NCBI RefSeq assembly: GCF_009192765.1 | Contig: NZ_VOHQ01000001.1 | Span: forward strand, 372,001 to 436,000 | Length of the DNA: 64,000 nucleotides | Origin: Agriterribacter humi | GTDB lineage: Bacteria; Bacteroidota; Bacteroidia; Chitinophagales; Chitinophagaceae | Reading direction: 5' to 3' | Shown: positions 1 through 64,000 of the stretch, one piece after another | Layout: every line of letters begins with the position of its first letter | Position numbering within the stretch: the first letter of the stretch is position 1 | Program-made: the position numbers and the translations under genes | Notes under the pieces: model-generated | Database searches by the model: none | What the model was told of the DNA's origin: nothing | What the model saw: the letters and a program-made list of their open reading frames with translations, nothing else

Positions 1-175
1 TAATAACTTTCAATATGCGCTCACCTTTACCAGGTCTTTCCTGAAAGAAAAACGGCTTACCTCGGTTTACAATAAAAAGCAATATTGTTATTATGACAAA
101 AAAGGGGAAAGCGATAATAAAAACTACAGTCGCAATCAAGAAATCAAAATATCTTTTAAAAAAAGACCTATACAT
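1..175 (-). CDS. Undecaprenyl-phosphate sugar phosphotransferase (PglC/WcaJ type), N-terminal fragment
   Basis: Only the first 58 codons are inside the window; the gene runs off the left edge. The ATG lies at 175-173. The protein opens with a short basic stretch, a roughly 22-residue hydrophobic helix (about residues 10-35) and then the sequence FFFQERPGKGERILKVI. This helix followed by RPGKGE is the signature of the short, monotopic bacterial sugar transferases, which move a sugar-1-phosphate from a UDP-sugar to undecaprenyl phosphate at the inner membrane and so start a glycan repeat unit. It is the last visible gene of the minus-strand operon and sits 78 bp after a ketoacyl synthase gene. 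It is the only initiating transferase seen in the window, so it may prime one of the polysaccharides encoded nearby. The catalytic part is not visible. Confidence 0.8.
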   Translation of the reverse strand, partial: MYRSFFKRYFDFLIATVVFIIAFPFFVIITILLFIVNRGKPFFFQERPGKGERILKVI

Positions 176-253
176 ATATACATAACAGATTAAAACAGTA
201 TAATGTTGCCCCGGGATTGATTTATAAAAGCAAAAATATTATTGCAGAAAAAA

Positions 254-1273
254 TCAGAAACGAAGTACAGCGCCCCCCCACGAATACCCCACTCCAAAGC
301 CTGCCACAAGCACCTTTGAACCTATTTTAATTTTTCCTTCAAGCAAAGCCTGTTTCATGGCAATAGGGATAGTTGATGAAACCGTATTGCCACAATGTTC
401 CATAGCTATAAAAAAATTTTCCTGAGGAATTTTGATCTTTTTACGAAGATACTCAAGCATGAATCTATTTGCCTGATGGAAGATAAATAAATCAATATCT
501 TCCTGTTGTAATTGGTTTTTTTGAAGAATTTGTCTTACGAGAGCGGGCACAGACTCCAATGTAAAATTAAAAATTTCGGACCCATTCATGTAAAGATAAT
601 TATCATTAAAAAGATTACCGTCTTTATCAGATTGTAAAGATTGATCTGCGGTTTTTGCATATCGGATAGCACCATTTTTTACAATCAGGTTTTTTGCCCC
701 TTTTCCATCTGTACCTAATGCTATTTTTCCTATAGCGGCTCCTCCCGGACTAGCTGATACCCATATTGCAGCTGCTGCATCACCAAAAATTGATCTGTTC
801 CCTTTGTCATCAGGATGCAAAAAACGACTATATGTTTCTGCAGTAACCAAAAGTACATTGCTGATATCTCCGGACCCTATTAATCCTTTTGCAAGACTAA
901 GCCCGTATACGAAGCCTGAGCAACCCTGATTAATGTCTATAGCGCCTGCTGTTGAAGGCAATTGCAGTCTTTCATGTACAAGACAAGCTGTAGTAGGCAA
1001 AAAATAGTCAGGACTTTGAGTACACAATATTAAATAATCAACTTCAGATGTCTGTAGATTGTGCTCTTTAAAAAGATTTTGAGATGCAGATACAGCTAAA
1101 TCAGATGTGAACTCATCTTCCGCCACAATCCTTCGGGTGGATATACCTACCTTTTGCATTATTTTATCTACACTCCATTCAGGAAAAGCTTTACTAAGCT
1201 GTTCATTGGTTAAAGAGGCAGCAGGCAGATAATACGAGATGCCCGATATATATGCAAATGAATGGCCTGACAT
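254..1273 (-). CDS. 3-oxoacyl-ACP synthase III family protein (first copy)
   Basis: A 339-residue thiolase-fold condensing enzyme of the FabH (KAS III) family. The full catalytic triad is readable: Cys118 in NQGCSGF, His266 in FHQAN and Asn296 in CGNTVSS. The usual reaction joins an acyl-CoA starter to malonyl-ACP. It lies 15 bp downstream of a second KAS III gene and in the same operon as an SDR reductase and a dedicated acyl carrier protein, inside a polysaccharide locus. That context argues against housekeeping FabH and for building a short acyl group used to decorate a sugar. The family and activity are well supported; the substrate and the sugar-decoration role are inference. Similar KAS III/SDR/ACP sets accompany 3-hydroxybutyryl-type amino-sugar modifications in other bacteria. 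Confidence 0.85.
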   Translation of the reverse strand: MSGHSFAYISGISYYLPAASLTNEQLSKAFPEWSVDKIMQKVGISTRRIVAEDEFTSDLAVSASQNLFKEHNLQTSEVDYLILCTQSPDYFLPTTACLVHERLQLPSTAGAIDINQGCSGFVYGLSLAKGLIGSGDISNVLLVTAETYSRFLHPDDKGNRSIFGDAAAAIWVSASPGGAAIGKIALGTDGKGAKNLIVKNGAIRYAKTADQSLQSDKDGNLFNDNYLYMNGSEIFNFTLESVPALVRQILQKNQLQQEDIDLFIFHQANRFMLEYLRKKIKIPQENFFIAMEHCGNTVSSTIPIAMKQALLEGKIKIGSKVLVAGFGVGYSWGGAVLRF

Positions 1274-1288
1274 TTATTTATTCTTCCT

Positions 1289-2347
1289 TTATATTTCAAT
1301 TAATTCGGGAACAACAATATTATTAAACTGAGCATAAGCAGTTCCCCACGACAAGCCAACCCCAAAACCGCAAAGTAGCAGCCTGTTCTTTTTTTGCTGT
1401 AAATCATTTCTCATCTCTGTAACCATTGTAAGTGGAATTGATGCAGAACTTGTATTTCCAAAATGTTTAAGCGAGTAAGGAACTTTGTTTTCCGGAAGGC
1501 TTAATTTCTTCCTGATCTTTTCATTCATCATTTTATTTGCCTGATGAAATACAGCGTAGTCAATATCATCATTGGTAATGGCAAGATGTTCCATCAATTT
1601 TTTGCAGGTTTTTGGCGCTTCACTAATGCCAAAGGAAAAAACGTCAAACCCGTCAAGATGTAAACTATTGGGCGATCTTACCAACCCGTCATCGTTGGTG
1701 TAGTCCACCAGTGATTTTTCTGAAAACCGATTGCGAAAACCTCCTTCAGGAACAATAATAGCTTTATATCCTGAGCCATCGGTAGCCATATGAAAATGCA
1801 CCCCTTCCGATTTTTCATCATACTCAAGGATCGTGGCAGCCCCGGCATCCCCAAATAACATACTGCTGCTTTTATCCTTAGGATTAGGGATTTTTGAAGC
1901 AGTGTCGCCCACTAATAAAAGTCCTTTTTTAATTTGCCCGGAAGAAAGATAAGAAGCGATCAGGTTTAATCCATACACATAGCCGCTGCATCCCAATGGC
2001 ACATCAAAAGCCAGCGTTTCCTTACTTAACTGCAACCTGTCCTGGATAATACAGGCTGTATTGGGTAAAAAATAATAATCGGGAGATTGTGAAACAAATA
2101 CGAGAATACCAATATCGTTTTTATCGGTATGCAATTCTTCCAGTAGTTTTTCGGCCGCTGCAACACACAAATCCGAAGTGCATATTTCTTTTCCCGACAT
2201 CCTAAGCTCCTCTACCCCCACATTGCTGATAAATGCATTGATATCATTAAGTGCAAAATGGGCATTGCCCATATTCTTCACTACATTTTTAGGCACACAT
2301 GCGCTAACACCTTTTATTGTAACGTATTTATTATGAAGTAAAGCCAT
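1289..2347 (-). CDS. 3-oxoacyl-ACP synthase III family protein (second copy)
   Basis: A 352-residue KAS III relative of the neighbouring gene. The triad is complete: Cys120 in PLGCSGY, His268 in FHQAN and Asn298 in FGNTSSA. The ATG at 2347 was chosen because the longer reading frame adds 14 hydrophobic residues that overlap the upstream SDR gene, whereas this start leaves a 10-bp gap and begins with a normal KAS III N-terminus (KYVTIKGVSACVP). Having two intact but clearly diverged KAS III proteins side by side suggests two condensation steps, two starter units, or a heterodimer in which both sites are kept. Which of these applies cannot be read from the sequence. Confidence 0.83.
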   Translation of the reverse strand: MALLHNKYVTIKGVSACVPKNVVKNMGNAHFALNDINAFISNVGVEELRMSGKEICTSDLCVAAAEKLLEELHTDKNDIGILVFVSQSPDYYFLPNTACIIQDRLQLSKETLAFDVPLGCSGYVYGLNLIASYLSSGQIKKGLLLVGDTASKIPNPKDKSSSMLFGDAGAATILEYDEKSEGVHFHMATDGSGYKAIIVPEGGFRNRFSEKSLVDYTNDDGLVRSPNSLHLDGFDVFSFGISEAPKTCKKLMEHLAITNDDIDYAVFHQANKMMNEKIRKKLSLPENKVPYSLKHFGNTSSASIPLTMVTEMRNDLQQKKNRLLLCGFGVGLSWGTAYAQFNNIVVPELIEI

Positions 2348-2357
2348 AAAAATGAAA

Positions 2358-3122
2358 TTAATCAAGAAGCTTATACCTACCGCCATCAAGGGTAAGTGAT
2401 TGACCTGTCATCCATTTGGAAGCATCCGAGAGCAAAAAAATAGCCGCATTTGCCACATCTTCCGGAGTACCATAGCCTAAGGGATATTGTTTCCTGTCTT
2501 TTTCAACGGCTTCACTTGAAAGCATATCTTCCATTTCCGAAGCCATTGCAGTTTGCACCATACCCGGCTCTATAGTGTTCACTCTTATTTTTTGTGATGA
2601 AAGCTCATTGGCAATAACCCTGCTGGCAGCAGACATCGCACCTTTGCTTCCGGTATACAATAACGACGACTTGGTTCCTATTTGTTGTGCTACAGAAGAA
2701 ATCAATACAATGGACGAGTCTGCGTTTCTCTTCAGCTTTTTATGCCGGGTAATCTGGGCAAGCAAAAGAACCATTGAAAAGTAATTAACATTCATTACCT
2801 CTTCCAAGACTTGCCGCTTAATGAATTTCAATGGCGATAATTTTGTTATTCCGGCAGCGTACACAAGCCCGTTTATTTCTGGTATTTCGGCAATTATTTT
2901 CTCAATACCGGTATCTACAGATAAATCTGCATTTATAAAAGATGCTCTTGTTTCGCCCAATTCCTTTACCATTGCGCTCAAACGGTCTGTTCTTCGGGCT
3001 ACGCCAATTACTTCCCCTCCGGAAGCCACAACAGATTTACAAATATTTAATCCGATGCCCGAGGAAGCGCCTGTCACAAGAATTTTTTTGCCCTGCAGGG
3101 AGAAAGGTGTCTTTTCGGTCAT
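2358..3122 (-). CDS. SDR-family 3-oxoacyl-ACP reductase-like protein
   Basis: A 254-residue classical short-chain dehydrogenase. The NAD(P)-binding motif TGASSGIG is at residues 18-25, the catalytic Ser143 lies in ISSVA, and Tyr156 and Lys160 form the YxxxK motif (YTGSK). The C-terminal TGQSLTLDGG is typical of FabG-like reductases. The ATG at 3122 is preferred over a TTG two codons upstream. Placed between the acyl carrier protein and two KAS III genes, it most likely reduces a 3-oxoacyl-ACP to the 3-hydroxyacyl form. No dehydratase or enoyl reductase gene is present in this operon, so a hydroxyacyl product is the simplest reading. That inference assumes no help from the housekeeping fatty acid pathway. 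Confidence 0.82.
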   Translation of the reverse strand: MTEKTPFSLQGKKILVTGASSGIGLNICKSVVASGGEVIGVARRTDRLSAMVKELGETRASFINADLSVDTGIEKIIAEIPEINGLVYAAGITKLSPLKFIKRQVLEEVMNVNYFSMVLLLAQITRHKKLKRNADSSIVLISSVAQQIGTKSSLLYTGSKGAMSAASRVIANELSSQKIRVNTIEPGMVQTAMASEMEDMLSSEAVEKDRKQYPLGYGTPEDVANAAIFLLSDASKWMTGQSLTLDGGRYKLLD

Positions 3123-3155
3123 CTGCAATCAGTTTCTCAATTAAAATGGTGTGAG

Positions 3156-3383
3156 CTACTTTGCGTTTATCCGTTCAAACAATTGCTCAATAGTATTGGC
3201 TTCTCTCAAATCTGCACCCGTTATTTTTTTATTGTAATTCTCGTCTACCATTGCGATAATCATTAGCGCAACCATAGAGCTCCATTCATCTATCTCCTTA
3301 AACCTGGCGTCCATAGTAATAGCAGAGGGATCGGTTTCATCAAATTGCTCTGCAAAAGATTGTAAAAACTGATTTTTATCCAT
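3156..3383 (-). CDS. Acyl carrier protein (pathway-specific)
   Basis: A 75-residue acidic protein of normal ACP size. The phosphopantetheine-attachment serine is most likely Ser36, in the stretch DEWSSMVAL, which replaces the canonical DSL of fatty acid synthesis ACP by SSM. This WSSM type is common among ACPs found in sugar-modification and polysaccharide loci. It lies 33 bp upstream of the SDR gene and 89 bp downstream of the NeuD-like acyltransferase gene. The likely job is to carry the growing acyl chain between the two KAS III enzymes, the reductase and the acyltransferase. It is unlikely to be the cell's main ACP, because it sits outside any fab cluster and has the altered serine motif. 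Confidence 0.85.
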   Translation of the reverse strand: MDKNQFLQSFAEQFDETDPSAITMDARFKEIDEWSSMVALMIIAMVDENYNKKITGADLREANTIEQLFERINAK

Positions 3384-3472
3384 ATTAATTAGCTTAAATA
3401 TTGAAATTGCCCGGTATTTTCTTAAAGTTAGTTTACTATCTAAGAAATGATATTTCGGTTTTTAATAAAATC

Positions 3473-4114
3473 TCATACGCCTGTAGACATCGCAGGCACA
3501 CCCAGATAATGTCCGTCATCCTTAATACTTTTAAACAAAATTGACATTGGCGCTATAACATTCCTGCTTCCCACTTTTTTATATTGTAAAATCCCAGAAT
3601 TCATGCCAAAATCATTTTGATCACCAACTTCCACCCCTCCTGAAATAAGAGTAGCAGTAGCAAATGTATTATAATTACCAATGATAGTATCGTGTCCTAT
3701 TCGTACTCCCGCATTAAAAACATTGTAATTACCAATTTTATTATCTGCTGAGAGCGATGAATAAGGCTGAATGATATTACCTATACCGATACTAAGTGAT
3801 TCAAAATGTAAAAACTGGCAGGAGGGATGGAAAAGATTGGGAAAATCCAGTTTATCAGAATGGAGTTTTTTTAATATCGAGATGATATTATAAGATTTGC
3901 CAGCCGCCACTATTACATCAATTGTTTCATCTATATGATTCAAATCATTCATGTTGCCAAGTACCTGGAAATCCATAAAAAGTTTTCCTTTAGGAACATT
4001 ATCATCAAAAAAACCTATGAATTCCCATTTATCCTCTATTTTATTAATATCGTTAATTGTCAAATAAATCTCTTTTGAGAATCCACCGGCTCCGGCAATA
4101 GCAATTTTCCTCAT
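3473..4114 (-). CDS. NeuD/PglD-family sugar O- or N-acyltransferase
   Basis: A 213-residue protein with the two-part layout of the NeuD/PglD family. Residues 1-85 form a Rossmann-like nucleotide-sugar-binding domain starting KIAIAGAGGFSKEI. After it comes a left-handed beta-helix of hexapeptide repeats (about residues 95-200), including the catalytic-type motif RIGHDTIIGNYN. Family members transfer acetyl from acetyl-CoA to a UDP-linked amino sugar or to sialic acid. Here the next gene downstream encodes an acyl carrier protein, so the donor could be an acyl-ACP instead of acetyl-CoA; that is inference. The glycosyltransferase gene lies 53 bp upstream in the same operon. Confidence 0.75.
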   Translation of the reverse strand: MRKIAIAGAGGFSKEIYLTINDINKIEDKWEFIGFFDDNVPKGKLFMDFQVLGNMNDLNHIDETIDVIVAAGKSYNIISILKKLHSDKLDFPNLFHPSCQFLHFESLSIGIGNIIQPYSSLSADNKIGNYNVFNAGVRIGHDTIIGNYNTFATATLISGGVEVGDQNDFGMNSGILQYKKVGSRNVIAPMSILFKSIKDDGHYLGVPAMSTGV

Positions 4115-4167
4115 CTTTAATTTTGTTTAGTTCTCGTAATCATAGAAAGGAGAAGGACAAAGGCCCT

Positions 4168-5085
4168 CTATCTGGAGGAAAGATTGTTTTTTCCTCCAGA
4201 AAATCGTTCAACCAGAAGTTTCCCCCAACTGATGAATTGGCGAAATTGAATATTGCCCGGGAAGAGTAAGTAAGAATACCAACCGGCCACCTTCCAATTG
4301 TGAGAAGCAATTTGCCATGCCCACTTAAATTTTCCTTTAATGAAGTATTCTAAAACCTGGCGATGCAAAAATCTTCTATAGTATTTTTTCTGGTCTTCAT
4401 CTTTGTAACTTTCAGGTGGGATGTTATAGAGCCATAGTACTTGCGGCTTGTGCACCGCTGCCATCGCGCTATTCTCTGCATCCAGCCTATACCACACCTT
4501 AACTTCCGGGGTTGCGGCTATACAGGCTGCCCTGCCCAACCTCGCCCACATATCATAATCTTCTCCCCGGCGAATGGTTGTATTAAAATATCCGACCTTC
4601 GTAAACGTGCTTTTTTTCACACATATTGACGAAGAGTGCATCACTGGCCCTTTGTACACCTGCTTAAAGAAATCCCGGATTATACCACGCTTATTGGCGC
4701 CAAACACATTTAATGTAGCATTACTATATTTACAGGCATAACCAGTTGCATAACAATCTGCATCCGGATAATCAGTAATTAATCCCTTTATCGTTTCCAA
4801 AAAATCTGGTTCCCAATGGTCGTCCGCATCCAGGAACGCAATATAGTCATGCCGGGCGAGCATAATACCTTCATTTCGACTACTTGATATGCCACCATTA
4901 GGTTTGTCCACTATCCTGATTCTACTATCATGTATGCCAGCCACAATTTCGCGGCTTGTATCGGTAGATCCATCATTTATAACCAATAATTCAAAATCTG
5001 TAACCGTTTGTGCTACAACCGACCTGATGGTATTTTTAATGCTCTTTTCCTTATTGTACAGAGGTATTACAACCGAAATCTTCAT
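4168..5085 (-). CDS. Glycosyltransferase family 2 protein
   Basis: A 305-residue GT-A fold transferase. The N-terminus KISVVIPLYNKEKSI, the INDGSTD motif near residue 38 and the metal-binding FLDADD near residue 90 are all diagnostic of GT2. It probably adds one sugar to a lipid-linked repeat unit on the cytoplasmic face of the membrane. The C-terminal third is basic and aromatic (SWGKLLVERFSGGKN) with no membrane helix. It is the first gene of the minus-strand operon, and about 760 bp of AT-rich DNA separates it from the divergent wza gene. Donor and acceptor cannot be told from sequence. Confidence 0.82.
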   Translation of the reverse strand: MKISVVIPLYNKEKSIKNTIRSVVAQTVTDFELLVINDGSTDTSREIVAGIHDSRIRIVDKPNGGISSSRNEGIMLARHDYIAFLDADDHWEPDFLETIKGLITDYPDADCYATGYACKYSNATLNVFGANKRGIIRDFFKQVYKGPVMHSSSICVKKSTFTKVGYFNTTIRRGEDYDMWARLGRAACIAATPEVKVWYRLDAENSAMAAVHKPQVLWLYNIPPESYKDEDQKKYYRRFLHRQVLEYFIKGKFKWAWQIASHNWKVAGWYSYLLFPGNIQFRQFISWGKLLVERFSGGKNNLSSR

Positions 5086-5514
5086 TATAAATTATATTTT
5101 ATATATCATTAAAGGACACAGCTTCGCCTCCTGAGCCCCAAATCAGATATGTACAAGGAAAACATACTTAACGTATTGGTATCTAAAAAATGATGTTGTT
5201 TTCTGCTTTAATTTTATTATTTCCAATCAAATAGAGTTTTTGTAGGATATCTTGACTATGTTTATTTCTTTATTTAAAAACCCAAAGGTTTAATAAATGC
5301 AAATTTATTGCCCAATATCATTCTTTTTATATTATCGGCTTATATTATTTTTTGTAAACCAATGCCATACGGTTTTTTTATACTATCCTTTTTCTTTCTT
5401 CTTTGTTTATCGTGTGTTTTTTAAAAAACAAATTCTTCCATACTGTTTTCTTTCTATAATATTGATATATAATAAATTCTGATCAATAATAATATAGGGT
5501 TTAAAAAGTAGCTC

Positions 5515-5522
5515 TATCTTTG
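5515..5522 (+). promoter_or_regulatory. Candidate -7 promoter box of module A
   Basis: TATCTTTG matches the Bacteroidota -7 consensus TAnnTTTG exactly. No convincing TTG element is found 17-23 bp upstream, so the promoter is only half supported. If used, it would give wza a leader of about 320 nt. Confidence 0.45.
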
Positions 5523-5648
5523 CGCCTCTGATAATGTAATATAACCAGTATCCATATGGGTTAAATGCAAAACACATTTTTTTGAAGCCTTCCTGCCAGG
5601 ATCGCCTAAAAAAGAAAAGCCTGCTCTGTCATTTTCCACTTATTTTCC

Positions 5649-5685
5649 TATACCCCTTAAAAAGATATGGGTATATACCACATAT
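5649..5685 (+). repeat. Overlapping inverted repeats in the wza leader
   Basis: Two mutually exclusive pairings share the same bases. TATACCC (5649-5655) can pair with GGGTATA (5669-5675). Alternatively, the second arm belongs to a palindrome GGTATATACC (5670-5679), flanked by ATATG (5665-5669) and CATAT (5681-5685) with one bulged A. It could be a dimeric regulator's operator or an alternative RNA fold in the leader. Confidence 0.4.
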
Positions 5686-5848
5686 TGATGCTAAACCTGC
5701 GTTATTGCTCTGAATACCAGTAACATTAAAATGGGGCTGAGTGGGCGAAGCTTTGTAATTATTGCCACGATGAGAGCAATATTTTTAATTAAAAAGCATA
5801 GCATTGCTACTGCTTTCGTGCTTTTTAACTATATTAAGTCCATTAAAT

Positions 5849-6646
5849 ATGCATTTATCTATGTATAAATTACGATTCCTCTTCTTTTTTATTTCAGTTG
5901 TTCTGCTATTGTTCAGTTCCTGCCGTACAGGTAAGGAGTTGGCATTATTCCAGGATCTGAACTCCGAACAGGATGCCAAAGTACAGCAGGTAAGAACAGC
6001 CGCTTTTGATCCCCTGCGCCTGCAGCCCGACGACCAGTTGCAGATCGTTATCAGCAGCATCAGTCCTGAGGCATCTCAACTGTTCAACCTCATGGGGTCG
6101 GCTGTTATTACAGGCAATAACAATACACAAAACATGCAGAGTGTTTACTCCGTATCTCCATCCGGCAATATTACTATCCCCGTAGTCGGGGATGTAAAAG
6201 TGGCAGGGCTTACCACCGATGAAGCTAAAGCTCAAATCAAAGAAGTGGTAAGTGAATACTTAAAAGACGCTGTTATAAGCGTTACCCTCATCAATTTTCG
6301 TGTTACGGTAATGGGTGAGGTTACCCGCCCATCCACCTTCCAGGTAGCCGGGGAAAAGATCAACGTGCTCCAGGCCATTGGCATGGCCGGTGACCTTACT
6401 GTATTCGCCAAAAGAACGAATATAAAGGTCATCCGTAAAGTTGCCGACAAAGTGGAAGTAGCCCACCTTAACCTTAATAACAGCAGCGTTATGCGTTCCC
6501 CATATTATAACCTCCGTCAAAATGATGTGGTGCTCGTAGAACCCGGTAAACGGAAAGGATTGCAGGCCGAAGGTTTAAACATTATTGTGCCCGCGGCTAC
6601 CAGCATCCTTTCTTTGATCATCGTGGCTATTACCCGTTTCCGTTAA
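5849..6646 (+). CDS. wza: Polysaccharide export lipoprotein, Wza type (copy 1)
   Basis: An outer-membrane polysaccharide export protein of about 265 residues. The signal peptide ends in the lipobox LFSSC, so the mature protein is lipid-anchored at that cysteine. A Poly_export domain follows (DPLRLQPDDQLQIVISS; GNITIPVVGDVKVAGLTTDEA), then an SLBB-type domain (FRVTVMGEVTRPSTFQV) and a C-terminal hydrophobic helix (LNIIVPAATSILSLIIVAI). The protein should form the outer-membrane channel that works with Wzc. The ATG at 5849 is chosen because it gives a compact signal peptide; 5861 is equally possible. From base 5901, within the signal peptide, the gene is nearly identical to the copy at 19808-20614, while the upstream signal sequence is different. 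Confidence 0.88.
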   Translation: MHLSMYKLRFLFFFISVVLLLFSSCRTGKELALFQDLNSEQDAKVQQVRTAAFDPLRLQPDDQLQIVISSISPEASQLFNLMGSAVITGNNNTQNMQSVYSVSPSGNITIPVVGDVKVAGLTTDEAKAQIKEVVSEYLKDAVISVTLINFRVTVMGEVTRPSTFQVAGEKINVLQAIGMAGDLTVFAKRTNIKVIRKVADKVEVAHLNLNNSSVMRSPYYNLRQNDVVLVEPGKRKGLQAEGLNIIVPAATSILSLIIVAITRFR

Positions 6647-9084
6647 GTCTCTCTTTATTTACGCTATCTAAATCATATTGGCTGTGCAAAATAATACCCA
6701 TCTTCCCCCTGTACTCCAAAGTAACCTGCCCGAAGAGTCTGCAGACATCAGGCAGTTGTTGTTTAAAATCCTGCGCAACTGGCCATGGATCGTATTATCG
6801 CTCATAACAACCATTACCGCCGCATGGCTCTATAACCGCTATGCCGAGCCCGTATACAAGGCTACGGCATCCATCATGATCAAGGATGAAAAAAAAGGTG
6901 GCGCCGGGCTGCTGGACAATCCACTGCTTGAAGAACTGAATCTCGGCGGAAGCGGTAAGCTTATTGACAATGAAATTGAAGTGCTCAAAAGTTATGATCT
7001 CATGGAGGATGTGGTGCGTAAGCAGCAATTGTTCCTTGACATCAAAAGCAGGGGCAATCTTACCAACAGGTCCGTTTTTGGTAAAGAGGTTCCGCTCATT
7101 ATACGGGTTGCCAACCCTGATACCATTACCCTGCCTCTGCAATGGAGCATCGCCAGGCAACCCAACGGTAAATGGAATTTAAACTATGGCGGACACAATC
7201 AAGGGCTTTCCCTTACCAGGGGCAGATGGTACAGCATTAACGGACTGCTCTTCCAGGCAACAGATAATCCTGCTTTTTTGATCCATGCCGACAGTGTAAG
7301 CCGGGTCAGTGAATATCTACTGCATTTTAGCCCTGTAAAAACTACCGTTACCAATTATTCAAAAGCATTAATTATACAAGCTGTTAGTAAAACCGCCTCT
7401 ATCATCGGCATGGAACTTACTGATTATAATGATGCCAGGGCTCAGGCTGCTTTGGGCACCCTTATTGATATTTATAACCGCCAGGCTCTCGAAGATAAAA
7501 ACAAGGTAACCACCAATACCCTGGAGTTCTTAAACGACAGGCTGGCAATCATAGAAAAAGAATTACGTACCGTAGAAGGACAGGTAGAACGCTTTAAAAG
7601 CAGTAACCGCATCACCGATGTATCGGCAGAAGCACAGCAATACCTGGACCAGGCAAAGCAGGTTGACCTCCAAAAAGCGGAACAACAAACCCAGTTAAGT
7701 ATTCTTGAATCCCTGGAAAGTAATCTGAAAGCCAACCAGGACAATCCCAAACTTGTACCCTCCGGATCGGGAATCGCTGAACCCTCCCTGGCTGAAATGA
7801 TACAGGCTCACAATCGCCTGGTACTCGAAAAAGAGCGCCAGGCTGAAAGGCTGGGACCTAAGAATCCTATACCTGTTGACCTCGGTAACCAGATCGTTAA
7901 CCTCAGGGCAAGCCTGCTCGCTAATATCGGAAACCTCAAACAGGCTTACCGCATTGCTTTAAACGACATTACCAGCAAGGATGCTGAACTTAATGCCCGC
8001 ATAAGAAATATACCGCAAATACAAAAAAACCTCGTGCAGATACAGCGCGACCAGTCCGTAAAAGAACAGCTTTACTTTTTACTCCTGCAAAAAAGAGAAG
8101 AGTCTGCCATCACCCTGGCTTCTACCACCCCTGATTCCAGGAGTATTGAAAAACCCAGGGGAACCGGCATTGTTAGCCCTAAGAAGGCCCTTATATTGGC
8201 CATCGCCTTTTTATTGGGCTTACTTATTCCCGTTGGCATTATTTACCTCATTAATTACTTCAACAATAAAATTGAAAGCAAAGATGAAGTAGAGCAAAAA
8301 TGTAAAGCCCCCGTACTCGGAGAGATATCCTACGTGAAAAAAGATGCCTCTCCCATTGTGGTGCAAAAAGGAAGCCGCTCCATTGTCGCCGAACAGTTCA
8401 GGGTGATCAGAACCAATATCAGCTTTGCCAGACCAGGGCATTCCCCCAGGATCATCCTGGTTACCTCACACCGGCCCGAAGAAGGCAAGTCGTTTACCAG
8501 CCTTAACCTTGCTGCCAGTTATGCCCTCCTTAATAAAAAAGTGGTGGTGCTTGAATTTGATTTGCGTAAACCCAGGCTCAGCGCAGCCCTCAATATCCAT
8601 TCCGAAGCGGGCATCAGTAATTACCTGGCAGGAAGCACCTCTGCCATTGATGACATTCTGCATGAAGTGCCCGGATTTGAACAACGGTTCTGGCTCCTGC
8701 CTACAGGTCCCATTCCGCCCAATCCCGCTGAGCTTATCCTGGGAGATAATATGAAACAGCTTATGGAGCAACTCAATAAAAAGTTCGATTATATTATATT
8801 GGATACACCCCCTTACGGACTCGTTACCGACTCCTCGCTGCTGGGTGCTCATGCAGACATCAGCATCGTAGTGCTCAGGCAGGGATTTACTTTTAACTGG
8901 GTACTGCAGGAACTCAATAAAAAACTCACAGACAATCCCGCTCAACCCCTCTATACCGTTATTAACAGGGTAGGTGAAAAAAAACAATACGGAAGCTATA
9001 AACGTTACGGATACGGGTACTCAGAATATTTTGACACCCCGGTCAAAAAGAAAAATTGGTGGCGAAAATAAGTGGAAATAAAAC
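5901..9084 (+). repeat. Direct repeat, copy 1 (wza-wzc unit, 3,184 bp)
   Basis: Bases 5901-9084 recur in the same orientation at 19869-23052, exactly 13,968 bp further on. The unit runs from inside the wza signal peptide to 13 bp past the wzc stop. Only three differences were found by reading (at 6783, 6788 and 6802). Flanking sequence diverges abruptly on both sides. Confidence 0.95.
6678..9071 (+). CDS. wzc: Wzc-like polysaccharide chain-length regulator and tyrosine autokinase (copy 1, intact)
   Basis: A 797-residue inner-membrane co-polymerase fused to a bacterial tyrosine kinase. Residues 20-110 hold the first membrane helix (about 33-52) and the Wzz domain. A long coiled-coil and GNVR-type periplasmic part follows, and the second helix is near residue 500 (LILAIAFLLGLLIPVGIIYLI). 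The kinase domain has Walker A EEGKS (Lys604), Walker A' with Asp628 in LEFDLRKP, Walker B with Asp709 in IILDTPP, and a tyrosine-rich C-terminal tail of the kind that is autophosphorylated. It would control polymer length and export with Wza. The best start is TTG at 6678, 31 bp after wza, with GTG at 6684 as an alternative. No ATG lies before the first helix. Confidence 0.9.
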   Translation: MAVQNNTHLPPVLQSNLPEESADIRQLLFKILRNWPWIVLSLITTITAAWLYNRYAEPVYKATASIMIKDEKKGGAGLLDNPLLEELNLGGSGKLIDNEIEVLKSYDLMEDVVRKQQLFLDIKSRGNLTNRSVFGKEVPLIIRVANPDTITLPLQWSIARQPNGKWNLNYGGHNQGLSLTRGRWYSINGLLFQATDNPAFLIHADSVSRVSEYLLHFSPVKTTVTNYSKALIIQAVSKTASIIGMELTDYNDARAQAALGTLIDIYNRQALEDKNKVTTNTLEFLNDRLAIIEKELRTVEGQVERFKSSNRITDVSAEAQQYLDQAKQVDLQKAEQQTQLSILESLESNLKANQDNPKLVPSGSGIAEPSLAEMIQAHNRLVLEKERQAERLGPKNPIPVDLGNQIVNLRASLLANIGNLKQAYRIALNDITSKDAELNARIRNIPQIQKNLVQIQRDQSVKEQLYFLLLQKREESAITLASTTPDSRSIEKPRGTGIVSPKKALILAIAFLLGLLIPVGIIYLINYFNNKIESKDEVEQKCKAPVLGEISYVKKDASPIVVQKGSRSIVAEQFRVIRTNISFARPGHSPRIILVTSHRPEEGKSFTSLNLAASYALLNKKVVVLEFDLRKPRLSAALNIHSEAGISNYLAGSTSAIDDILHEVPGFEQRFWLLPTGPIPPNPAELILGDNMKQLMEQLNKKFDYIILDTPPYGLVTDSSLLGAHADISIVVLRQGFTFNWVLQELNKKLTDNPAQPLYTVINRVGEKKQYGSYKRYGYGYSEYFDTPVKKKNWWRK

Positions 9085-9114
9085 AGATATTAAATTCATT
9101 AACGCTGAAACAGC

Positions 9115-10506
9115 ATGTTTAAAAAGTTCTTTTCCTATGCGGGCATAGAAGGGTTCGCCAAAGGATTGAACTGGTTAACTATTGCGCTTCTGCCTCTTTT
9201 TTTGACTACAGAAGAATATGGTACAGTAGGATTATTGGTCGCCATTGAAGGCATAATGAATACTGTTTTAACATTGGGACAGGGAAGAGCCATCCTGCGG
9301 CATACCATTACCTTCAAAGAAAAAATGCTACCATATGCATTGCAGTTAAACATATTGTCAGTATTGGGCCTTTTTCTTATATGCGTCATTATTTCTTTGT
9401 TCAGAGAAGAGATCATGGGCATTAATTTTATTCCTCACTTTTTTATACTGTTTATAAGTTTATTAATTTACAACCTTTCAGGGTTAATGATTTCACATGC
9501 ACTCGCAACCGATAACCCGGTGTTTTTCAGAAAATCAAGATTATGGTATGCTGTCACCAAATTGCTGGCTGTTATTGGTATATGCTTTTATACAGGTAGC
9601 GGCCTCGGCTATATTTACGGATCCCTGGTAGCGGGCATTATATTTATTTCCCTATTTTATAAAGACATATTTTATCATTTTAATTTCAAAAAAATATTTG
9701 TTTTTGATAAAAACCTTAAATTTTTATTTGTTTTTGGTTTGCCACTGATATTTCATGCATTAAGTGGTAACATTCTAAGTTATGCTGATCGCTTCTTTGT
9801 GGAAGGGTACTTAAACAAAAGCCAACTCGGCATATACACTTTTGCATATTCCCTGGGAAGCAGTATCTTTTTCTTTTATGGATCAGTGGCTACTTATTTT
9901 GAACCATTGGTTTACAAATTTTCCGCAGACAAGGAAAAGTATCATACAATTCTCAAATTCTATTTAACCTTCGTGTTAATGTGCGCATCACTTTTTAGTA
10001 TTGCTATTTTGATCGGCACCAGGTATTTCGCATTTCATCTTATCTCTGAAGATTACATATCGGGATTTACCGTTTTACCAATTATTTTGGGTGCGCATTT
10101 GATGATGCCTTTTTATCACATCAGCAATTACGAACTTACCGTATTAAATAAAACTGCTTTCATAGCTTTTTCTACTATTGGTTCAGCCATTTTAAATATA
10201 TTGTTGAATATCTTTTTTATTCCCAAATGGGGAATTACAGGAGCAGCTTTTAGCACCTTTTTTACCTATATTTTTTTAGCGTTAGCGGGTAATGCCTGGG
10301 CAATAAAAGCTTCAGGTATCTCCAGAAATTATCTGAAATATACTGCCATGCTATTTCTTTTTGTTAACACCGCAGTAATATATGCAAACTTTATGATTAG
10401 TGAATTATGGTTGGCAAGCGGAGGTTTATTTGCATTGTTCATTGTACTTTCTGTTTTAAGCATTAAACAGATTCCCACTTTAAAAATGGCAGTAAATACA
10501 TTATAA
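9115..10506 (+). CDS. Wzx-type lipid-linked oligosaccharide flippase (module A)
   Basis: A 463-residue polytopic membrane protein of the MOP/Wzx family, with about 12-14 hydrophobic segments along its whole length. The N-terminus FAKGLNWLTIALLPLFLTTEEYG is typical of the family. It should flip undecaprenyl-diphosphate-linked repeat units to the periplasm. It starts 43 bp after wzc and just outside the duplicated segment. Its sequence differs from the module B flippase at 23070-24512, which suggests that each module handles a different repeat unit. Family call is firm; substrate is unknown. Confidence 0.83.
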   Translation: MFKKFFSYAGIEGFAKGLNWLTIALLPLFLTTEEYGTVGLLVAIEGIMNTVLTLGQGRAILRHTITFKEKMLPYALQLNILSVLGLFLICVIISLFREEIMGINFIPHFFILFISLLIYNLSGLMISHALATDNPVFFRKSRLWYAVTKLLAVIGICFYTGSGLGYIYGSLVAGIIFISLFYKDIFYHFNFKKIFVFDKNLKFLFVFGLPLIFHALSGNILSYADRFFVEGYLNKSQLGIYTFAYSLGSSIFFFYGSVATYFEPLVYKFSADKEKYHTILKFYLTFVLMCASLFSIAILIGTRYFAFHLISEDYISGFTVLPIILGAHLMMPFYHISNYELTVLNKTAFIAFSTIGSAILNILLNIFFIPKWGITGAAFSTFFTYIFLALAGNAWAIKASGISRNYLKYTAMLFLFVNTAVIYANFMISELWLASGGLFALFIVLSVLSIKQIPTLKMAVNTL

Positions 10507-10564
10507 ACGGACAGGATATTTTAAGAACCGAAGAAAATAGCATCTTCAATAGCATAATACATCA

Positions 10565-11779
10565 ATGGGGAGCAGATACATATTTACAGCCGCATTTTTA
10601 AACTTCATAGGATACTATGTATGCCTGATGCTGCTTTTTTATATGGGTTTCGGGGCTTTGTCATTAAGCGTTTCTATTCCCCTGCGATTACTAATACTGG
10701 CATGTTTAACTGTTTTTTTTTTACAAAACACCAGGTTAAAGGCAAAATCTGAAACATATATTTTCCTGTTTTTTTCACTGATTTACTTAGCCAGGATCTT
10801 TAGCGATGCTTTGAAAGGACTGCCTTACTATTTAGGAACATCAAGGCTGTTACTCTATTATTTATCATTTGACATGATCCCTTTTTTATTGCTAAGCAAT
10901 ATAAAATTTAAGGCGGCCGATTATAATATCATCAGAAAAGGGATTCTACTCTCCGGTTTTCTCTTTGCCATTCTGGCTATCATTTTTTTCAGAAATTATA
11001 TTGGAACAGTCGGACGTCTTACTTCAGAAACAGCAGATATTGAAATGCTTTCTCCCTTAGCATTGTCTTATTGCTCTTCACTTACAATAGGAATTGCAGT
11101 AAGTTACTGGATAGAAAATGTAATATCCTTAAGGCAGAAATTGTTCTTTTTGCTTTTAATTGGACTATCCGTTACTCCATTTTTTCTTGGTTCTTCGCGA
11201 GGGTCACTCATTGCTTTAATTTTACCATTCATTTTTATCTTAATCATAAAAAAAAATGTATTTACCAATTTTCGTACGATGTTGATGCTGGTAATAGGAT
11301 TGATTGGAATTGTTTATTTTTCCGACAAATTTGGAAGCAGTTTAATTGAAAGGTTTACCAGTACAAGTTCGGATATAGCCGAAGGAAATGAATCAGCCGT
11401 AAGAACAATTATGTGGCAAAATGCCTTTAATCAGTTTACCAATAACCCCGTGATGGGAGACAGGCTAAAGCTGGATGGCTTTAATATTTACCCGCATAAT
11501 ATTCTATTTGAAATATTGCAATGCACAGGCTTTCTCGGGTTTATTCCCTTTTCTATTTTACTCATCATAATATTTATGAAATCATTTAAAATTTTAAAAT
11601 ACACCCCGCAATATTCATGGATCAGCATCCTTTTTATTCAGTGCTTTGCACAAAACATGTTTAGCGGAAGTATTTCTTCAGCCAGTTGGCTTATGATGTC
11701 TATGGCTATAGTTGCAGCTTTCGCAAGAAGTGAAAATGAAATTTTTTCGAAAGCAACGGTTTTAAAAAAAATAAAATAA
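10565..11779 (+). CDS. Wzy-like O-antigen/polysaccharide polymerase (module A)
   Basis: A 404-residue membrane protein with about ten hydrophobic helices and a larger hydrophilic loop (about residues 255-310) containing RTIMWQNAFNQFTNNPVMG and then YPHNILFEILQ. This pattern, a periplasmic loop ending in a (P/H)HN motif, is that of the Wzy_C / O-antigen ligase family. In a locus with Wzx, Wza and Wzc, polymerisation of repeat units is the most likely role, although a ligase role cannot be excluded. The next reading frame begins immediately after its stop, and the genes appear co-transcribed. Confidence 0.75.
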   Translation: MGSRYIFTAAFLNFIGYYVCLMLLFYMGFGALSLSVSIPLRLLILACLTVFFLQNTRLKAKSETYIFLFFSLIYLARIFSDALKGLPYYLGTSRLLLYYLSFDMIPFLLLSNIKFKAADYNIIRKGILLSGFLFAILAIIFFRNYIGTVGRLTSETADIEMLSPLALSYCSSLTIGIAVSYWIENVISLRQKLFFLLLIGLSVTPFFLGSSRGSLIALILPFIFILIIKKNVFTNFRTMLMLVIGLIGIVYFSDKFGSSLIERFTSTSSDIAEGNESAVRTIMWQNAFNQFTNNPVMGDRLKLDGFNIYPHNILFEILQCTGFLGFIPFSILLIIIFMKSFKILKYTPQYSWISILFIQCFAQNMFSGSISSASWLMMSMAIVAAFARSENEIFSKATVLKKIK

Positions 11780-11875
11780 ATGTCGCAAGTGAATGCATTG
11801 CCTGATTTCAATCCAAACACCGTTCATATAACTTCATTCAATAACATAATTCCAATCACTTCTTTTAAACTTTAT

Positions 11876-12982
11876 ATGCAGAAAAATTTAAAAATTGATA
11901 TTATAGCAGGTGCCAGACCAAATTTCATGAAAATTGCACCTATTATAGAAGCGATCAAAAGGAATCAGCAAACCGGGGCTGATATTCGATACAGGCTCGT
12001 TCACACAGGCCAGCACTACGATAAAAATATGAGTGACAGCTTTTTTGAGCAATTGGGTATCCCGCATCCTGATGTAAACTTAGGCGCCGGCGGGGGAACA
12101 CAAGCAGAGCAAACAGCCAATATTATGATTGGTTATGAAAAGCTATTGCTACAGGAAAAATCCGATCTCTGTCTTGTAGTAGGCGATGTTACTTCTACCA
12201 TGGCTTGTGCCATTGTTGCACAAAAGCTGCATGTAAAAGTAGGACACGTTGAAGCGGGCATCCGCTCAGGCGACTGGTCAATGCCTGAAGAAATTAACCG
12301 CATGGTAACAGACAGCATTACCAATTACTTTTTCACAACCACTACAATTGCAAATGACAATTTGAAAAAAAATGGTATTGAGGATGACCGTATTTATCTT
12401 GTAGGCAATACCATGATAGATACATTGTTAAAAAACAGGGAACGCTTTCAACAACCTTCTATTTGGAAAGAGATAGGATTGGAAAGGGGTCAATATATGG
12501 TTATGACATTGCACCGCCCGGCAAATGTTGATGAAGAAAAAAAGTTGAAAGAATTAATGAATGAAATCATTACGCATTCCAGGGGATTACCATTGATCTT
12601 TCCAGTACATCCCAGAACAGCAAAAATCCTTCAAAACATGGGAATTCAGCACCCATCGTTGCACATGATCGAACCTTTGGGTTATTTAGAGTTTAACTAC
12701 CTGGTGGAAAAAGCAAAAGCCGTAATAACAGATTCAGGCGGGATAACTGAAGAGACGACTGTAATGGGCGTACCTTGCATGACATTAAGAGACAATACCG
12801 AAAGACCTGAAACGATTACGTTAGGAACGAATGAATTGATCGGAACTGACCCGAAAGCAATAAAACCGGCTATGGAAAAATTATTCGGGGGAAATTGGAA
12901 AAAAGGAAGTATTCCTGATTTATGGGATGGCCATGCCGCTGAAAGAATAATAAAACATCTTTTATCGTTAAACCGTTTATGA
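11876..12982 (+). CDS. wecB: UDP-N-acetylglucosamine 2-epimerase (non-hydrolysing), module A
   Basis: A 368-residue enzyme interconverting UDP-GlcNAc and UDP-ManNAc. Family motifs are present: IDIIAGARPNFMKIAP at the N-terminus, HTGQHYDKNMS, VEAGIRSGDWSMPEEINR, TLHRPANVD, PVHPRT and the TDSGGITEET motif. The ATG at 11876 is preferred because it aligns with the second copy at 31019 and with the family; a start at 11780 would add 32 residues without family resemblance. It overlaps the next gene by 4 bp (ATGA). The two wecB-like proteins in this window are similar over their full length but not identical, so this is an older duplication than the wza-wzc repeat. Confidence 0.9.
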   Translation: MQKNLKIDIIAGARPNFMKIAPIIEAIKRNQQTGADIRYRLVHTGQHYDKNMSDSFFEQLGIPHPDVNLGAGGGTQAEQTANIMIGYEKLLLQEKSDLCLVVGDVTSTMACAIVAQKLHVKVGHVEAGIRSGDWSMPEEINRMVTDSITNYFFTTTTIANDNLKKNGIEDDRIYLVGNTMIDTLLKNRERFQQPSIWKEIGLERGQYMVMTLHRPANVDEEKKLKELMNEIITHSRGLPLIFPVHPRTAKILQNMGIQHPSLHMIEPLGYLEFNYLVEKAKAVITDSGGITEETTVMGVPCMTLRDNTERPETITLGTNELIGTDPKAIKPAMEKLFGGNWKKGSIPDLWDGHAAERIIKHLLSLNRL

Positions 12983-14052
12983 GAAATAAAAAAGTGCTTA
13001 TAATCTATAATAAGGTCTGGTCTTACAGGCTTAAGATTTTTGATATTTTAAATCAGCACTACGACCTGACGGTTGCTTATTCCGATAAAAGTTTTGTAGA
13101 CAAAAAATTTGATTTCAAAACAGTATATACACCAGGCTATGACATTGGCCCCCTGTTTTTTCATAAGACCAATTTAAAAAAATTAGCCGGGGATTATGAT
13201 GTTGTCATTGCAATATCCAATGTCAGGTGGATATCCTTAATGCTTTTATCATTGAGAAGAAGGAAATTTAAATTTATATTGTGGGGCATTGGCGTATCCG
13301 CCAGTTATGAAAACAAGCTGGATTCAAAGACTACCTGGGACAGGGTTCGGTTCTTCTTTGCAAAAAAGGCAGATGCTATACTATTTTACAGCAATTATCC
13401 TATCAAAAAATATATCGAAAACGGAATTGAGTCCAAAAAGCTATTCGTTGCCAATAATACGGTTGCTATTGATGAACATTTTAATCTGGTTAAAACAGAA
13501 AATTCAAAAACCGACTTTTTATTCATTGGTACATTATATCCTCAAAAGGGCATTGATATATTACTGAATGCATACATTGAACTAAACAAAACCATTGCAC
13601 TTCCCACTTTACAAATCATAGGGGCAGGCCCCATGGAAAGCACGCTAAAAGAACGGATTGAGGTGAACAAATTACAGGATAAAGTAATTCTTCATGGAGC
13701 CATTTATGATCAAAAAATACTAATAAACTTCTTTTCAAAAAGCCTGGTTTGTATTTCTCCTACACAGGCAGGGCTTTCCGTATTGATGAGTATGGGCTAT
13801 GGTGTGCCCTTTCTGACAAGCTTTGATGCAATAACAGGGGGTGAGATTTTTAATATAAAAAAAGATGAGAATGGATTTATCTATAACGGAACTGAAGAAG
13901 ATTTAAAAAAGACAATTATCTGGATCATTAACAATCGGGATAAAGTTTTGGCCATGGGCAGAAATGCTAAGGCGCATTATGATCAGTTTAGAAAGCCTTC
14001 TGATATGGCAAATGCTATTAAAGATTCCATAGAATATGTACTTAATAAATAA
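12979..14052 (+). CDS. Glycosyltransferase family 4 protein
   Basis: A 357-residue GT-B fold transferase. The C-terminal half shows FIGTLYPQKGIDILLNAY, then IIGAGPMESTLKE and a nucleotide-sugar-binding region around SPTQAGLSVLMSMGYGVPF, which matches the retaining GT4 layout. The N-terminal half is basic and less conserved. Translation is probably coupled to wecB through a 4-bp overlap, so a ManNAc-derived donor is possible but unproven. Confidence 0.75.
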   Translation: MRNKKVLIIYNKVWSYRLKIFDILNQHYDLTVAYSDKSFVDKKFDFKTVYTPGYDIGPLFFHKTNLKKLAGDYDVVIAISNVRWISLMLLSLRRRKFKFILWGIGVSASYENKLDSKTTWDRVRFFFAKKADAILFYSNYPIKKYIENGIESKKLFVANNTVAIDEHFNLVKTENSKTDFLFIGTLYPQKGIDILLNAYIELNKTIALPTLQIIGAGPMESTLKERIEVNKLQDKVILHGAIYDQKILINFFSKSLVCISPTQAGLSVLMSMGYGVPFLTSFDAITGGEIFNIKKDENGFIYNGTEEDLKKTIIWIINNRDKVLAMGRNAKAHYDQFRKPSDMANAIKDSIEYVLNK

Positions 14053-14120
14053 GAAGGAATGCTTTGTCATTGCCAAAGCTTTATACTTCTGCATTAACAT
14101 ATCTCATAATCAGATAATGA

Positions 14121-14786
14121 ATGTGTAGCCTGATCAAAAATTATTTTAGTCTTAATCGTCTGAAAAAACAATATCAGAACAAAAAAATATCTATTTTGAT
14201 GTTCTACGATAAAGAATCAGTCGTTTCCAATAAATCACGCATTCAACGATTTGTAATTTTAAGAAAATGCGTTGTTTCCGATTATTCGTATATAGGTTAC
14301 AACACCAATATTTACAATGCGAGTATAGGAAAATTTTGTTCCATTTCAAAAGATGTATGTATAGGACTTCCATCACATCCCACAAAATTCATATCCACGT
14401 CTCCCCTGTTCGTTAATATACAAAATGGCACTGGCTATTCATGGTCAAAACAAGACCTGTTTAATTCAGTTCCTGAAAAAGTAGTGATTGGTAATGATGT
14501 CTGGATTGGGATGAAATCTACCATAATGGGAGGCATTACTATTGGTAATGGTGCAATCATAGCAGCTCATTCTGTTGTAACAAAAGATGTTCCGCCTTAT
14601 GCCATAGTAGGAGGCGTTCCGTCTAAAATAATTAAATACAGGTTTGATGATAGTATTATTGAGACTTTGCAAAAATCGGAATGGTGGAATCGTTCCGATG
14701 ATTTTCTTCAAAAAAATATAACATCCTTTCAGGAAGAATTAAGTACGGAAAATGCAGACCGGTTGACCGGTATCCTCTTAAAGTAA
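14121..14786 (+). CDS. CatB-like hexapeptide-repeat acyltransferase
   Basis: A 221-residue left-handed beta-helix acetyltransferase of the xenobiotic/sugar (CatB, WbbJ) type. Residues 60-185 contain hexapeptide repeats (SYIGYNTNIYNASIGKFCSIS; VVIGNDVWIGMKSTIMGGITIGNGAIIAAHSVVTKD), followed by the family's typical PPYAIVGGVPSKIIKYRF. It probably acetylates a hydroxyl or amino group on a sugar of the repeat unit using acetyl-CoA. It lies 68 bp after the glycosyltransferase and 27 bp before the UDP-L-FucNAc pathway genes. The exact acceptor cannot be read from sequence. Confidence 0.78.
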   Translation: MCSLIKNYFSLNRLKKQYQNKKISILMFYDKESVVSNKSRIQRFVILRKCVVSDYSYIGYNTNIYNASIGKFCSISKDVCIGLPSHPTKFISTSPLFVNIQNGTGYSWSKQDLFNSVPEKVVIGNDVWIGMKSTIMGGITIGNGAIIAAHSVVTKDVPPYAIVGGVPSKIIKYRFDDSIIETLQKSEWWNRSDDFLQKNITSFQEELSTENADRLTGILLK

Positions 14787-14813
14787 TGACAGCATAAAAT
14801 AATAACATACCAT

Positions 14814-15833
14814 ATGTTCGGTAATAAAAAACTTCTCATAACAGGTGGCACCGGTTCTTTCGGCAACGCAGTTCTCAACCGGTTTCTCAACAGCAATTTT
14901 GACGAAATACGAATATTCAGCCGTGATGAAAAAAAACAGGACGATATGCGGAAAGTATATACCGATCCGCGTGTAAAATTCTATATCGGTGATGTTCGCG
15001 AATACAATTCGGTAGAAAATGCCGTAAGAGGTGTTGATTATATTTTCCATGCTGCTGCACTGAAACAGGTTCCTTCCTGCGAGTTTTTCCCCCTCGAAGC
15101 AGTAAAAACCAATGTAGAAGGAACGGCTAATGTTTTAGATGCAGCAATAAGAAACGGCGTAAAGAATGCAGTAGTGTTAAGTACCGACAAAGCTGTATAC
15201 CCCATTAATGCAATGGGCATGAGCAAAGCCATGATGGAAAAGGTAATGGTTGCAAAATCCAGAACAGTTTCCGCTAACCAGCTCGTACTTTCGGGTACGC
15301 GTTACGGCAATGTAATGGCTTCACGCGGTTCTGTTATTCCCCTGTTTATTGACCAGATCAAAGCAGGCAAACCGATTACCATTACCGATCCTAATATGAC
15401 CCGCTTTATGATGACGCTTGAAGATGCAGTAGATCTTGTATTATATGCTTTCACTAATGCAGAGCCGGGCGATATTTTTGTACAAAAGGCCCCGGCTACT
15501 ACAATTGAATTGCTGGCAACAGCTCTAAAAGAATTATATAATGCGGGCAATGAAATTAAAATTATAGGCACCCGCCATGGCGAAAAATTATATGAAACCC
15601 TGGTAAACAGGGAGGAAATGACAAAAGCCATTGATATGGGAGAATATTTCAGGATTCCGGCAGATAACAGGGGACTCAATTATGAGCAGTACTTTTCCGT
15701 GGGCGATACAGATGTTTCAAAAATAGAAGATTACCATTCTCATAATACCAATCAAATTGGGCTGGAGGAAACCAAAAAATTACTATTAAGACTGGAGATG
15801 ATTCAAAAGGACTTAAATTTAATACATGCCTGA
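14814..15833 (+). CDS. fnlA: UDP-GlcNAc 4,6-dehydratase/5-epimerase (FnlA/CapE/WbjB type)
   Basis: A 339-residue extended SDR enzyme. The NAD-binding motif TGGTGSFGNAV is at the N-terminus, followed by FSRDEKKQDDMR, which is highly typical of this branch, then HAAALKQVPSCEFFP and the LSTDKAVYPINAMGMSK segment carrying the altered active site (M-x-x-x-K in place of Y-x-x-x-K). It catalyses the first step from UDP-GlcNAc towards UDP-N-acetyl-L-fucosamine. The FnlB and FnlC homologues follow downstream, which makes the pathway call much firmer than the single gene would. It overlaps the next gene by 8 bp. Confidence 0.88.
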   Translation: MFGNKKLLITGGTGSFGNAVLNRFLNSNFDEIRIFSRDEKKQDDMRKVYTDPRVKFYIGDVREYNSVENAVRGVDYIFHAAALKQVPSCEFFPLEAVKTNVEGTANVLDAAIRNGVKNAVVLSTDKAVYPINAMGMSKAMMEKVMVAKSRTVSANQLVLSGTRYGNVMASRGSVIPLFIDQIKAGKPITITDPNMTRFMMTLEDAVDLVLYAFTNAEPGDIFVQKAPATTIELLATALKELYNAGNEIKIIGTRHGEKLYETLVNREEMTKAIDMGEYFRIPADNRGLNYEQYFSVGDTDVSKIEDYHSHNTNQIGLEETKKLLLRLEMIQKDLNLIHA

Positions 15834-16260
15834 GATAAAGATGTATGAGGGTGGCGCTTATGCGGACGAAAGGGGAAGAATATCTTTTGTAAATGATTTT
15901 ACTTTTAAGGAAGTAAAAAGATGTTATCATATTATGCATTCCCATACCGAAACAATCAGAGCCTGGCAGGGACATCGCATTGAACATAAATATTTTTTTG
16001 TGCCGCATGGCAAATTTCTTTTGGCCTGGGTATGCATTGACGACTGGAATACGCCATCCGTTCACCTGAAAGCTTCTCATAGCATATTATCAGAAAATGA
16101 GCCGTGTGTTTTGTGTATCCCACCGGGGTATGCCAATGGTATAAAAGCCTTAATGCCAGGTTCAGTGCTTAGTGTATATTCTGACCTTGATCTTGCCGCC
16201 TCGGAAAACGACCGCTGGTCTTTTGATCAGTCGCTATGGCTTGACTGGTCCTTATTTTAA
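15826..16260 (+). CDS. Small cupin sugar-nucleotide isomerase/epimerase-like protein (WxcM/FdtA-like)
   Basis: A 144-residue single-domain cupin. It opens with KMYEGGAYADERGRISFVNDF and contains HSHTETIRAWQGHRIEHKYFFV, a pattern shared by small dTDP-sugar 3,4-isomerases and 3,5-epimerase relatives. It is translationally coupled to fnlA (8-bp overlap) and ends 14 bp before the fnlB homologue, so it is embedded in the UDP-L-FucNAc set. FnlB itself has a cupin tail, so the extra cupin could assist or alter the 3-epimerisation or 4-keto step. Its actual reaction is not established from sequence. Confidence 0.65.
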   Translation: MPEIKMYEGGAYADERGRISFVNDFTFKEVKRCYHIMHSHTETIRAWQGHRIEHKYFFVPHGKFLLAWVCIDDWNTPSVHLKASHSILSENEPCVLCIPPGYANGIKALMPGSVLSVYSDLDLAASENDRWSFDQSLWLDWSLF

Positions 16261-16274
16261 TATAAGCAGCAACG

Positions 16275-17393
16275 ATGAAAAAAATAGGAATAACGGGACA
16301 AAATGGATTTGCAGGCACTTATCTCTTCAACGCCATAAGCCTGCTGAAAGATGAATTCCAACTTATCCCCTTTGAAAAATCTTTTTTTGAAAACGAAAAT
16401 CAATTACAGGATTGGGTAAAGCAATGCGATACGATAGTTCACCTGGCCGCTATGAACCGGCATACGGATCCGCAGGTAATTCATGATACCAATATTAGCC
16501 TTATAAAAAAACTCCTGGCTTCACTGGAAATAACACAGACCAAACCGCAAATTATTTTTTCTTCATCCACCCAGGAAGAAAGAGATAATCCCTATGGCAA
16601 ATCAAAGAAAGAAGGAAGAAATTTATTGGCAGCCTGGGCCGAAGCACGTGGAGGAAAGTTTGCGGGACTCATCGTTCCCAATGTGTTTGGCCCGTTTGGC
16701 AAACCTTTTTATAACTCCGTAGTAGCTACTTTTTGTCACCAATTGTGCAGCAACCAGGAACCTAAAATAGATACGGACGGCCTTATTAAACTAATATACG
16801 TAGGTGAGCTGGCTAAGGTGATTATTGACGCCATAAGAAATGACAGCCATAACCCGGAATGGAAAGTTGAGCATACCAGCGAATACCATGTATCGCAAAT
16901 ATTATTGCAATTACAGGAATTTAAAAAGCAATATTTCGAAAACGGGATATTTCCTTCACTCCAAAACAAATTCAGTGTTGACCTGTTCAACACCTTTAGG
17001 AGTTATATAAACCTTAAACATTATTTTCCATATAAGCTAAAGCAAAATACTGATAACAGGGGAACATTCGTGGAACTGATAAAATTACAACAGGGAGGAC
17101 AAATATCATTTTCCACAACGCACCCTGGCATTACGCGCGGAAATCATTTTCATACCCGCAAAATTGAAAGATTTGCCGTAATAAAAGGGAAAGCGCTGAT
17201 TCAACTGCGCAGATACAATACAGATGAAGTGCTCAACTTTGAATTAAGCGGAGATGAAGCATCTTATGTGGATATGCCGGTATGGTATACGCACAACATT
17301 ACAAATACAGGTACCGATGAATTGTATACGATATTCTGGATCAATGAATTTTTTGATCCTGCCGACCCGGATACCTATTTCGACACCGTTTAA
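16275..17393 (+). CDS. fnlB: UDP-2-acetamido-2,6-dideoxy-hexulose reductase with C-terminal cupin (FnlB/CapF/WbjC type)
   Basis: A 372-residue two-domain protein. Residues 1-240 are an SDR domain starting KKIGITGQNGFAGTYL with an NPYGKSKKEGR active-site segment (Tyr-x-x-x-Lys). Residues 250-372 form a cupin domain with DNRGTFVELIK and ITRGNHFHTRKIERFAV, including the His residues expected to bind metal. CapF-type enzymes carry out the second step of UDP-L-FucNAc synthesis, with C3 epimerisation by the cupin and C4 reduction by the SDR part. Its position between the FnlA and FnlC homologues agrees fully. Confidence 0.87.
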   Translation: MKKIGITGQNGFAGTYLFNAISLLKDEFQLIPFEKSFFENENQLQDWVKQCDTIVHLAAMNRHTDPQVIHDTNISLIKKLLASLEITQTKPQIIFSSSTQEERDNPYGKSKKEGRNLLAAWAEARGGKFAGLIVPNVFGPFGKPFYNSVVATFCHQLCSNQEPKIDTDGLIKLIYVGELAKVIIDAIRNDSHNPEWKVEHTSEYHVSQILLQLQEFKKQYFENGIFPSLQNKFSVDLFNTFRSYINLKHYFPYKLKQNTDNRGTFVELIKLQQGGQISFSTTHPGITRGNHFHTRKIERFAVIKGKALIQLRRYNTDEVLNFELSGDEASYVDMPVWYTHNITNTGTDELYTIFWINEFFDPADPDTYFDTV

Positions 17394-17414
17394 TAAGCAT
17401 TACATCTTCACCTA

Positions 17415-18560
17415 ATGAATACAATTACAAAAAAACTGAAAGTGCTTACGGTAGTGGGTACCCGGCCGGAAATCATACGGCTGTCCAGGGTGCTGGCAAA
17501 ATTAGATGAATCTGAAGCTATAGATCATGTATTGGTACACACCGGGCAGAACTACGATTATGAACTGAACCAGATTTTCTTTGAAGATCTTGAACTGAGA
17601 AAACCAGATTATTTTTTGAACGCAGCAGGAAAAAATGCCACTACAACTGTTGGTCAGATATTGATCAATATTGATCCCGTCCTGGAAGAAGAACAACCCG
17701 ATGCATTTTTAGTACTGGGAGATACCAATAGCTGCTTATGCGCCATCCCTGCAAAAAAAAGAAAGATACCGGTATTTCATATGGAAGCCGGCAACCGTTG
17801 CTTTGATCAGCGCGTACCTGAAGAAACCAACCGGAAAATTGTTGATCATGTAAGCGATATCAATCTCACGTATTCCGATATAGCGAGGGAATACCTGCTC
17901 AGAGAGGGATTACCACCAGACAGAATAATTAAAACAGGAAGTCCCATGTACGAAGTGCTGCATCATTATATGCCTAAAATTGAAAGTTCAGATATACTTC
18001 AGCAACTTTCCCTTGAAAAAGGCAGTTACTTTGTTGTGTCAGTACACCGGGAAGAGAACATCAATGCTGAAAAAAACTTCAACAATCTTGTCAAATCATT
18101 GAATAGCATCGCGGAAATATTCCGGTTGCCTGTAATTGTATCTGCGCATCCCAGAACAAGAAATATGATTAAGGAAAAGAACATCGTATTTAATGACCTG
18201 GTAAAATTGCAAAAGCCATTCGGATTAAGCGACTATCTATCGCTACAGGTAAATGCCAGAGCGGTTCTTTCTGACAGTGGAACCATCTCAGAAGAATCAT
18301 CCATACTTAATTTTCCGGCATTAAATATCCGGGAAGCACATGAGCGGCCTGAAGCAATGGAAGAAGCTGCTGTAATGATGGTAGGGTTAAACCCTGAACG
18401 CATACTCCAGGGATTAAAACAACTGGAGTACCAGCAAAAAGAACCCCGTAATTTCAGGCCGGTTTCAGACTATATGATGCCCAATGTTTCAGACAAAGTG
18501 GTTAGAATAATTATTTCTTATGTAGATTATATTAAAAGAGTAACCTGGCAAAACTTTTAG
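17415..18560 (+). CDS. fnlC: UDP-sugar 2-epimerase, FnlC/CapG/WbjD type
   Basis: A 381-residue enzyme of the WecB superfamily but clearly distinct from the two true wecB genes here: it starts LKVLTVVGTRPEIIRLS and has HMEAGNRCFDQRVPEETNR, VSVHREENIN, SAHPRTR and SDSGTISEESS. This is the branch that converts UDP-N-acetyl-L-6-deoxytalosamine to UDP-N-acetyl-L-fucosamine, the third and last step of the pathway. The stop is one base before the ATG of the next glycosyltransferase, as in loci where an L-FucNAc transferase follows. Confidence 0.87.
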   Translation: MNTITKKLKVLTVVGTRPEIIRLSRVLAKLDESEAIDHVLVHTGQNYDYELNQIFFEDLELRKPDYFLNAAGKNATTTVGQILINIDPVLEEEQPDAFLVLGDTNSCLCAIPAKKRKIPVFHMEAGNRCFDQRVPEETNRKIVDHVSDINLTYSDIAREYLLREGLPPDRIIKTGSPMYEVLHHYMPKIESSDILQQLSLEKGSYFVVSVHREENINAEKNFNNLVKSLNSIAEIFRLPVIVSAHPRTRNMIKEKNIVFNDLVKLQKPFGLSDYLSLQVNARAVLSDSGTISEESSILNFPALNIREAHERPEAMEEAAVMMVGLNPERILQGLKQLEYQQKEPRNFRPVSDYMMPNVSDKVVRIIISYVDYIKRVTWQNF

Positions 18561-18561
18561 C

Positions 18562-19749
18562 ATGCGTGTACTCTTTTTGCTTTTATACCATCCGGAGCCG
18601 TACGAATCATCGAACCTATATGCAGACCTGATAGATGAATTCGAAAAAAACGGGCATGAAGTAACAGTAGTGAGCGCCGCTAAGGAAAATCAACCCTCAA
18701 CTTTAAAAAGGGAGAAGGATATAGAAGTATTGCGGGTTAAAACACAGAAAATTTTTAATGTACACCCTCTTTTAAAGGGAATAGCCACCGTGCGTATGCC
18801 TTACCAGTTTAAAAGGGCAATTAAAAAATACTTATCAAAATATGAGTTCGACCTGGTTGTTACGCCCACTCCCCCTATAACTTTTGTAGACGTTGTAGTA
18901 TGGCTTAAAAAAAAACACCCATTACAATCGTATCTTATCCTCCGTGATATATTTCCTCAAAATGCACGCGACCTGGGAATGATGAAGAACCCGCTTCTTT
19001 TTAATTATTTCAGGAAAAAAGAAAAAAAGCTGTACCGTTATTCCGATTATATTGGGTGCATGTCACAGGGCAACATAAATTATGTCATACGCCATAACCC
19101 TGAAGTTCTTACCAGGAAACTCCTTCTCCTGCCCAACTGGCAAAAGGCAGAAGCCTTGTCTGAAAGAGATGAATCGGTAAAAAAGCAATACGGATTAGCA
19201 GGAAAGTACGTGGCCATTTTTGGAGGAAATATTGGTGAGCCCCAAAAAATAGAAAATATAGTAAGCCTCGCCAGGGCGTATCTGTATAATAATCATATTA
19301 TATTCCTGGTCATGGGAAACGGTACAAGAAGAAAGTATCTCGAACAAATGGCAGCGGATTATGCTTTAACCAATTTAGTAATAAAAGATGCTGTTCCCCG
19401 GCAGGATTATCAAAAATTGGTATGCAGTGCGGATGTTGGTCTAATTTCGTTAAGCGAAAAATTTACCATTCCCAACATCCCTTCTAAAACTTTGTCCTAT
19501 TTTAATGCCAGGATACCCGTGCTGGCTGCGATAGACGCTAACACGGATTACGGAGCCTTGCTGGAAAAAGCGGGTGCAGGATTATGGTCGTTAACGGGAG
19601 ATATGGAAAAATATAAACAAAATTTCGATACGCTTTATAATGACTCTGCATTACGTAAACAAATGGGAGAAAATGGCTATAATTACTTGTTTAAATATCT
19701 TACAGTAAATATTACCTATCAGACTATCCTTAATCATATCCATCAATGA
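18562..19749 (+). CDS. Glycosyltransferase family 4 protein, WbuB-like (possible L-FucNAc transferase)
   Basis: A 395-residue GT-B protein starting MRVLFLLLYHPEPYESSNLYA. The central LILRDIFPQNARDLGMM and the C-terminal IFGGNIGEPQKIEN and IPNIPSKTLSYFNARIPVL segments are characteristic of the WbuB branch, in which L-FucNAc transferases are found. It lies one base after the FnlC homologue, so use of UDP-L-FucNAc is a reasonable inference. It is the last gene of module A before the repeated wza-wzc unit starts again. Confidence 0.78.
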   Translation: MRVLFLLLYHPEPYESSNLYADLIDEFEKNGHEVTVVSAAKENQPSTLKREKDIEVLRVKTQKIFNVHPLLKGIATVRMPYQFKRAIKKYLSKYEFDLVVTPTPPITFVDVVVWLKKKHPLQSYLILRDIFPQNARDLGMMKNPLLFNYFRKKEKKLYRYSDYIGCMSQGNINYVIRHNPEVLTRKLLLLPNWQKAEALSERDESVKKQYGLAGKYVAIFGGNIGEPQKIENIVSLARAYLYNNHIIFLVMGNGTRRKYLEQMAADYALTNLVIKDAVPRQDYQKLVCSADVGLISLSEKFTIPNIPSKTLSYFNARIPVLAAIDANTDYGALLEKAGAGLWSLTGDMEKYKQNFDTLYNDSALRKQMGENGYNYLFKYLTVNITYQTILNHIHQ

Positions 19750-19807
19750 AATAATTCTTTAAAAGAATATGAATTATCAGATGAATCCCTGCAATTTTGC
19801 TGCGAAT

Positions 19808-20614
19808 ATGTCAATAAATATTAAAGCTATACCTTATATATGCAAATCACTATTGGGGCTATTGGCTATTCTGCTATTGTTCAGTTCCTGCCGTACAGGT
19901 AAGGAGTTGGCATTATTCCAGGATCTGAACTCCGAACAGGATGCCAAAGTACAGCAGGTAAGAACAGCCGCTTTTGATCCCCTGCGCCTGCAGCCCGACG
20001 ACCAGTTGCAGATCGTTATCAGCAGCATCAGTCCTGAGGCATCTCAACTGTTCAACCTCATGGGGTCGGCTGTTATTACAGGCAATAACAATACACAAAA
20101 CATGCAGAGTGTTTACTCCGTATCTCCATCCGGCAATATTACTATCCCCGTAGTCGGGGATGTAAAAGTGGCAGGGCTTACCACCGATGAAGCTAAAGCT
20201 CAAATCAAAGAAGTGGTAAGTGAATACTTAAAAGACGCTGTTATAAGCGTTACCCTCATCAATTTTCGTGTTACGGTAATGGGTGAGGTTACCCGCCCAT
20301 CCACCTTCCAGGTAGCCGGGGAAAAGATCAACGTGCTCCAGGCCATTGGCATGGCCGGTGACCTTACTGTATTCGCCAAAAGAACGAATATAAAGGTCAT
20401 CCGTAAAGTTGCCGACAAAGTGGAAGTAGCCCACCTTAACCTTAATAACAGCAGCGTTATGCGTTCCCCATATTATAACCTCCGTCAAAATGATGTGGTG
20501 CTCGTAGAACCCGGTAAACGGAAAGGATTGCAGGCCGAAGGTTTAAACATTATTGTGCCCGCGGCTACCAGCATCCTTTCTTTGATCATCGTGGCTATTA
20601 CCCGTTTCCGTTAA
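19808..20614 (+). CDS. wza: Polysaccharide export lipoprotein, Wza type (copy 2)
   Basis: About 268 residues. From the second half of the signal peptide onward the sequence is the same as copy 1 (lipobox LLFSSC, export domain, SLBB domain, C-terminal helix). The first part of the signal peptide is unrelated (MSINIKAIPYICKSLLGLL). The chosen ATG at 19808 gives a normal lipoprotein signal; an in-frame ATG at 19769 is less likely. It lies 58 bp after the preceding glycosyltransferase, so this copy is probably transcribed from module A's promoter and lacks copy 1's long leader. It should still yield a mature lipoprotein identical to copy 1. Confidence 0.87.
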   Translation: MSINIKAIPYICKSLLGLLAILLLFSSCRTGKELALFQDLNSEQDAKVQQVRTAAFDPLRLQPDDQLQIVISSISPEASQLFNLMGSAVITGNNNTQNMQSVYSVSPSGNITIPVVGDVKVAGLTTDEAKAQIKEVVSEYLKDAVISVTLINFRVTVMGEVTRPSTFQVAGEKINVLQAIGMAGDLTVFAKRTNIKVIRKVADKVEVAHLNLNNSSVMRSPYYNLRQNDVVLVEPGKRKGLQAEGLNIIVPAATSILSLIIVAITRFR

Positions 20615-23052
20615 GTCTCTCTTTATTTACGCTATCTAAATCATATTGGCTGTGCAAAATAATACCCATCTTCCCCCTGTACTCCAAAGTAACCTGCCCG
20701 AAGAGTCTGCAGACATCAGGCAGTTGTTGTTTAAAATCCTGCGCAACTGGACATGAATCGTATTATCGCGCATAACAACCATTACCGCCGCATGGCTCTA
20801 TAACCGCTATGCCGAGCCCGTATACAAGGCTACGGCATCCATCATGATCAAGGATGAAAAAAAAGGTGGCGCCGGGCTGCTGGACAATCCACTGCTTGAA
20901 GAACTGAATCTCGGCGGAAGCGGTAAGCTTATTGACAATGAAATTGAAGTGCTCAAAAGTTATGATCTCATGGAGGATGTGGTGCGTAAGCAGCAATTGT
21001 TCCTTGACATCAAAAGCAGGGGCAATCTTACCAACAGGTCCGTTTTTGGTAAAGAGGTTCCGCTCATTATACGGGTTGCCAACCCTGATACCATTACCCT
21101 GCCTCTGCAATGGAGCATCGCCAGGCAACCCAACGGTAAATGGAATTTAAACTATGGCGGACACAATCAAGGGCTTTCCCTTACCAGGGGCAGATGGTAC
21201 AGCATTAACGGACTGCTCTTCCAGGCAACAGATAATCCTGCTTTTTTGATCCATGCCGACAGTGTAAGCCGGGTCAGTGAATATCTACTGCATTTTAGCC
21301 CTGTAAAAACTACCGTTACCAATTATTCAAAAGCATTAATTATACAAGCTGTTAGTAAAACCGCCTCTATCATCGGCATGGAACTTACTGATTATAATGA
21401 TGCCAGGGCTCAGGCTGCTTTGGGCACCCTTATTGATATTTATAACCGCCAGGCTCTCGAAGATAAAAACAAGGTAACCACCAATACCCTGGAGTTCTTA
21501 AACGACAGGCTGGCAATCATAGAAAAAGAATTACGTACCGTAGAAGGACAGGTAGAACGCTTTAAAAGCAGTAACCGCATCACCGATGTATCGGCAGAAG
21601 CACAGCAATACCTGGACCAGGCAAAGCAGGTTGACCTCCAAAAAGCGGAACAACAAACCCAGTTAAGTATTCTTGAATCCCTGGAAAGTAATCTGAAAGC
21701 CAACCAGGACAATCCCAAACTTGTACCCTCCGGATCGGGAATCGCTGAACCCTCCCTGGCTGAAATGATACAGGCTCACAATCGCCTGGTACTCGAAAAA
21801 GAGCGCCAGGCTGAAAGGCTGGGACCTAAGAATCCTATACCTGTTGACCTCGGTAACCAGATCGTTAACCTCAGGGCAAGCCTGCTCGCTAATATCGGAA
21901 ACCTCAAACAGGCTTACCGCATTGCTTTAAACGACATTACCAGCAAGGATGCTGAACTTAATGCCCGCATAAGAAATATACCGCAAATACAAAAAAACCT
22001 CGTGCAGATACAGCGCGACCAGTCCGTAAAAGAACAGCTTTACTTTTTACTCCTGCAAAAAAGAGAAGAGTCTGCCATCACCCTGGCTTCTACCACCCCT
22101 GATTCCAGGAGTATTGAAAAACCCAGGGGAACCGGCATTGTTAGCCCTAAGAAGGCCCTTATATTGGCCATCGCCTTTTTATTGGGCTTACTTATTCCCG
22201 TTGGCATTATTTACCTCATTAATTACTTCAACAATAAAATTGAAAGCAAAGATGAAGTAGAGCAAAAATGTAAAGCCCCCGTACTCGGAGAGATATCCTA
22301 CGTGAAAAAAGATGCCTCTCCCATTGTGGTGCAAAAAGGAAGCCGCTCCATTGTCGCCGAACAGTTCAGGGTGATCAGAACCAATATCAGCTTTGCCAGA
22401 CCAGGGCATTCCCCCAGGATCATCCTGGTTACCTCACACCGGCCCGAAGAAGGCAAGTCGTTTACCAGCCTTAACCTTGCTGCCAGTTATGCCCTCCTTA
22501 ATAAAAAAGTGGTGGTGCTTGAATTTGATTTGCGTAAACCCAGGCTCAGCGCAGCCCTCAATATCCATTCCGAAGCGGGCATCAGTAATTACCTGGCAGG
22601 AAGCACCTCTGCCATTGATGACATTCTGCATGAAGTGCCCGGATTTGAACAACGGTTCTGGCTCCTGCCTACAGGTCCCATTCCGCCCAATCCCGCTGAG
22701 CTTATCCTGGGAGATAATATGAAACAGCTTATGGAGCAACTCAATAAAAAGTTCGATTATATTATATTGGATACACCCCCTTACGGACTCGTTACCGACT
22801 CCTCGCTGCTGGGTGCTCATGCAGACATCAGCATCGTAGTGCTCAGGCAGGGATTTACTTTTAACTGGGTACTGCAGGAACTCAATAAAAAACTCACAGA
22901 CAATCCCGCTCAACCCCTCTATACCGTTATTAACAGGGTAGGTGAAAAAAAACAATACGGAAGCTATAAACGTTACGGATACGGGTACTCAGAATATTTT
23001 GACACCCCGGTCAAAAAGAAAAATTGGTGGCGAAAATAAGTGGAAATAAAAC
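19869..23052 (+). repeat. Direct repeat, copy 2 (wza-wzc unit, 3,184 bp)
   Basis: Second copy of the unit at 5901-9084. The three observed substitutions are C to A at 20751, G to A at 20756 and T to G at 20770, all within the segment encoding the first membrane helix of Wzc. Homologous recombination between the copies could delete or amplify the intervening 13,968 bp. Confidence 0.95.
20646..23039 (+). pseudogene. wzc: Wzc-like tyrosine autokinase, copy 2, with a premature stop at codon 37
   Basis: Relative to copy 1, codon 37 (Trp) is TGA at 20754-20756, and the neighbouring changes are Pro36 to Thr and Leu42 to Arg. All three fall in or beside the first transmembrane helix. The next in-frame ATG is at 20844 (codon 67), from which a 731-residue product identical to the rest of copy 1 could be made, including the periplasmic part, second helix and complete kinase. 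Such a product would lack the first helix and so have wrong membrane topology. It may be a dead gene, a truncated product, or a sequencing or assembly error in a repeat. The reading frame downstream is otherwise undamaged, which suggests a recent event. Confidence 0.75.
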
Positions 23053-23069
23053 TTGAAATTAATTTGTAA

Positions 23070-24512
23070 ATGAGTCTAGCAATAAAAGCAAGAGCAGGGG
23101 TAAAATGGACAACGGCATCGGCTATTGCGGGAGCTGCATCTCAATTATTACTTACGGCAGTATTGGCTCATTTTTTAGAGAAGAAGGATTTCGGATTAAT
23201 GGCAATAGCTTTATTCGTTATAAATTTCTCTCAATTATTTATAGACATTGGTATATCCAATGCGATTATTCATAAGCAAACTGTTACACATAATCAATTA
23301 AGTAGTCTGTATTGGTGCAATATAATCATTGGTTTTTTTTTATTCGGACTCTTATTCACCCTTGCTCCGTTAATTTCCGGTTTTTATAAGGAACCATTGT
23401 TAAAGAACATAATTCGTTGGGTAGGACTCACCTTCCTAATACAGCCTTTTGGAATGCAGTTTTCTACTTTGCTCCGTAAGGAACTTCACTTTAAAGAGCT
23501 TGCTATAAGAAATATTATTTCGAGAACTATTGGGTTGGTTATTGGGGCATTATTAGGATTCTATGGTTATGGCATCTATGCCCTGGTTTATTCGACTATT
23601 GCAATGGCATTCCTGGATATGTTATTGCTCGTTATTCTTGGCCGCAAGATACATTCACCCTCGTTGCATTTCAGATTAACAGAAATTAAACCTTTTTTTT
23701 CTTTTGGGATGTATCAAATGGGAGAAAAAATGATCAACTATATCAATAGCGATATTGATACCTTAATCATCGGAAAATTTCTTGGGATTGAGACACTTGG
23801 TATATATAATATTGCCAAAAACTTTGTTTTGAAGCCATTCCAGGTAATTAATCCTATTCTTACCAGAGTGGCTTTTCCCGTTATGGCAAAAGTTCAGAAT
23901 GATATTCCCAAGCTGAAAAGCATTTATCTTAAAATGCAGAGTGTTCTGGCATTCATTAATTTTCCTGTTTTCATCTTTATGTTCTTTTATGCGGAAGCAG
24001 TTATTTTATTGATTTTTGGAAGCAGATGGCTCGATGCGGCAATGCCTTTACGTATTTTATCACTTTATGCTATGATACGTTCAACAATGAATCCCATTGG
24101 TTCTTTACAACTGGCAAGAGGAAGAGCCGATCAGGGATTCTACTGGAACCTTGTTCAATCTGTAATTTTAATAGTTGCCGTATACTTAGGCAGTCGGGGC
24201 GGAATTTTGGGAGTTTGCTATACCCTACTGGGTATCCAATCTATATTATTTATCATCAGTTGGAAAGTAATGGTAAACCCTCTTTGCGCGGCTGATTTTA
24301 TTGAGTTTAATGCTGTATTCTGGGAGCCACTTTATTTAAGCTTTATTCCCGCAGTTTTACTTTTCCCCCTATTGCATTTTCTGTTCCCAGCGCACAACTT
24401 TTCCACTGCTATTGTTGTATTATTACTTTATTTATCCCTGTTAGCGTTTATCCATATAGTAATAAAGAAAACATTTATCGTGGAGGTAAAACGTTTATTA
24501 CTAAACCGTTAA
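23070..24512 (+). CDS. Wzx-type flippase, WzxC-like (module B)
   Basis: A 480-residue polytopic membrane protein. The N-terminus VKWTTASAIAGAASQLLLTAVLAHFLEKKDFGLMAIA is the hallmark of the WzxC-type lipopolysaccharide/exopolysaccharide flippases, followed by about 13 further hydrophobic segments. It starts 30 bp after wzc copy 2 and 17 bp past the repeat end, in the same relative place as the unrelated flippase of module A. It should export the module B repeat unit. Confidence 0.83.
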   Translation: MSLAIKARAGVKWTTASAIAGAASQLLLTAVLAHFLEKKDFGLMAIALFVINFSQLFIDIGISNAIIHKQTVTHNQLSSLYWCNIIIGFFLFGLLFTLAPLISGFYKEPLLKNIIRWVGLTFLIQPFGMQFSTLLRKELHFKELAIRNIISRTIGLVIGALLGFYGYGIYALVYSTIAMAFLDMLLLVILGRKIHSPSLHFRLTEIKPFFSFGMYQMGEKMINYINSDIDTLIIGKFLGIETLGIYNIAKNFVLKPFQVINPILTRVAFPVMAKVQNDIPKLKSIYLKMQSVLAFINFPVFIFMFFYAEAVILLIFGSRWLDAAMPLRILSLYAMIRSTMNPIGSLQLARGRADQGFYWNLVQSVILIVAVYLGSRGGILGVCYTLLGIQSILFIISWKVMVNPLCAADFIEFNAVFWEPLYLSFIPAVLLFPLLHFLFPAHNFSTAIVVLLLYLSLLAFIHIVIKKTFIVEVKRLLLNR

Positions 24513-24535
24513 AAAAATATATTAAATATATTAAA

Positions 24536-25759
24536 ATGAGTTCCTCTCCAAAAAGAACAATAATCTGTTTTACAGCATCTTACCCTTATGGTACAAGAGA
24601 AACTTACTTTGCTAATGAGTTACAATATCTTTCAAAAGCATTTGACCGGGTTTATATCATGCCTGCTTATAATCCTACAAAATCAAATACGCAGAGGAAA
24701 GTACCTCTGAATACAATAGTTTTACCGATAGCTTCGCCACAGGGGGTTTCAAGAATTGTACAGGGAATTTTAAATCTAAGCCCAATAAAACCCTTTCTTG
24801 CAGACATGCTGGAACATAAAGTATATAAAAAGAGAGCAAGTTTTGCAAAATGGTTCAATGCCTTTTTGGTATTCAGAATAAAATACAAAAAGCTTCATCA
24901 ACTCTTAAAAACGGTAGAAGCAGATGCTTTGCTCTATTCCTACTGGGGAGGCCCCTCGGTGTTCATTACAAGCTTGTGCAAACGATATAAGAAAGTTATA
25001 CGTATGCACGGAGCAGATTTTTACCTGAACAGAAATAACGGCTATTTGCCATTAAGAAAAAAAATATACCAATCTGCTGATTTACTGCTTCCGATATCCA
25101 ATGACATAGCCAGGATATTACGCGAAGAATACAGGATCGTTCCAGAAAAAATATTTCTGAACTATCTCGGAGTAAATAACTATGAAACCATCAACGATAC
25201 TGCCGCCAGTGACGTCATAAGGATCGTATCATGCAGTAATTTATTTCCATTAAAAAGAGTCCACATTATCGCATCAACAATATGCAAATGGAAAAACAAT
25301 ATCAAAATTGAGTGGCACCATTTCGGGGATGGCCCCGAAATGGAAAATATTCAAGCATTAATTAAAAAATATAATAACATTAATGCAAACATTTTTTTTC
25401 ATGGCTGGTCATCTACTGAAGATATATATAGTTTTTACAATTCACATTACATAACATGGCTAATAAATGTTAGTAAATATGAAGGCGTTCCTGTAAGTGT
25501 TATGGAAGCATTTTCGTTTGGAATACCAGCTATTGCAACAAATGCAGGCGCGACTTCAGAAATAGTGAATGAAACAAACGGACAATTAATTGATATAAAC
25601 GTTACGGATGAAATGCTTGAAAAATATATTCTTTCATGCTATGATAAAAACTATCAGGCAAAAAGAAAAAATGCGCAGATGACCTGGAAAGAAAAATTTA
25701 ATGCCGAGAACAATTATACCTTACTGGTAAACAAACTAAAATCTCTTTTGGTTATATGA
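24536..25759 (+). CDS. Glycosyltransferase family 4 protein
   Basis: A 407-residue GT-B transferase. The C-terminal half carries IVSCSNLFPLKRVHI, then WHHFGDGPEMENI and the nucleotide-sugar site SKYEGVPVSVMEAFSFGIPAIATNAGATSEIV, containing the EGVPVSVMEA acidic motif common in GT4. It lies 23 bp after the flippase and overlaps the polymerase by 4 bp (ATGA), so translation is coupled. Donor unknown. Confidence 0.82.
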   Translation: MSSSPKRTIICFTASYPYGTRETYFANELQYLSKAFDRVYIMPAYNPTKSNTQRKVPLNTIVLPIASPQGVSRIVQGILNLSPIKPFLADMLEHKVYKKRASFAKWFNAFLVFRIKYKKLHQLLKTVEADALLYSYWGGPSVFITSLCKRYKKVIRMHGADFYLNRNNGYLPLRKKIYQSADLLLPISNDIARILREEYRIVPEKIFLNYLGVNNYETINDTAASDVIRIVSCSNLFPLKRVHIIASTICKWKNNIKIEWHHFGDGPEMENIQALIKKYNNINANIFFHGWSSTEDIYSFYNSHYITWLINVSKYEGVPVSVMEAFSFGIPAIATNAGATSEIVNETNGQLIDINVTDEMLEKYILSCYDKNYQAKRKNAQMTWKEKFNAENNYTLLVNKLKSLLVI

Positions 25760-26958
25760 AAGCCAATATAATCATCAAGTCACTAATAATTATAAGCGTT
25801 CCTTTGCTAGTTGTGATCGGGCACGTTTATAATATAAGCGCTTTCGTTACTTCCATATACATACCTCTTTTCTTTATTTTATCCCTGTTCTCGAACAAAA
25901 ATCGTCATTTTATTAAATCCACACAAATAAGACTTTATCTTTTATTTTTCCTTCTCTCTTTAGCATCTGTATATAACGCCATTAATACTGACTTCTTCTT
26001 TGCTGAAGTAAAAACACAAATTGGTTGCATTATTTTCGGGATTGCTTTGTTTAATTATATACTCATCAATCCTGCCCATATTAAATATTTTTTCTTCTCC
26101 TGCATTTTAACTACTTACTTCTTAGCAATATACCTGTTTAGCAGTGATACGTTAAGTCTAAAAATAGAAGATAATTTAGATTACAGAATAGACGATGAAA
26201 CTTTTAATGCAAATATGTTCCCTTATTACATTTTCCTGGCCTCCTTCTCCTTTTTTTTTCTGTTTCAATTTCAAAAGGGCAAAGCGATCAAATACATTTA
26301 TCTTTTATCTCTTCCACTTTATTTATACATCATTTTCTCTTCAGGAAGCAGGGGCGGTCTTATTATTTTCCTTCTTATTCAAATTTTATATTGGTTTTAT
26401 ATCGGACTCGGAAAAGTCCGCAACTTCATTAAATCTACTGTAAAGCTTATACTAACACTTCTAATATCTCTTCCGGTTCTCACCTATTCAACAAACACAA
26501 TACTGGAAGAAACAAATATCGGAAAAAGGTTCAATGTGCTTGCCGAAGAAGGAGAAAACACCATAAGAGTAGTTCTGGTTAAACTCGCTTTTGAGAAATT
26601 CCAGGAATATCCTTTTCTTGGCGTGGGAAGCGGGAATTTTCGCTTACATAATCAATATTACTTATTCAGCCATAATAATTTTATGGAGATATTAGTAAAT
26701 AACGGCATATTTTCCTTTATTGTTTATGTCCTGATTTTTGTTACTACTATTCAAAATATCCTGGCGATTAAGAGAAAAACAAATAATCCGGATTATAAGA
26801 AAAAAGCTGATATTATCATTCTGTTCGTCTTAGGATTTTGCCTTTATTCAGCTTTCTATGTTTTTATGAATGTTATCCCTTTTACGGGATTTATTTTCAG
26901 CCTTTTTGCCTTGATATATATCATGAATTATAATGTTGAATATGAAGGGGTTGAGTAG
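25756..26958 (+). CDS. Wzy-like O-antigen/polysaccharide polymerase (module B)
   Basis: A 400-residue membrane protein with about ten hydrophobic helices and a periplasmic loop (about residues 260-315) containing EEGENTIRVVLVKLAFEKFQ, PFLGVGSGNF and FSHNNFMEILVNNGI. The loop and HNN motif match the Wzy_C/O-antigen ligase family. It differs from the module A polymerase, supporting a separate polymer. Its stop is followed by about 210 bp with its own promoter for the next gene. Confidence 0.77.
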   Translation: MKANIIIKSLIIISVPLLVVIGHVYNISAFVTSIYIPLFFILSLFSNKNRHFIKSTQIRLYLLFFLLSLASVYNAINTDFFFAEVKTQIGCIIFGIALFNYILINPAHIKYFFFSCILTTYFLAIYLFSSDTLSLKIEDNLDYRIDDETFNANMFPYYIFLASFSFFFLFQFQKGKAIKYIYLLSLPLYLYIIFSSGSRGGLIIFLLIQILYWFYIGLGKVRNFIKSTVKLILTLLISLPVLTYSTNTILEETNIGKRFNVLAEEGENTIRVVLVKLAFEKFQEYPFLGVGSGNFRLHNQYYLFSHNNFMEILVNNGIFSFIVYVLIFVTTIQNILAIKRKTNNPDYKKKADIIILFVLGFCLYSAFYVFMNVIPFTGFIFSLFALIYIMNYNVEYEGVE

Positions 26959-27047
26959 TTGCGGTCCTCTTCCCTATTTCCATAAACCGGAAAACTCAAT
27001 TAAGACAGGGTATATGTTTCAACAATGTTTCCTGACCGGGTACAATA

Positions 27048-27076
27048 TTTGCATGTAAAAATATGTTTTATATTTG
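27048..27076 (+). promoter_or_regulatory. Candidate Bacteroidota promoter before the first twin secreted gene
   Basis: TTTG at 27048-27051 is followed, after 17 bp, by TATATTTG at 27069-27076, an exact TAnnTTTG box. The start site would leave a leader of about 85 nt before the ATG at 27168. Confidence 0.6.
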
Positions 27077-27167
27077 CCTGAATGGTTAAAAAATAACATA
27101 CAAAATACTACACTGCCGTGCATTTCATTAATCATTGATTTATATTGTTTCTAATTCATTCAATTCC

Positions 27168-28325
27168 ATGAAAAAAATAGCTCTTTTAATAGGGATACTT
27201 ATCTTGTGTTCTGATGCAATAGCTCAGAAAAACTGGAAAAATCTTTTCGATAAAAAATATTCAGAGATGTGTATTTCAACTAAAACTGTTCGGGAAGGTT
27301 TTCTGGAAAAAAGCGCATCGGGAGATTCTTTCGACTTCATGGAGATGAGCAATATTATTGATGCGCTGCAATGCATGTATCTAAGCACGGAGGAAAGTTC
27401 TTATCGCAATGATCTGATAAAAATCATAGATAACATTCTATCTACCGCGTTTACCTCAAAGGATATCCCTGATAACATCTACCCATATAAGGATAATTAC
27501 CTGAGCTGGATTTCAAAGAACATAAATACATACCATAATGAAGCTCCCCTTCTTGAAGGCTATATATTCCGCTATATAACTCAGTTTATTTATAATCTCC
27601 ATAAGTCGGGATGGACAAATATATCAGAAGCAAACCAAACCTGGTATAATAATACTTTGCAATTCATAGAGAAAAATATTTGGGAAAAGTGGGTTAGCAG
27701 AAGCAATAGGGTTCATTATAAACCTTACACACTTTTTTTGGGAAGAAGAACACATACTGCATCTCATTGGGCATATATAGCGCTTTTTTTAAAAGAAATA
27801 ACCAGCGACCCCGTAATTAGAACGCAATGCATCGAAATGTATAACATGTACGACCTACTTTTAAAAAGGAATTTAAAATCCAATCCGGAATTCCCCCAGG
27901 CGTATATCTGGAATTGCAGTTGGGATGATGTAAGTGGAACACAGGCAAGTATTCCCAACGATGTGGCGCTGCAGGACGTTTCCCATGGCAATCATGTACT
28001 GAGCTATCTTGCTATATCAAAAAAAATGGCAGATACAAATTGGAGTGATGCTGAAATGGACAGCCTTTGTAATACGCTTAAACAAGTTGTGTACGATAAG
28101 GAACAAATTTCCTTTTTCGACATGGTAGATGGCAGTTCCTCATCAATGTTTCCTGGCAGAGGTCAATACCAGGCTGAAGGATGGATTAAATTAAGTTGGT
28201 TTAATAAGGAAGTACGGGCTTTGTATATAGACTTTGCATTTCGCCGGGAACCTCTGGTGAGACAACGGGAAATGGAACTGCAATACTATGCTAATCTGCT
28301 GTATACAGAGTATTTGATGAAATAA
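27168..28325 (+). CDS. Secreted protein of unknown function, twin 1
   Basis: A 385-residue protein with a clear signal peptide (MKKIALLIGILILCSDAIAQ). I do not recognise the family with certainty. It is related along its full length to the next gene. Shared segments include FIEKNIWEKWVSRS, RRTHTASHWAYIALF, LLLKRNLKSNP, YIWNCSWDD, DVSHGNHVLSY (His273, His276) and VDGSSSSMFPGRGQYQAEGW. The helix-rich composition and repeated Trp, His and Tyr motifs resemble (alpha/alpha) toroid carbohydrate-active enzymes such as lyases, but this is only a guess. Own promoter and terminator, inside polysaccharide module B: a role in processing or trimming the exported polymer is possible. Confidence 0.6.
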   Translation: MKKIALLIGILILCSDAIAQKNWKNLFDKKYSEMCISTKTVREGFLEKSASGDSFDFMEMSNIIDALQCMYLSTEESSYRNDLIKIIDNILSTAFTSKDIPDNIYPYKDNYLSWISKNINTYHNEAPLLEGYIFRYITQFIYNLHKSGWTNISEANQTWYNNTLQFIEKNIWEKWVSRSNRVHYKPYTLFLGRRTHTASHWAYIALFLKEITSDPVIRTQCIEMYNMYDLLLKRNLKSNPEFPQAYIWNCSWDDVSGTQASIPNDVALQDVSHGNHVLSYLAISKKMADTNWSDAEMDSLCNTLKQVVYDKEQISFFDMVDGSSSSMFPGRGQYQAEGWIKLSWFNKEVRALYIDFAFRREPLVRQREMELQYYANLLYTEYLMK

Positions 28326-28436
28326 CTTTGCAAAAGTATATTGGATTAAGACAGGCATATATTGAGTTTCAATTTGAAGGCATATTGCTGTCCGGTAAAC
28401 CAATCTTTACTCATCGGCTTTTGTGTCGTAAATTAT

Positions 28437-28458
28437 AGGGGGCCTCTCGCCTCCTTTT
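28437..28458 (+). terminator. Candidate intrinsic terminator between the twin genes
   Basis: AGGGGGC (28437-28443) pairs with GCCTCCT (28449-28455) around the loop CTCTC, with one G-U pair, and is followed by a T run. It would end transcription of twin 1 112 bp after its stop codon. Confidence 0.5.
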
Positions 28459-28473
28459 AATTTATCAATCAAG

Positions 28474-28481
28474 TACTTTTG
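28474..28481 (+). promoter_or_regulatory. Candidate -7 promoter box before twin 2
   Basis: TACTTTTG is an exact TAnnTTTG match 16 bp after the putative terminator. A clear -33 TTG is not seen. The leader would be about 30-45 nt depending on the start codon of twin 2. Confidence 0.45.
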
Positions 28482-28533
28482 CCGGATACAAATCGATTTA
28501 ACGCTTTCATTTTATTAATGCAATCCACAAAAA

Positions 28534-29685
28534 TTGAGATCAATAGTCATATTAATTCTTACCATGCAATTGAGTAACAGATGCTTCACGCAATCGCTAT
28601 TTATTGAAAAATCCATAAATGAATATAACACTGGTTTCAGAAATATCTATTTTACTCAAAGCATTTCCGCGAATTCCTATGATTTCATGTTCGTCAGCAC
28701 CGGGCTGGATGCATTGCAGGCTATTTACACTGTTACAAAAGACAGTACTTACTTTAATGATGAAAAAAAAATAATTGACAATGTGATCAGTTCAGCGAAA
28801 GTATCCGCTGCCATCCCCGGAAACACTTATAAAATTAAAGATGATTACCTGGGATGGATATCTAACACACCTGACCGGGCCTATAAAAATGAAGCGCAGT
28901 TGTTTGAGAGCTATATTTTCCAGTATATTGTGAAATGCTTATATCAGTTAAAGGAATCTGGCTGGGTATCCTTTTCTCCGGAGCGTACACAATGGTATAA
29001 TAATGTCTTGTTTTTTACCGAAAAAAATATTTGGGAGAAATGGGTGAATAGAAGTATCCGGCAATCCGGTCTTTCTTACCGCATATTCCTGGGCATACGT
29101 ACCCACATGGCGGCGCACTGGGCGGGAATAGCGCTGGTGCTGGAGCAGCTTTCTCAAAACAGTGAAATAAAAAAACAGTGTAGGGAGCTGTACACAGCCT
29201 ACGATACCCTTTTAAAAAGGAATCTGCAGCCTAATCCTGCACACCCCACTGCCTATTTATGGAATTGTACATGGGACGATAACGATAATGTACAGGCAAG
29301 AAAAGACAGCAAAGCGATAATACAGGATGTTTCACACGGTAACCACGTTATCTCCTATATAATCACAGCACTTGAAATGGGTAGTCCAAACTGGACCAGG
29401 GAGGATATCAACAAATTCATTAATACAGTTAAATATGTGATTTATGACCGGCAAAAACATATTTTTTCTGACCTGGTTGACGGCACCTCATCGTTAATAA
29501 CACCCGAGCGTGGTAATTTCCAGGCAGACGGCTGGCTGAAACTGGGACGTTACGACAGGGACCTCCAGAATCTGTATATTCATTTCGCAGCCACAAAGGA
29601 AAACTTACTGAACAAATATGCTCAAAGCTTCCAGTATTATGCAAATCTTGCACTGAATGAATATTATATTCAATTAAATAATTAA
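28534..29685 (+). CDS. Secreted protein of unknown function, twin 2
   Basis: A paralogue of the preceding gene, 383 residues from a TTG start at 28534. Conserved blocks shared with twin 1: SYDFMFVSTGLDALQ, FTEKNIWEKWVNRS, RTHMAAHWAGIAL, LLLKRNLQPNP, YLWNCTWDD, DVSHGNHVISY (His268) and LVDGTSSLITPERGNFQADGW. The N-terminus MRSIVILILTMQLSNRCFTQ looks like a signal peptide. An ATG at 28518 would supply a better n-region if one A were removed from the A5 run at 28529-28533, so a frameshift or sequencing error is possible. An ATG at 28564 would lose the signal. The stop overlaps the ATG of the next glycosyltransferase by one base. Confidence 0.6.
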   Translation: MRSIVILILTMQLSNRCFTQSLFIEKSINEYNTGFRNIYFTQSISANSYDFMFVSTGLDALQAIYTVTKDSTYFNDEKKIIDNVISSAKVSAAIPGNTYKIKDDYLGWISNTPDRAYKNEAQLFESYIFQYIVKCLYQLKESGWVSFSPERTQWYNNVLFFTEKNIWEKWVNRSIRQSGLSYRIFLGIRTHMAAHWAGIALVLEQLSQNSEIKKQCRELYTAYDTLLKRNLQPNPAHPTAYLWNCTWDDNDNVQARKDSKAIIQDVSHGNHVISYIITALEMGSPNWTREDINKFINTVKYVIYDRQKHIFSDLVDGTSSLITPERGNFQADGWLKLGRYDRDLQNLYIHFAATKENLLNKYAQSFQYYANLALNEYYIQLNN

Positions 29686-30869
29686 TGCAAACTAAAATAT
29701 TACATATCGCCAATTATTACATTGGCGCCAAAGTGTACAAAAACCTTGTATTGGCGTTAGATCAAATTGGCGTGGAACAAACTATTTATACAGCATTTGC
29801 CGGACAGCATCTGGTTGGAGCAAATCAACCCAAACTGGAAGTTCCCGCTTCAAAGATCATATACCGGCCAATCCTCAATACCTATACCCGGCTAAATTAT
29901 GGACATAAGACAAAAAAAATAACCGCTGATATACTGAAATATATTTCAGATGAAAAATTCAATGTTTTACATGCGCACACCTTATTCAGTGACGGCAGGG
30001 TAGCTTATAATTTATATAAACGGTATGGTACTCCCTATATAGTGGCCATAAGGAACACCGACCTCAACTTCTTTTTTCGCTATTTTTTACATTTAAGAAG
30101 CCAGGCCAGGAATACCTTGTTGTCTGCCAAGAAAATCATATTTATTTCTGAAGCTTACAGGAAAAGACTGCTCGCCCATCCCTACTTTTCGAATTATAGG
30201 GATGAGCTGGCAGCAAAGAGTATAGTCTTACCTAATGGTATTGACCCCTATTGGCTCAATAATGCCGTTATCTTATCTCATCAAAAGCTACAGGCTCCTG
30301 CACGCCTGCTTTATGTAGGCAAAATTAGCAGGGGCAAGAACCTCTTAAGACTGATTACAGTGGTCATAAGGCTTAACAGCAGTGGTATTAAATGTGTATT
30401 GCATATTGCGGGAAGCGGTTCGGGAAAATATTACCAGGCTGTTGCCAGTTTGATCAAAAAGCATCGGGAACTTTTGGTATATCATGGAGCTATCACAGAC
30501 AAGGCTTCGCTGTTATCTCTTTACAGGGAATCCGACCTCTTTGTGATGCCGTCCAGGAAGGAAACCTTCGGATTGGTATACGTGGAAGCGCTGTCACAGG
30601 GAATACCTGTCATTTATACCAAGAATGAAGGAATTGACGGCTTTTTTCCCCCAGAAACCGGTGAATCGGTAAATTGCGATGACGAAGACGATATAAGTTT
30701 CAAGATTCGAAAAATATTAGAAAATTATTCAATATACTGTTTTGAACCTCAAAAAATTACCTGTGCATTTAACTGGACCAGCATTGCGGAAAAATATAGC
30801 GCTATTTACAACTCAGTTTCTTTGAACATCTTCCCTCACATACAATCAAACGATACAACTATTCGTTAA
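29685..30869 (+). CDS. Glycosyltransferase family 4 protein
   Basis: A 394-residue GT-B transferase. Visible motifs: VLHAHTLFSDGRVAYNLYKRYGTPYIV in the N-terminal half, then LYVGKISRGKNLLRLI, LHIAGSGSGKYYQ and the donor site FVMPSRKETFGLVYVEALSQGIPVIYT with the E-x7-E acidic motif. Its start codon overlaps the twin 2 stop (TAATG), so the two are translationally linked. About 150 bp follow before the second wecB. Confidence 0.83.
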   Translation: MQTKILHIANYYIGAKVYKNLVLALDQIGVEQTIYTAFAGQHLVGANQPKLEVPASKIIYRPILNTYTRLNYGHKTKKITADILKYISDEKFNVLHAHTLFSDGRVAYNLYKRYGTPYIVAIRNTDLNFFFRYFLHLRSQARNTLLSAKKIIFISEAYRKRLLAHPYFSNYRDELAAKSIVLPNGIDPYWLNNAVILSHQKLQAPARLLYVGKISRGKNLLRLITVVIRLNSSGIKCVLHIAGSGSGKYYQAVASLIKKHRELLVYHGAITDKASLLSLYRESDLFVMPSRKETFGLVYVEALSQGIPVIYTKNEGIDGFFPPETGESVNCDDEDDISFKIRKILENYSIYCFEPQKITCAFNWTSIAEKYSAIYNSVSLNIFPHIQSNDTTIR

Positions 30870-31018
30870 CTAATCGACATCATGCAGTCATATTTACTTC
30901 AAAATCAGTAAATAAGAATACCATTCAATAACCCGAAAGAACAAGTCTTGAATTACGCAAAGGCTGATAAAAAAACTTACGAGAATTTTTTAAATAGCAA
31001 GTCGACATTTACCTGAAT

Positions 31019-32092
31019 ATGCAAATATCCGTCATCGCGGGCGCACGCCCCAACTTTATGAAAATAGAGCCTATTATTGAGGCTATAAAGAAAGCAGCGC
31101 AAAAAGGCAAGAATATCCAGTATCGCCTGGTTCATACCGGCCAGCATTATGACAAAAACATGAGTGCTTCCTTTTTTGAAGAACTGGACATTCCCGCCCC
31201 CGATGTGAATCTTGCATGTGGTGGTGGATCTCAGGCTGAACAAGCGGCTAACATCATGGTGCATTTTGAAAAAGAATTGTTGCAAAATCCGGCAGACCTC
31301 GTATTGGTGGTTGGAGATGTAAGCGCTACTATGGCTTACTCAATTGTAGCCAAAAAACTGTGTACTAAAGTTGCTCATGTGGAACCAGGTATTCGTTCAG
31401 GAGATTTAAACATGCCGGAAGAGATCAACCGCATGGTCACGGATTCCATTACAGATTATTTCTTTACTACTTCTGACACTGCTACTATTCATTTGAAAAA
31501 AACAGGGTTGTCAGATGACCGTATTTTTTTTGTGGGTAATACTATGATTGACATCCTTCTGAAACACCGCCCCCGCTTTAAAAAGCCACCCCTATGGGAT
31601 ACGCTGAATCTGAAGGAAAAAGAATATCTCGTAATGACACTTCATCGTCCGGCCAATATAGATGAAGAAAGTAAATTAAAAGCGCTGATGGATGAGATTG
31701 TGAGCGCATCTGATCCCTTACCACTGATTTTTCCTGTTCATCCGCGAACAGCAAAAATACTATCCCACCTGGAAATTGATTATCCCCGGCTCCATAAAAT
31801 AGAACCCTTAGGATATCTCGAATTTAATTACCTGGTAGAGCGAGCCAAAGCTGTAATAACAGACTCGGGAGGGATTACAGAGGAAACTACAGCTATGGGC
31901 GTACCCTGTATGACCTTAAGAGATAACACTGAAAGGCCCGAAACAATGACAATAGGTACCAATGAATTATTAGGTACTGACCCCAAAGCCATCCAACCCG
32001 CTATTAAAAAATTATTTGCCGGCAATTGGAAAAAGGGGAGGAAATTCCTTTATGGGATGGGAAAACGGCGGAAAGGATCGTGGGGAAACTGA
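31019..32092 (+). CDS. wecB: UDP-N-acetylglucosamine 2-epimerase, module B, with a frameshifted C-terminus
   Basis: A 357-residue WecB homologue closely related to the one at 11876-12982: ISVIAGARPNFMKIEP, HTGQHYDKNMS, VEPGIRSGDLNMPEEINR, TLHRPANID, PVHPRT and TDSGGITEET are all present, so the active site is intact. The last 16 residues (after GNWKKG) do not match the family. Adding one base near 32036-32042 restores a normal tail (EIPLWDGKTAERIVGKLIE) ending at 32112. A single-base deletion, real or a sequencing error, is the likely cause. The lost segment is the last helix of the enzyme, so activity may survive. It would supply UDP-ManNAc to module B. Confidence 0.85.
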   Translation: MQISVIAGARPNFMKIEPIIEAIKKAAQKGKNIQYRLVHTGQHYDKNMSASFFEELDIPAPDVNLACGGGSQAEQAANIMVHFEKELLQNPADLVLVVGDVSATMAYSIVAKKLCTKVAHVEPGIRSGDLNMPEEINRMVTDSITDYFFTTSDTATIHLKKTGLSDDRIFFVGNTMIDILLKHRPRFKKPPLWDTLNLKEKEYLVMTLHRPANIDEESKLKALMDEIVSASDPLPLIFPVHPRTAKILSHLEIDYPRLHKIEPLGYLEFNYLVERAKAVITDSGGITEETTAMGVPCMTLRDNTERPETMTIGTNELLGTDPKAIQPAIKKLFAGNWKKGRKFLYGMGKRRKGSWGN

Positions 32093-32148
32093 TTGAAATA
32101 TTTATTTTATAATCGGCCATTTAAAATACTATAAAATATTTAATACTT

Positions 32149-33372
32149 ATGAGGGTTTTATACTTTCACCAATACTTTAATACACCATCAATAGGCGGTG
32201 GAATTCGGTCGTATGAATTTGCCCAGGCATTAGTCAAAAAAGGGCACCATGTTACTATGATATGTGGTGGTGCTGATGAAAAATTCAATCTCCCAAAAGT
32301 CTCCAGGTATTTTAACAGAGGCTTTGTAGATGGAGTTGAAGTAATCCAAATACGAATAAATACTACAAACAAAGACAAGATTTCAAAACGGGCAATTGAT
32401 TTCGTTAAGTTTGGCTTTTTAAGCATTAAGTTTGCTTTTAATGAAGAATATGATTTACTTTTTGCAACTTCCACACCACTTAGTGCCGGCATACCAGGAA
32501 TATTTGCGAAATGGTTTTCCAGGAAGAAATTTAAATTCGTATTTGAAGTTCGTGATTTATGGCCCGAACTGCCAAAGGCATTAGGTCTAAAGAATCCGTT
32601 CTTGCTATGGGGCATGGGGGTACTGGAGAAAGTATCGTATAAAAAATCCGATGCTTGTATTGGGCTATCGCCAGGTATATGCGAGGGTATAAAGAAAAAA
32701 ACGCCTAAAGGTCATTTAATAGAGATGATTCCAAATGGTTGTGACATAGATTTGTTTACAAGAGATACTACAGGTAAATATGAAATAGAAGGAATTAAAA
32801 CGGACGATATTGTTGCTATTTATCCTGGAGTTCATGGTGTAGCTAATGGATTAGATTCGGTTCTGGATATGGCAAAAGTTTTGATTGAAAAAGAAATCAA
32901 TCATATCAAAATATTATTTGTAGGAAAAGGAAAACAAAAGCCTCACCTCATCAATAGGACAAGCAACGAAAAAATCAATAATTGTATTTTTTTAGATAAG
33001 GTATCTAAATACGAATTAAATCGAATAATGAGCAGAGCGGATATCGGACTTATGGTGCTAAAAAATATTCCTGCTTTTTACTATGGTACTTCCCCGAATA
33101 AATTCTTCGATTATATATCAGCCTCATTACCCATTGTAAATAATTATCCTGGCTGGCTGGCTGATATGATAACCGAATATAAATGTGGAGTAGTTGTCCC
33201 ACCGGATAACCCACATGCTTTTGCCGATGCCGTTATAGAATTGGCTAACGATAGCAAAAGTAGAATTCAAATGGGTATTAACAGCAGAGCAATAGCTGAA
33301 AGAAAATTTTCAAGGAAAGATCTGGCAGCAAAATTTGTAACACTTCTGGAAGAAGTGGCAAAATGGGATTAG
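32149..33372 (+). CDS. Glycosyltransferase family 4 protein, WcaI-like
   Basis: A 407-residue GT-B protein. The N-terminus MRVLYFHQYFNTPSIGGGIRSYEFAQAL and the central FEVRDLWPELPKALGL are typical of the WcaI/WbuB-like branch. The C-terminal half has AIYPGVHGVANGLDSVLD, FVGKGKQKPHL and YYGTSPNKFFDYISASLPIV. It is the last gene of the polysaccharide island; the next gene, rlmH, is core genome. The 56-bp gap from wecB suggests the same transcript. Confidence 0.82.
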   Translation: MRVLYFHQYFNTPSIGGGIRSYEFAQALVKKGHHVTMICGGADEKFNLPKVSRYFNRGFVDGVEVIQIRINTTNKDKISKRAIDFVKFGFLSIKFAFNEEYDLLFATSTPLSAGIPGIFAKWFSRKKFKFVFEVRDLWPELPKALGLKNPFLLWGMGVLEKVSYKKSDACIGLSPGICEGIKKKTPKGHLIEMIPNGCDIDLFTRDTTGKYEIEGIKTDDIVAIYPGVHGVANGLDSVLDMAKVLIEKEINHIKILFVGKGKQKPHLINRTSNEKINNCIFLDKVSKYELNRIMSRADIGLMVLKNIPAFYYGTSPNKFFDYISASLPIVNNYPGWLADMITEYKCGVVVPPDNPHAFADAVIELANDSKSRIQMGINSRAIAERKFSRKDLAAKFVTLLEEVAKWD

Positions 33373-33444
33373 CTATAGGCAGAGAGCCATTTGCATTTGA
33401 AAATACTGATTGGCTATAAGTAAAATGAACTAAAAGAAATTTAC

Positions 33445-33918
33445 ATGAAAATCCAGCTTCTTTGCACTGGTAAAGAGAATGGACTGAATATCAAGACCGG
33501 AATTGAAGAATTTACCCGGCGGATCAGCTATTATTATCCTGTTGAATGGAAGTTCATCCCGACTCCTAAAAACAGTACCGGTTTACCGGAAAAGGAATTA
33601 AAAGCAAAAGAGGCAGCTTGGATATTGGGAAGCATTAAGAAGGACGACTTTCTGGTGTCGTTAGATGAAAGAGGTACAATGCTCAATTCGGTCAGGCTGG
33701 CTTCATGGATGCAGACAAGGGCCAATGAAAGCATAAAGCAACTGGTATTTTTAATTGGCGGGGCATACGGGTTAGATGAATCTGTTATTAAACGGGCGAA
33801 CTTTGTATGGTCTTTGTCTCCGCTTACTTTTCCGCATCAGTTAGTACGATTAATATTAGTCGAACAGGTTTACCGGGCCTGCACTATTATTAGAAATGAA
33901 AAGTATCATCACGCATAA
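33445..33918 (+). CDS. rlmH: 23S rRNA (pseudouridine-1915-N3)-methyltransferase RlmH
   Basis: A 157-residue SPOUT-class methyltransferase of standard length. The knot region is clear: LVFLIGGAYGLDESVIKRA, then SLSPLTFPHQLVRLILVEQVYRA and the conserved C-terminal end NEKYHHA. RlmH methylates pseudouridine 1915 in helix 69 of 23S rRNA. This highly conserved gene marks the right edge of the polysaccharide island. Confidence 0.95.
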   Translation: MKIQLLCTGKENGLNIKTGIEEFTRRISYYYPVEWKFIPTPKNSTGLPEKELKAKEAAWILGSIKKDDFLVSLDERGTMLNSVRLASWMQTRANESIKQLVFLIGGAYGLDESVIKRANFVWSLSPLTFPHQLVRLILVEQVYRACTIIRNEKYHHA

Positions 33919-33977
33919 TTTTAAGGAAGGATAACTAGGCTTAACAGGGTTTCCACTATCTTCGGCAAAAGTCTTAC

Positions 33978-34625
33978 ATGTCAATAACGCTCATTATACT
34001 TATTCTCACCTGCATCATTTCAATTATTGCTTTTAATAATCAGAAGCTACTTGATGATCTTATTTTTTATCCACCAGCAGTAACGGAAAGAAAACAGTAT
34101 TACCGCTTTATTACCTGTGGTTTTATACACGCCAACGTCCCCCATCTCGCTTTTAACATGTATTCCTTCTGGATATTCGGAGAATATGTTGAAATACTTT
34201 TCATGACGGTATTTGGGCCTATTGGGCGGTGGTATTATCTGCTCATGTATATTTCCTCCCTTGTAGTTTGTTTGCTGCCCACCTACTTTAAAAATAAAAC
34301 CAACTACCATTATAGAAGTCTTGGCGCTTCCGGGGCTGTTTCAGCAGTAATATTTGCATTTATATTTCTTAACCCACTACAGGGAATAGGGCTAATTTTT
34401 TTGCCAAGAGAATTCATGATACCTGGCTTTATTTTCGGATTTCTCTACATAATTCTTTCCTCCTATTTAGATAGAAAGGGCGGAGGCAATATTAATCACT
34501 CTGCGCACATCTGGGGAGCGGTGTATGGCATTTTGTTTCTAATAATAGCAGCGTTTCTTTTCGCTGATAACAATTTACTATCTGCTTTCATGGAATCTGT
34601 AAAATCATACATCACTAATTTTTAA
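33978..34625 (+). CDS. Rhomboid-family intramembrane serine protease
   Basis: A 215-residue membrane protein with six hydrophobic segments. The rhomboid core is complete: GFIHANVPHLAFNMYS with the oxyanion-site Asn60, the catalytic Ser118 in LGASGAVS, and the catalytic His177 in HSAHIWGAVYG. Rhomboids cut transmembrane segments of other proteins; no substrate can be assigned. A near-consensus -7 box (TATCTTCG, 33957-33964) precedes it. Confidence 0.87.
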   Translation: MSITLIILILTCIISIIAFNNQKLLDDLIFYPPAVTERKQYYRFITCGFIHANVPHLAFNMYSFWIFGEYVEILFMTVFGPIGRWYYLLMYISSLVVCLLPTYFKNKTNYHYRSLGASGAVSAVIFAFIFLNPLQGIGLIFLPREFMIPGFIFGFLYIILSSYLDRKGGGNINHSAHIWGAVYGILFLIIAAFLFADNNLLSAFMESVKSYITNF

Positions 34626-34767
34626 CCCGGTTTGCAGCATTGCATCAGCAGAAAAAGGATTCAGGACAACAAGAATTATTTTTAAAAGAATATTCTATTT
34701 TTAGCTATACTTATATGCGCCCCTAAAACGTTATCTCTTTACTATAAAAAACTCTGAAAGATAAAGT

Positions 34768-36222
34768 ATGTTTTTCAACTCTATTGAATTTGCGATCTTC
34801 CTACCTATCGTCTTTTTTTTATACTGGTCAGCGGGCAAAAAATCGCTCAAACTCCAAAATATTCTTTTGCTCACAGCAAGCTACTTTTTTTATAGTTTCT
34901 GGGATTGGCGCTTTCTTTTTCTTTTGGCTTTCTCTACATTCCTGGATTATTTTACCGGCCTGAAAATTTTTAATGCAACATCCCGGAATAAGGAAAAAAT
35001 ATGGCTATTTATTAGTGTCTTTATAAATCTGGGATTTCTTGGCTTTTTCAAATATTATAACTTTTTTATTGAATCCTTTGCAGAATTATTACAATCATTT
35101 GGATTAAAGCCTCATTTCTCTTCTCTTAACGTTATTCTTCCTGTTGGTATTTCCTTTTATACCTTCCATGGGCTTTCCTATGTATTTGATATTTATAATA
35201 AAAAAATTAAACCAACAACAAACTGGGTCAACTATACCTTATTTGTAAGCTTCTTTCCACTTCTCGTTGCTGGTCCTATCGAACGGGCAACTCATCTATT
35301 GCCCCAGGTCGAAAAGCCAAGAAAATTTGATTATACAAAAGCCGTAGATGGATTGAAGCAAATCTTATGGGGCTTATTTAAAAAAATTGTTATCGCAGAT
35401 AGTTGTGCTGAATATGCCAATATTATTTTTAATAATTCAGACAGTTATTCAGGAAGTACACTGATATTAGGAGCGCTCCTTTTCGCTTTTCAAATTTATG
35501 GTGATTTTTCAGGATATTCAGATATAGCATTAGGATCTGCCCGGCTATTGGGCTTTGAATTACTGAAAAATTTCTCATTTCCGTATTTCTCAAGGGACAT
35601 TGCAGAATTTTGGAGACGATGGCATATCTCTTTATCATCATGGTTCAGAGATTATTTATATATTCCTCTTGGGGGCAGCCATGGGGGAATTTATATGAAA
35701 ATGCGAAATACGCTTATTATATTTCTGGTTAGTGGCTTTTGGCATGGAGCGAACTGGACTTTCTTAGTTTGGGGACTATTAAATGCCGTATATATTATGC
35801 CGTCCATTATTTTTAAGACCAATAGAACCCATCTTGATATTGTTGCACAGGGAAAATTATTCCCATCCGTCAAAGAGGCCATTCAAATTTTCATTACATT
35901 TTCCTTAACGACTTTTGCATGGATATTTTTCAGAGCAAACGATCTCCATCATGCATTTAGTTATATATCAGGTATCTTCTCAAAGAACTTACTTTCGGTT
36001 CCTTTTCTCACTCATCCGGAACTGAAAAAGTCAGTAATTTGTATTTTCCTGATCATATTTTTTTTGATGATAGAATGGACTGGCAGGTCAAATAAATACG
36101 CTATTGAAAGAATGTGGCTAACATCTCATAAGCTAATCCGATGGGCATTTTATTACGCGATAATAATTTCTATTTTACTCTCTTATGGCAAAAAGCACGA
36201 ATTCATATATTTTCAATTTTAG
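34768..36222 (+). CDS. MBOAT-family O-acyltransferase (AlgI/DltB-like)
   Basis: A 484-residue polytopic membrane protein. The N-terminus MFFNSIEFAIFLPIVFFLYW, the motif SGYSDIALGSARLLGFELLKNF, EFWRRWHISLSSWFRDYLYIPLGG and SGFWHGANWTF with the active-site histidine define the family. Members carry acyl groups across the inner membrane to acylate polysaccharides or teichoic acids. The following gene, five bases downstream, encodes an SGNH-like partner, the usual arrangement. Which surface glycan it acylates is not known; the island just upstream is an obvious candidate. Confidence 0.88.
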   Translation: MFFNSIEFAIFLPIVFFLYWSAGKKSLKLQNILLLTASYFFYSFWDWRFLFLLAFSTFLDYFTGLKIFNATSRNKEKIWLFISVFINLGFLGFFKYYNFFIESFAELLQSFGLKPHFSSLNVILPVGISFYTFHGLSYVFDIYNKKIKPTTNWVNYTLFVSFFPLLVAGPIERATHLLPQVEKPRKFDYTKAVDGLKQILWGLFKKIVIADSCAEYANIIFNNSDSYSGSTLILGALLFAFQIYGDFSGYSDIALGSARLLGFELLKNFSFPYFSRDIAEFWRRWHISLSSWFRDYLYIPLGGSHGGIYMKMRNTLIIFLVSGFWHGANWTFLVWGLLNAVYIMPSIIFKTNRTHLDIVAQGKLFPSVKEAIQIFITFSLTTFAWIFFRANDLHHAFSYISGIFSKNLLSVPFLTHPELKKSVICIFLIIFFLMIEWTGRSNKYAIERMWLTSHKLIRWAFYYAIIISILLSYGKKHEFIYFQF

Positions 36223-36227
36223 CTGCA

Positions 36228-37181
36228 ATGAAATACTTCATAAATAAAATCATATTATTTTCGCTCTTCCCTTTCCTTTTGCTGGCATTGTCGTTTTTTA
36301 TCGCCGATGGAACAACAGATGAGTTTTATGTACGGTTCACAACTCCTGAACAGAAAAGCATGATTGTGGGCACTTCAAGAGCTGCCCAGGGTATACAACC
36401 TTCTATAATTGACAGTATCTTAAATAAGAACAAACAAACCTCTGCTCTATTTAACTACTCATTTACAGTTGCGCATTCTCCCTATGGCCCCGCTTATTAT
36501 GAATCAATAAAAAGGAAGCTTGACAAAAGTTCAAAAGATGGAAAGTTTATTATTGCTGTAGACCCCTGGAGTCTATCTTTAAAAAAAGAAAAATTGAATG
36601 ATGAAAATATCTTTCCTGAAAATGATATGGCGGTTGGAAAAACCAGGCATGTAAACTGTTATCCAAATTTTGAATATCTCATACATTCTTATTCCAGTCC
36701 ATTACTAATGATTTGGATGACCAAAACATTATCAGCCTTACACATGGATGGTAAGGAGCGTTTATATTTACACAAAGACGGATGGCTTGAGGTATCTGTA
36801 AGTATGGATTCAGCTGAGGTACAAAAAAGAATAGAAAGGAAAATTAATGATTATAAAACTAACGAAGTGCCTTATTTTCATCTGTCTCCTGTGAGATATG
36901 AATACCTTAGAAAAACAATTGAACTTTTCCGTAATCATGGCGATGTATTTCTTGTTCGCCTTCCGGTTCATGCAAATTTTAAAGACTTAGAAGACAGAAT
37001 AAGTCCCCGGTTCGACTCTCTTATGACCAGCCTTGCAAAGGAAAATAATATCGCATACCTGAGTTTCATTAATGATTCTACCAAATACCGGTTTACTGAT
37101 GGTAATCATCTTTACAAAGAATCAGGACGTATTTTAAGTAAGAAAATAGGAGAATATATATTGAGCTGTTGTTTGAATTGA
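36228..37181 (+). CDS. SGNH-hydrolase-like membrane-anchored partner of MBOAT
   Basis: A 317-residue protein with an N-terminal hydrophobic anchor (IILFSLFPFLLLALSFFIA). An SGNH-like layout follows: GTSRAAQG near residue 50 supplies the nucleophile-type serine, and FTDGNHLYKESG near the C-terminus supplies the Asp-x-x-His pair. Such proteins, like AlgX/AlgJ, complete the transfer of acyl groups from MBOAT to the glycan in the periplasm. The ATG at 36228 is preferred over a frame opening at 36141 that overlaps the MBOAT gene. Family membership is inferred from motifs and context only. Confidence 0.68.
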   Translation: MKYFINKIILFSLFPFLLLALSFFIADGTTDEFYVRFTTPEQKSMIVGTSRAAQGIQPSIIDSILNKNKQTSALFNYSFTVAHSPYGPAYYESIKRKLDKSSKDGKFIIAVDPWSLSLKKEKLNDENIFPENDMAVGKTRHVNCYPNFEYLIHSYSSPLLMIWMTKTLSALHMDGKERLYLHKDGWLEVSVSMDSAEVQKRIERKINDYKTNEVPYFHLSPVRYEYLRKTIELFRNHGDVFLVRLPVHANFKDLEDRISPRFDSLMTSLAKENNIAYLSFINDSTKYRFTDGNHLYKESGRILSKKIGEYILSCCLN

Positions 37182-37305
37182 TCCCCTTAAAATAAATCAA
37201 TTTTATATGAAGGATATGCACCTGCATAATGGTTATAGCCGATAATCCCGAAATCAAATAAAAATAAAATCCTTATCCAACATAAAAGCCCTATCCTGAA
37301 AATTA

Positions 37306-38670
37306 CTAATTGGCTTTACCTACAAAATGTATCTCTAAAACAAATTGAGTTTTCGTTGTAATCTTAAACCGATCGTCTATCCTATTATTTACTATCCAAA
37401 TAATTTTCTTATTCATTTCTATTACCCGGGTATTTTCCTTTTGAAACAATGACATCTTCTTATCGATAAAAAATCGCGCTATTTTTTTTTTCTTTTGCAT
37501 TCCCAGTGGATAAAAATAATCACCCTTTTGCCACTTACGCAAAATCAGCGGAAATTTAATCAATTTTAAATCCAAACATGCTATAGCAGGGGAAACAGGC
37601 AATTCTATGTCTTTATTATTCATCTCATTGGTTTTTATATCTAATTTCCCCCCTTCAAAAATCACTTCTCTCTCATTTTCATGAATAACCATTACCTGCA
37701 TTTCACTTTGAGGAAAAGGCGAAATAATTAGCCAACCCCTGTTTCGTAAGATCCTGTGTGTGGAAGACAATATAAATTTACCGGTCTCAGATTGCAAAAG
37801 TGCAATCACTTCTTCGGCTTGTTTTGCAGTAAAGCCATACGCTTTTGTAATCTCGAAAACGACTGTTTTCAGAGGTACTGTTTTTAGTAGTTTGCGTACC
37901 GCAATATATACTTCATTACCCCGCTGTTCCATCAGCTTTTTCTTGTGTACTGCGATGGATTGCATATATAACAATTCTATTTCGCGGAAGCGCTCAATAT
38001 TAGCAGTAATATTACCTTCAACTCCGGGATAAATTTCCTCGATAAAAGGAATGACGCGGTGGCGTAGATAGTTCCGGGAATACTTATCGGATGCATTACT
38101 GGAGTCTTCAACAAAAAGCAACTCCCGTTCTTTTGCAAAATCAATTAACACTCGTTTGCGAGCAAACAAAAGAGGTCTTACTATTTTGCCTGTTTTAGGC
38201 AACATTCCTTTCATACCCGCGACCCCTGTTCCTTTAAAAAAATTCATCAGCACAGTTTCTATATTATCATCTGCATGATGAGCGGTAAGGATATGTATGG
38301 GAATAGATTTTTGGGCCTCCAGTTGCGCTGCAAGATCATAAAACCACTGATACCTCAACTCTCTTGCCGCTACTTGTATAGAAGCCTTTTTTTGCAAGGC
38401 ATATGCTTCTGTATCAAACCGCTTTAAAAATATTTCCGCTCTATAATTATCAGCCAATGCCTTCACAAAACGCTGATCCCGTTCGCTTTCCTCCTCTCTT
38501 AACTGAAAATTACAATGGGCTATAATAAACCTGTATCCTGCTAAATGGCACAATTCACATAAAACTACGGAATCAATTCCCCCGCTTACAGCAAGCAACA
38601 ATACATTACCAGGCTGAAAAAGCCGTTCACTTTGAATATTTCTTTTAAATAAATATAATAAATCATTCAT
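37306..38670 (-). CDS. tilS: tRNA(Ile)-lysidine synthetase TilS
   Basis: A 454-residue enzyme that makes lysidine at the wobble position of tRNA-Ile(CAU). The ATP pyrophosphatase loop SGGIDS is at residues 29-34, followed by IAHCNFQLREEESERD, LTAHHADDNIETVLMN and FVEDSSNASDKYSRNYLRH, all family signatures. The C-terminal TilS domain (RKWQKGDYFYPLGMQKKKK, FFIDKK) is present. ATG 38670 is preferred to 38724, which would overlap the upstream TPR gene. It follows that gene by 29 bp and is likely co-transcribed. Confidence 0.93.
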   Translation of the reverse strand: MNDLLYLFKRNIQSERLFQPGNVLLLAVSGGIDSVVLCELCHLAGYRFIIAHCNFQLREEESERDQRFVKALADNYRAEIFLKRFDTEAYALQKKASIQVAARELRYQWFYDLAAQLEAQKSIPIHILTAHHADDNIETVLMNFFKGTGVAGMKGMLPKTGKIVRPLLFARKRVLIDFAKERELLFVEDSSNASDKYSRNYLRHRVIPFIEEIYPGVEGNITANIERFREIELLYMQSIAVHKKKLMEQRGNEVYIAVRKLLKTVPLKTVVFEITKAYGFTAKQAEEVIALLQSETGKFILSSTHRILRNRGWLIISPFPQSEMQVMVIHENEREVIFEGGKLDIKTNEMNNKDIELPVSPAIACLDLKLIKFPLILRKWQKGDYFYPLGMQKKKKIARFFIDKKMSLFQKENTRVIEMNKKIIWIVNNRIDDRFKITTKTQFVLEIHFVGKAN

Positions 38671-38699
38671 ATACTGTTCATAAATCAATTCATGAAGGG

Positions 38700-39014
38700 C
38701 TATTCGTAGCTTAACTCTTCCCACGCTGCATGCAGTTCATGATATGCTTTCATGTTACCAGCTTCTTTTGCAGCATCCATCCCTTTCCGGCACCAGTGTA
38801 AAGCCGCGATTATTTCTCCATTGCGCTCCAATAATTTTGCAAGGTGGTAGTATGAGCCTATATAAGAAGGATCTCTTTTCAAAATTTCATTAAAAAGTCT
38901 CTTTGCTTCTGTATCTTTTCCTTCTTTGATGTATTCTAATGCAAGGGCATGCTGCAAAAAATTATCGTTGGGCGAAGCATTTAAATAGTCTAACAATTTT
39001 TCAATTTTTCCCAT
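38700..39014 (-). CDS. Small tetratricopeptide-repeat protein
   Basis: A 104-residue all-helical protein with about two TPR units: NDNFLQHALALEYIKEGKDTEAKRLFNEILKRDPSYIGSYYHLAKLLERNG. No signal peptide, so it is probably cytoplasmic and acts through protein contacts. It is the first gene of a two-gene operon with tilS and has a good promoter directly upstream. No specific function can be assigned. Confidence 0.78.
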   Translation of the reverse strand: MGKIEKLLDYLNASPNDNFLQHALALEYIKEGKDTEAKRLFNEILKRDPSYIGSYYHLAKLLERNGEIIAALHWCRKGMDAAKEAGNMKAYHELHAAWEELSYE

Positions 39015-39029
39015 AACTTTTCAATACGG

Positions 39030-39057
39030 CAAAGATACTTAGTCCTGCTTATCGCAA
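39030..39057 (-). promoter_or_regulatory. Candidate promoter of the TPR-tilS operon
   Basis: On the minus strand, TTG (plus-strand CAA at 39055-39057) is followed after 17 bp by TATCTTTG (plus-strand CAAAGATA at 39030-39037). Both boxes match the Bacteroidota consensus. The leader before the ATG would be only about 10 nt. Confidence 0.65.
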
Positions 39058-39351
39058 TTCATTCCGATCTTGTTAGATTTAGCAGGGATAGCTTGGATCA
39101 CACATTTTACAAATGTATTTCATAAGATATTTCTTATTTAACTTTTATCAATCATTACAAATACGCAAACATATATATTTATATTATATTGGTTAGTAAA
39201 TATATTTAAATATTTATTTATTATAGGTTTCTAATTATATATAAACTGCACATAATATAAAATAGCTTTTTCGTATTTTGTTAAAATTCTGCATGCTTTT
39301 TGTGCAGATATCTGTCTAAAAAATCATTCCCGAGTCAAATCCTAAATCACT
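39058..39351. other. AT-rich intergenic region between divergent genes
   Basis: Together with 39015-39057 this makes a 337-bp gap. Most of 39100-39290 is A/T with runs of TATATTTA-type sequence. Apart from the minus-strand promoter to its left, no gene or clear promoter for the LRR gene was found. Confidence 0.5.
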
Positions 39352-41187
39352 GTGAAAAAAACAGCTTTTATTTTCTCTTTGTTGTTCATCCATTTCTCAA
39401 TTATAGCCCAGGTAAATATTGGGGATAGTATCGCTTTAGTAAATTTATATAACAGTACAAACGGCACATCCTGGAAAAACAATAATAATTGGCTTAATGG
39501 CAGAGTAAGTGAATGGTTTGGTGTTACTGTAACGGACAACAGAGTTACCGGACTTTCTTTAGTTGATAATCAGCTTAGTGGAACCCTGCCGACCTCTTTG
39601 GGTAATCTTACTGCAATAAGATATATATATCTTAGCGGTAATAACATAAACGGCCCTATACCCAACAGCATTGGTAATTTATCTGCGCTTATATCTTTTT
39701 ACTTAAATAACAACAAAATAGAAGGCGATATTCCCAGTATTTTAGGCAATATTACCTCATTAAAAGAAATTCATCTTGAATATAACAAATTGACCGGAGA
39801 AATACCCGTTACTTTAAGAAACCTCGGGAATCTTGACGAACTTATATTAGCATACAATCAACTAACAGGAAGCATTCCGGGAGAATTGGGTGATTTACAA
39901 GTTCAAAAATTGGAATTGAATAACAACCAACTCAGTGGCAGCATTCCTGCAAGATTAAGAATTATCCGTAATCTCACAATTTTAAAGTTGAACAATAATG
40001 AGTTAACAGGTGAAATACCCACCGGATTAGCTCCTATTATATGCTATTTATTTGATCTTAGTTCAAACAATCTTACCGGAGGCATCCCTTCGGACTTGGG
40101 CAGTAATAGTACCTTAGCTCACGTTAATCTCAGCAACAATGCGCTAACAGGACAAATCCCATCTTTAAGTGAAATGAGCGCATTGCAATCATTACAACTT
40201 GATAGTAATCAATTAACGGGCTCCATACCTTCTTCATTTAGCAACCTGAAAAGGCTTATGCATTTAAACCTTATGAATAATCAACTTTCGGGTAGCATCC
40301 CAGACGGATTGTGTAGCTTACCTGATTTGCAGTTTTTGCAGTTAAGCAATAATCAATTTACGTTTGATGGTATGGAATGTGTAGGGCAAAAAGTTATTCT
40401 ATCTATGTTTGCAGATTATACTTATCCAAATCAAAAAAAACTTACACTTAACTATAAAAATTCCAAGCTTTCACTTACAGCGGGGGGAAATCTTGCAAAT
40501 AATACCTACTACATTTACAAAGACAGTGTTTTACTGGAAACGCTTAAAGGGGACTCTGCTTTTCAAGTAGCTGAAGGAGGAAAATACTGGGTAGAAGTTA
40601 CCAATGATTTAGCTGATCAATTAACACTTTACAGCAATCAGCTTGACGTAAGCAGCAATATTATACTGCCGCTTAACTGGCTGGATTTTACTGTTGTAAA
40701 TTGTTCGGACAATATTTGTTTACGATGGCTTACTGAAAACGAACAAAATACGTCTCATTTTGAAATAGAAAGAAGTACTGATGGAAAAAACTTTGAACAA
40801 ATCGGCACCCGGGTATCAGCAAATACACCTGGCAAGCACAGTTACGATGCAACAGACTATTCTCCCGCGCATGGCATAAATTTTTATCGGATTAAACAGG
40901 TAGATGCAGACGGGATGTTTACATATAGTGACGTTGTGAGTGCAAAAATAAGCGTTAAAGGTGTATTGACGATAGCACCTAATCCCGCCAATAATTTTAT
41001 AAAATTAAGAGGAATAGTAAAAGCGGAAAAAGTAATCATTTATAGTACAACAGGACAAATATTTAAACAGTGGCAAAATGTAAATGGAGATCAGGAACTG
41101 AATATTGCAAATCTTCAACAGGGTGTATATATGTTAAAGGTTCAGTATAACAAGAAAGAAACAATACATAAACTGATAAAGTTATAA
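39352..41187 (+). CDS. Secreted leucine-rich-repeat protein with type IX secretion C-terminal domain
   Basis: A 611-residue protein from a GTG start. The signal peptide ends SIIAQ. Residues 25-340 hold about 12 leucine-rich repeats of the 24-residue plant type (for example LDSNQLTGSIPSSFSNLKRL). A linker and a beta-sandwich region (about 440-535, LDFTVVNCSDNICLRWLTENEQNTSHFEIERS) follow. The last 75 residues are a T9SS type A sorting domain (LTIAPNPANNFIKL, IIYSTTGQIFKQW, LQQGVYMLKV). It is therefore predicted to reach the cell surface through the PorSS system, probably as a binding or adhesion protein. Its ligand is unknown. Confidence 0.87.
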   Translation: MKKTAFIFSLLFIHFSIIAQVNIGDSIALVNLYNSTNGTSWKNNNNWLNGRVSEWFGVTVTDNRVTGLSLVDNQLSGTLPTSLGNLTAIRYIYLSGNNINGPIPNSIGNLSALISFYLNNNKIEGDIPSILGNITSLKEIHLEYNKLTGEIPVTLRNLGNLDELILAYNQLTGSIPGELGDLQVQKLELNNNQLSGSIPARLRIIRNLTILKLNNNELTGEIPTGLAPIICYLFDLSSNNLTGGIPSDLGSNSTLAHVNLSNNALTGQIPSLSEMSALQSLQLDSNQLTGSIPSSFSNLKRLMHLNLMNNQLSGSIPDGLCSLPDLQFLQLSNNQFTFDGMECVGQKVILSMFADYTYPNQKKLTLNYKNSKLSLTAGGNLANNTYYIYKDSVLLETLKGDSAFQVAEGGKYWVEVTNDLADQLTLYSNQLDVSSNIILPLNWLDFTVVNCSDNICLRWLTENEQNTSHFEIERSTDGKNFEQIGTRVSANTPGKHSYDATDYSPAHGINFYRIKQVDADGMFTYSDVVSAKISVKGVLTIAPNPANNFIKLRGIVKAEKVIIYSTTGQIFKQWQNVNGDQELNIANLQQGVYMLKVQYNKKETIHKLIKL

Positions 41188-41327
41188 GGAATTAATTTGA
41201 CCTAGTTTTTTTATTTACCATTTAAAGAATAATAAACAGTATTCATTCCCAGACACTCCAATTACAATCTATCCCTCAAGTTTAGAAGCCTCCAAATTGA
41301 TATAGTATAAACCAGCAGTCTATATAA

Positions 41328-41362
41328 TTTTTTGCCAGAGTTCTTCGAACTTTGGCAAAAAA
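41328..41362. repeat. 16-bp inverted repeat with 3-nt spacer
   Basis: TTTTTTGCCAGAGTTC (41328-41343), spacer TTC, GAACTTTGGCAAAAAA (41347-41362). The arms pair over 16 bp with a single G-T pair. The T run precedes and the A run follows the stem, the reverse of an intrinsic terminator, so termination is not the obvious role. Confidence 0.7.
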
Positions 41363-41400
41363 CAATTTCCAAAATTCTTCCGGAATCATAAATCACTTGC

Positions 41401-41408
41401 TATATTTG
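41401..41408 (+). promoter_or_regulatory. Candidate -7 promoter box for etfB-etfA
   Basis: TATATTTG fits TAnnTTTG exactly and lies 125 bp upstream of the etfB start. The -33 TTG is not clear (TTC at 41375-41380 is the nearest). Confidence 0.45.
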
Positions 41409-41532
41409 TAACATACAAATGGTTGCATAAACAACTTTATTGGCGTGTGTAACCTTCGTTCAATGCTCACTATGCTTATTTAAGTTTCAGGTACTGCCAA
41501 CTGACCAAGCTATAATTTAAAATGGACAACAG

Positions 41533-42276
41533 ATGAAAATACTTGTTTGTATTAGCAAATCTCCCGACACTACAGCAAAAATCGCTTTCACCGATAACAA
41601 TACCAAATTCGCTACTGCCGGTGTACAATGGATCATAAACCCTTATGACGAGTGGTATGCCCTGGTGAGAGCTATTGAACTCAAAGAAAAAGACAGTTCT
41701 GTTGTGCTGCATCTTGTAACCGTGGCAGGCGCAGATACAGAACCTGTTATCCGCAAAGCCCTGGCATTAGGAGGCGATGAAGCCATTCGTGTAAACGCCG
41801 ACAGCCAGGATAGCTTTTATATTGCCTCACAAATAGCCGAAATAGCCCGGCAAGGCGGTTACGATCTTGTGTTTACTGGTAAAGAAACCATTGATTACAA
41901 CGGATCCTCTGTTGGAGGCATGGTAGCAGAATTACTCAGTTTACCCTATGTTGCCCAGGCAACCCATTTTGAATTAAATGGAAATACAGCAACTATTACC
42001 CGTGAAATTGAAGGAGGTGAGGAAGTATGCGAAGCAAATACCCCTGTGGTGGTAAGTTGCCAAAAGGGGATGGCTGAAGCAAGAATCCCGAACATGCGGG
42101 GTATTATGGCTGCCAGAACCAAACCGCTAAAAGTAGTGGAGCCGGTAGCTGCAGATAGCTTAACCAGCATCGTAAATTTTGAGTTGCCCCCGGCAAAAGC
42201 AGGCGTAAAACTCATTCCTGCAGATGATCCGGGTGAACTGATAAGGTTACTGCACGAAGAAGCGAAAGTGATTTAA
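41533..42276 (+). CDS. etfB: Electron transfer flavoprotein subunit beta
   Basis: A 247-residue EtfB. It opens MKILVCISKSPDTTAKIAF and contains VQWIINPYDEWYALVRAIELKE, then TGKETIDYNGSSVGGMVAELL and VSCQKGMAEARIPNMRGIMAARTKPL, the family's conserved blocks. With EtfA it forms the soluble heterodimer that accepts electrons from acyl-CoA and related dehydrogenases and passes them to ETF:quinone oxidoreductase. etfA follows after 47 bp. Confidence 0.95.
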   Translation: MKILVCISKSPDTTAKIAFTDNNTKFATAGVQWIINPYDEWYALVRAIELKEKDSSVVLHLVTVAGADTEPVIRKALALGGDEAIRVNADSQDSFYIASQIAEIARQGGYDLVFTGKETIDYNGSSVGGMVAELLSLPYVAQATHFELNGNTATITREIEGGEEVCEANTPVVVSCQKGMAEARIPNMRGIMAARTKPLKVVEPVAADSLTSIVNFELPPAKAGVKLIPADDPGELIRLLHEEAKVI

Positions 42277-42323
42277 GCACCTCCACCCTACCAAATTTCA
42301 AATTTAAAATCTCAAATTTACGT

Positions 42324-43292
42324 ATGTCAGTACTCATATTTATCGATCAATCGGAAGGACATATAAAGAAAGCATCCCTTGAAGCACTTTGCTACGGTTC
42401 AAAACTGGCCGAACAAATAGGAATGCAGGCGGAAGGTATTGTTTTAGGTTCCGTGCAGGATGATCTGCCGGCTTTGGGTCAATATGGTGTAAAAAAAATA
42501 CATCATGTATCCGACCCTCAATTGGATCATCTGGATGCGCAGGTATTTACAAATGTAATTGCACAGGCAGTTCAGGCAACAGGCGCCAAAATAATCGTAT
42601 TCGCCAATAATGCAGATGGCAAAACAATTGCCCCACGTTTATCGGCCCGCCTAAAAGCAGCCCTGGTAGCAGGTGCAATAGCTCTTCCCGACGCTGCTAA
42701 TGGATTTGTTGTAAAAAAATCGGTGTTTTCAGGAAAAGCGTTTGCCAATATTGCTTTGAATACTGAGATCAAGATCATTGCCTTAAATGCCAATTCATTT
42801 CCTGCAGCAGCTTCGGGAAATGCAAAAGCTGAAATTATTCCATTTAAGGCAACCATAGATGCAACCAAAGTAAAGGTTATTTCAACCAATATGGTGAAAG
42901 GTGAAGTGCCTTTGAGTGAAGCAGAAGTTGTAGTGAGCGGAGGACGAGGCTTAAAAGGCCCTGAAAACTGGGGTATGATTGAGGAGTTGGCTAAACTCCT
43001 GGGAGCTGCTACCGCATGCAGTCGCCCGGTTGCTGATACACACTGGCGCCCGCATCATGAACATGTCGGGCAAACAGGATTAGCGATAGCGCCCAATTTA
43101 TATATTGCCATTGGCATTTCGGGCGCCATACAGCATTTGGCGGGTGTAAACAGGAGTAAAACAATTGTTGTTATTAATAAAGACCCCGAAGCACCCTTTT
43201 TTAAAGCCGCGGATTATGGAATTGTTGGTGATGCTTTTGAAGTAGTGCCCAAAATAATAGAAGAAGTTAAAAAGCTAAAAGGCGTAGCATGA
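42324..43292 (+). CDS. etfA: Electron transfer flavoprotein subunit alpha
   Basis: A 322-residue EtfA. The C-terminal FAD-binding half is unmistakable: [64 protein letters not shown] and [21 protein letters not shown]. The N-terminal half is the usual adenine-nucleotide-alpha-hydrolase-like domain. It pairs with EtfB encoded just upstream, and a terminator follows it. Confidence 0.95.
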
Positions 43293-43317
43293 GAAAACAC
43301 GTTCCTTTACACCAAAC

Positions 43318-43347
43318 CGCCCCGATTTAAAACGGGACGGTTTTTTA
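43318..43347 (+). terminator. Intrinsic terminator after etfA
   Basis: CCGCCCCG (43318-43325) pairs with CGGGACGG (43334-43341) with one mismatch around an ATTTAAAA loop, followed by six T residues. It lies 26 bp after the etfA stop. Confidence 0.75.
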
Positions 43348-43405
43348 TTTAATGCCTGCCCGGCATTACCCGTTTTACAAAATTCTTGTACATTCGCAAC
43401 AGATT

Positions 43406-44002
43406 ATGAAGAAAATAGAACTGGAAATAGTAGCACTATCGCACAGTATTACTCAGACACATTCATATGCCGTTGTACTAGGCGAAACAAACGGGTTGAG
43501 GCGCCTGCCCATTGTAATTGGCGGGTTTGAAGCCCAGGCCATTGCTGTAGCTTTGGAAAGAATGCAACCCAGCAGGCCGCTAACGCACGACCTGATGAAA
43601 AACTTCATGATGGCATTTAATGTAGAACTTCATGAAATTATCATCAGCGATCTGCAGGAAGGCATATTTTATTCGAAACTTTTATGCAGCAATGAGCACG
43701 ATACCGTTGAAATAGATTCCCGTACTTCCGATGCGTTGGCTTTAGCGGTTCGTTTTGGATGCCCTATTTATACTTATGAACATATCCTGGAAAGTGCGGG
43801 CATACTAATGGAAGATTCAGGTAAGAAGAAAAAGCCGGAGGAAGAGCAACAATTAGTGAGAGAAACAGGTTCAAAAGACGACCTGAAAGCTATGTCGTTA
43901 GACGAGCTCAACCAGTTATTGGGGGAAGTGCTTGAACAGGAAGATTACCTCAGGGCAATTGCTATCCGCGACGAGATCAACCACAGGAAGAAGAAATATT
44001 AA
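43406..44002 (+). CDS. Bifunctional nuclease family protein (DUF151) with C-terminal UVR-like region
   Basis: A 198-residue protein. The N-terminal 130 residues form the BFN domain (KIELEIVALSHSITQTHSYAVVLGET, RLPIVIGGFEAQAIAVALE, IDSRTSDALALAVRFGCPIYT). The last 40 residues (LNQLLGEVLEQEDYLRAIAIRDEINHR) resemble a UVR motif, as often seen in this family. The ATG at 43406 fits the family start; upstream codons from 43352 look untranslated. The biochemical role in bacteria is not well defined. Confidence 0.85.
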   Translation: MKKIELEIVALSHSITQTHSYAVVLGETNGLRRLPIVIGGFEAQAIAVALERMQPSRPLTHDLMKNFMMAFNVELHEIIISDLQEGIFYSKLLCSNEHDTVEIDSRTSDALALAVRFGCPIYTYEHILESAGILMEDSGKKKKPEEEQQLVRETGSKDDLKAMSLDELNQLLGEVLEQEDYLRAIAIRDEINHRKKKY

Positions 44003-44032
44003 TGGGCATATCCTTATCAAATTATAATCTCC

Positions 44033-44863
44033 GTGGTTCTTTTTTCCAATTGCAAAATAAATATAGGGCTTAATATCATCTTAAAAAGAGCGGACAGCTA
44101 TCACGATATAGAAACCGTTTTTTATCCCATGCACTGGTATGACGCAGTTGAAATAGTGCCGCTTCCCGATAATAACGCGCTGTCTGCATCCTTACATTTC
44201 ACACAATCGGGTCTTCTCATCCCCGGCAAAGAAGCCGATAATATCTGTTTGAAAGCATACAAGATACTAAAAAAGGATTTTCCGGGAATCCCCCCCGTTA
44301 ATATGCATCTGCATAAAACAATTCCTGCTGGTGCGGGCCTGGGTGGGGGATCTGCCAATGGCGCATTTACTTTGCTGCTGATCAATAAAAAATTCAATCT
44401 CAACCTTTCGTCTGAACAACTGATCCAATATGCGTTGCAATTGGGCAGCGACTGCCCTTTTTTTATTAATAATCAGCCCTGTTATGCAATGGAACGCGGA
44501 GAAAAAATGGAAATGCTAGCACTCAACCTTTCTTCGCATTCTTTTCTGATTGTGTACCCCGCAATCCATATCAACACCGCATGGGCATTTTCCCGGGTCA
44601 CACCTGCCCGTTCGCCAAAGCCGGTTAAAACGATTGTTCAGCAGCCTGTTGAAACATGGAAAGATGAGTTGGTAAATGATTTTGAACTACCTGTATTCAG
44701 TCAATACCCGCAAATAGCGCAGATAAAAAAATCACTTTATGATAATGGCGCTTTATACGCATCTCTGTCGGGAAGCGGGTCATCGGTATATGGCATATTC
44801 AGCAAAAACAAAGTACCTGATCTGAAGTGGGATAAAAATTATACGCAGAAAATAATACAGTAG
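44033..44863 (+). CDS. ispE: 4-diphosphocytidyl-2-C-methyl-D-erythritol kinase IspE
   Basis: A 276-residue GHMP kinase that phosphorylates CDP-ME in the MEP isoprenoid pathway. It starts at a GTG (44033) with LFSNCKINIGLNI, has the ATP-binding loop PAGAGLGGGSANGAFTL and LGSDCPFFI, and ends with the conserved SLSGSGSSVYGIF. No in-frame ATG lies upstream. It follows the BFN gene by 30 bp. Confidence 0.93.
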   Translation: MVLFSNCKINIGLNIILKRADSYHDIETVFYPMHWYDAVEIVPLPDNNALSASLHFTQSGLLIPGKEADNICLKAYKILKKDFPGIPPVNMHLHKTIPAGAGLGGGSANGAFTLLLINKKFNLNLSSEQLIQYALQLGSDCPFFINNQPCYAMERGEKMEMLALNLSSHSFLIVYPAIHINTAWAFSRVTPARSPKPVKTIVQQPVETWKDELVNDFELPVFSQYPQIAQIKKSLYDNGALYASLSGSGSSVYGIFSKNKVPDLKWDKNYTQKIIQ

Positions 44864-45210
44864 GCCGGGAATAAAGGCAGGTTGTTTCAGGTTGCAGGTA
44901 TCAGGGGGCATCCGGGTACTTGTACCTTTGTCCTTGCAACTTGTGACCTGTACCCTGCACCTCTCTACCTTAAACTTCCAAACCCTAAACTTCCAAACTA
45001 TTTGTATCTTGCACCACAATTTATTGCTATCATAACACGTGCATACATATTATCCTTTCTTGATCGTAATCTCGACTTTCTCGATCATCAATAGCTTTCA
45101 TACTGTACTGCTCGGTTAACAACCCAGTTGCTAACTGTATTCTGTACGTTTGCTGCAAATTTTTCAATTATTCATTTTAATTGTTTTAAAAATCTTAAAG
45201 CAATATTATT
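44864..45210. repeat. Intergenic region with short degenerate repeats
   Basis: This 347-bp gap contains CTTGCAACTTGTGACCTG at 44933-44950, which is nearly repeated at 63806-63823, and a tandem pair of 15-mers beginning TAAACTTCCAAAC at 44971-44985 and 44986-45000. The small open frame at 44882-45094 consists of this repeat-like sequence and is not credible as a gene. No clear promoter for rocD was found. Confidence 0.55.
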
Positions 45211-46443
45211 ATGTCAGCTACTATATCACTCACTGAAAAAACGACTTATTATATAACTCTTGAAGAAAAGTATGGCGCTCATAATTATCATCCCATTCCT
45301 GTAGTGCTTAACAGGGGAAAAGGCGTATTTGTTTGGGATGTTGATGATAAGCGTTATTATGATTTCTTAAGTGGGTATTCAGCAGTTAACCAGGGCCATT
45401 GCCACCCGCGGATCATTAATGCGCTTATATCCCAGGCGCAGCAACTCACACTTACTTCAAGGGCATTTCATAACAATATACTAGGGGAATTTGAAGCATT
45501 CATTACAGCATATTTTGGTTACGATAAAGTATTACCCATGAATACGGGTGTTGAAGCCGTGGAAACAGCGCTCAAACTTTGCAGGCGATGGGGGTATAAA
45601 GTAAAAGGCATACCCGAAAATAAGGCGAAGATCATTGTTTGCGCTCATAATTTTCATGGGCGAACCCTCTCTGTTATTTCTTTCAGCACCGACACCTCAT
45701 CAACAAAGCAGTTTGGTCCATTTACACCTGGTTTTGAAATTATTCCTTACAATAACCTTGCAGCGCTCGACACTGCTTTGCAGGATAAAAACGTTGCAGG
45801 CTTTTTGGTTGAACCCATACAGGGCGAGGCCGGAGTAGCAGTTCCGGATGAGGGTTATCTTAAAAAAGCAAAAGAACTTTGTGCAGAAAATAACGTATTA
45901 TTCATTGCCGATGAAATTCAAACAGGGCTATGCCGCACGGGTAAATTGTTGTGCTGCGATCATGATGGCGTTACCCCCGATATATTATTATTGGGAAAAG
46001 CATTAAGCGGAGGCGCATTACCTGTAAGCGCGGTATTGGCTAACGATGAAATTATGCTTACCATACAACCTGGTGAACATGGCTCTACCTATGGAGGGAA
46101 TCCGCTTGCATGCAAAGTAGCCATAGAAGCGCTGTTGGTTTTAAAAGAAGAAAAAATGGCTGAAAACGCTGAACAAATGGGCATCTTACTGCGAACAGCT
46201 TTGAAAAAAATCAATTCACCGCATATTCATACCATTCGTGGCAAAGGCTTATTAAATGCTATTGTTATTCAGCACACCGATGCTGACGCAGCATGGAGGC
46301 TTTGCATGGAGTTAAAAGAAAATGGTTTACTGGCTAAACCCACTCACGGAGATAAAATAAGATTTGCTCCGCCCTTAGTGATCACAGCAGAACAAATAAA
46401 AGAATGTGCCGGCATTATAGAAAAAAGCCTTGCTGTTTTTTAA
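45211..46443 (+). CDS. rocD: Ornithine--oxo-acid aminotransferase
   Basis: A 410-residue class III PLP aminotransferase. Signatures: [29 protein letters not shown]-like opening ([19 protein letters not shown]), [55 protein letters not shown] and the PLP lysine in [15 protein letters not shown]. It moves the delta-amino group of ornithine to 2-oxoglutarate, giving glutamate semialdehyde, in arginine/proline catabolism. A FAD-dependent oxidase gene follows after 48 bp. Confidence 0.93.
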
Positions 46444-46491
46444 CAAGGAAAGTGAAAGCGATTCCCGATTTTTACAGGAAATATAGCATAG

Positions 46492-47907
46492 ATGGGCATT
46501 TCTACAGAAAAAGGTCTTATTACACAACAACATATCAACCTGTTTACATCAATTGTTGGCAATGATTATGTATTGCTCGATGAAGAATCAAGAATTCATT
46601 ACGGGCACGATGAAACAGAGGAGTTATCGTTCCTACCTGAAATAATATTATTGCCGCACAGCTCTTCCGAAATAAGCGAAATTTTAAAAATATGCAATGA
46701 AGCGTTGATCCCGGTAACGCCAAGGGGGGCCGGAACGGGTTTAAGCGGTGGCGCGCTGCCTCATCTCGGGGGTGTACTGATCTCTACCGAAAGAATGAAC
46801 AACATCCTGCAAATTGATGAAAGCAATCTGCAGGTTATTACCGAGCCCGGTGTGATCACCGAAGTGTTGCAGGATGCGGTTAAAGCTAAAGGATTATTTT
46901 ATCCTCCCGACCCGAGCAGTCGCGGCTCCTGCTTTATAGGAGGAAACATAGCTGAAAACAGTGGCGGCCCCAAAGCGGTGAAATATGGAGTGGTAAAAGA
47001 CTATGTGCTCAATCTTGAAATCGTATTGCCCAATGGTGATATTATATGGACGGGAGCCAATGTGCTGAAAAATGTTACGGGTTATAATCTTACCCAATTA
47101 ATAGTAGGTAGTGAAGGAACACTGGCTATCGTAACTAAAATAGTACTAAAGCTGATTCCCCTTCCCAGATATGATTTGCTGATGCTGGCGCCTTTTCGTT
47201 CGCTCGAAAAAGCAGGCGAGGCCGTAAGCGCTATATTCAGGGCAGGCTTTACGCCCAGCGCGCTGGAACTGGTTGAAATAGATGCCTTGCTGATTGTAAG
47301 CAGTATGACGGAGGGTTCGGCTATCCCCATAACAACAGATACGGAAGCACACCTTATTATTGAAGTAGACGGTAATCACATCGAAACGCTGATGGCAGAA
47401 ATGGAAGCAATTAGTGAACTTTTAACAAGTTATGATTGCGGAGAGATTTATTTTGCAGACGATGAACAGCAAAAAGCCACCTTATGGAAACTTCGCAGGC
47501 GGGTGGCGGAAGCGGTAAAAGTAAAGGGCTATACTATTGAAGAAGATACGGTAGTGCCGCGTGCTGCTTTGCCCGCTCTTATAAGAGGCGTAAAAACATT
47601 AGGCAAAAAGCACAATTTCCAAGCTGTGTGTTACGGACATGCGGGCGATGGCAACCTGCATATCCGCATAAAAAAAGAAGGCACGGCGAACAGTATGAAT
47701 GAACCTGCTATGGTTGAAAGTTTACGTGTATTGTTTGAGCTGGTAAAAAGCTTAGGAGGCACCATTAGTGGCGAACACGGTATTGGACTGGTGCAGAAAG
47801 GGTACATGGATATTGTAATGAATGAAACACAGTTACAACTTATGCGTGGAATTAAAAAAGTATTCGATCCCAATAATATTTTAAATGCGGGTAAAATTTT
47901 TGACTGA
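46492..47907 (+). CDS. FAD-linked oxidase, GlcD-like (glycolate/lactate dehydrogenase family)
   Basis: A 471-residue flavoprotein of the VAO/GlcD family. The FAD-binding segment VTPRGAGTGLSGGALPHLGG and PPDPSSRGSCFIGGNIAENSGGPKAVKYG are near residues 75-165, and the C-terminal FAD_oxidase_C part has CYGHAGDGNLHIRI and GGTISGEHGIGLVQKGYM. It probably oxidises a 2-hydroxy acid such as glycolate or D-lactate. No GlcE or GlcF partner is adjacent. Its stop overlaps the ATG of the next gene by one base. Confidence 0.88.
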   Translation: MGISTEKGLITQQHINLFTSIVGNDYVLLDEESRIHYGHDETEELSFLPEIILLPHSSSEISEILKICNEALIPVTPRGAGTGLSGGALPHLGGVLISTERMNNILQIDESNLQVITEPGVITEVLQDAVKAKGLFYPPDPSSRGSCFIGGNIAENSGGPKAVKYGVVKDYVLNLEIVLPNGDIIWTGANVLKNVTGYNLTQLIVGSEGTLAIVTKIVLKLIPLPRYDLLMLAPFRSLEKAGEAVSAIFRAGFTPSALELVEIDALLIVSSMTEGSAIPITTDTEAHLIIEVDGNHIETLMAEMEAISELLTSYDCGEIYFADDEQQKATLWKLRRRVAEAVKVKGYTIEEDTVVPRAALPALIRGVKTLGKKHNFQAVCYGHAGDGNLHIRIKKEGTANSMNEPAMVESLRVLFELVKSLGGTISGEHGIGLVQKGYMDIVMNETQLQLMRGIKKVFDPNNILNAGKIFD

Positions 47908-48482
47908 TGAAAAAAATAATATTCTTACTATTGTTTGCCGCTACAGCAACGACTCAAACCGCTTATTCACAGGATGAGCCTGAAGAAACGGCACCAAAAG
48001 GATTCGACAAATCAAAATTGTTTTTTGGTGGTAATTTTGGATTAGGATTTGGAAGCAATACTTCTTCGATAATCGTATCGCCCCAGGTGGGTTACAGATT
48101 TAATCCTTACCTGGCGGCAGGTGCAGGCGTTAATTTTAATTATTATAGCTACACAACCAATTGGAGTAACGGACTGGAAACAAAAACCAGATCGGGATAT
48201 ACAGGCTTAAATATTTTTGGCAGGGTATACCCCATTCCTTATATATTAATACAGGCACAACCCGAACTTAATTATAGCTGGGGTTCCATAAAATACTCTG
48301 ATAACCGCTCCACTGAAAAATTAAAAGGTCAATTTATTCCTTCCTTATTAATAGGTGGTGGCGCCGCCATTCCTACAGGCGGAAACGGAGCCCTGCTGCT
48401 TATGCTTCAATATGATGTACTGCAGGAGTCACGTTCGCCTTATGGCAGCAAAGCATTCTTTACCATGGGCTACAATTTTTGA
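47907..48482 (+). CDS. Outer-membrane beta-barrel protein
   Basis: A 191-residue protein with signal peptide (MKKIIFLLLFAATATTQTAYSQ). Alternating hydrophobic strands follow (GNFGLGFGSNTSSIIVSPQVGYRFNPYLAAGAGVNFNYYSY), and the chain ends in an aromatic Phe (MGYNF), as usual for outer-membrane barrels. Probably an eight-strand porin-like protein of the type widespread in Bacteroidota; function unknown. It overlaps the GlcD-like gene by one base (TGATG). Confidence 0.8.
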   Translation: MKKIIFLLLFAATATTQTAYSQDEPEETAPKGFDKSKLFFGGNFGLGFGSNTSSIIVSPQVGYRFNPYLAAGAGVNFNYYSYTTNWSNGLETKTRSGYTGLNIFGRVYPIPYILIQAQPELNYSWGSIKYSDNRSTEKLKGQFIPSLLIGGGAAIPTGGNGALLLMLQYDVLQESRSPYGSKAFFTMGYNF

Positions 48483-48611
48483 GATTGATACAGGTGCAGG
48501 TTACAAGGTCAGAGGCGAGAAGACCGCATTTCCTTCGAATTTTGTTCCACACATGCGGGATCATCTTCGGAATTGAGGTTTGAAATTTATCCACCCCGGC
48601 GGACAAGCTTG

Positions 48612-48626
48612 CCTGCCGCAGGCAGG
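48612..48626. repeat. Short REP-like inverted repeat
   Basis: CCTGCC (48612-48617), spacer GCA, GGCAGG (48621-48626). This small GC-rich palindrome stands out in the 223-bp gap between convergent genes. A wider degenerate element (CAGGTGCAGGTTACAAGGTC, 48491-48510) lies in the same gap. Confidence 0.5.
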
Positions 48627-48705
48627 TTTGGTTCTTGTGATTTGTCGCCTGGTTCTTCGCATTCCCACGGATTTAACATTTTTCGCCCTTATATTATTGA
48701 ATCAA

Positions 48706-49281
48706 TCAGGCTACACTTGGCGATCTCCTTTTTAAATGAACCTTTGCCGCCTGCGCCATGGTTACTACACTCGCTCCCAGCATAATCACATCCTTTATTA
48801 CCAGCCTGCCTGCGCCGCTTAAATAAGGAAACCCATGCTCTGTATCGCCCAGCGCAGGCACCCATGTTTCAGGAGTAGTTATTAAAAACGAAAGCGTTAT
48901 CAACGACATTCCAAAGCACAAAAAACTACCTACAGCCGAAACGCCGGGAAACACAGGATAGAGTGCAATAAGCAATCCTATCAACACAATTACAGAACCT
49001 AATCCGTAAGAAAACAAATAGGTATTATTTTCTTTATGCCATTCTATATTTGCCGGTTTATATTCTCCCTCTTTGTTCATATGCTTTTTATATTCCGGGG
49101 CATCATATTTATAAAAAAAGTTCATCGTGGGGCTGTTGGCCACAAACGGTACAATACCTGCTGCCTCGTACCTGAAAGCCTTTAACCCTCCAATCCATAA
49201 CAACACAATTACCAATCCCAATCTTGAAAGCTGTATTCCTGCATTCTGCAGCCCCGCAGCATAATTAAAAAGTTTGTTCAT
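48706..49281 (-). CDS. DUF417 family inner-membrane protein (RclC/YkgB-like)
   Basis: A 191-residue protein with four hydrophobic segments. RLGLVIVLLWIGGLKAFRYEAAGIVPFVANSP near the N-terminus is the family's signature, and the C-terminal FPYLSGAGRLVIKDVIMLGASVV also fits. E. coli RclC belongs to this family and helps protect against reactive chlorine. ATG 49281 starts MNKLFNYAAGLQ; the longer frame to 49308 is less likely. The role in this organism is inferred from the family only. Confidence 0.8.
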   Translation of the reverse strand: MNKLFNYAAGLQNAGIQLSRLGLVIVLLWIGGLKAFRYEAAGIVPFVANSPTMNFFYKYDAPEYKKHMNKEGEYKPANIEWHKENNTYLFSYGLGSVIVLIGLLIALYPVFPGVSAVGSFLCFGMSLITLSFLITTPETWVPALGDTEHGFPYLSGAGRLVIKDVIMLGASVVTMAQAAKVHLKRRSPSVA

Positions 49282-49396
49282 AATAGGTTCGATATTTGCG
49301 AAATGCAAAACTGGTTATTATATAGCTTCCGTCAAATAGACAAAAGACACCAAAGGATGGACAAATCTCCCTTATTACATTATTCCAACTTAGATA

Positions 49397-49425
49397 AACC
49401 TTGTTTTCGGGAAGGAAACAAGGTT
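49397..49425. repeat. Perfect 10-bp hairpin upstream of the TMEM220 gene
   Basis: AACCTTGTTT (49397-49406) and AAACAAGGTT (49416-49425) are perfect complements around a 9-nt loop. No T run follows. It lies 58 bp before the next plus-strand start codon, so it could be a leader hairpin or an operator. Confidence 0.55.
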
Positions 49426-49483
49426 ATCGCATTATGAATCCTCACTTTTTACCTGTTGTGCTCATTTTTTTTAATATTGTGCT

Positions 49484-49852
49484 ATGAAACTCTTTAATAT
49501 TATCTTCTGTATTCTATTTGTTATTTCGGCCGCATTGCAATACAACGACCCCGACCCCTGGCTGTGGATGCCCATATACCTGTATGGCGCAGTATTGTGC
49601 TGGTTGGCTTTTCGCGGAAAGTACTACCCGCGTGCCTGTCTCCTGGGAGTAGGAGCTTATGTACTATATGGGCTATATAAATTGTTTGAAAGAGATGGCG
49701 CCTGGGACTGGCTAACAAAACATGATGCAGAGAATATTGCAGCAGCCATGAAAGCCGAAACGCCATGGATAGAAGACACAAGGGAATTTTTTGGGTTGAT
49801 TATACTTGCAGGAGTGCTTGCTATCAATTACCTGCATGCAAAAAAAAGGTAA
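49484..49852 (+). CDS. TMEM220-like small membrane protein
   Basis: A 122-residue protein with about four hydrophobic segments. FNIIFCILFVISAALQYNDPDPWLWMPIYLYGAVLC is typical of the TMEM220 family, which occurs in Bacteroidota and eukaryotes without known function. It ends convergently with the large ThuA protein gene, separated by a strong terminator. Confidence 0.8.
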   Translation: MKLFNIIFCILFVISAALQYNDPDPWLWMPIYLYGAVLCWLAFRGKYYPRACLLGVGAYVLYGLYKLFERDGAWDWLTKHDAENIAAAMKAETPWIEDTREFFGLIILAGVLAINYLHAKKR

Positions 49853-49878
49853 AAAGCAGGACCTAATATCCTGCTTTT
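49852..49878. terminator. Bidirectional intrinsic terminator
   Basis: AAAAGCAGGA (49852-49861) and TCCTGCTTTT (49869-49878) are perfect complements around CCTAATA. A and T runs at the stem ends let it work for both convergent genes. A CACTCAC/CACTA low-complexity tract follows (49879-49909). Confidence 0.82.
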
Positions 49879-49905
49879 CACTCACCACTCACTATTCACT
49901 ACTCA

Positions 49906-52900
49906 CTACTTCGCCGTCAATTCCAGCAGCCCCACTCCTATGGTGCTGTCATCATTTTTATCTTTTGGCCGGCTAAGTATATAGAGATTTTGTTTTTTGA
50001 GATCAGTAATTGTCTCAAAGCTAAATTTAAGTTTGGTCATTTTTTGTTTGTCTTTAACTGAAGCAGCGTCAAGCGTTCCTTCCGATATCTTTTTGCCATC
50101 CGGTGCGTCCAGCCTTAATTCAAATATATATCCGGTCTTTGGTGCATCTTTATCGTTCTGCCATGCTACCAACAGCTCCGCGCCATTTACACCATGCAGG
50201 TCTATGCTGTCAATTCTAAACCAGCCTTGTTTATCACTGGGTACTACCATAAATCTCATCCCGCCGGCATTAACCGTACTGTATGCATCCATATTCGTTA
50301 CTCCACCAAAAGTTAGCTTGCTGCTGCGCAATGCAAAAGCCGCTTCTCCCGAAAGGGGTTTTATTGAAGCACCGCCTTTATCAGTGTAAGTGGCAGAAAT
50401 GTAAAGGGCTTCATTTTCTTTTACCGTTTTAACAGGAATTGATCCCTTTTCAGGCAATGATTTTTTAGTAGTGGCCGGGTTTGCCAGTGAAAGCACCCAT
50501 TGCACAATTTGTTTTGCATCGTCCTCTGGCAGGTTGGGATGCGCCGCCATGGCTACTTCACCCCATGCGCCACTACCGCCTTTAATAATTTTAGTTGTGA
50601 GATAAGTTACCGCGTCTCCATTTTTATGATAGCGTTTTGCCACTTCGGTGAAGGATGGCCCGATGGATTTTTCATCTGTTTTATGACAGGTTTTACAATC
50701 TAACGAAAGCATAATACTTCTTCCGCTTACTGTTGCCGCAGCCATTTGATGTCCCTGGGGTATTGCTGCTTTATCAGCGCCTTCTAAGTAGTCGGCTGTA
50801 ACGTAAAGATTATCTGCGTCAATAGCGCTTCCCTCCTCCTTATCATTAACTGTAACGGTATAGTTTACAGGTTTACCCGGGAAGTAAAAAGACTGGTTGC
50901 CCGTAATTTGTACAGTTATCTCCGGCGCCGTGTTGCCCGCATATACATTTATTGTATTGCTTTTTGAAACAGCGCCTTTTTTATCTTTCACTTCCACCGA
51001 TAGCATATAATCGCCGGGTTTATCCAATACAAGCTCCGCATCAGGAGACTGGGTTTCTTTCGTTTGCCCGCTTCCGGTAGTCCATGTATAGGTCATGGCA
51101 TCATTTTCAGGATCTGTTGCATCAACTGTAGCTTTAAGAGTTAAAGGCAGGGCTCCGGAAGTTTTATCCACCTTAATTGCAGCTATTTTGGGCGGACGGT
51201 TGCCGCCATTATAATCAATTCGGCTGAGTCCTGCATCTTCATTTTTCGCAAACCACCCGGTTCCGTATTCGAGAATGTATAACTTACCATCAGGTCCCAG
51301 TTCAATGTCAATCGCATTGTGCAACTTAGTATGTTCCATAAAAGGTTCCATCTTGTCAAAGTCGCCGTTTGGCAGCATGGTTACAGCTTTCATCCATCCT
51401 CTTATCCAGTCGTAAATAAACAATTTACCATCGTAATAGTCAGGCAATCTTGTTTTAGCAGGCCACATATCTGTATAATATACCGGCCCTGCCATGGCAT
51501 TGCGGCCACCCGTTCCAACCTGTGGGAAATCGGCTGAGGCGGCATACGGATACCAGATAAAAGGCGGAGCTACAGCAGGCAATTCTTTTAAGCCTGTATT
51601 GTTACGCGATTCATTCAAAGGCTTTTCCGCATCAAATGCTTCACCGGAAGTTCCTGTCGCATAATCGTAACGGTTATAAGCGTAATTTTTCCCTACAAAT
51701 AAGGGCCATCCAAAATAACCTGCCTTGCGTGCCTGGTTGAGTTCATCATAACCGCGTGGTCCTCTCACGCCAAAGCTGTCTGTGCTGGCGTCCGGACCTA
51801 CTTCGCCCCAATACAGGAAACTATTCTTCTGATCTACGGAAATACGGTAAGGATTGCGATTGCCCATTACATATATTTCAGGCCGGGTTTTACTGGTTCC
51901 TTTGGCAAACAAATTCCCATCAGGAATTTCGTATGTACCATCCTCTTTCACTCTGATGCGGAGTATTTTTCCCCTCAGGTCATTGGTATTGCCCGAACTC
52001 CTCCTGGCATCGTATTGCTCATGTCCCGGACGATCATCCAATGGGCCATATCCCTGGTTAGTATAGGTTTGATTGGGCTCATTAAAAGGTGTGGAATTAT
52101 CACCTGCAGACACATACAATAATCCATCTGGTCCAAACGCGATAGAGCCGCCGGTATGGCAGCAGATTTCTCTCTGCGAATAAAACTGCAGGATCACCTG
52201 TTCTGTTTTTACGTCAAGCGTATCGTTTTCAAATTTAAACCGGGAAAGGCGGTTTACTGAAGTATCAGCAGGACTGTAAAAAATATATACCCAATGATTT
52301 TTGCTAAAATCGGGATCTTTACTAATGCCTAAAACGCCTTCCTCGGCATTTGCACCGGCGGTGCTTGTTTTAAAGTATGCATTTAAAAAACCAACCTGCT
52401 TCAGTTGTTTGGTTTCATTTTTATACAACATGATCTCCCCTCTGCGTTGTGTAACAAGTATATCAAAATTGGGAAGAATGGTCATTTCGGTGGGCTCAAA
52501 AAAACCACCCTGAATTAAAGGTGTTTTGGTAAACCTGTCTTCATCAGGAGGATATTGTGAAATTACCCCGCTATAGTCTAACTTCTCATTGCCACCAATT
52601 GCGTATTGAATGCCTCCCAGGATGTGCTGTAAATACAGGGGATCACTGTACGACTCATCCGTATGTCCCAGTTCCGTATAAAACGCTCTTCCCCCGTCAT
52701 ATTCGTGGTACCAGGCCATGGGATGATTGTCTCCATTTTTCCCGCCTTCATAGCTTTTTTCATCAATAGCAATAAGCACATGAACATCCTTATTGAGCTT
52801 TTTAAAATTATACCATTCATCTTTTCTTGTCCATACATCCGGCAAATGTTTGGTTGATGCATGGCTTTTGTCTTTGACAATTAATTTAGCTTCCTGCTGA

Positions 52901-53313
52901 CGGGGATGACTTTCGAAATTAGCACCTGCCAGCCGGGCATACCAGCCCCAATCATACTCTGCATCAGTAGCGGCATGTATTCCCATATAGCCTCCGCCCG
53001 CCTGTATGTATCGTTCCAGTGCAATGCGCTGAACCGTATTGAATAAAGGGCCTGTGGTATTTAAAAAAACAATCGCGGAATATTTACGCAGGGTGTCTTC
53101 CACAAACATATTGGCGTCAGATGTGGTATCTGTCTCAAAATCATTTTCAGCACCCAGTTTCTGAATGGCGGAAACGCCTGCGGGTATAGACTGATGATGA
53201 AATCCTGCCGTTTTGGTAAACACCAGTACGCGTGGTTTACCACTGCGTTTGTTACAGGCCAACAAAAAAAAGAGCATAGTGCAACATAAAAGGAGCGGGA
53301 AGTTTTTCTTCAT
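49906..53313 (-). CDS. Large lipoprotein: ThuA domain + PQQ-type sugar dehydrogenase + PKD domain + cytochrome c
   Basis: A 1,135-residue secreted lipoprotein with lipobox LLAC. In order: a ThuA-like trehalose-utilisation domain (about 25-245, VLVFTKTAGFHHQSIPAG, GGGYMGIHAATDAEYDW); a glucose/sorbosone dehydrogenase propeller (about 265-690, with ICCHTGGSIAFGPDGLLYVSAGDN and GNRNPYRISVDQ); a PKD domain (about 700-790); a second Ig-like stretch; a c-type cytochrome with CKTCH at 873-877; and a C-terminal beta-rich domain that may bind carbohydrate. It could oxidise sugars outside the cell and pass electrons to its own haem. ATG 53313 gives a proper signal peptide; the frame upstream to 53376 is not needed. 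Confidence 0.87.
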   Translation of the reverse strand: MKKNFPLLLCCTMLFFLLACNKRSGKPRVLVFTKTAGFHHQSIPAGVSAIQKLGAENDFETDTTSDANMFVEDTLRKYSAIVFLNTTGPLFNTVQRIALERYIQAGGGYMGIHAATDAEYDWGWYARLAGANFESHPRQQEAKLIVKDKSHASTKHLPDVWTRKDEWYNFKKLNKDVHVLIAIDEKSYEGGKNGDNHPMAWYHEYDGGRAFYTELGHTDESYSDPLYLQHILGGIQYAIGGNEKLDYSGVISQYPPDEDRFTKTPLIQGGFFEPTEMTILPNFDILVTQRRGEIMLYKNETKQLKQVGFLNAYFKTSTAGANAEEGVLGISKDPDFSKNHWVYIFYSPADTSVNRLSRFKFENDTLDVKTEQVILQFYSQREICCHTGGSIAFGPDGLLYVSAGDNSTPFNEPNQTYTNQGYGPLDDRPGHEQYDARRSSGNTNDLRGKILRIRVKEDGTYEIPDGNLFAKGTSKTRPEIYVMGNRNPYRISVDQKNSFLYWGEVGPDASTDSFGVRGPRGYDELNQARKAGYFGWPLFVGKNYAYNRYDYATGTSGEAFDAEKPLNESRNNTGLKELPAVAPPFIWYPYAASADFPQVGTGGRNAMAGPVYYTDMWPAKTRLPDYYDGKLFIYDWIRGWMKAVTMLPNGDFDKMEPFMEHTKLHNAIDIELGPDGKLYILEYGTGWFAKNEDAGLSRIDYNGGNRPPKIAAIKVDKTSGALPLTLKATVDATDPENDAMTYTWTTGSGQTKETQSPDAELVLDKPGDYMLSVEVKDKKGAVSKSNTINVYAGNTAPEITVQITGNQSFYFPGKPVNYTVTVNDKEEGSAIDADNLYVTADYLEGADKAAIPQGHQMAAATVSGRSIMLSLDCKTCHKTDEKSIGPSFTEVAKRYHKNGDAVTYLTTKIIKGGSGAWGEVAMAAHPNLPEDDAKQIVQWVLSLANPATTKKSLPEKGSIPVKTVKENEALYISATYTDKGGASIKPLSGEAAFALRSSKLTFGGVTNMDAYSTVNAGGMRFMVVPSDKQGWFRIDSIDLHGVNGAELLVAWQNDKDAPKTGYIFELRLDAPDGKKISEGTLDAASVKDKQKMTKLKFSFETITDLKKQNLYILSRPKDKNDDSTIGVGLLELTAK

Positions 53314-53718
53314 TGTGGAATCGTTGAAACGTTTTTTTAAGAAGGATAAATGTAAGTTCATTTCGTCAAATAACATTATTCATCCGGAAAAATGTTAGGG
53401 ATTTATCATAGATTGATGCCGGTGCAGGAACTGCAATACAATTATTTAATGCCTGCCCATTTTTGTTAAAAGGTAGTTATTGAAACAGGCTTTAACAACA
53501 ATTACCGGCATACGCAGCCGTATCACCAAGGGTAGTTCGCCTCACCTGCTGATTGCAGGTTTCACCTTTGGTATTATAATTGCGCATCTGCGCCATAAAG
53601 TAAACTTCTAAAATTCATTTACTTCATCACCGGGTTGTATTTATGATGGCTTAAAGAAAGTTCAGCTAACTTTAATCAACAAAACTATAAAACACATTAC
53701 TGACCAAATATCGTAAAA
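53314..53718. other. Divergent intergenic region with a hairpin array
   Basis: This 405-bp gap separates the ThuA-fusion gene and the SRPBCC gene. Bases 53510-53593 contain several consecutive inverted repeats, listed separately. No gene and no exact TAnnTTTG box was found; TAACTTTA near 53670 is a near match. Confidence 0.5.
53510..53593. repeat. Cluster of three inverted-repeat hairpins
   Basis: Hairpin 1: ATACG (53510-53514) with CGTAT (53519-53523). Hairpin 2: outer ACCAAGGGT (53525-53533) with ACCTTTGGT (53564-53572), one G-T pair, enclosing ACCTGC (53544-53549) with GCAGGT (53555-53560). Hairpin 3: GCGCA (53582-53586) with TGCGC (53589-53593). The spacing is tight enough for a folded RNA or a structured DNA element. 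Confidence 0.5.
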
Positions 53719-54171
53719 ATGAGTACTCCCTTAATTGTAAAAAGCAGCGTCGCTATCAATGCCACTCCTGAAAGGGTTTGGGATGCGTTGATCAATCCTG
53801 AGCAAACGAAAAAATATATGTTTGGCTGCGAAACTGTTTCCGACTGGGAACCCGGAAGTGCCTTATTGTGGAAAGGTAATTACGAAGGCAAAGAAATGGT
53901 TTTTGTAAAAGGTAATATTGTAAACATTGAGCCGGAAAAATTGCTGGCTTATACAACCATGGATCCTAACTCAGAAATTCCCGATATTCCTGAAAATTAT
54001 CTCACAGTAACCTACACACTATCATCACAAAACGAACAAACTGTTTTAACCGTAACCCAGGGCGATTATGCAACAGTGGGTGATGGCGAAAAAAGATACA
54101 GGGAGTCAGCAGACGGTGGCAGCTGGGACCCTATATTGGTTCAAATCAAAAAGCTGTTGGAAACAGAATGA
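53719..54171 (+). CDS. SRPBCC (AHSA1/START-like) domain protein
   Basis: A 150-residue single-domain protein. KSSVAINATPERVWDALINPEQTKKYMFGCETVSDWEPGS is a classic SRPBCC/AHSA1 opening, and the helix near the C-terminus (GSWDPILVQIKKLLE) closes the helix-grip fold. These proteins bind hydrophobic ligands or act as Hsp90 co-factor relatives; no ligand can be assigned. It lies 83 bp upstream of the lyase gene on the same strand. Confidence 0.83.
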   Translation: MSTPLIVKSSVAINATPERVWDALINPEQTKKYMFGCETVSDWEPGSALLWKGNYEGKEMVFVKGNIVNIEPEKLLAYTTMDPNSEIPDIPENYLTVTYTLSSQNEQTVLTVTQGDYATVGDGEKRYRESADGGSWDPILVQIKKLLETE

Positions 54172-54254
54172 TTTGTTTGTAAATACAGGAATCATCCGGG
54201 CTCAATGCATATTTTTTTGCAGGATATCCAATTTGCCTGTCCCAATTTAACCCA

Positions 54255-56402
54255 ATGAAAAAAATAACAGCATTGTTGCCCATTAAATATAAAACATTGT
54301 GGTTTTTGATAGCAGTTTCTCTACACTCTGTCAGCGGCTTCGGCCAATCGTACCTGTTTGATACTATCATGAACAGGGTAAATGCAGATCTCCACATTGT
54401 AAGCTCCATTGCTGGGTTGGATCGTTTAGTAGCCACCCACAGGTCCACGCTTATTAATAATGACAGTGCATGGTCGGATCTTGATTATATTAATGAAAAT
54501 GGCGGACATTTAAGCCGCATAAAGATTTTTGCCATAGCTTATACGGCACCCAAAAGCAGCTATTTTAATGACGGGTCACTGCAATCCGTTATTTTAAAGA
54601 CCTTATCCTACTGGAATGGTCTTAATTATATGGCCAAAAACTGGTGGTACAACGGCATATCATATCCGCAGCTTATTGGACAAATACTGATTATTATGCG
54701 CCATGCAGCAAAGCCATTCCCTCCTTCCCTGGAAATGGATTTGATAAAAAAAATGGTTATCGGAGATCCTTTTAAGTATCATGGCGCAAATAAAACGGAT
54801 ATTGCCCTGCACTTTTTATATCGTGCATGCCTTACACAAAATAAGACATTACTGGATACTGCCGTTGATCAGTCTTTTGCTCCTTTACGATTAAAAAATC
54901 AGCCGGAAGGTTTGCAATATGATTATTCAAACCTGGAGCATGGAAATCAGTTGCAGATATCCAGTTACGGATCGGTTTTTTTATCTGATGTACTCAGGAT
55001 TGCTGCTTATCTTCTGGGAACGCCTTATGCCTTGCAAAACAATAAGCTAAATATACTTTCCGGGTATTACAGGAATACATATTTGCGCACGATCCGGGGG
55101 AGTTTTATTGATTTTAATACAGAAGGGCGCGGCCTCAGCCGCCCGGATATTCTTAAAAAAACAGATGAAATTGTACGCCTGCAAAAAGCCATATTATTAG
55201 ACTCTGTACACAGCGATGCATGGAATGCTGCAATTGCCCGAACCAGGGGGCTGCAACCACCTTCTTATAATGTAACTTCCACCCACACCCATTTTTGGAG
55301 AGGCGATTATGATATTCATCAGCGACCGGCTTATTCATTTAATATACGTACGGTTTCTACACGTACTATAAGAACAGAAAGAGGGAACAATGAAAATATC
55401 CTCGGCAAATTTTTGCCGGATGGCTCTACAAATATTCAACGTCGCGGAAGTGAATATTATAATATAATGCCCCTGTGGGAATGGGATAAATTGCCAGGAG
55501 TTACAAACCGGGATTACGATTCGGATGAAGGCGCAACCATACAAAAAGAATGGGGGATTAAAGGTACTACAAACTTTGCCGGTGGTGTATCCGATAGCGC
55601 ATATGGCGCGACCGCCTATACATTGAATTATGACAGTGTAACTGCTAAGAAGGCGTGGTTCTTTTTTGATGATGAAGTGGTATGCCTCGGTGCAGGTATC
55701 GGCAGTACAATGCCCGAAAACATTACTACTACTATTAACCAGTGCTGGCTGAACGGCAAGGTAACCGTAGCTGAAAGATCGGGCAATGCAACAACATTAC
55801 AAGATAACAGCTCATCGCAATACAACAATCCCCGATGGATACTGCATGACAGCATAGGCTATTTTTTCCCGGCTGGTGGAAATATACAAATAAGCAATGC
55901 CATACAAACAGGCAACTGGCATAAAATAAACCATCGCAATTCAAAAGATGAAATATCAGGTAATGTATTTAAACTCTGGTTTAATCATGGAGCACAGTCT
56001 GCTTCCGGCAGCTATGCCTATATCGTGGTTCCGGGAATTGAAAGTAAAACCAAAATGCAGGCTTATTCTTTGGCGGATATTCATATAATAAGGAACTCAG
56101 ATTCTATCCAGGCGGTCAGGCATTCAAAATTAGATATGCTCCAGTGTGTATTTTACAAAGCATCTGCATTAACCACTTCTGATCTCAGCATTGCAGTTGA
56201 CAAACCCTGCATCGTATATTTGAAACACATAAGTAACAAAAAGGGAACATCCTTATATATTGCAGACCCTACGCAACAATACAACAATATAACAGTTAAA
56301 ATAAAATTACCCGGCACAAAAAAAGTAAAAGAATTAACATGTTTCCTTCCACAGTTGAATTATGCAGGCTCCACTGCTTCGATTATGATTGAAAATGAAT
56401 AG
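54255..56402 (+). CDS. Polysaccharide lyase family 8 (hyaluronate/chondroitin/xanthan lyase-like)
   Basis: A 715-residue secreted enzyme with a signal peptide ending SGFGQ. The (alpha/alpha) toroid comes first (about 30-360), with the substrate-cleft motif NWWYNGISYPQ and the catalytic residues Asn179 (GANKTD), His229 (LEHGNQLQ) and Tyr238 (ISSYG). Their spacing (50 and 9 residues) equals that of Asn, His and Tyr in Streptococcus pneumoniae hyaluronate lyase. A beta-sandwich half follows (GATAYTLNY, KKAWFFFDDEVVCLG). The family cleaves uronic-acid polymers by beta-elimination. Specific substrate cannot be fixed from sequence. Confidence 0.9.
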   Translation: MKKITALLPIKYKTLWFLIAVSLHSVSGFGQSYLFDTIMNRVNADLHIVSSIAGLDRLVATHRSTLINNDSAWSDLDYINENGGHLSRIKIFAIAYTAPKSSYFNDGSLQSVILKTLSYWNGLNYMAKNWWYNGISYPQLIGQILIIMRHAAKPFPPSLEMDLIKKMVIGDPFKYHGANKTDIALHFLYRACLTQNKTLLDTAVDQSFAPLRLKNQPEGLQYDYSNLEHGNQLQISSYGSVFLSDVLRIAAYLLGTPYALQNNKLNILSGYYRNTYLRTIRGSFIDFNTEGRGLSRPDILKKTDEIVRLQKAILLDSVHSDAWNAAIARTRGLQPPSYNVTSTHTHFWRGDYDIHQRPAYSFNIRTVSTRTIRTERGNNENILGKFLPDGSTNIQRRGSEYYNIMPLWEWDKLPGVTNRDYDSDEGATIQKEWGIKGTTNFAGGVSDSAYGATAYTLNYDSVTAKKAWFFFDDEVVCLGAGIGSTMPENITTTINQCWLNGKVTVAERSGNATTLQDNSSSQYNNPRWILHDSIGYFFPAGGNIQISNAIQTGNWHKINHRNSKDEISGNVFKLWFNHGAQSASGSYAYIVVPGIESKTKMQAYSLADIHIIRNSDSIQAVRHSKLDMLQCVFYKASALTTSDLSIAVDKPCIVYLKHISNKKGTSLYIADPTQQYNNITVKIKLPGTKKVKELTCFLPQLNYAGSTASIMIENE

Positions 56403-56470
56403 TCCGGTGTAAATGGATGCAACACAACGCGTTGAAAAATGAAAATACAATCTTTAAACAGGATGGATTT

Positions 56471-57199
56471 CTATGCATTCCATAATTTCCAACTGGCTTC
56501 GGCCTGTGCAATCAGCATATCGTGCCCGTTTTGTATTGCTGCGCCACGCTCCTCTCCTTTTTTCAGGAATAATGTTTTCCCGGGATTATAAATTAAATCG
56601 AAAAGAAAGTGCTGATTTCCTATGGCTTCATAAGGTATATCAGGACACTTTTCTGTATCGGGAAAAGTGCCTGCCGGAGATGCATTAATTATCAGCAAAT
56701 GGCTTTTAACAATATCCGCGTTGAGCGTTTCATAAGTAATTACACCCTGCTTTGCAGTACGGCTTACAAATGTATATCCTATACCCAATTGCTGCAATAC
56801 ATATTCAACTGCCTTCGAAGCGCCGCCGGTGCCAAGTATTAAAGCTTTGGTATGATATGGCTGCAGTTGTTGCAGCAACGATTGTTTAAACCCTGTTGTA
56901 TCCGTATTAAACCCTGTAAGCTTGCCATTTCTTATCCGGATAGAGTTACATGCACCAATCTGCTGAACATCGGGGGATAATTCATGAAGAAAGGGAATAA
57001 CTTTTTCTTTATAAGGAATGGTTACGCACAAGCCGAGCAATAAAGGATTATTTTGCAATACTGCAGGAAGCAATTCAATGTTTTCTATAGGAAAATTCTC
57101 AAACCGGCAGTTCAATTGCTCTTTTTCAAACTTTTGTGTAAAATATTTTTTTGAAAAAGAATGTCCCAGCGGATAACCAATCAATCCATACCATTTCAT
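56471..57199 (-). CDS. aroE: Shikimate dehydrogenase
   Basis: A 242-residue NADP-linked enzyme, somewhat shorter than E. coli AroE. It opens WYGLIGYPLGHSFSKKYF; the catalytic Lys64 lies in TIPYKEKV and Asp100 in FNTDTTGF; the nucleotide-binding motif is ILGTGGASKAVEYVL and the end is IQNGHDMLIAQAEASW. It reduces 3-dehydroshikimate in aromatic amino acid synthesis. Its start overlaps the stop of the phosphosulfolactate synthase gene by 4 bp. Confidence 0.93.
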   Translation of the reverse strand: MKWYGLIGYPLGHSFSKKYFTQKFEKEQLNCRFENFPIENIELLPAVLQNNPLLLGLCVTIPYKEKVIPFLHELSPDVQQIGACNSIRIRNGKLTGFNTDTTGFKQSLLQQLQPYHTKALILGTGGASKAVEYVLQQLGIGYTFVSRTAKQGVITYETLNADIVKSHLLIINASPAGTFPDTEKCPDIPYEAIGNQHFLFDLIYNPGKTLFLKKGEERGAAIQNGHDMLIAQAEASWKLWNA

Positions 57200-57969
57200 T
57201 CCACATCATCTTTATTTAAAAACAAATGAAAAGTATCTCCCCGCAACCCAACACGCATTGATTCAAGCGGTATTACTTCTGAAGGAGCTATATTCCCCAG
57301 GTTAGCATTACAACCCAACAACTCAATAAAGTATAATTGCTGTGCTTTTTGCGGGGCTTCCCAAATAATTTTTTCTTCCGGTATTTGTGTCAGTATTTCC
57401 TGTACAAGGCCTTCCCGCACTTCGCCCGTACCCCTGTAAATACCTACATTTCCAGCCTCCCGTGCTTCAGCAATTACATAAGTTGAACCTGCATTCAGCT
57501 CTGTCTTCATTAATTCAATCCATTTATACGGAGGAATAATATGTTCCGCATCCTTGCTTCCCACTTCACTAAACACAACACCATATTTGGTGAGTTTTTC
57601 AATATAGCCGCATTTTTCGGCATGCGGGATCGTAATGGAGCCATCGCTCACCTCCATATAAGAGATGTTGTATTCTTTGAGGGTATTGATGTAATCCTGG
57701 AACTGGTTGCGAATCAAAAAAGCTTCAAACAAGGTACCCCCAAAATATACAGGCAAATCGTACGACTGGTATACTTCAATTTTTTCTCGGAGTTGAGGCG
57801 TAACAAATGAGGTTCCAAAACCCAGCTTAACAATATCAACATAAGGATGAGCAACACTTAAAAAATTTTTTGACTCTTCAATACTTAAGCCTTTGTCCAT
57901 TACCATTGTGATACCTGAACGACGCGGTTTACTTTTTCGTTCGGGTATCTGACTTAAATTAAAATTCAT
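57196..57969 (-). CDS. comA: Phosphosulfolactate synthase (ComA family)
   Basis: A 257-residue TIM-barrel protein. The N-terminus KPRRSGITMVMDKGLSIEES, then YVDIVKLGFGTSFVT, PVYFGGTLFEAFL, MEVSDGSITIPHAEK and VIAEAREAGNVGIYRGTGEVRE are the conserved blocks of ComA, which adds sulfite to phosphoenolpyruvate to give phosphosulfolactate. In archaea this starts coenzyme M synthesis; in Bacteroidota a link to sulfonate-containing lipids or other sulfonates is possible but not shown. It is co-transcribed with aroE, with a promoter just upstream. It is unrelated to the competence regulator ComA. Confidence 0.88.
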   Translation of the reverse strand: MNFNLSQIPERKSKPRRSGITMVMDKGLSIEESKNFLSVAHPYVDIVKLGFGTSFVTPQLREKIEVYQSYDLPVYFGGTLFEAFLIRNQFQDYINTLKEYNISYMEVSDGSITIPHAEKCGYIEKLTKYGVVFSEVGSKDAEHIIPPYKWIELMKTELNAGSTYVIAEAREAGNVGIYRGTGEVREGLVQEILTQIPEEKIIWEAPQKAQQLYFIELLGCNANLGNIAPSEVIPLESMRVGLRGDTFHLFLNKDDVE

Positions 57970-57996
57970 GAAAGATGAGATGTTTTAAAGAATGCG

Positions 57997-58004
57997 CAAA
58001 AATA
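57997..58004 (-). promoter_or_regulatory. Candidate -7 promoter box for comA-aroE
   Basis: The minus strand reads TATTTTTG (plus-strand CAAAAATA), an exact TAnnTTTG match about 28 bp before the comA ATG. A -33 TTG was not found. Confidence 0.45.
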
Positions 58005-58043
58005 AGGAAGATTCTGCTTCCTTATGCATGTATATATTCCACC

Positions 58044-59465
58044 TCAGAAAGAACGTTTTCTTTTGTAATAGGCGATAAGATCAACTACCTGCTGGTTTTG
58101 AAGTATAATGGGATTCAACTCTATAAACTTCTTAAGTAGTCGTGGCGCCTGTTCCATAGCAGTTTGCAGAAGCAACAGCCCTTCTTTACTTTTCCCCATT
58201 GCAAACAAAACAGCGCTTTTGTAAAACAGGAACAAAGGTTTATCCCCGGCAACCTGCTGCGCATTGTCAACCTGTTCTATCGCTTCGTCCAGGAAATCTT
58301 CTTTGTATAAACACCGTATAAGCGCTTCCCACCCGCCAATTCCACGGGGCTTCGCCTTTACAACATTGGAAAAGTGTATAATCGCATCCTTTATATTACC
58401 AAGTTCCATCAAACATTCGCCCATAGCTAAATTATATTCGGGTTGCATGCGATGTATGCGCATAGCCGACTCCAGGTATTGCACCGCTTTATTCAACGAC
58501 ATCTCATTAATATAGGTACATGCAATTTTATAATACAACTTACTGTCATCGCTATTGAGATGCGAAGCTTTTTTATAATAGAACCTTGCCTGTGCATACT
58601 GCTTAAGCCTGTCGTAACAATGGCCAATTGCTTCGTAAATCACATCTTCCGGCCGCGCAAGTTCAATTACCTTTTCCAACGATTCAATAGCATCGCGATA
58701 CTTTCTTAACCTGATGTATGCATCAGCCATATTTCTGTATGCATAATCAAACTTTTCGTTGATTACAAGGGCATACTTATACGCGTCAATTGATTTTTCA
58801 AATAATTTCAGGCCCTGGTAAGCCGCGCCAAGATTAAACCATGCCAGTTCATTATAAGGGAATTCATTAATAATATGCTGATGTAAACGGATGCTTTCTT
58901 CGCTCCTGCCCGTAAAATCTGTCCAGAAACATATTTTATACAACGCTTCTTCATTATTGGGCTCGTATTCCAATATATGTACCAGGCAGTCAAATACTTT
59001 GTCGAATTCTTCGTAATCATCATATACATCTGCCAGTTCAAACAACAGGTTTATCCGGTTCTCACCTTCAAACGAGTGGATAGCTTCTTCCAAAAGCCCA
59101 ACAGCCTTTTCATGCTGGTCTAACGCGAGAAAAACATCGGTTTTAAGAATGTAAATATCAATATCGGAGCTATCGAGTATCTCAGCCCTTTCTAATATTT
59201 CAAGGGCTTCATTGTATTTCCGGGTAACGATGAGCAAATCGGCTTTTTTAACCATTAAAGATGCAGAATAAGGAAATTGTCCAACTCCCAGCTCAACGGC
59301 TTCAAGCGCCCGGGCGATTTCATCTTTATCATCAAAATAATCTATAATTTTTTCAAAAGACTCTTCTTCCAGGAAGCCATGGCTTTGACCCGCGCGGAGA
59401 TTTTCAAATTGCCTTAGTAAATCTCTCATCTCATCTCTGTCGTTTCGATAAGGATTGTCCTGCAT
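58044..59465 (-). CDS. Tetratricopeptide-repeat protein, long
   Basis: A 473-residue cytoplasmic protein made almost wholly of TPR units (about 11). Examples: AWFNLGAAYQGLKLFEKSIDAYKYALVINEKFDYAYRNMADAYIRLRKYRDAIESLEKVIEL and LYYKIACTYINEMSLNKAVQYLESAMRIH. No signal peptide and no enzymatic domain. Such proteins act as scaffolds; the partner is unknown. Its orientation matches comA-aroE downstream (74-bp gap), but that pair seems to have its own promoter. Confidence 0.85.
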   Translation of the reverse strand: MQDNPYRNDRDEMRDLLRQFENLRAGQSHGFLEEESFEKIIDYFDDKDEIARALEAVELGVGQFPYSASLMVKKADLLIVTRKYNEALEILERAEILDSSDIDIYILKTDVFLALDQHEKAVGLLEEAIHSFEGENRINLLFELADVYDDYEEFDKVFDCLVHILEYEPNNEEALYKICFWTDFTGRSEESIRLHQHIINEFPYNELAWFNLGAAYQGLKLFEKSIDAYKYALVINEKFDYAYRNMADAYIRLRKYRDAIESLEKVIELARPEDVIYEAIGHCYDRLKQYAQARFYYKKASHLNSDDSKLYYKIACTYINEMSLNKAVQYLESAMRIHRMQPEYNLAMGECLMELGNIKDAIIHFSNVVKAKPRGIGGWEALIRCLYKEDFLDEAIEQVDNAQQVAGDKPLFLFYKSAVLFAMGKSKEGLLLLQTAMEQAPRLLKKFIELNPIILQNQQVVDLIAYYKRKRSF

Positions 59466-59573
59466 TGTTGTGTAAGTTAGTGAAAGTTAAGCCTTTATTC
59501 AGAAAAAATCTTTTTTTGTAACTTTTTTATCAGATAAACGTTAAATAACATGTAAAATTTATGATGAATGGTA

Positions 59574-59605
59574 TTGGAAATACTGAATATAAATCATTAT
59601 TTTTG
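59574..59605 (+). promoter_or_regulatory. Candidate promoter giving a near-leaderless transcript
   Basis: TTG at 59574-59576, a 21-bp spacer, and TATTTTTG at 59598-59605 match the Bacteroidota consensus. The next gene's ATG is at 59613, just seven bases later, so the mRNA would have almost no leader. Confidence 0.55.
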
Positions 59606-59612
59606 CTGAACA

Positions 59613-60005
59613 ATGAAATCAAACAAAAACATACATTCAAGGATTGTTAAAAATAGCCTGATATTGGTGGCTATGTTTGCAATTGCGCAGTATGTATTTG
59701 CGGTGAGTGGAATCAGGTTGAGTTCAGGAGAAAAAGATAAAAATAAAGAAGCACATCGTTCGTCCGGTGTATTTTCTGATCTGAAATCTACCATTACCTT
59801 TTCAATAAAAGATAATTATACTTTTAACGATAAAAATTGGAAAACAGCAAATTACAAATCGTCTTCCGAGCAAACCAAATTACCAAATTCCATTATTTCG
59901 TATAAAAAAGGCAATATGGTATACATATTACCCTATAAGCCGCAAGGTGGCCTTAAATTACCTGATTTTATTCGCATGAAACCTTGTGAATCGTTGTCAC
60001 GTTAA
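59613..60005 (+). CDS. Small secreted or membrane-anchored protein, unknown
   Basis: A 130-residue protein with a basic N-terminus and hydrophobic segment (NSLILVAMFAIAQYVFAVSG) that is either a signal peptide or an anchor. The rest is polar and lysine-rich, with no motif that I recognise. The well-placed promoter and normal codon pattern argue that it is a real gene. About 280 bp with no feature follow. Confidence 0.55.
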   Translation: MKSNKNIHSRIVKNSLILVAMFAIAQYVFAVSGIRLSSGEKDKNKEAHRSSGVFSDLKSTITFSIKDNYTFNDKNWKTANYKSSSEQTKLPNSIISYKKGNMVYILPYKPQGGLKLPDFIRMKPCESLSR

Positions 60006-60289
60006 CCATTCACTATTGCTTTTTTATATATCCCCACTGTTTCTTCAGCGTTTTTCCAATAGTCTTTCATTAGTTTTTATATGTAGTCATTGAAGGTGGG
60101 TATACTTATTCCAATGATATTTCATAATCCAGGGACATAACCTGGCGTGGTGTTGGCATTGCTCCTAACCCTTTTGCCATTGTGTTTTATTGAATCAGGT
60201 GAATGCGCTTTTAATTTGAATGATTGCTGTTTAAATGTTGAAAATAAGATATTATGAATATATTAGCGGAAATGTAAACCAGCTTGGAT

Positions 60290-61666
60290 ATGAAAAATGT
60301 ATTTTTTTTCTCTGTATCTCTTCTTCTCTGTTTTAGCTCGCTTTCTGTTAACGCACAACAAACCAAATGGACAAAACTCTTTGACGGCAAAACACTTCAG
60401 GGTTGGAAACAGCTTGGCGGCAGTGCAAAGTATTCCGTTGAAAATGGCGTTATTGCAGGCGCAACTGTGGCATCTACGCCTAATAGTTTTCTAGTAACTG
60501 AAAAAGAATATGGCGATTTTATTTTAGAACTGGAAGTACTGATCCCGGATACGGTTACCAATTCCGGCATACAGATCAGGAGTCATTTTGACCCTGCCGC
60601 TAATGACGGAAAGGGCAGGGTATTTGGTTACCAGTATGAGCTTGATGCTTCCGCGCGGGCATGGACAGCCGGAATATATGATGAAGGCAGGCGGGGTTGG
60701 CTATATCCCCTGGATCTGAACCACGAGGCTCAAAAAGCATACAAACGGGGAAAATTTAATAAAGTAAAAGTAGAGTGCATTGGAAATACGATCAAAACAT
60801 GGATCAATGGCGTACCCGCCAGTTACCTGGTAGACGATGCCGATGCCAGTGGGTTTATCGCCTTGCAGGTGCATAGCATTGGTAATAAACCCGAAGATGC
60901 CGGGAAAAAAATCCAGTGGAAAAACATCCGCATCCAAACCGGTGATCTTTCACCGGCACCCTTCCCTTCCACCGTTTTTGTAGTGAACAATGAACACAAT
61001 ACATTAACTGCATTCGAAAAAAGAAATGGGTGGAAGTTATTATTCGATGGTGTAAGTTCCAACGGATGGAGGGGCGCCAAAATAATGAGCTTCCCGGAAA
61101 AAGGATGGAAAATTGCAGACGGTAATATTACAGTACTATCTTCAAAAGGACAAGAATCTGCTAATGGCGGCGATATTGTAACTACAGATTTATATAGTGC
61201 TTTTGATTTTTCTTTTGAATTCAGACTTTCCTTTGGTGGAAACAGCGGAGTGAAATATTTTGTTACGCTTTCCGAAAATAATGTGGGTTCGGCACTTGGT
61301 TTAGAATACCAGGTGCTTGATGATAAAAATCATCCTGATGCCAAAATGGGTATAGCAGGTAACAGAACGCTTTCGTCCTTATATGATTTGATTCCCGCCA
61401 AAAAAACCGATCGTTTTGTGAAGCCCATAGGAGAATGGAATAAAGGAAGGATAATTGTATACCCTAATAATCATGTAGAACATTACCTGAACGGCGTAAA
61501 AGTATTGGAGTACGAAAGGGGATCACAGGCTTTTCGCGAACTGGTAGCCGGCAGTAAATTTAAAAACCGTCCTAATTTCGGTGAGGGAAAAGAAGGAAGG
61601 TTGTTATTGCAGGATCATGGCGATGAAGTAAGTTTCAGAAGCCTGAAGATCAGGGTATTAAAATAG
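60290..61666 (+). CDS. Secreted double DUF1080 (3-keto-disaccharide hydrolase-like) protein
   Basis: A 458-residue protein with a signal peptide ending SVNAQ. It contains two DUF1080 beta-sandwich domains. The first (about 25-215) shows WTKLFDGKTLQGWKQLGGSAKYSVENGVI and NSGIQIRSHF. The second (about 245-458) shows WKLLFDGVSSNGWRG, WKIADGNITVL, GGNSGVKYFV and a C-terminal HGDEVSFRSLKIRVL. The family has a concanavalin-like fold and acts on carbohydrates in the periplasm or outside. ATG 60290 is preferred to a TTG two codons before. It fits the nearby set of secreted glycan enzymes. Confidence 0.85.
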   Translation: MKNVFFFSVSLLLCFSSLSVNAQQTKWTKLFDGKTLQGWKQLGGSAKYSVENGVIAGATVASTPNSFLVTEKEYGDFILELEVLIPDTVTNSGIQIRSHFDPAANDGKGRVFGYQYELDASARAWTAGIYDEGRRGWLYPLDLNHEAQKAYKRGKFNKVKVECIGNTIKTWINGVPASYLVDDADASGFIALQVHSIGNKPEDAGKKIQWKNIRIQTGDLSPAPFPSTVFVVNNEHNTLTAFEKRNGWKLLFDGVSSNGWRGAKIMSFPEKGWKIADGNITVLSSKGQESANGGDIVTTDLYSAFDFSFEFRLSFGGNSGVKYFVTLSENNVGSALGLEYQVLDDKNHPDAKMGIAGNRTLSSLYDLIPAKKTDRFVKPIGEWNKGRIIVYPNNHVEHYLNGVKVLEYERGSQAFRELVAGSKFKNRPNFGEGKEGRLLLQDHGDEVSFRSLKIRVLK

Positions 61667-61776
61667 CTTTTGTCCAGCCATGATCAGGTATTGCCTTGAT
61701 GACCGCTGGCGAGTGGTTGGTTACAGCATTTGAATGCACCGATCTGCCAATGGCAGCAACTGATAACTGATCAAAG

Positions 61777-61807
61777 AAGCTTTTGAATTCAATCAGAAGC
61801 TTTTTTT
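61777..61807 (+). terminator. Intrinsic terminator after the DUF1080 gene
   Basis: AAGCTTTTGA (61777-61786) pairs with TCAGAAGCTT (61793-61802) with one G-U pair, followed by TTTTT. It overlaps the last codons of the convergent Pr6Pr gene. Confidence 0.65.
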
Positions 61808-62427
61808 GAAAGCTTACCAATACCTACCAGCAATACTGAAAAAAACAAAAATGCAATCAGCACAATGCCGCAGTTTAAAAACACCTTTCCATATCCCAGT
61901 TTAGTGACGTTTACAAAAGGATAAGGATAATAGCCTGCCACGGCTCCCCTCAACAGGATGATGATCAAATAGCATAACGGAAAGATCAGCCAGGGCAAAA
62001 TCTGTTGCCATCGCAATGTTAATTTAGGTACAAATAAAAACCAGAACAATATAAAATAGGCAGGCATAACACTGTGCAGCAATTCATCAACAATCATTTG
62101 TAAACCTTGCGGCTCCCACAATGGACGTAAAATAAGCTGGTATACTATTCCCACCACAGCTATATACACAGCAACTGCACTTAATACGCCGGGACGCGAA
62201 AAAAAATTTCCTTTTTCAGAGCCGGGCTTAAATGCAAATACTGTAAAGCAAATTGCTACCAATATATTACAGAGTATAGTGAAGAAGGTAAAAAAACGTA
62301 AAAGGGTTTCGGGAACGGAAACGGTTCTGTTCACTATGATCAGGTATAATTGAAGGATCACTGCTGACCAGGCTACTATGGCACCAGTCGCTGAAAAAAA
62401 GCGAATTCCTGACGGCTTTGTATTCAT
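61789..62427 (-). CDS. Pr6Pr-family integral membrane protein
   Basis: A 212-residue protein with six hydrophobic segments. WSAVILQLYLIIVNRTVSVPETLLRFFTFFTILCNILVAI and the later PLCYLIIILLRGAVAGYYPYPFVNV match the Pr6Pr (six-helix membrane protein, FAR-17a/AIG1-like) pattern. Function is not established. Its 3' end overlaps the terminator of the convergent DUF1080 gene. Confidence 0.78.
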   Translation of the reverse strand: MNTKPSGIRFFSATGAIVAWSAVILQLYLIIVNRTVSVPETLLRFFTFFTILCNILVAICFTVFAFKPGSEKGNFFSRPGVLSAVAVYIAVVGIVYQLILRPLWEPQGLQMIVDELLHSVMPAYFILFWFLFVPKLTLRWQQILPWLIFPLCYLIIILLRGAVAGYYPYPFVNVTKLGYGKVFLNCGIVLIAFLFFSVLLVGIGKLSKKASD

Positions 62428-62598
62428 TCTGGAATTTTTTATTGTTGAATTGACTAACCCGCAATTCCAAAGACATTTAATAAAAATAGGTTTTCCGGCA
62501 GAAAGTTTTCTATTTATTCTATTCCTTTCGGCAGTAAGAAAGAAAATCCTAAATTGTAGCTACTATTATCTGTATAAAGTACCTTTTCATTTTATATC

Positions 62599-63753
62599 AT
62601 GAATAAAATACTGGCACTCGCCTGCTTTTGCTTGCTCTGTTCAGGCAATCTGACCGCCCAGGATGAATTGTGTAAAGGCGCTTATTTTACCGAAGCGCAG
62701 GGTAAAGCATTTTTAGAGGAGCATACGCCTGCTTCTTTAAACGACTGGCAGTACCGTGCAGAACAAATACGGGCACGCATACGCGAAGGCATGCAATTAG
62801 AAACATTGCCGGCTAAGCCCGTATCGGAACCCATCATTCACAGCAAAAAGATAATGGATGGTTATACAGTAGAAAATGTAGCGTTTGAAAGCTTGCCCGG
62901 TTTTTATGTTACAGGAAATTTATATCGTCCGCTCAGGCCTCAAAAATCCTACGCTGGTATTCTTTGCCCCCACGGACATGGCAGTAATCCCGAGGGGCGG
63001 TTTCGCGAACAAACCCAAAAACGATGTGCCACTTTGGCCCGCATGGGCGCCATAGTATTTGTATGGGATATGATCGGGCAGGGCGATTCAAAGCAATGTG
63101 AGCACAGCTTGAAAAAGGGATTGAAGCTGCAAACCATCAACAGTACAAGAGCATTGGATTTCCTGTTGTCTGTTCCCGGCGTTGATCCTGACCGGATCGG
63201 TATGACGGGTGAATCGGGCGGTGGTACGCAAACTTTTTTACTAACGGCGCTCGATCCGCGCATTAAAGTTTCGGTACCCTGTGTAATGGTATCTGCGCAT
63301 TTCTTTGGCGGCTGCACTTGCGAAAGTGGTATGCCCATTCACAAGAAAGGCGATTTTCAAACCAATAACGTGGAGATAGCCGCATTAGCTGCTCCACGTC
63401 CCATGCTGCTAATTTCAGACGGTGATGACTGGACAAAAAATAATCCCACGGTGGAATACCCGTTTATGCAGAAAGTCTATCGTTTGTATAAAAAAGAAAA
63501 CAATGTTGCATTGGTTCACCTGGCCAACGAAAAACATGATTACGGCCCATCCAAGCGAAAAGCCATGTACCCTTTTATGGCCAAACACCTTAAACTGAAC
63601 CTGGAAGCTGTTACAGGCTCCAATGGAAATATTGATGAAACACCCGCAAAAGTATTGGATCAGAAAGAGCTGGAAGTTTTTAATGCAGCACACCCACGGC
63701 CAGCCAATGCAGTAATGGGTGATGAAGCAGTGATGAAACTATTAGACCAGTAA
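62599..63753 (+). CDS. Secreted alpha/beta hydrolase (acetyl xylan esterase/dienelactone hydrolase-like)
   Basis: A 384-residue protein with a signal peptide ending NLTAQ. The hydrolase core (about 85-345) has PHGHGSNPEGRFREQTQKRCATLARMGAIVFVWDMIGQGDS, the nucleophile elbow MTGESGGGTQ, an Asp in LISDGDDW and a His in NEKHDYGPSKR. This arrangement occurs in Bacteroidota esterases that act on decorated polysaccharides. Substrate is unknown; the neighbouring secreted glycan enzymes suggest sugar esters. Confidence 0.85.
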   Translation: MNKILALACFCLLCSGNLTAQDELCKGAYFTEAQGKAFLEEHTPASLNDWQYRAEQIRARIREGMQLETLPAKPVSEPIIHSKKIMDGYTVENVAFESLPGFYVTGNLYRPLRPQKSYAGILCPHGHGSNPEGRFREQTQKRCATLARMGAIVFVWDMIGQGDSKQCEHSLKKGLKLQTINSTRALDFLLSVPGVDPDRIGMTGESGGGTQTFLLTALDPRIKVSVPCVMVSAHFFGGCTCESGMPIHKKGDFQTNNVEIAALAAPRPMLLISDGDDWTKNNPTVEYPFMQKVYRLYKKENNVALVHLANEKHDYGPSKRKAMYPFMAKHLKLNLEAVTGSNGNIDETPAKVLDQKELEVFNAAHPRPANAVMGDEAVMKLLDQ

Positions 63754-63805
63754 GACCAGTCTCATATTTATTGTTTGTGGTTTATTGTTTGAAGTTTGTA
63801 CAAAG

Positions 63806-63823
63806 CTTGCAACTTGTGCCCTG
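63806..63823. repeat. Short dispersed intergenic repeat
   Basis: CTTGCAACTTGTGCCCTG differs by one base from 44933-44950. It sits in the gap between the hydrolase gene and dcd. A related inverted form is at 48491-48510. Confidence 0.45.
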
Positions 63824-63836
63824 CAACCTGTAACTA

Positions 63837-64000
63837 TTAAAAACTGTTCTTCCACATCATACTTTCAACAGGTTTTTCAGGCTGACCGCTGTATTTGGCA
63901 TTTTTTTTCTGGTTGTATTTTACTTCAATTTCACCATCCACCGGAAAATAGATCAATTGACCGATCGGCATACCTTTATAAATACGCACCGGCTGCTTAA
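63837..64000 (-). CDS. dcd: dCTP deaminase, C-terminal fragment
   Basis: Only the last 53 residues and the stop (TAA, 63839-63837) lie in the window; the rest is past the right edge. The readable sequence KQPVRIYKGMPIGQLIYFPVDG and the tail ending PVESMMWKNSF match the C-terminus of Bacteroidota dCTP deaminases, where GMPIGQL belongs to the conserved beta strand near the nucleotide site. The enzyme turns dCTP into dUTP for thymidylate synthesis. The plus-strand frame over the same bases is only antisense sequence. Confidence 0.82.
   Translation of the reverse strand, partial: KQPVRIYKGMPIGQLIYFPVDGEIEVKYNQKKNAKYSGQPEKPVESMMWKNSF

Follow-up and report, generated by a model that had tools for sequence, protein, structure and literature searches.

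The window analysed here, a stretch of 64,000 nucleotides from Agriterribacter humi (genome G000), contains a long series of polysaccharide genes, the main ones of which run in a single direction from 5861 to 33372. The series begins with wza copy A (5861..6646, + strand), whose product has the Pfam domains Poly_export and SLBB and a lipoprotein-like signal peptide, and wzc copy A (6678..9071, +), which encodes an uninterrupted protein of 797 aa with Wzz, GNVR and AAA_31. These are followed by module A (9115..19749, +), in which Pfam recognized a flippase, a polymerase, a UDP-GlcNAc 2-epimerase, transferases and three L-FucNAc-type genes; the three (14814-18560, +) have domains fitting L-FucNAc synthesis, and the last transferase gene of the module lies at 18562-19749 (+). 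We presume the gene names fnl and wbuB to apply within module A. A second wza, copy B (19808..20614, +), has an in-frame ATG at either 19769 or 19808, of which 19808 was selected because it gives a shorter signal peptide. It is joined by wzc copy B (20646..23039, +) and then by module B (23070..33372, +), for which Pfam identified a flippase, transferases, a polymerase and a 2-epimerase of its own, together with two proteins that have no Pfam hit.

The left flank (3473..5085, − strand) encodes a GT2 glycosyltransferase and a PglD-type protein and is also present in the related genomes G006, G010, G009 and G001, and the right flank (33445..34625, +), with an RlmH-type SPOUT methyltransferase and a rhomboid protein, was found in G006, G010 and G009. 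A flippase, a polymerase and Wza-type and Wzc-type proteins are thus clustered by Pfam as in Wzx/Wzy-type polysaccharide loci, and by its predicted gene content the locus is a pair of such surface-polysaccharide modules arranged head to tail. The first-pass annotation had placed different flippases, polymerases and transferases behind each wza-wzc copy, and the Pfam hits bear this out. The modules presumably make two distinct glycans and use the exporter in common.

Upstream of copy A, a promoter-like block (5456..5522, +) ending in TATCTTTG (5515-5522) is conserved in an alignment of five species. Ahead of copy B, the roughly 360-420 bp inspected in the window, G010 and G009 contain no TANNTTTG, so that copy B looks like a mid-operon pair, and both modules are probably read as one long transcription unit. 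A general scan returned 61 promoter-like sites versus 57.6 in shuffled sequences and 29 terminator-like sites versus 17.0, several of the latter being intragenic. Cross-species alignment and a motif search also revealed a conserved leader motif before wza copy A (5732..5756, +), and the motif search detected an inverted copy in the leader preceding the divergent transferase gene (5116..5140, −). The motif, CTNAGNNGGCGAAGCYNTGT, therefore brackets the intergenic region as an inverted pair, each arm lying in the leader of one of two divergent sets of polysaccharide genes. Across 12 genomes of the genus it gave 11 matches and the reversed-pattern control none; eight matches precede wza or the divergent transferase gene, one lies just before a NusG-family gene in G010 and two are elsewhere in G007. 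It is also present upstream of wza in G004. We take the motif to be reminiscent of the ops/JUMPstart element of RfaH.

Base-by-base alignment of the two wza-wzc copies (A, 5901..9084, +; B, 19869..23052, +; offset 13,968) gave three mismatches in 3,184 aligned bases, at 6783/20751, 6788/20756 and 6802/20770, and each copy comprises most of wza and the complete wzc. The edges of the repeat are sharp, with matches in 50-bp bins beyond it falling to 7-19 of 50 on the left and 6-21 of 50 on the right. A near-perfect 3,184-bp duplication with three substitutions and unrelated flanks, as initially described, is thereby confirmed. Identity sets in 40 nt into wza, counted from the start codon of copy A at 5861, and ends 13 nt beyond the wzc stop codon; since it begins within the signal peptide, the two Wza pre-proteins differ at their start and have the mature part in common. 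A repeat scan of the whole window (seed 16, minimum 40) found the wza-wzc pair as its one direct repeat family and no inverted repeat of comparable size. Genome-wide (5.69 Mb, draft, 34 contigs), the repeat has two DNA matches, which are copies A and B themselves.

The three differences all fall within 20 bp of wzc (20751-20770 in copy B; probability 9.5e-5 for randomly placed sites), and all of them change the protein. The middle one creates an in-frame TGA at codon 37 of wzc copy B (20754-20756), a codon that reads TGG in all ten other aligned wzc sequences, copy A included. Except for copy A, no donor for the patch was found genome-wide at up to three mismatches (the reversed-pattern control also gave one forward match), and hairpin analysis of the patch detected none of note (z 0.70 and 0.66). 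The stop codon as assembled may be a real lesion or a consensus error. Clustered in this way and including a stop, the differences resemble a local consensus error in a draft genome of 34 contigs, and one could go further and suppose that the assembler made the second copy, or its sameness. Both junctions, however, match the gene order of the separately assembled G009, in which the copies differ by about one base in five, and we consider an artefact of this extent very unlikely. The 20-bp patch alone could be an error even if the twin is genuine, and the identity of the window's own copies could have been inflated by assembly.

To place the twin among relatives, wzc was searched in 58 genomes including the window's, each of which gave a match (E <= 0.001), many of them to the ATPase part only; the close matches were those of congeners. 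Two other genomes, G010 and G009, hold the twin within one contig with module A between the copies, and both have the same flanks and the same intervening fnl-transferase genes as the window. In G001 the contigs break off at the repeat (shared bases: 127 on the wzc side, at least 126 on the wza side), as a collapsed repeat would leave them, and G011 has a 3,175-bp contig holding wza-wzc alone; these contig ends suggest a twin in both. The gene fnlB occurs in five of the 12 genus genomes (the window's, G010, G009, G001 and G011), which are also the five with a twin seen or suggested. Above 50% identity, the remaining seven congeners each gave a single hit to wzc and a single hit to wza. A family-wide scan (394 genomes, best two candidates per genome) found, among the matches listed, no same-contig pair less than 20 kb apart outside the genus. 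A search for 16S rRNA (assembly type) gave a match in one of six genomes and none in the window's, the sequence searched being perhaps incomplete.

Phylogenetic trees were computed for wza, the N-terminal half of wzc, its C-terminal half and the whole alignment; G001 was left out because the repeat is missing from its assembly, as were G002, G004 and G007, which have a single copy with 55-58% wzc identity. In all four trees the copies cluster by species and not by position. Constraining either the A copies or the B copies of the three species to group together was rejected in each alignment, with p values (A / B) of 0.006 / 0.002 for wza, 3e-6 / 7e-6 for the N-half, 8e-56 / 7e-9 for the C-half and 1e-78 / 1e-54 for the whole. 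The grouping holds for the window and G010; the G009 pair is weakly supported by wza (89/94) and by the N-half of wzc (75/92), and strongly only by the C-half and the whole alignment (100/100 each). Synonymous positions tell the same story, as four-fold sites are alike at 472/472 positions between the window copies, 431/451 in G010 and 202/386 in G009, while 33-55% are common between species in the four species pairs computed. The complete agreement at 472 sites implies sameness of the DNA and not of the protein alone.

The shared arrangement in other species, together with the clustering by species, favours recurrent gene conversion over one very recent duplication, the two options that the first-pass annotation had left side by side. 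A duplication confined to this strain would readily account for the near-identity of the window copies, yet it is contradicted by G010 and G009, whose twins enclose related module A genes, and by the suggested twin in G001 and G011, unless each species duplicated the pair independently at the same place. We therefore regard it as highly improbable. Gene order likewise places the duplication before the species splits, with the caveat that the tree of module A differs from that of the flanks. The accompanying idea that the shared export machinery is kept the same is supported as regards conversion, but wzc copy B carries its stop as assembled.

The copies of G010 form a mosaic, with all 47 differences at positions 52-534 of a 3,152-bp repeat and none in the last 2,618; when they are aligned to the full unit of the window the count rises to 60, through 12 further differences at its very start and one at the last base. 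None of 2,000 shuffles reached its longest concordant run. The same test was not significant for G009 (171/2,000) and uninformative for the window (199/2,000), and low counts also arose in some between-species pairs (50/2,000 for copy A of G010 with copy A of G009). In G009 the copies are furthest apart, mostly diverged and 79% identical overall: only 33 of 97 four-fold sites agree in wza, which is as different as between species, and the wzc C-half is closer at 110/162, as if converted later. G009 thus resembles the case of two clearly diverged copies that had been named as counter-evidence to exchange, except that its wzc C-half bears signs of exchange.

Loss of module A is suggested by G006, where contigs C99 and C44 overlap by 55 bases. 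Its copy-A left flank (75.6% over 657 aligned columns) leads into a single wza-wzc, behind which come a different module and the right flank that it shares with the window. No fnlB match was found in G006, and its best match to the last module A transferase reaches only 25%. The flank-protein tree, built from a concatenation of eight proteins for four genomes and five left-flank proteins only for G001, places G006 beside the window species (100/99). Since G011 falls outside the window-G006 group in the wza-wzc tree and yet has module A genes, we consider loss in G006 likelier than descent from a single-copy ancestor. The G006 arrangement is such as a crossover deletion of module A would leave. 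Its junction is not a clean scar; the roughly 470 bp separating wzc from the flippase gave no convincing match to the window (best E 0.11). As a separate observation, the segment L049:3785-4256 of contig C44, between wzc and the flippase, looks by eye like a putative decayed sugar-epimerase gene. Recombination between the copies had been predicted to delete or amplify module A; the A-less, single-copy G006 matches the former, and amplification was not seen.

The modules themselves have been reshuffled. With G011 left out of both trees, four module A genes (fnl and transferase) give (G000,G010),(G009,G001) with support 100/98, which conflicts with the flank tree ((G010,G009),(G001,(G000,G006))), indicating that simple descent along with the locus does not explain module A and that modules were exchanged. 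Sharing is also patchy: the window has flippase and polymerase A and most of module B in common with G009, the 2-epimerase and following genes with G001, and part of module B with the single-copy G003. Only 27-47% of four-fold sites in module A genes are alike between species, so the exchange is old relative to the sameness of the window copies and homogenization is needed either way.

The conflicting module A tree, the existence of an A-less relative and an identity that covers almost the whole alignable unit are also what one would expect if module A and one wza-wzc were excised by crossover and re-entered from a member of the same species by a single crossover at wza-wzc, leaving a young re-duplication in each lineage. 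Were a diverged copy to enter by a single crossover, the copies should differ on either side of the crossover point, and those of G010 differ at one end only; with the graded divergence of G009 added, both genomes need conversion as well. Loss and regain is consequently an unlikely account of the data as a whole.

The first-pass annotation also proposed a switchable surface polysaccharide, for which we found no support. A true phase switch, in which surface glycans are toggled within a population by the repeat or by the inverted arms flanking the promoter region, could make use of the long direct repeats and of the 25-nt inverted pair, and G006 shows the deleted state. Deletion alone is one-way without resupply, though, G006 is another species and not a variant of this strain, and a Pfam scan of 40 window proteins found no recombinase family (four of the 40 have no Pfam hit at all). 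Capsule loci of Bacteroides fragilis have invertible promoters. Here an invertible promoter between 5116-5140 and 5732-5756 was set aside: complementarity between the arms is only 84%, all five aligned species have the promoter-like box in one orientation, and the motif also occurs upstream of wza in G004. In our judgement the inverted pair is better read as a leader element of two divergent operons, and a phase switch is very unlikely.

Together, our results favour, with a probability of about 0.78, a twin wza-wzc that is older than several species splits and has been kept alike by recurrent recombination. In a locus laid out as promoter, wza-wzc, module A, wza-wzc and module B, homologous recombination between the copies, mainly gene conversion and by inference of the RecA type, would homogenize wza-wzc inside each genome over the stretch where the copies align, which extends from the mature part of wza to where wzc ends. 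The adjoining glycan-specific modules would diverge and be exchanged, and a crossover between the copies would delete module A to leave promoter, wza-wzc and module B, as in G006. More tentatively, the wza-wzc unit may serve across the species group as a homology anchor, by which glycan modules are looped out or taken in behind a ready exporter. If true, surface glycans would evolve as cassettes, with conversion keeping each compatible with one export machine.

The closest known kind is the long-lasting concerted evolution of prokaryotic paralogues such as tuf and amoCAB (Wang and Chen 2018, PMC6053082), whose defining features are largely present here. As in those paralogues, the copies of one genome group despite an older duplication and shared gene order, synonymous sites are alike too, and several genes of one machine convert together. 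As a difference, the copies here front two different, exchangeable modules, and the terms wzc, export and polysaccharide have no occurrence in the main text of PMC6053082.

Among capsule loci, the cap-b duplication of Haemophilus influenzae has tandem capsule units with one bexA copy truncated and another intact (PMC6535587), and it resembles the present locus in its repeated capsule segment and one interrupted export-gene copy (here as assembled). There the whole locus is duplicated and flanked by IS1016, whereas here the repeat is limited to wza-wzc and stands between different modules; the Pfam scan of 40 window proteins gave no transposase family, and the IS-flanked, whole-locus arrangement of the Hib type is thus not seen. 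Meningococcal Regions D and D' (PMC5349592) also form a repeated segment beside capsule genes with one copy holding a truncated gene, but that repeat consists of galE-type sugar genes at the two ends of the island and not of export genes heading two modules. Bacteroides fragilis similarly has several surface-polysaccharide loci in one Bacteroidota genome, its multiple capsule loci having UpxY (PMC7593976); unlike there, the two NusG-family genes of the window's genome sit on other contigs.

A search of the open-licence PMC literature for wza/wzc or capsule export loci that are duplicated, repeated or converted brought up nothing relevant; the ingredients are known, and their combination was not found described there. 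As read from the alignments and trees, the locus is a well-supported case of concerted evolution of a polysaccharide exporter pair before two exchangeable glycan modules. It amounts to a natural experiment: inside one genome the shared export genes remain uniform while the sugar-specific genes next to them diverge and are swapped. The pace and tract length of conversion can be measured by comparing relatives that have reached different stages, with copies near-identical, mosaic, mostly diverged or single. Such loci are broken or collapsed in draft assemblies, and twin polysaccharide loci may for this reason be counted too rarely.

Further features were observed within the window. The 2-epimerase genes of modules A (11780-12982) and B (31019-32092) form a second related pair, with 73% protein identity. 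The module B neighbours at 27135-28325 and 28534-29685, which have no Pfam hit, share 45-48% identity. At 54255-56402 the window encodes a polysaccharide lyase of family 8.
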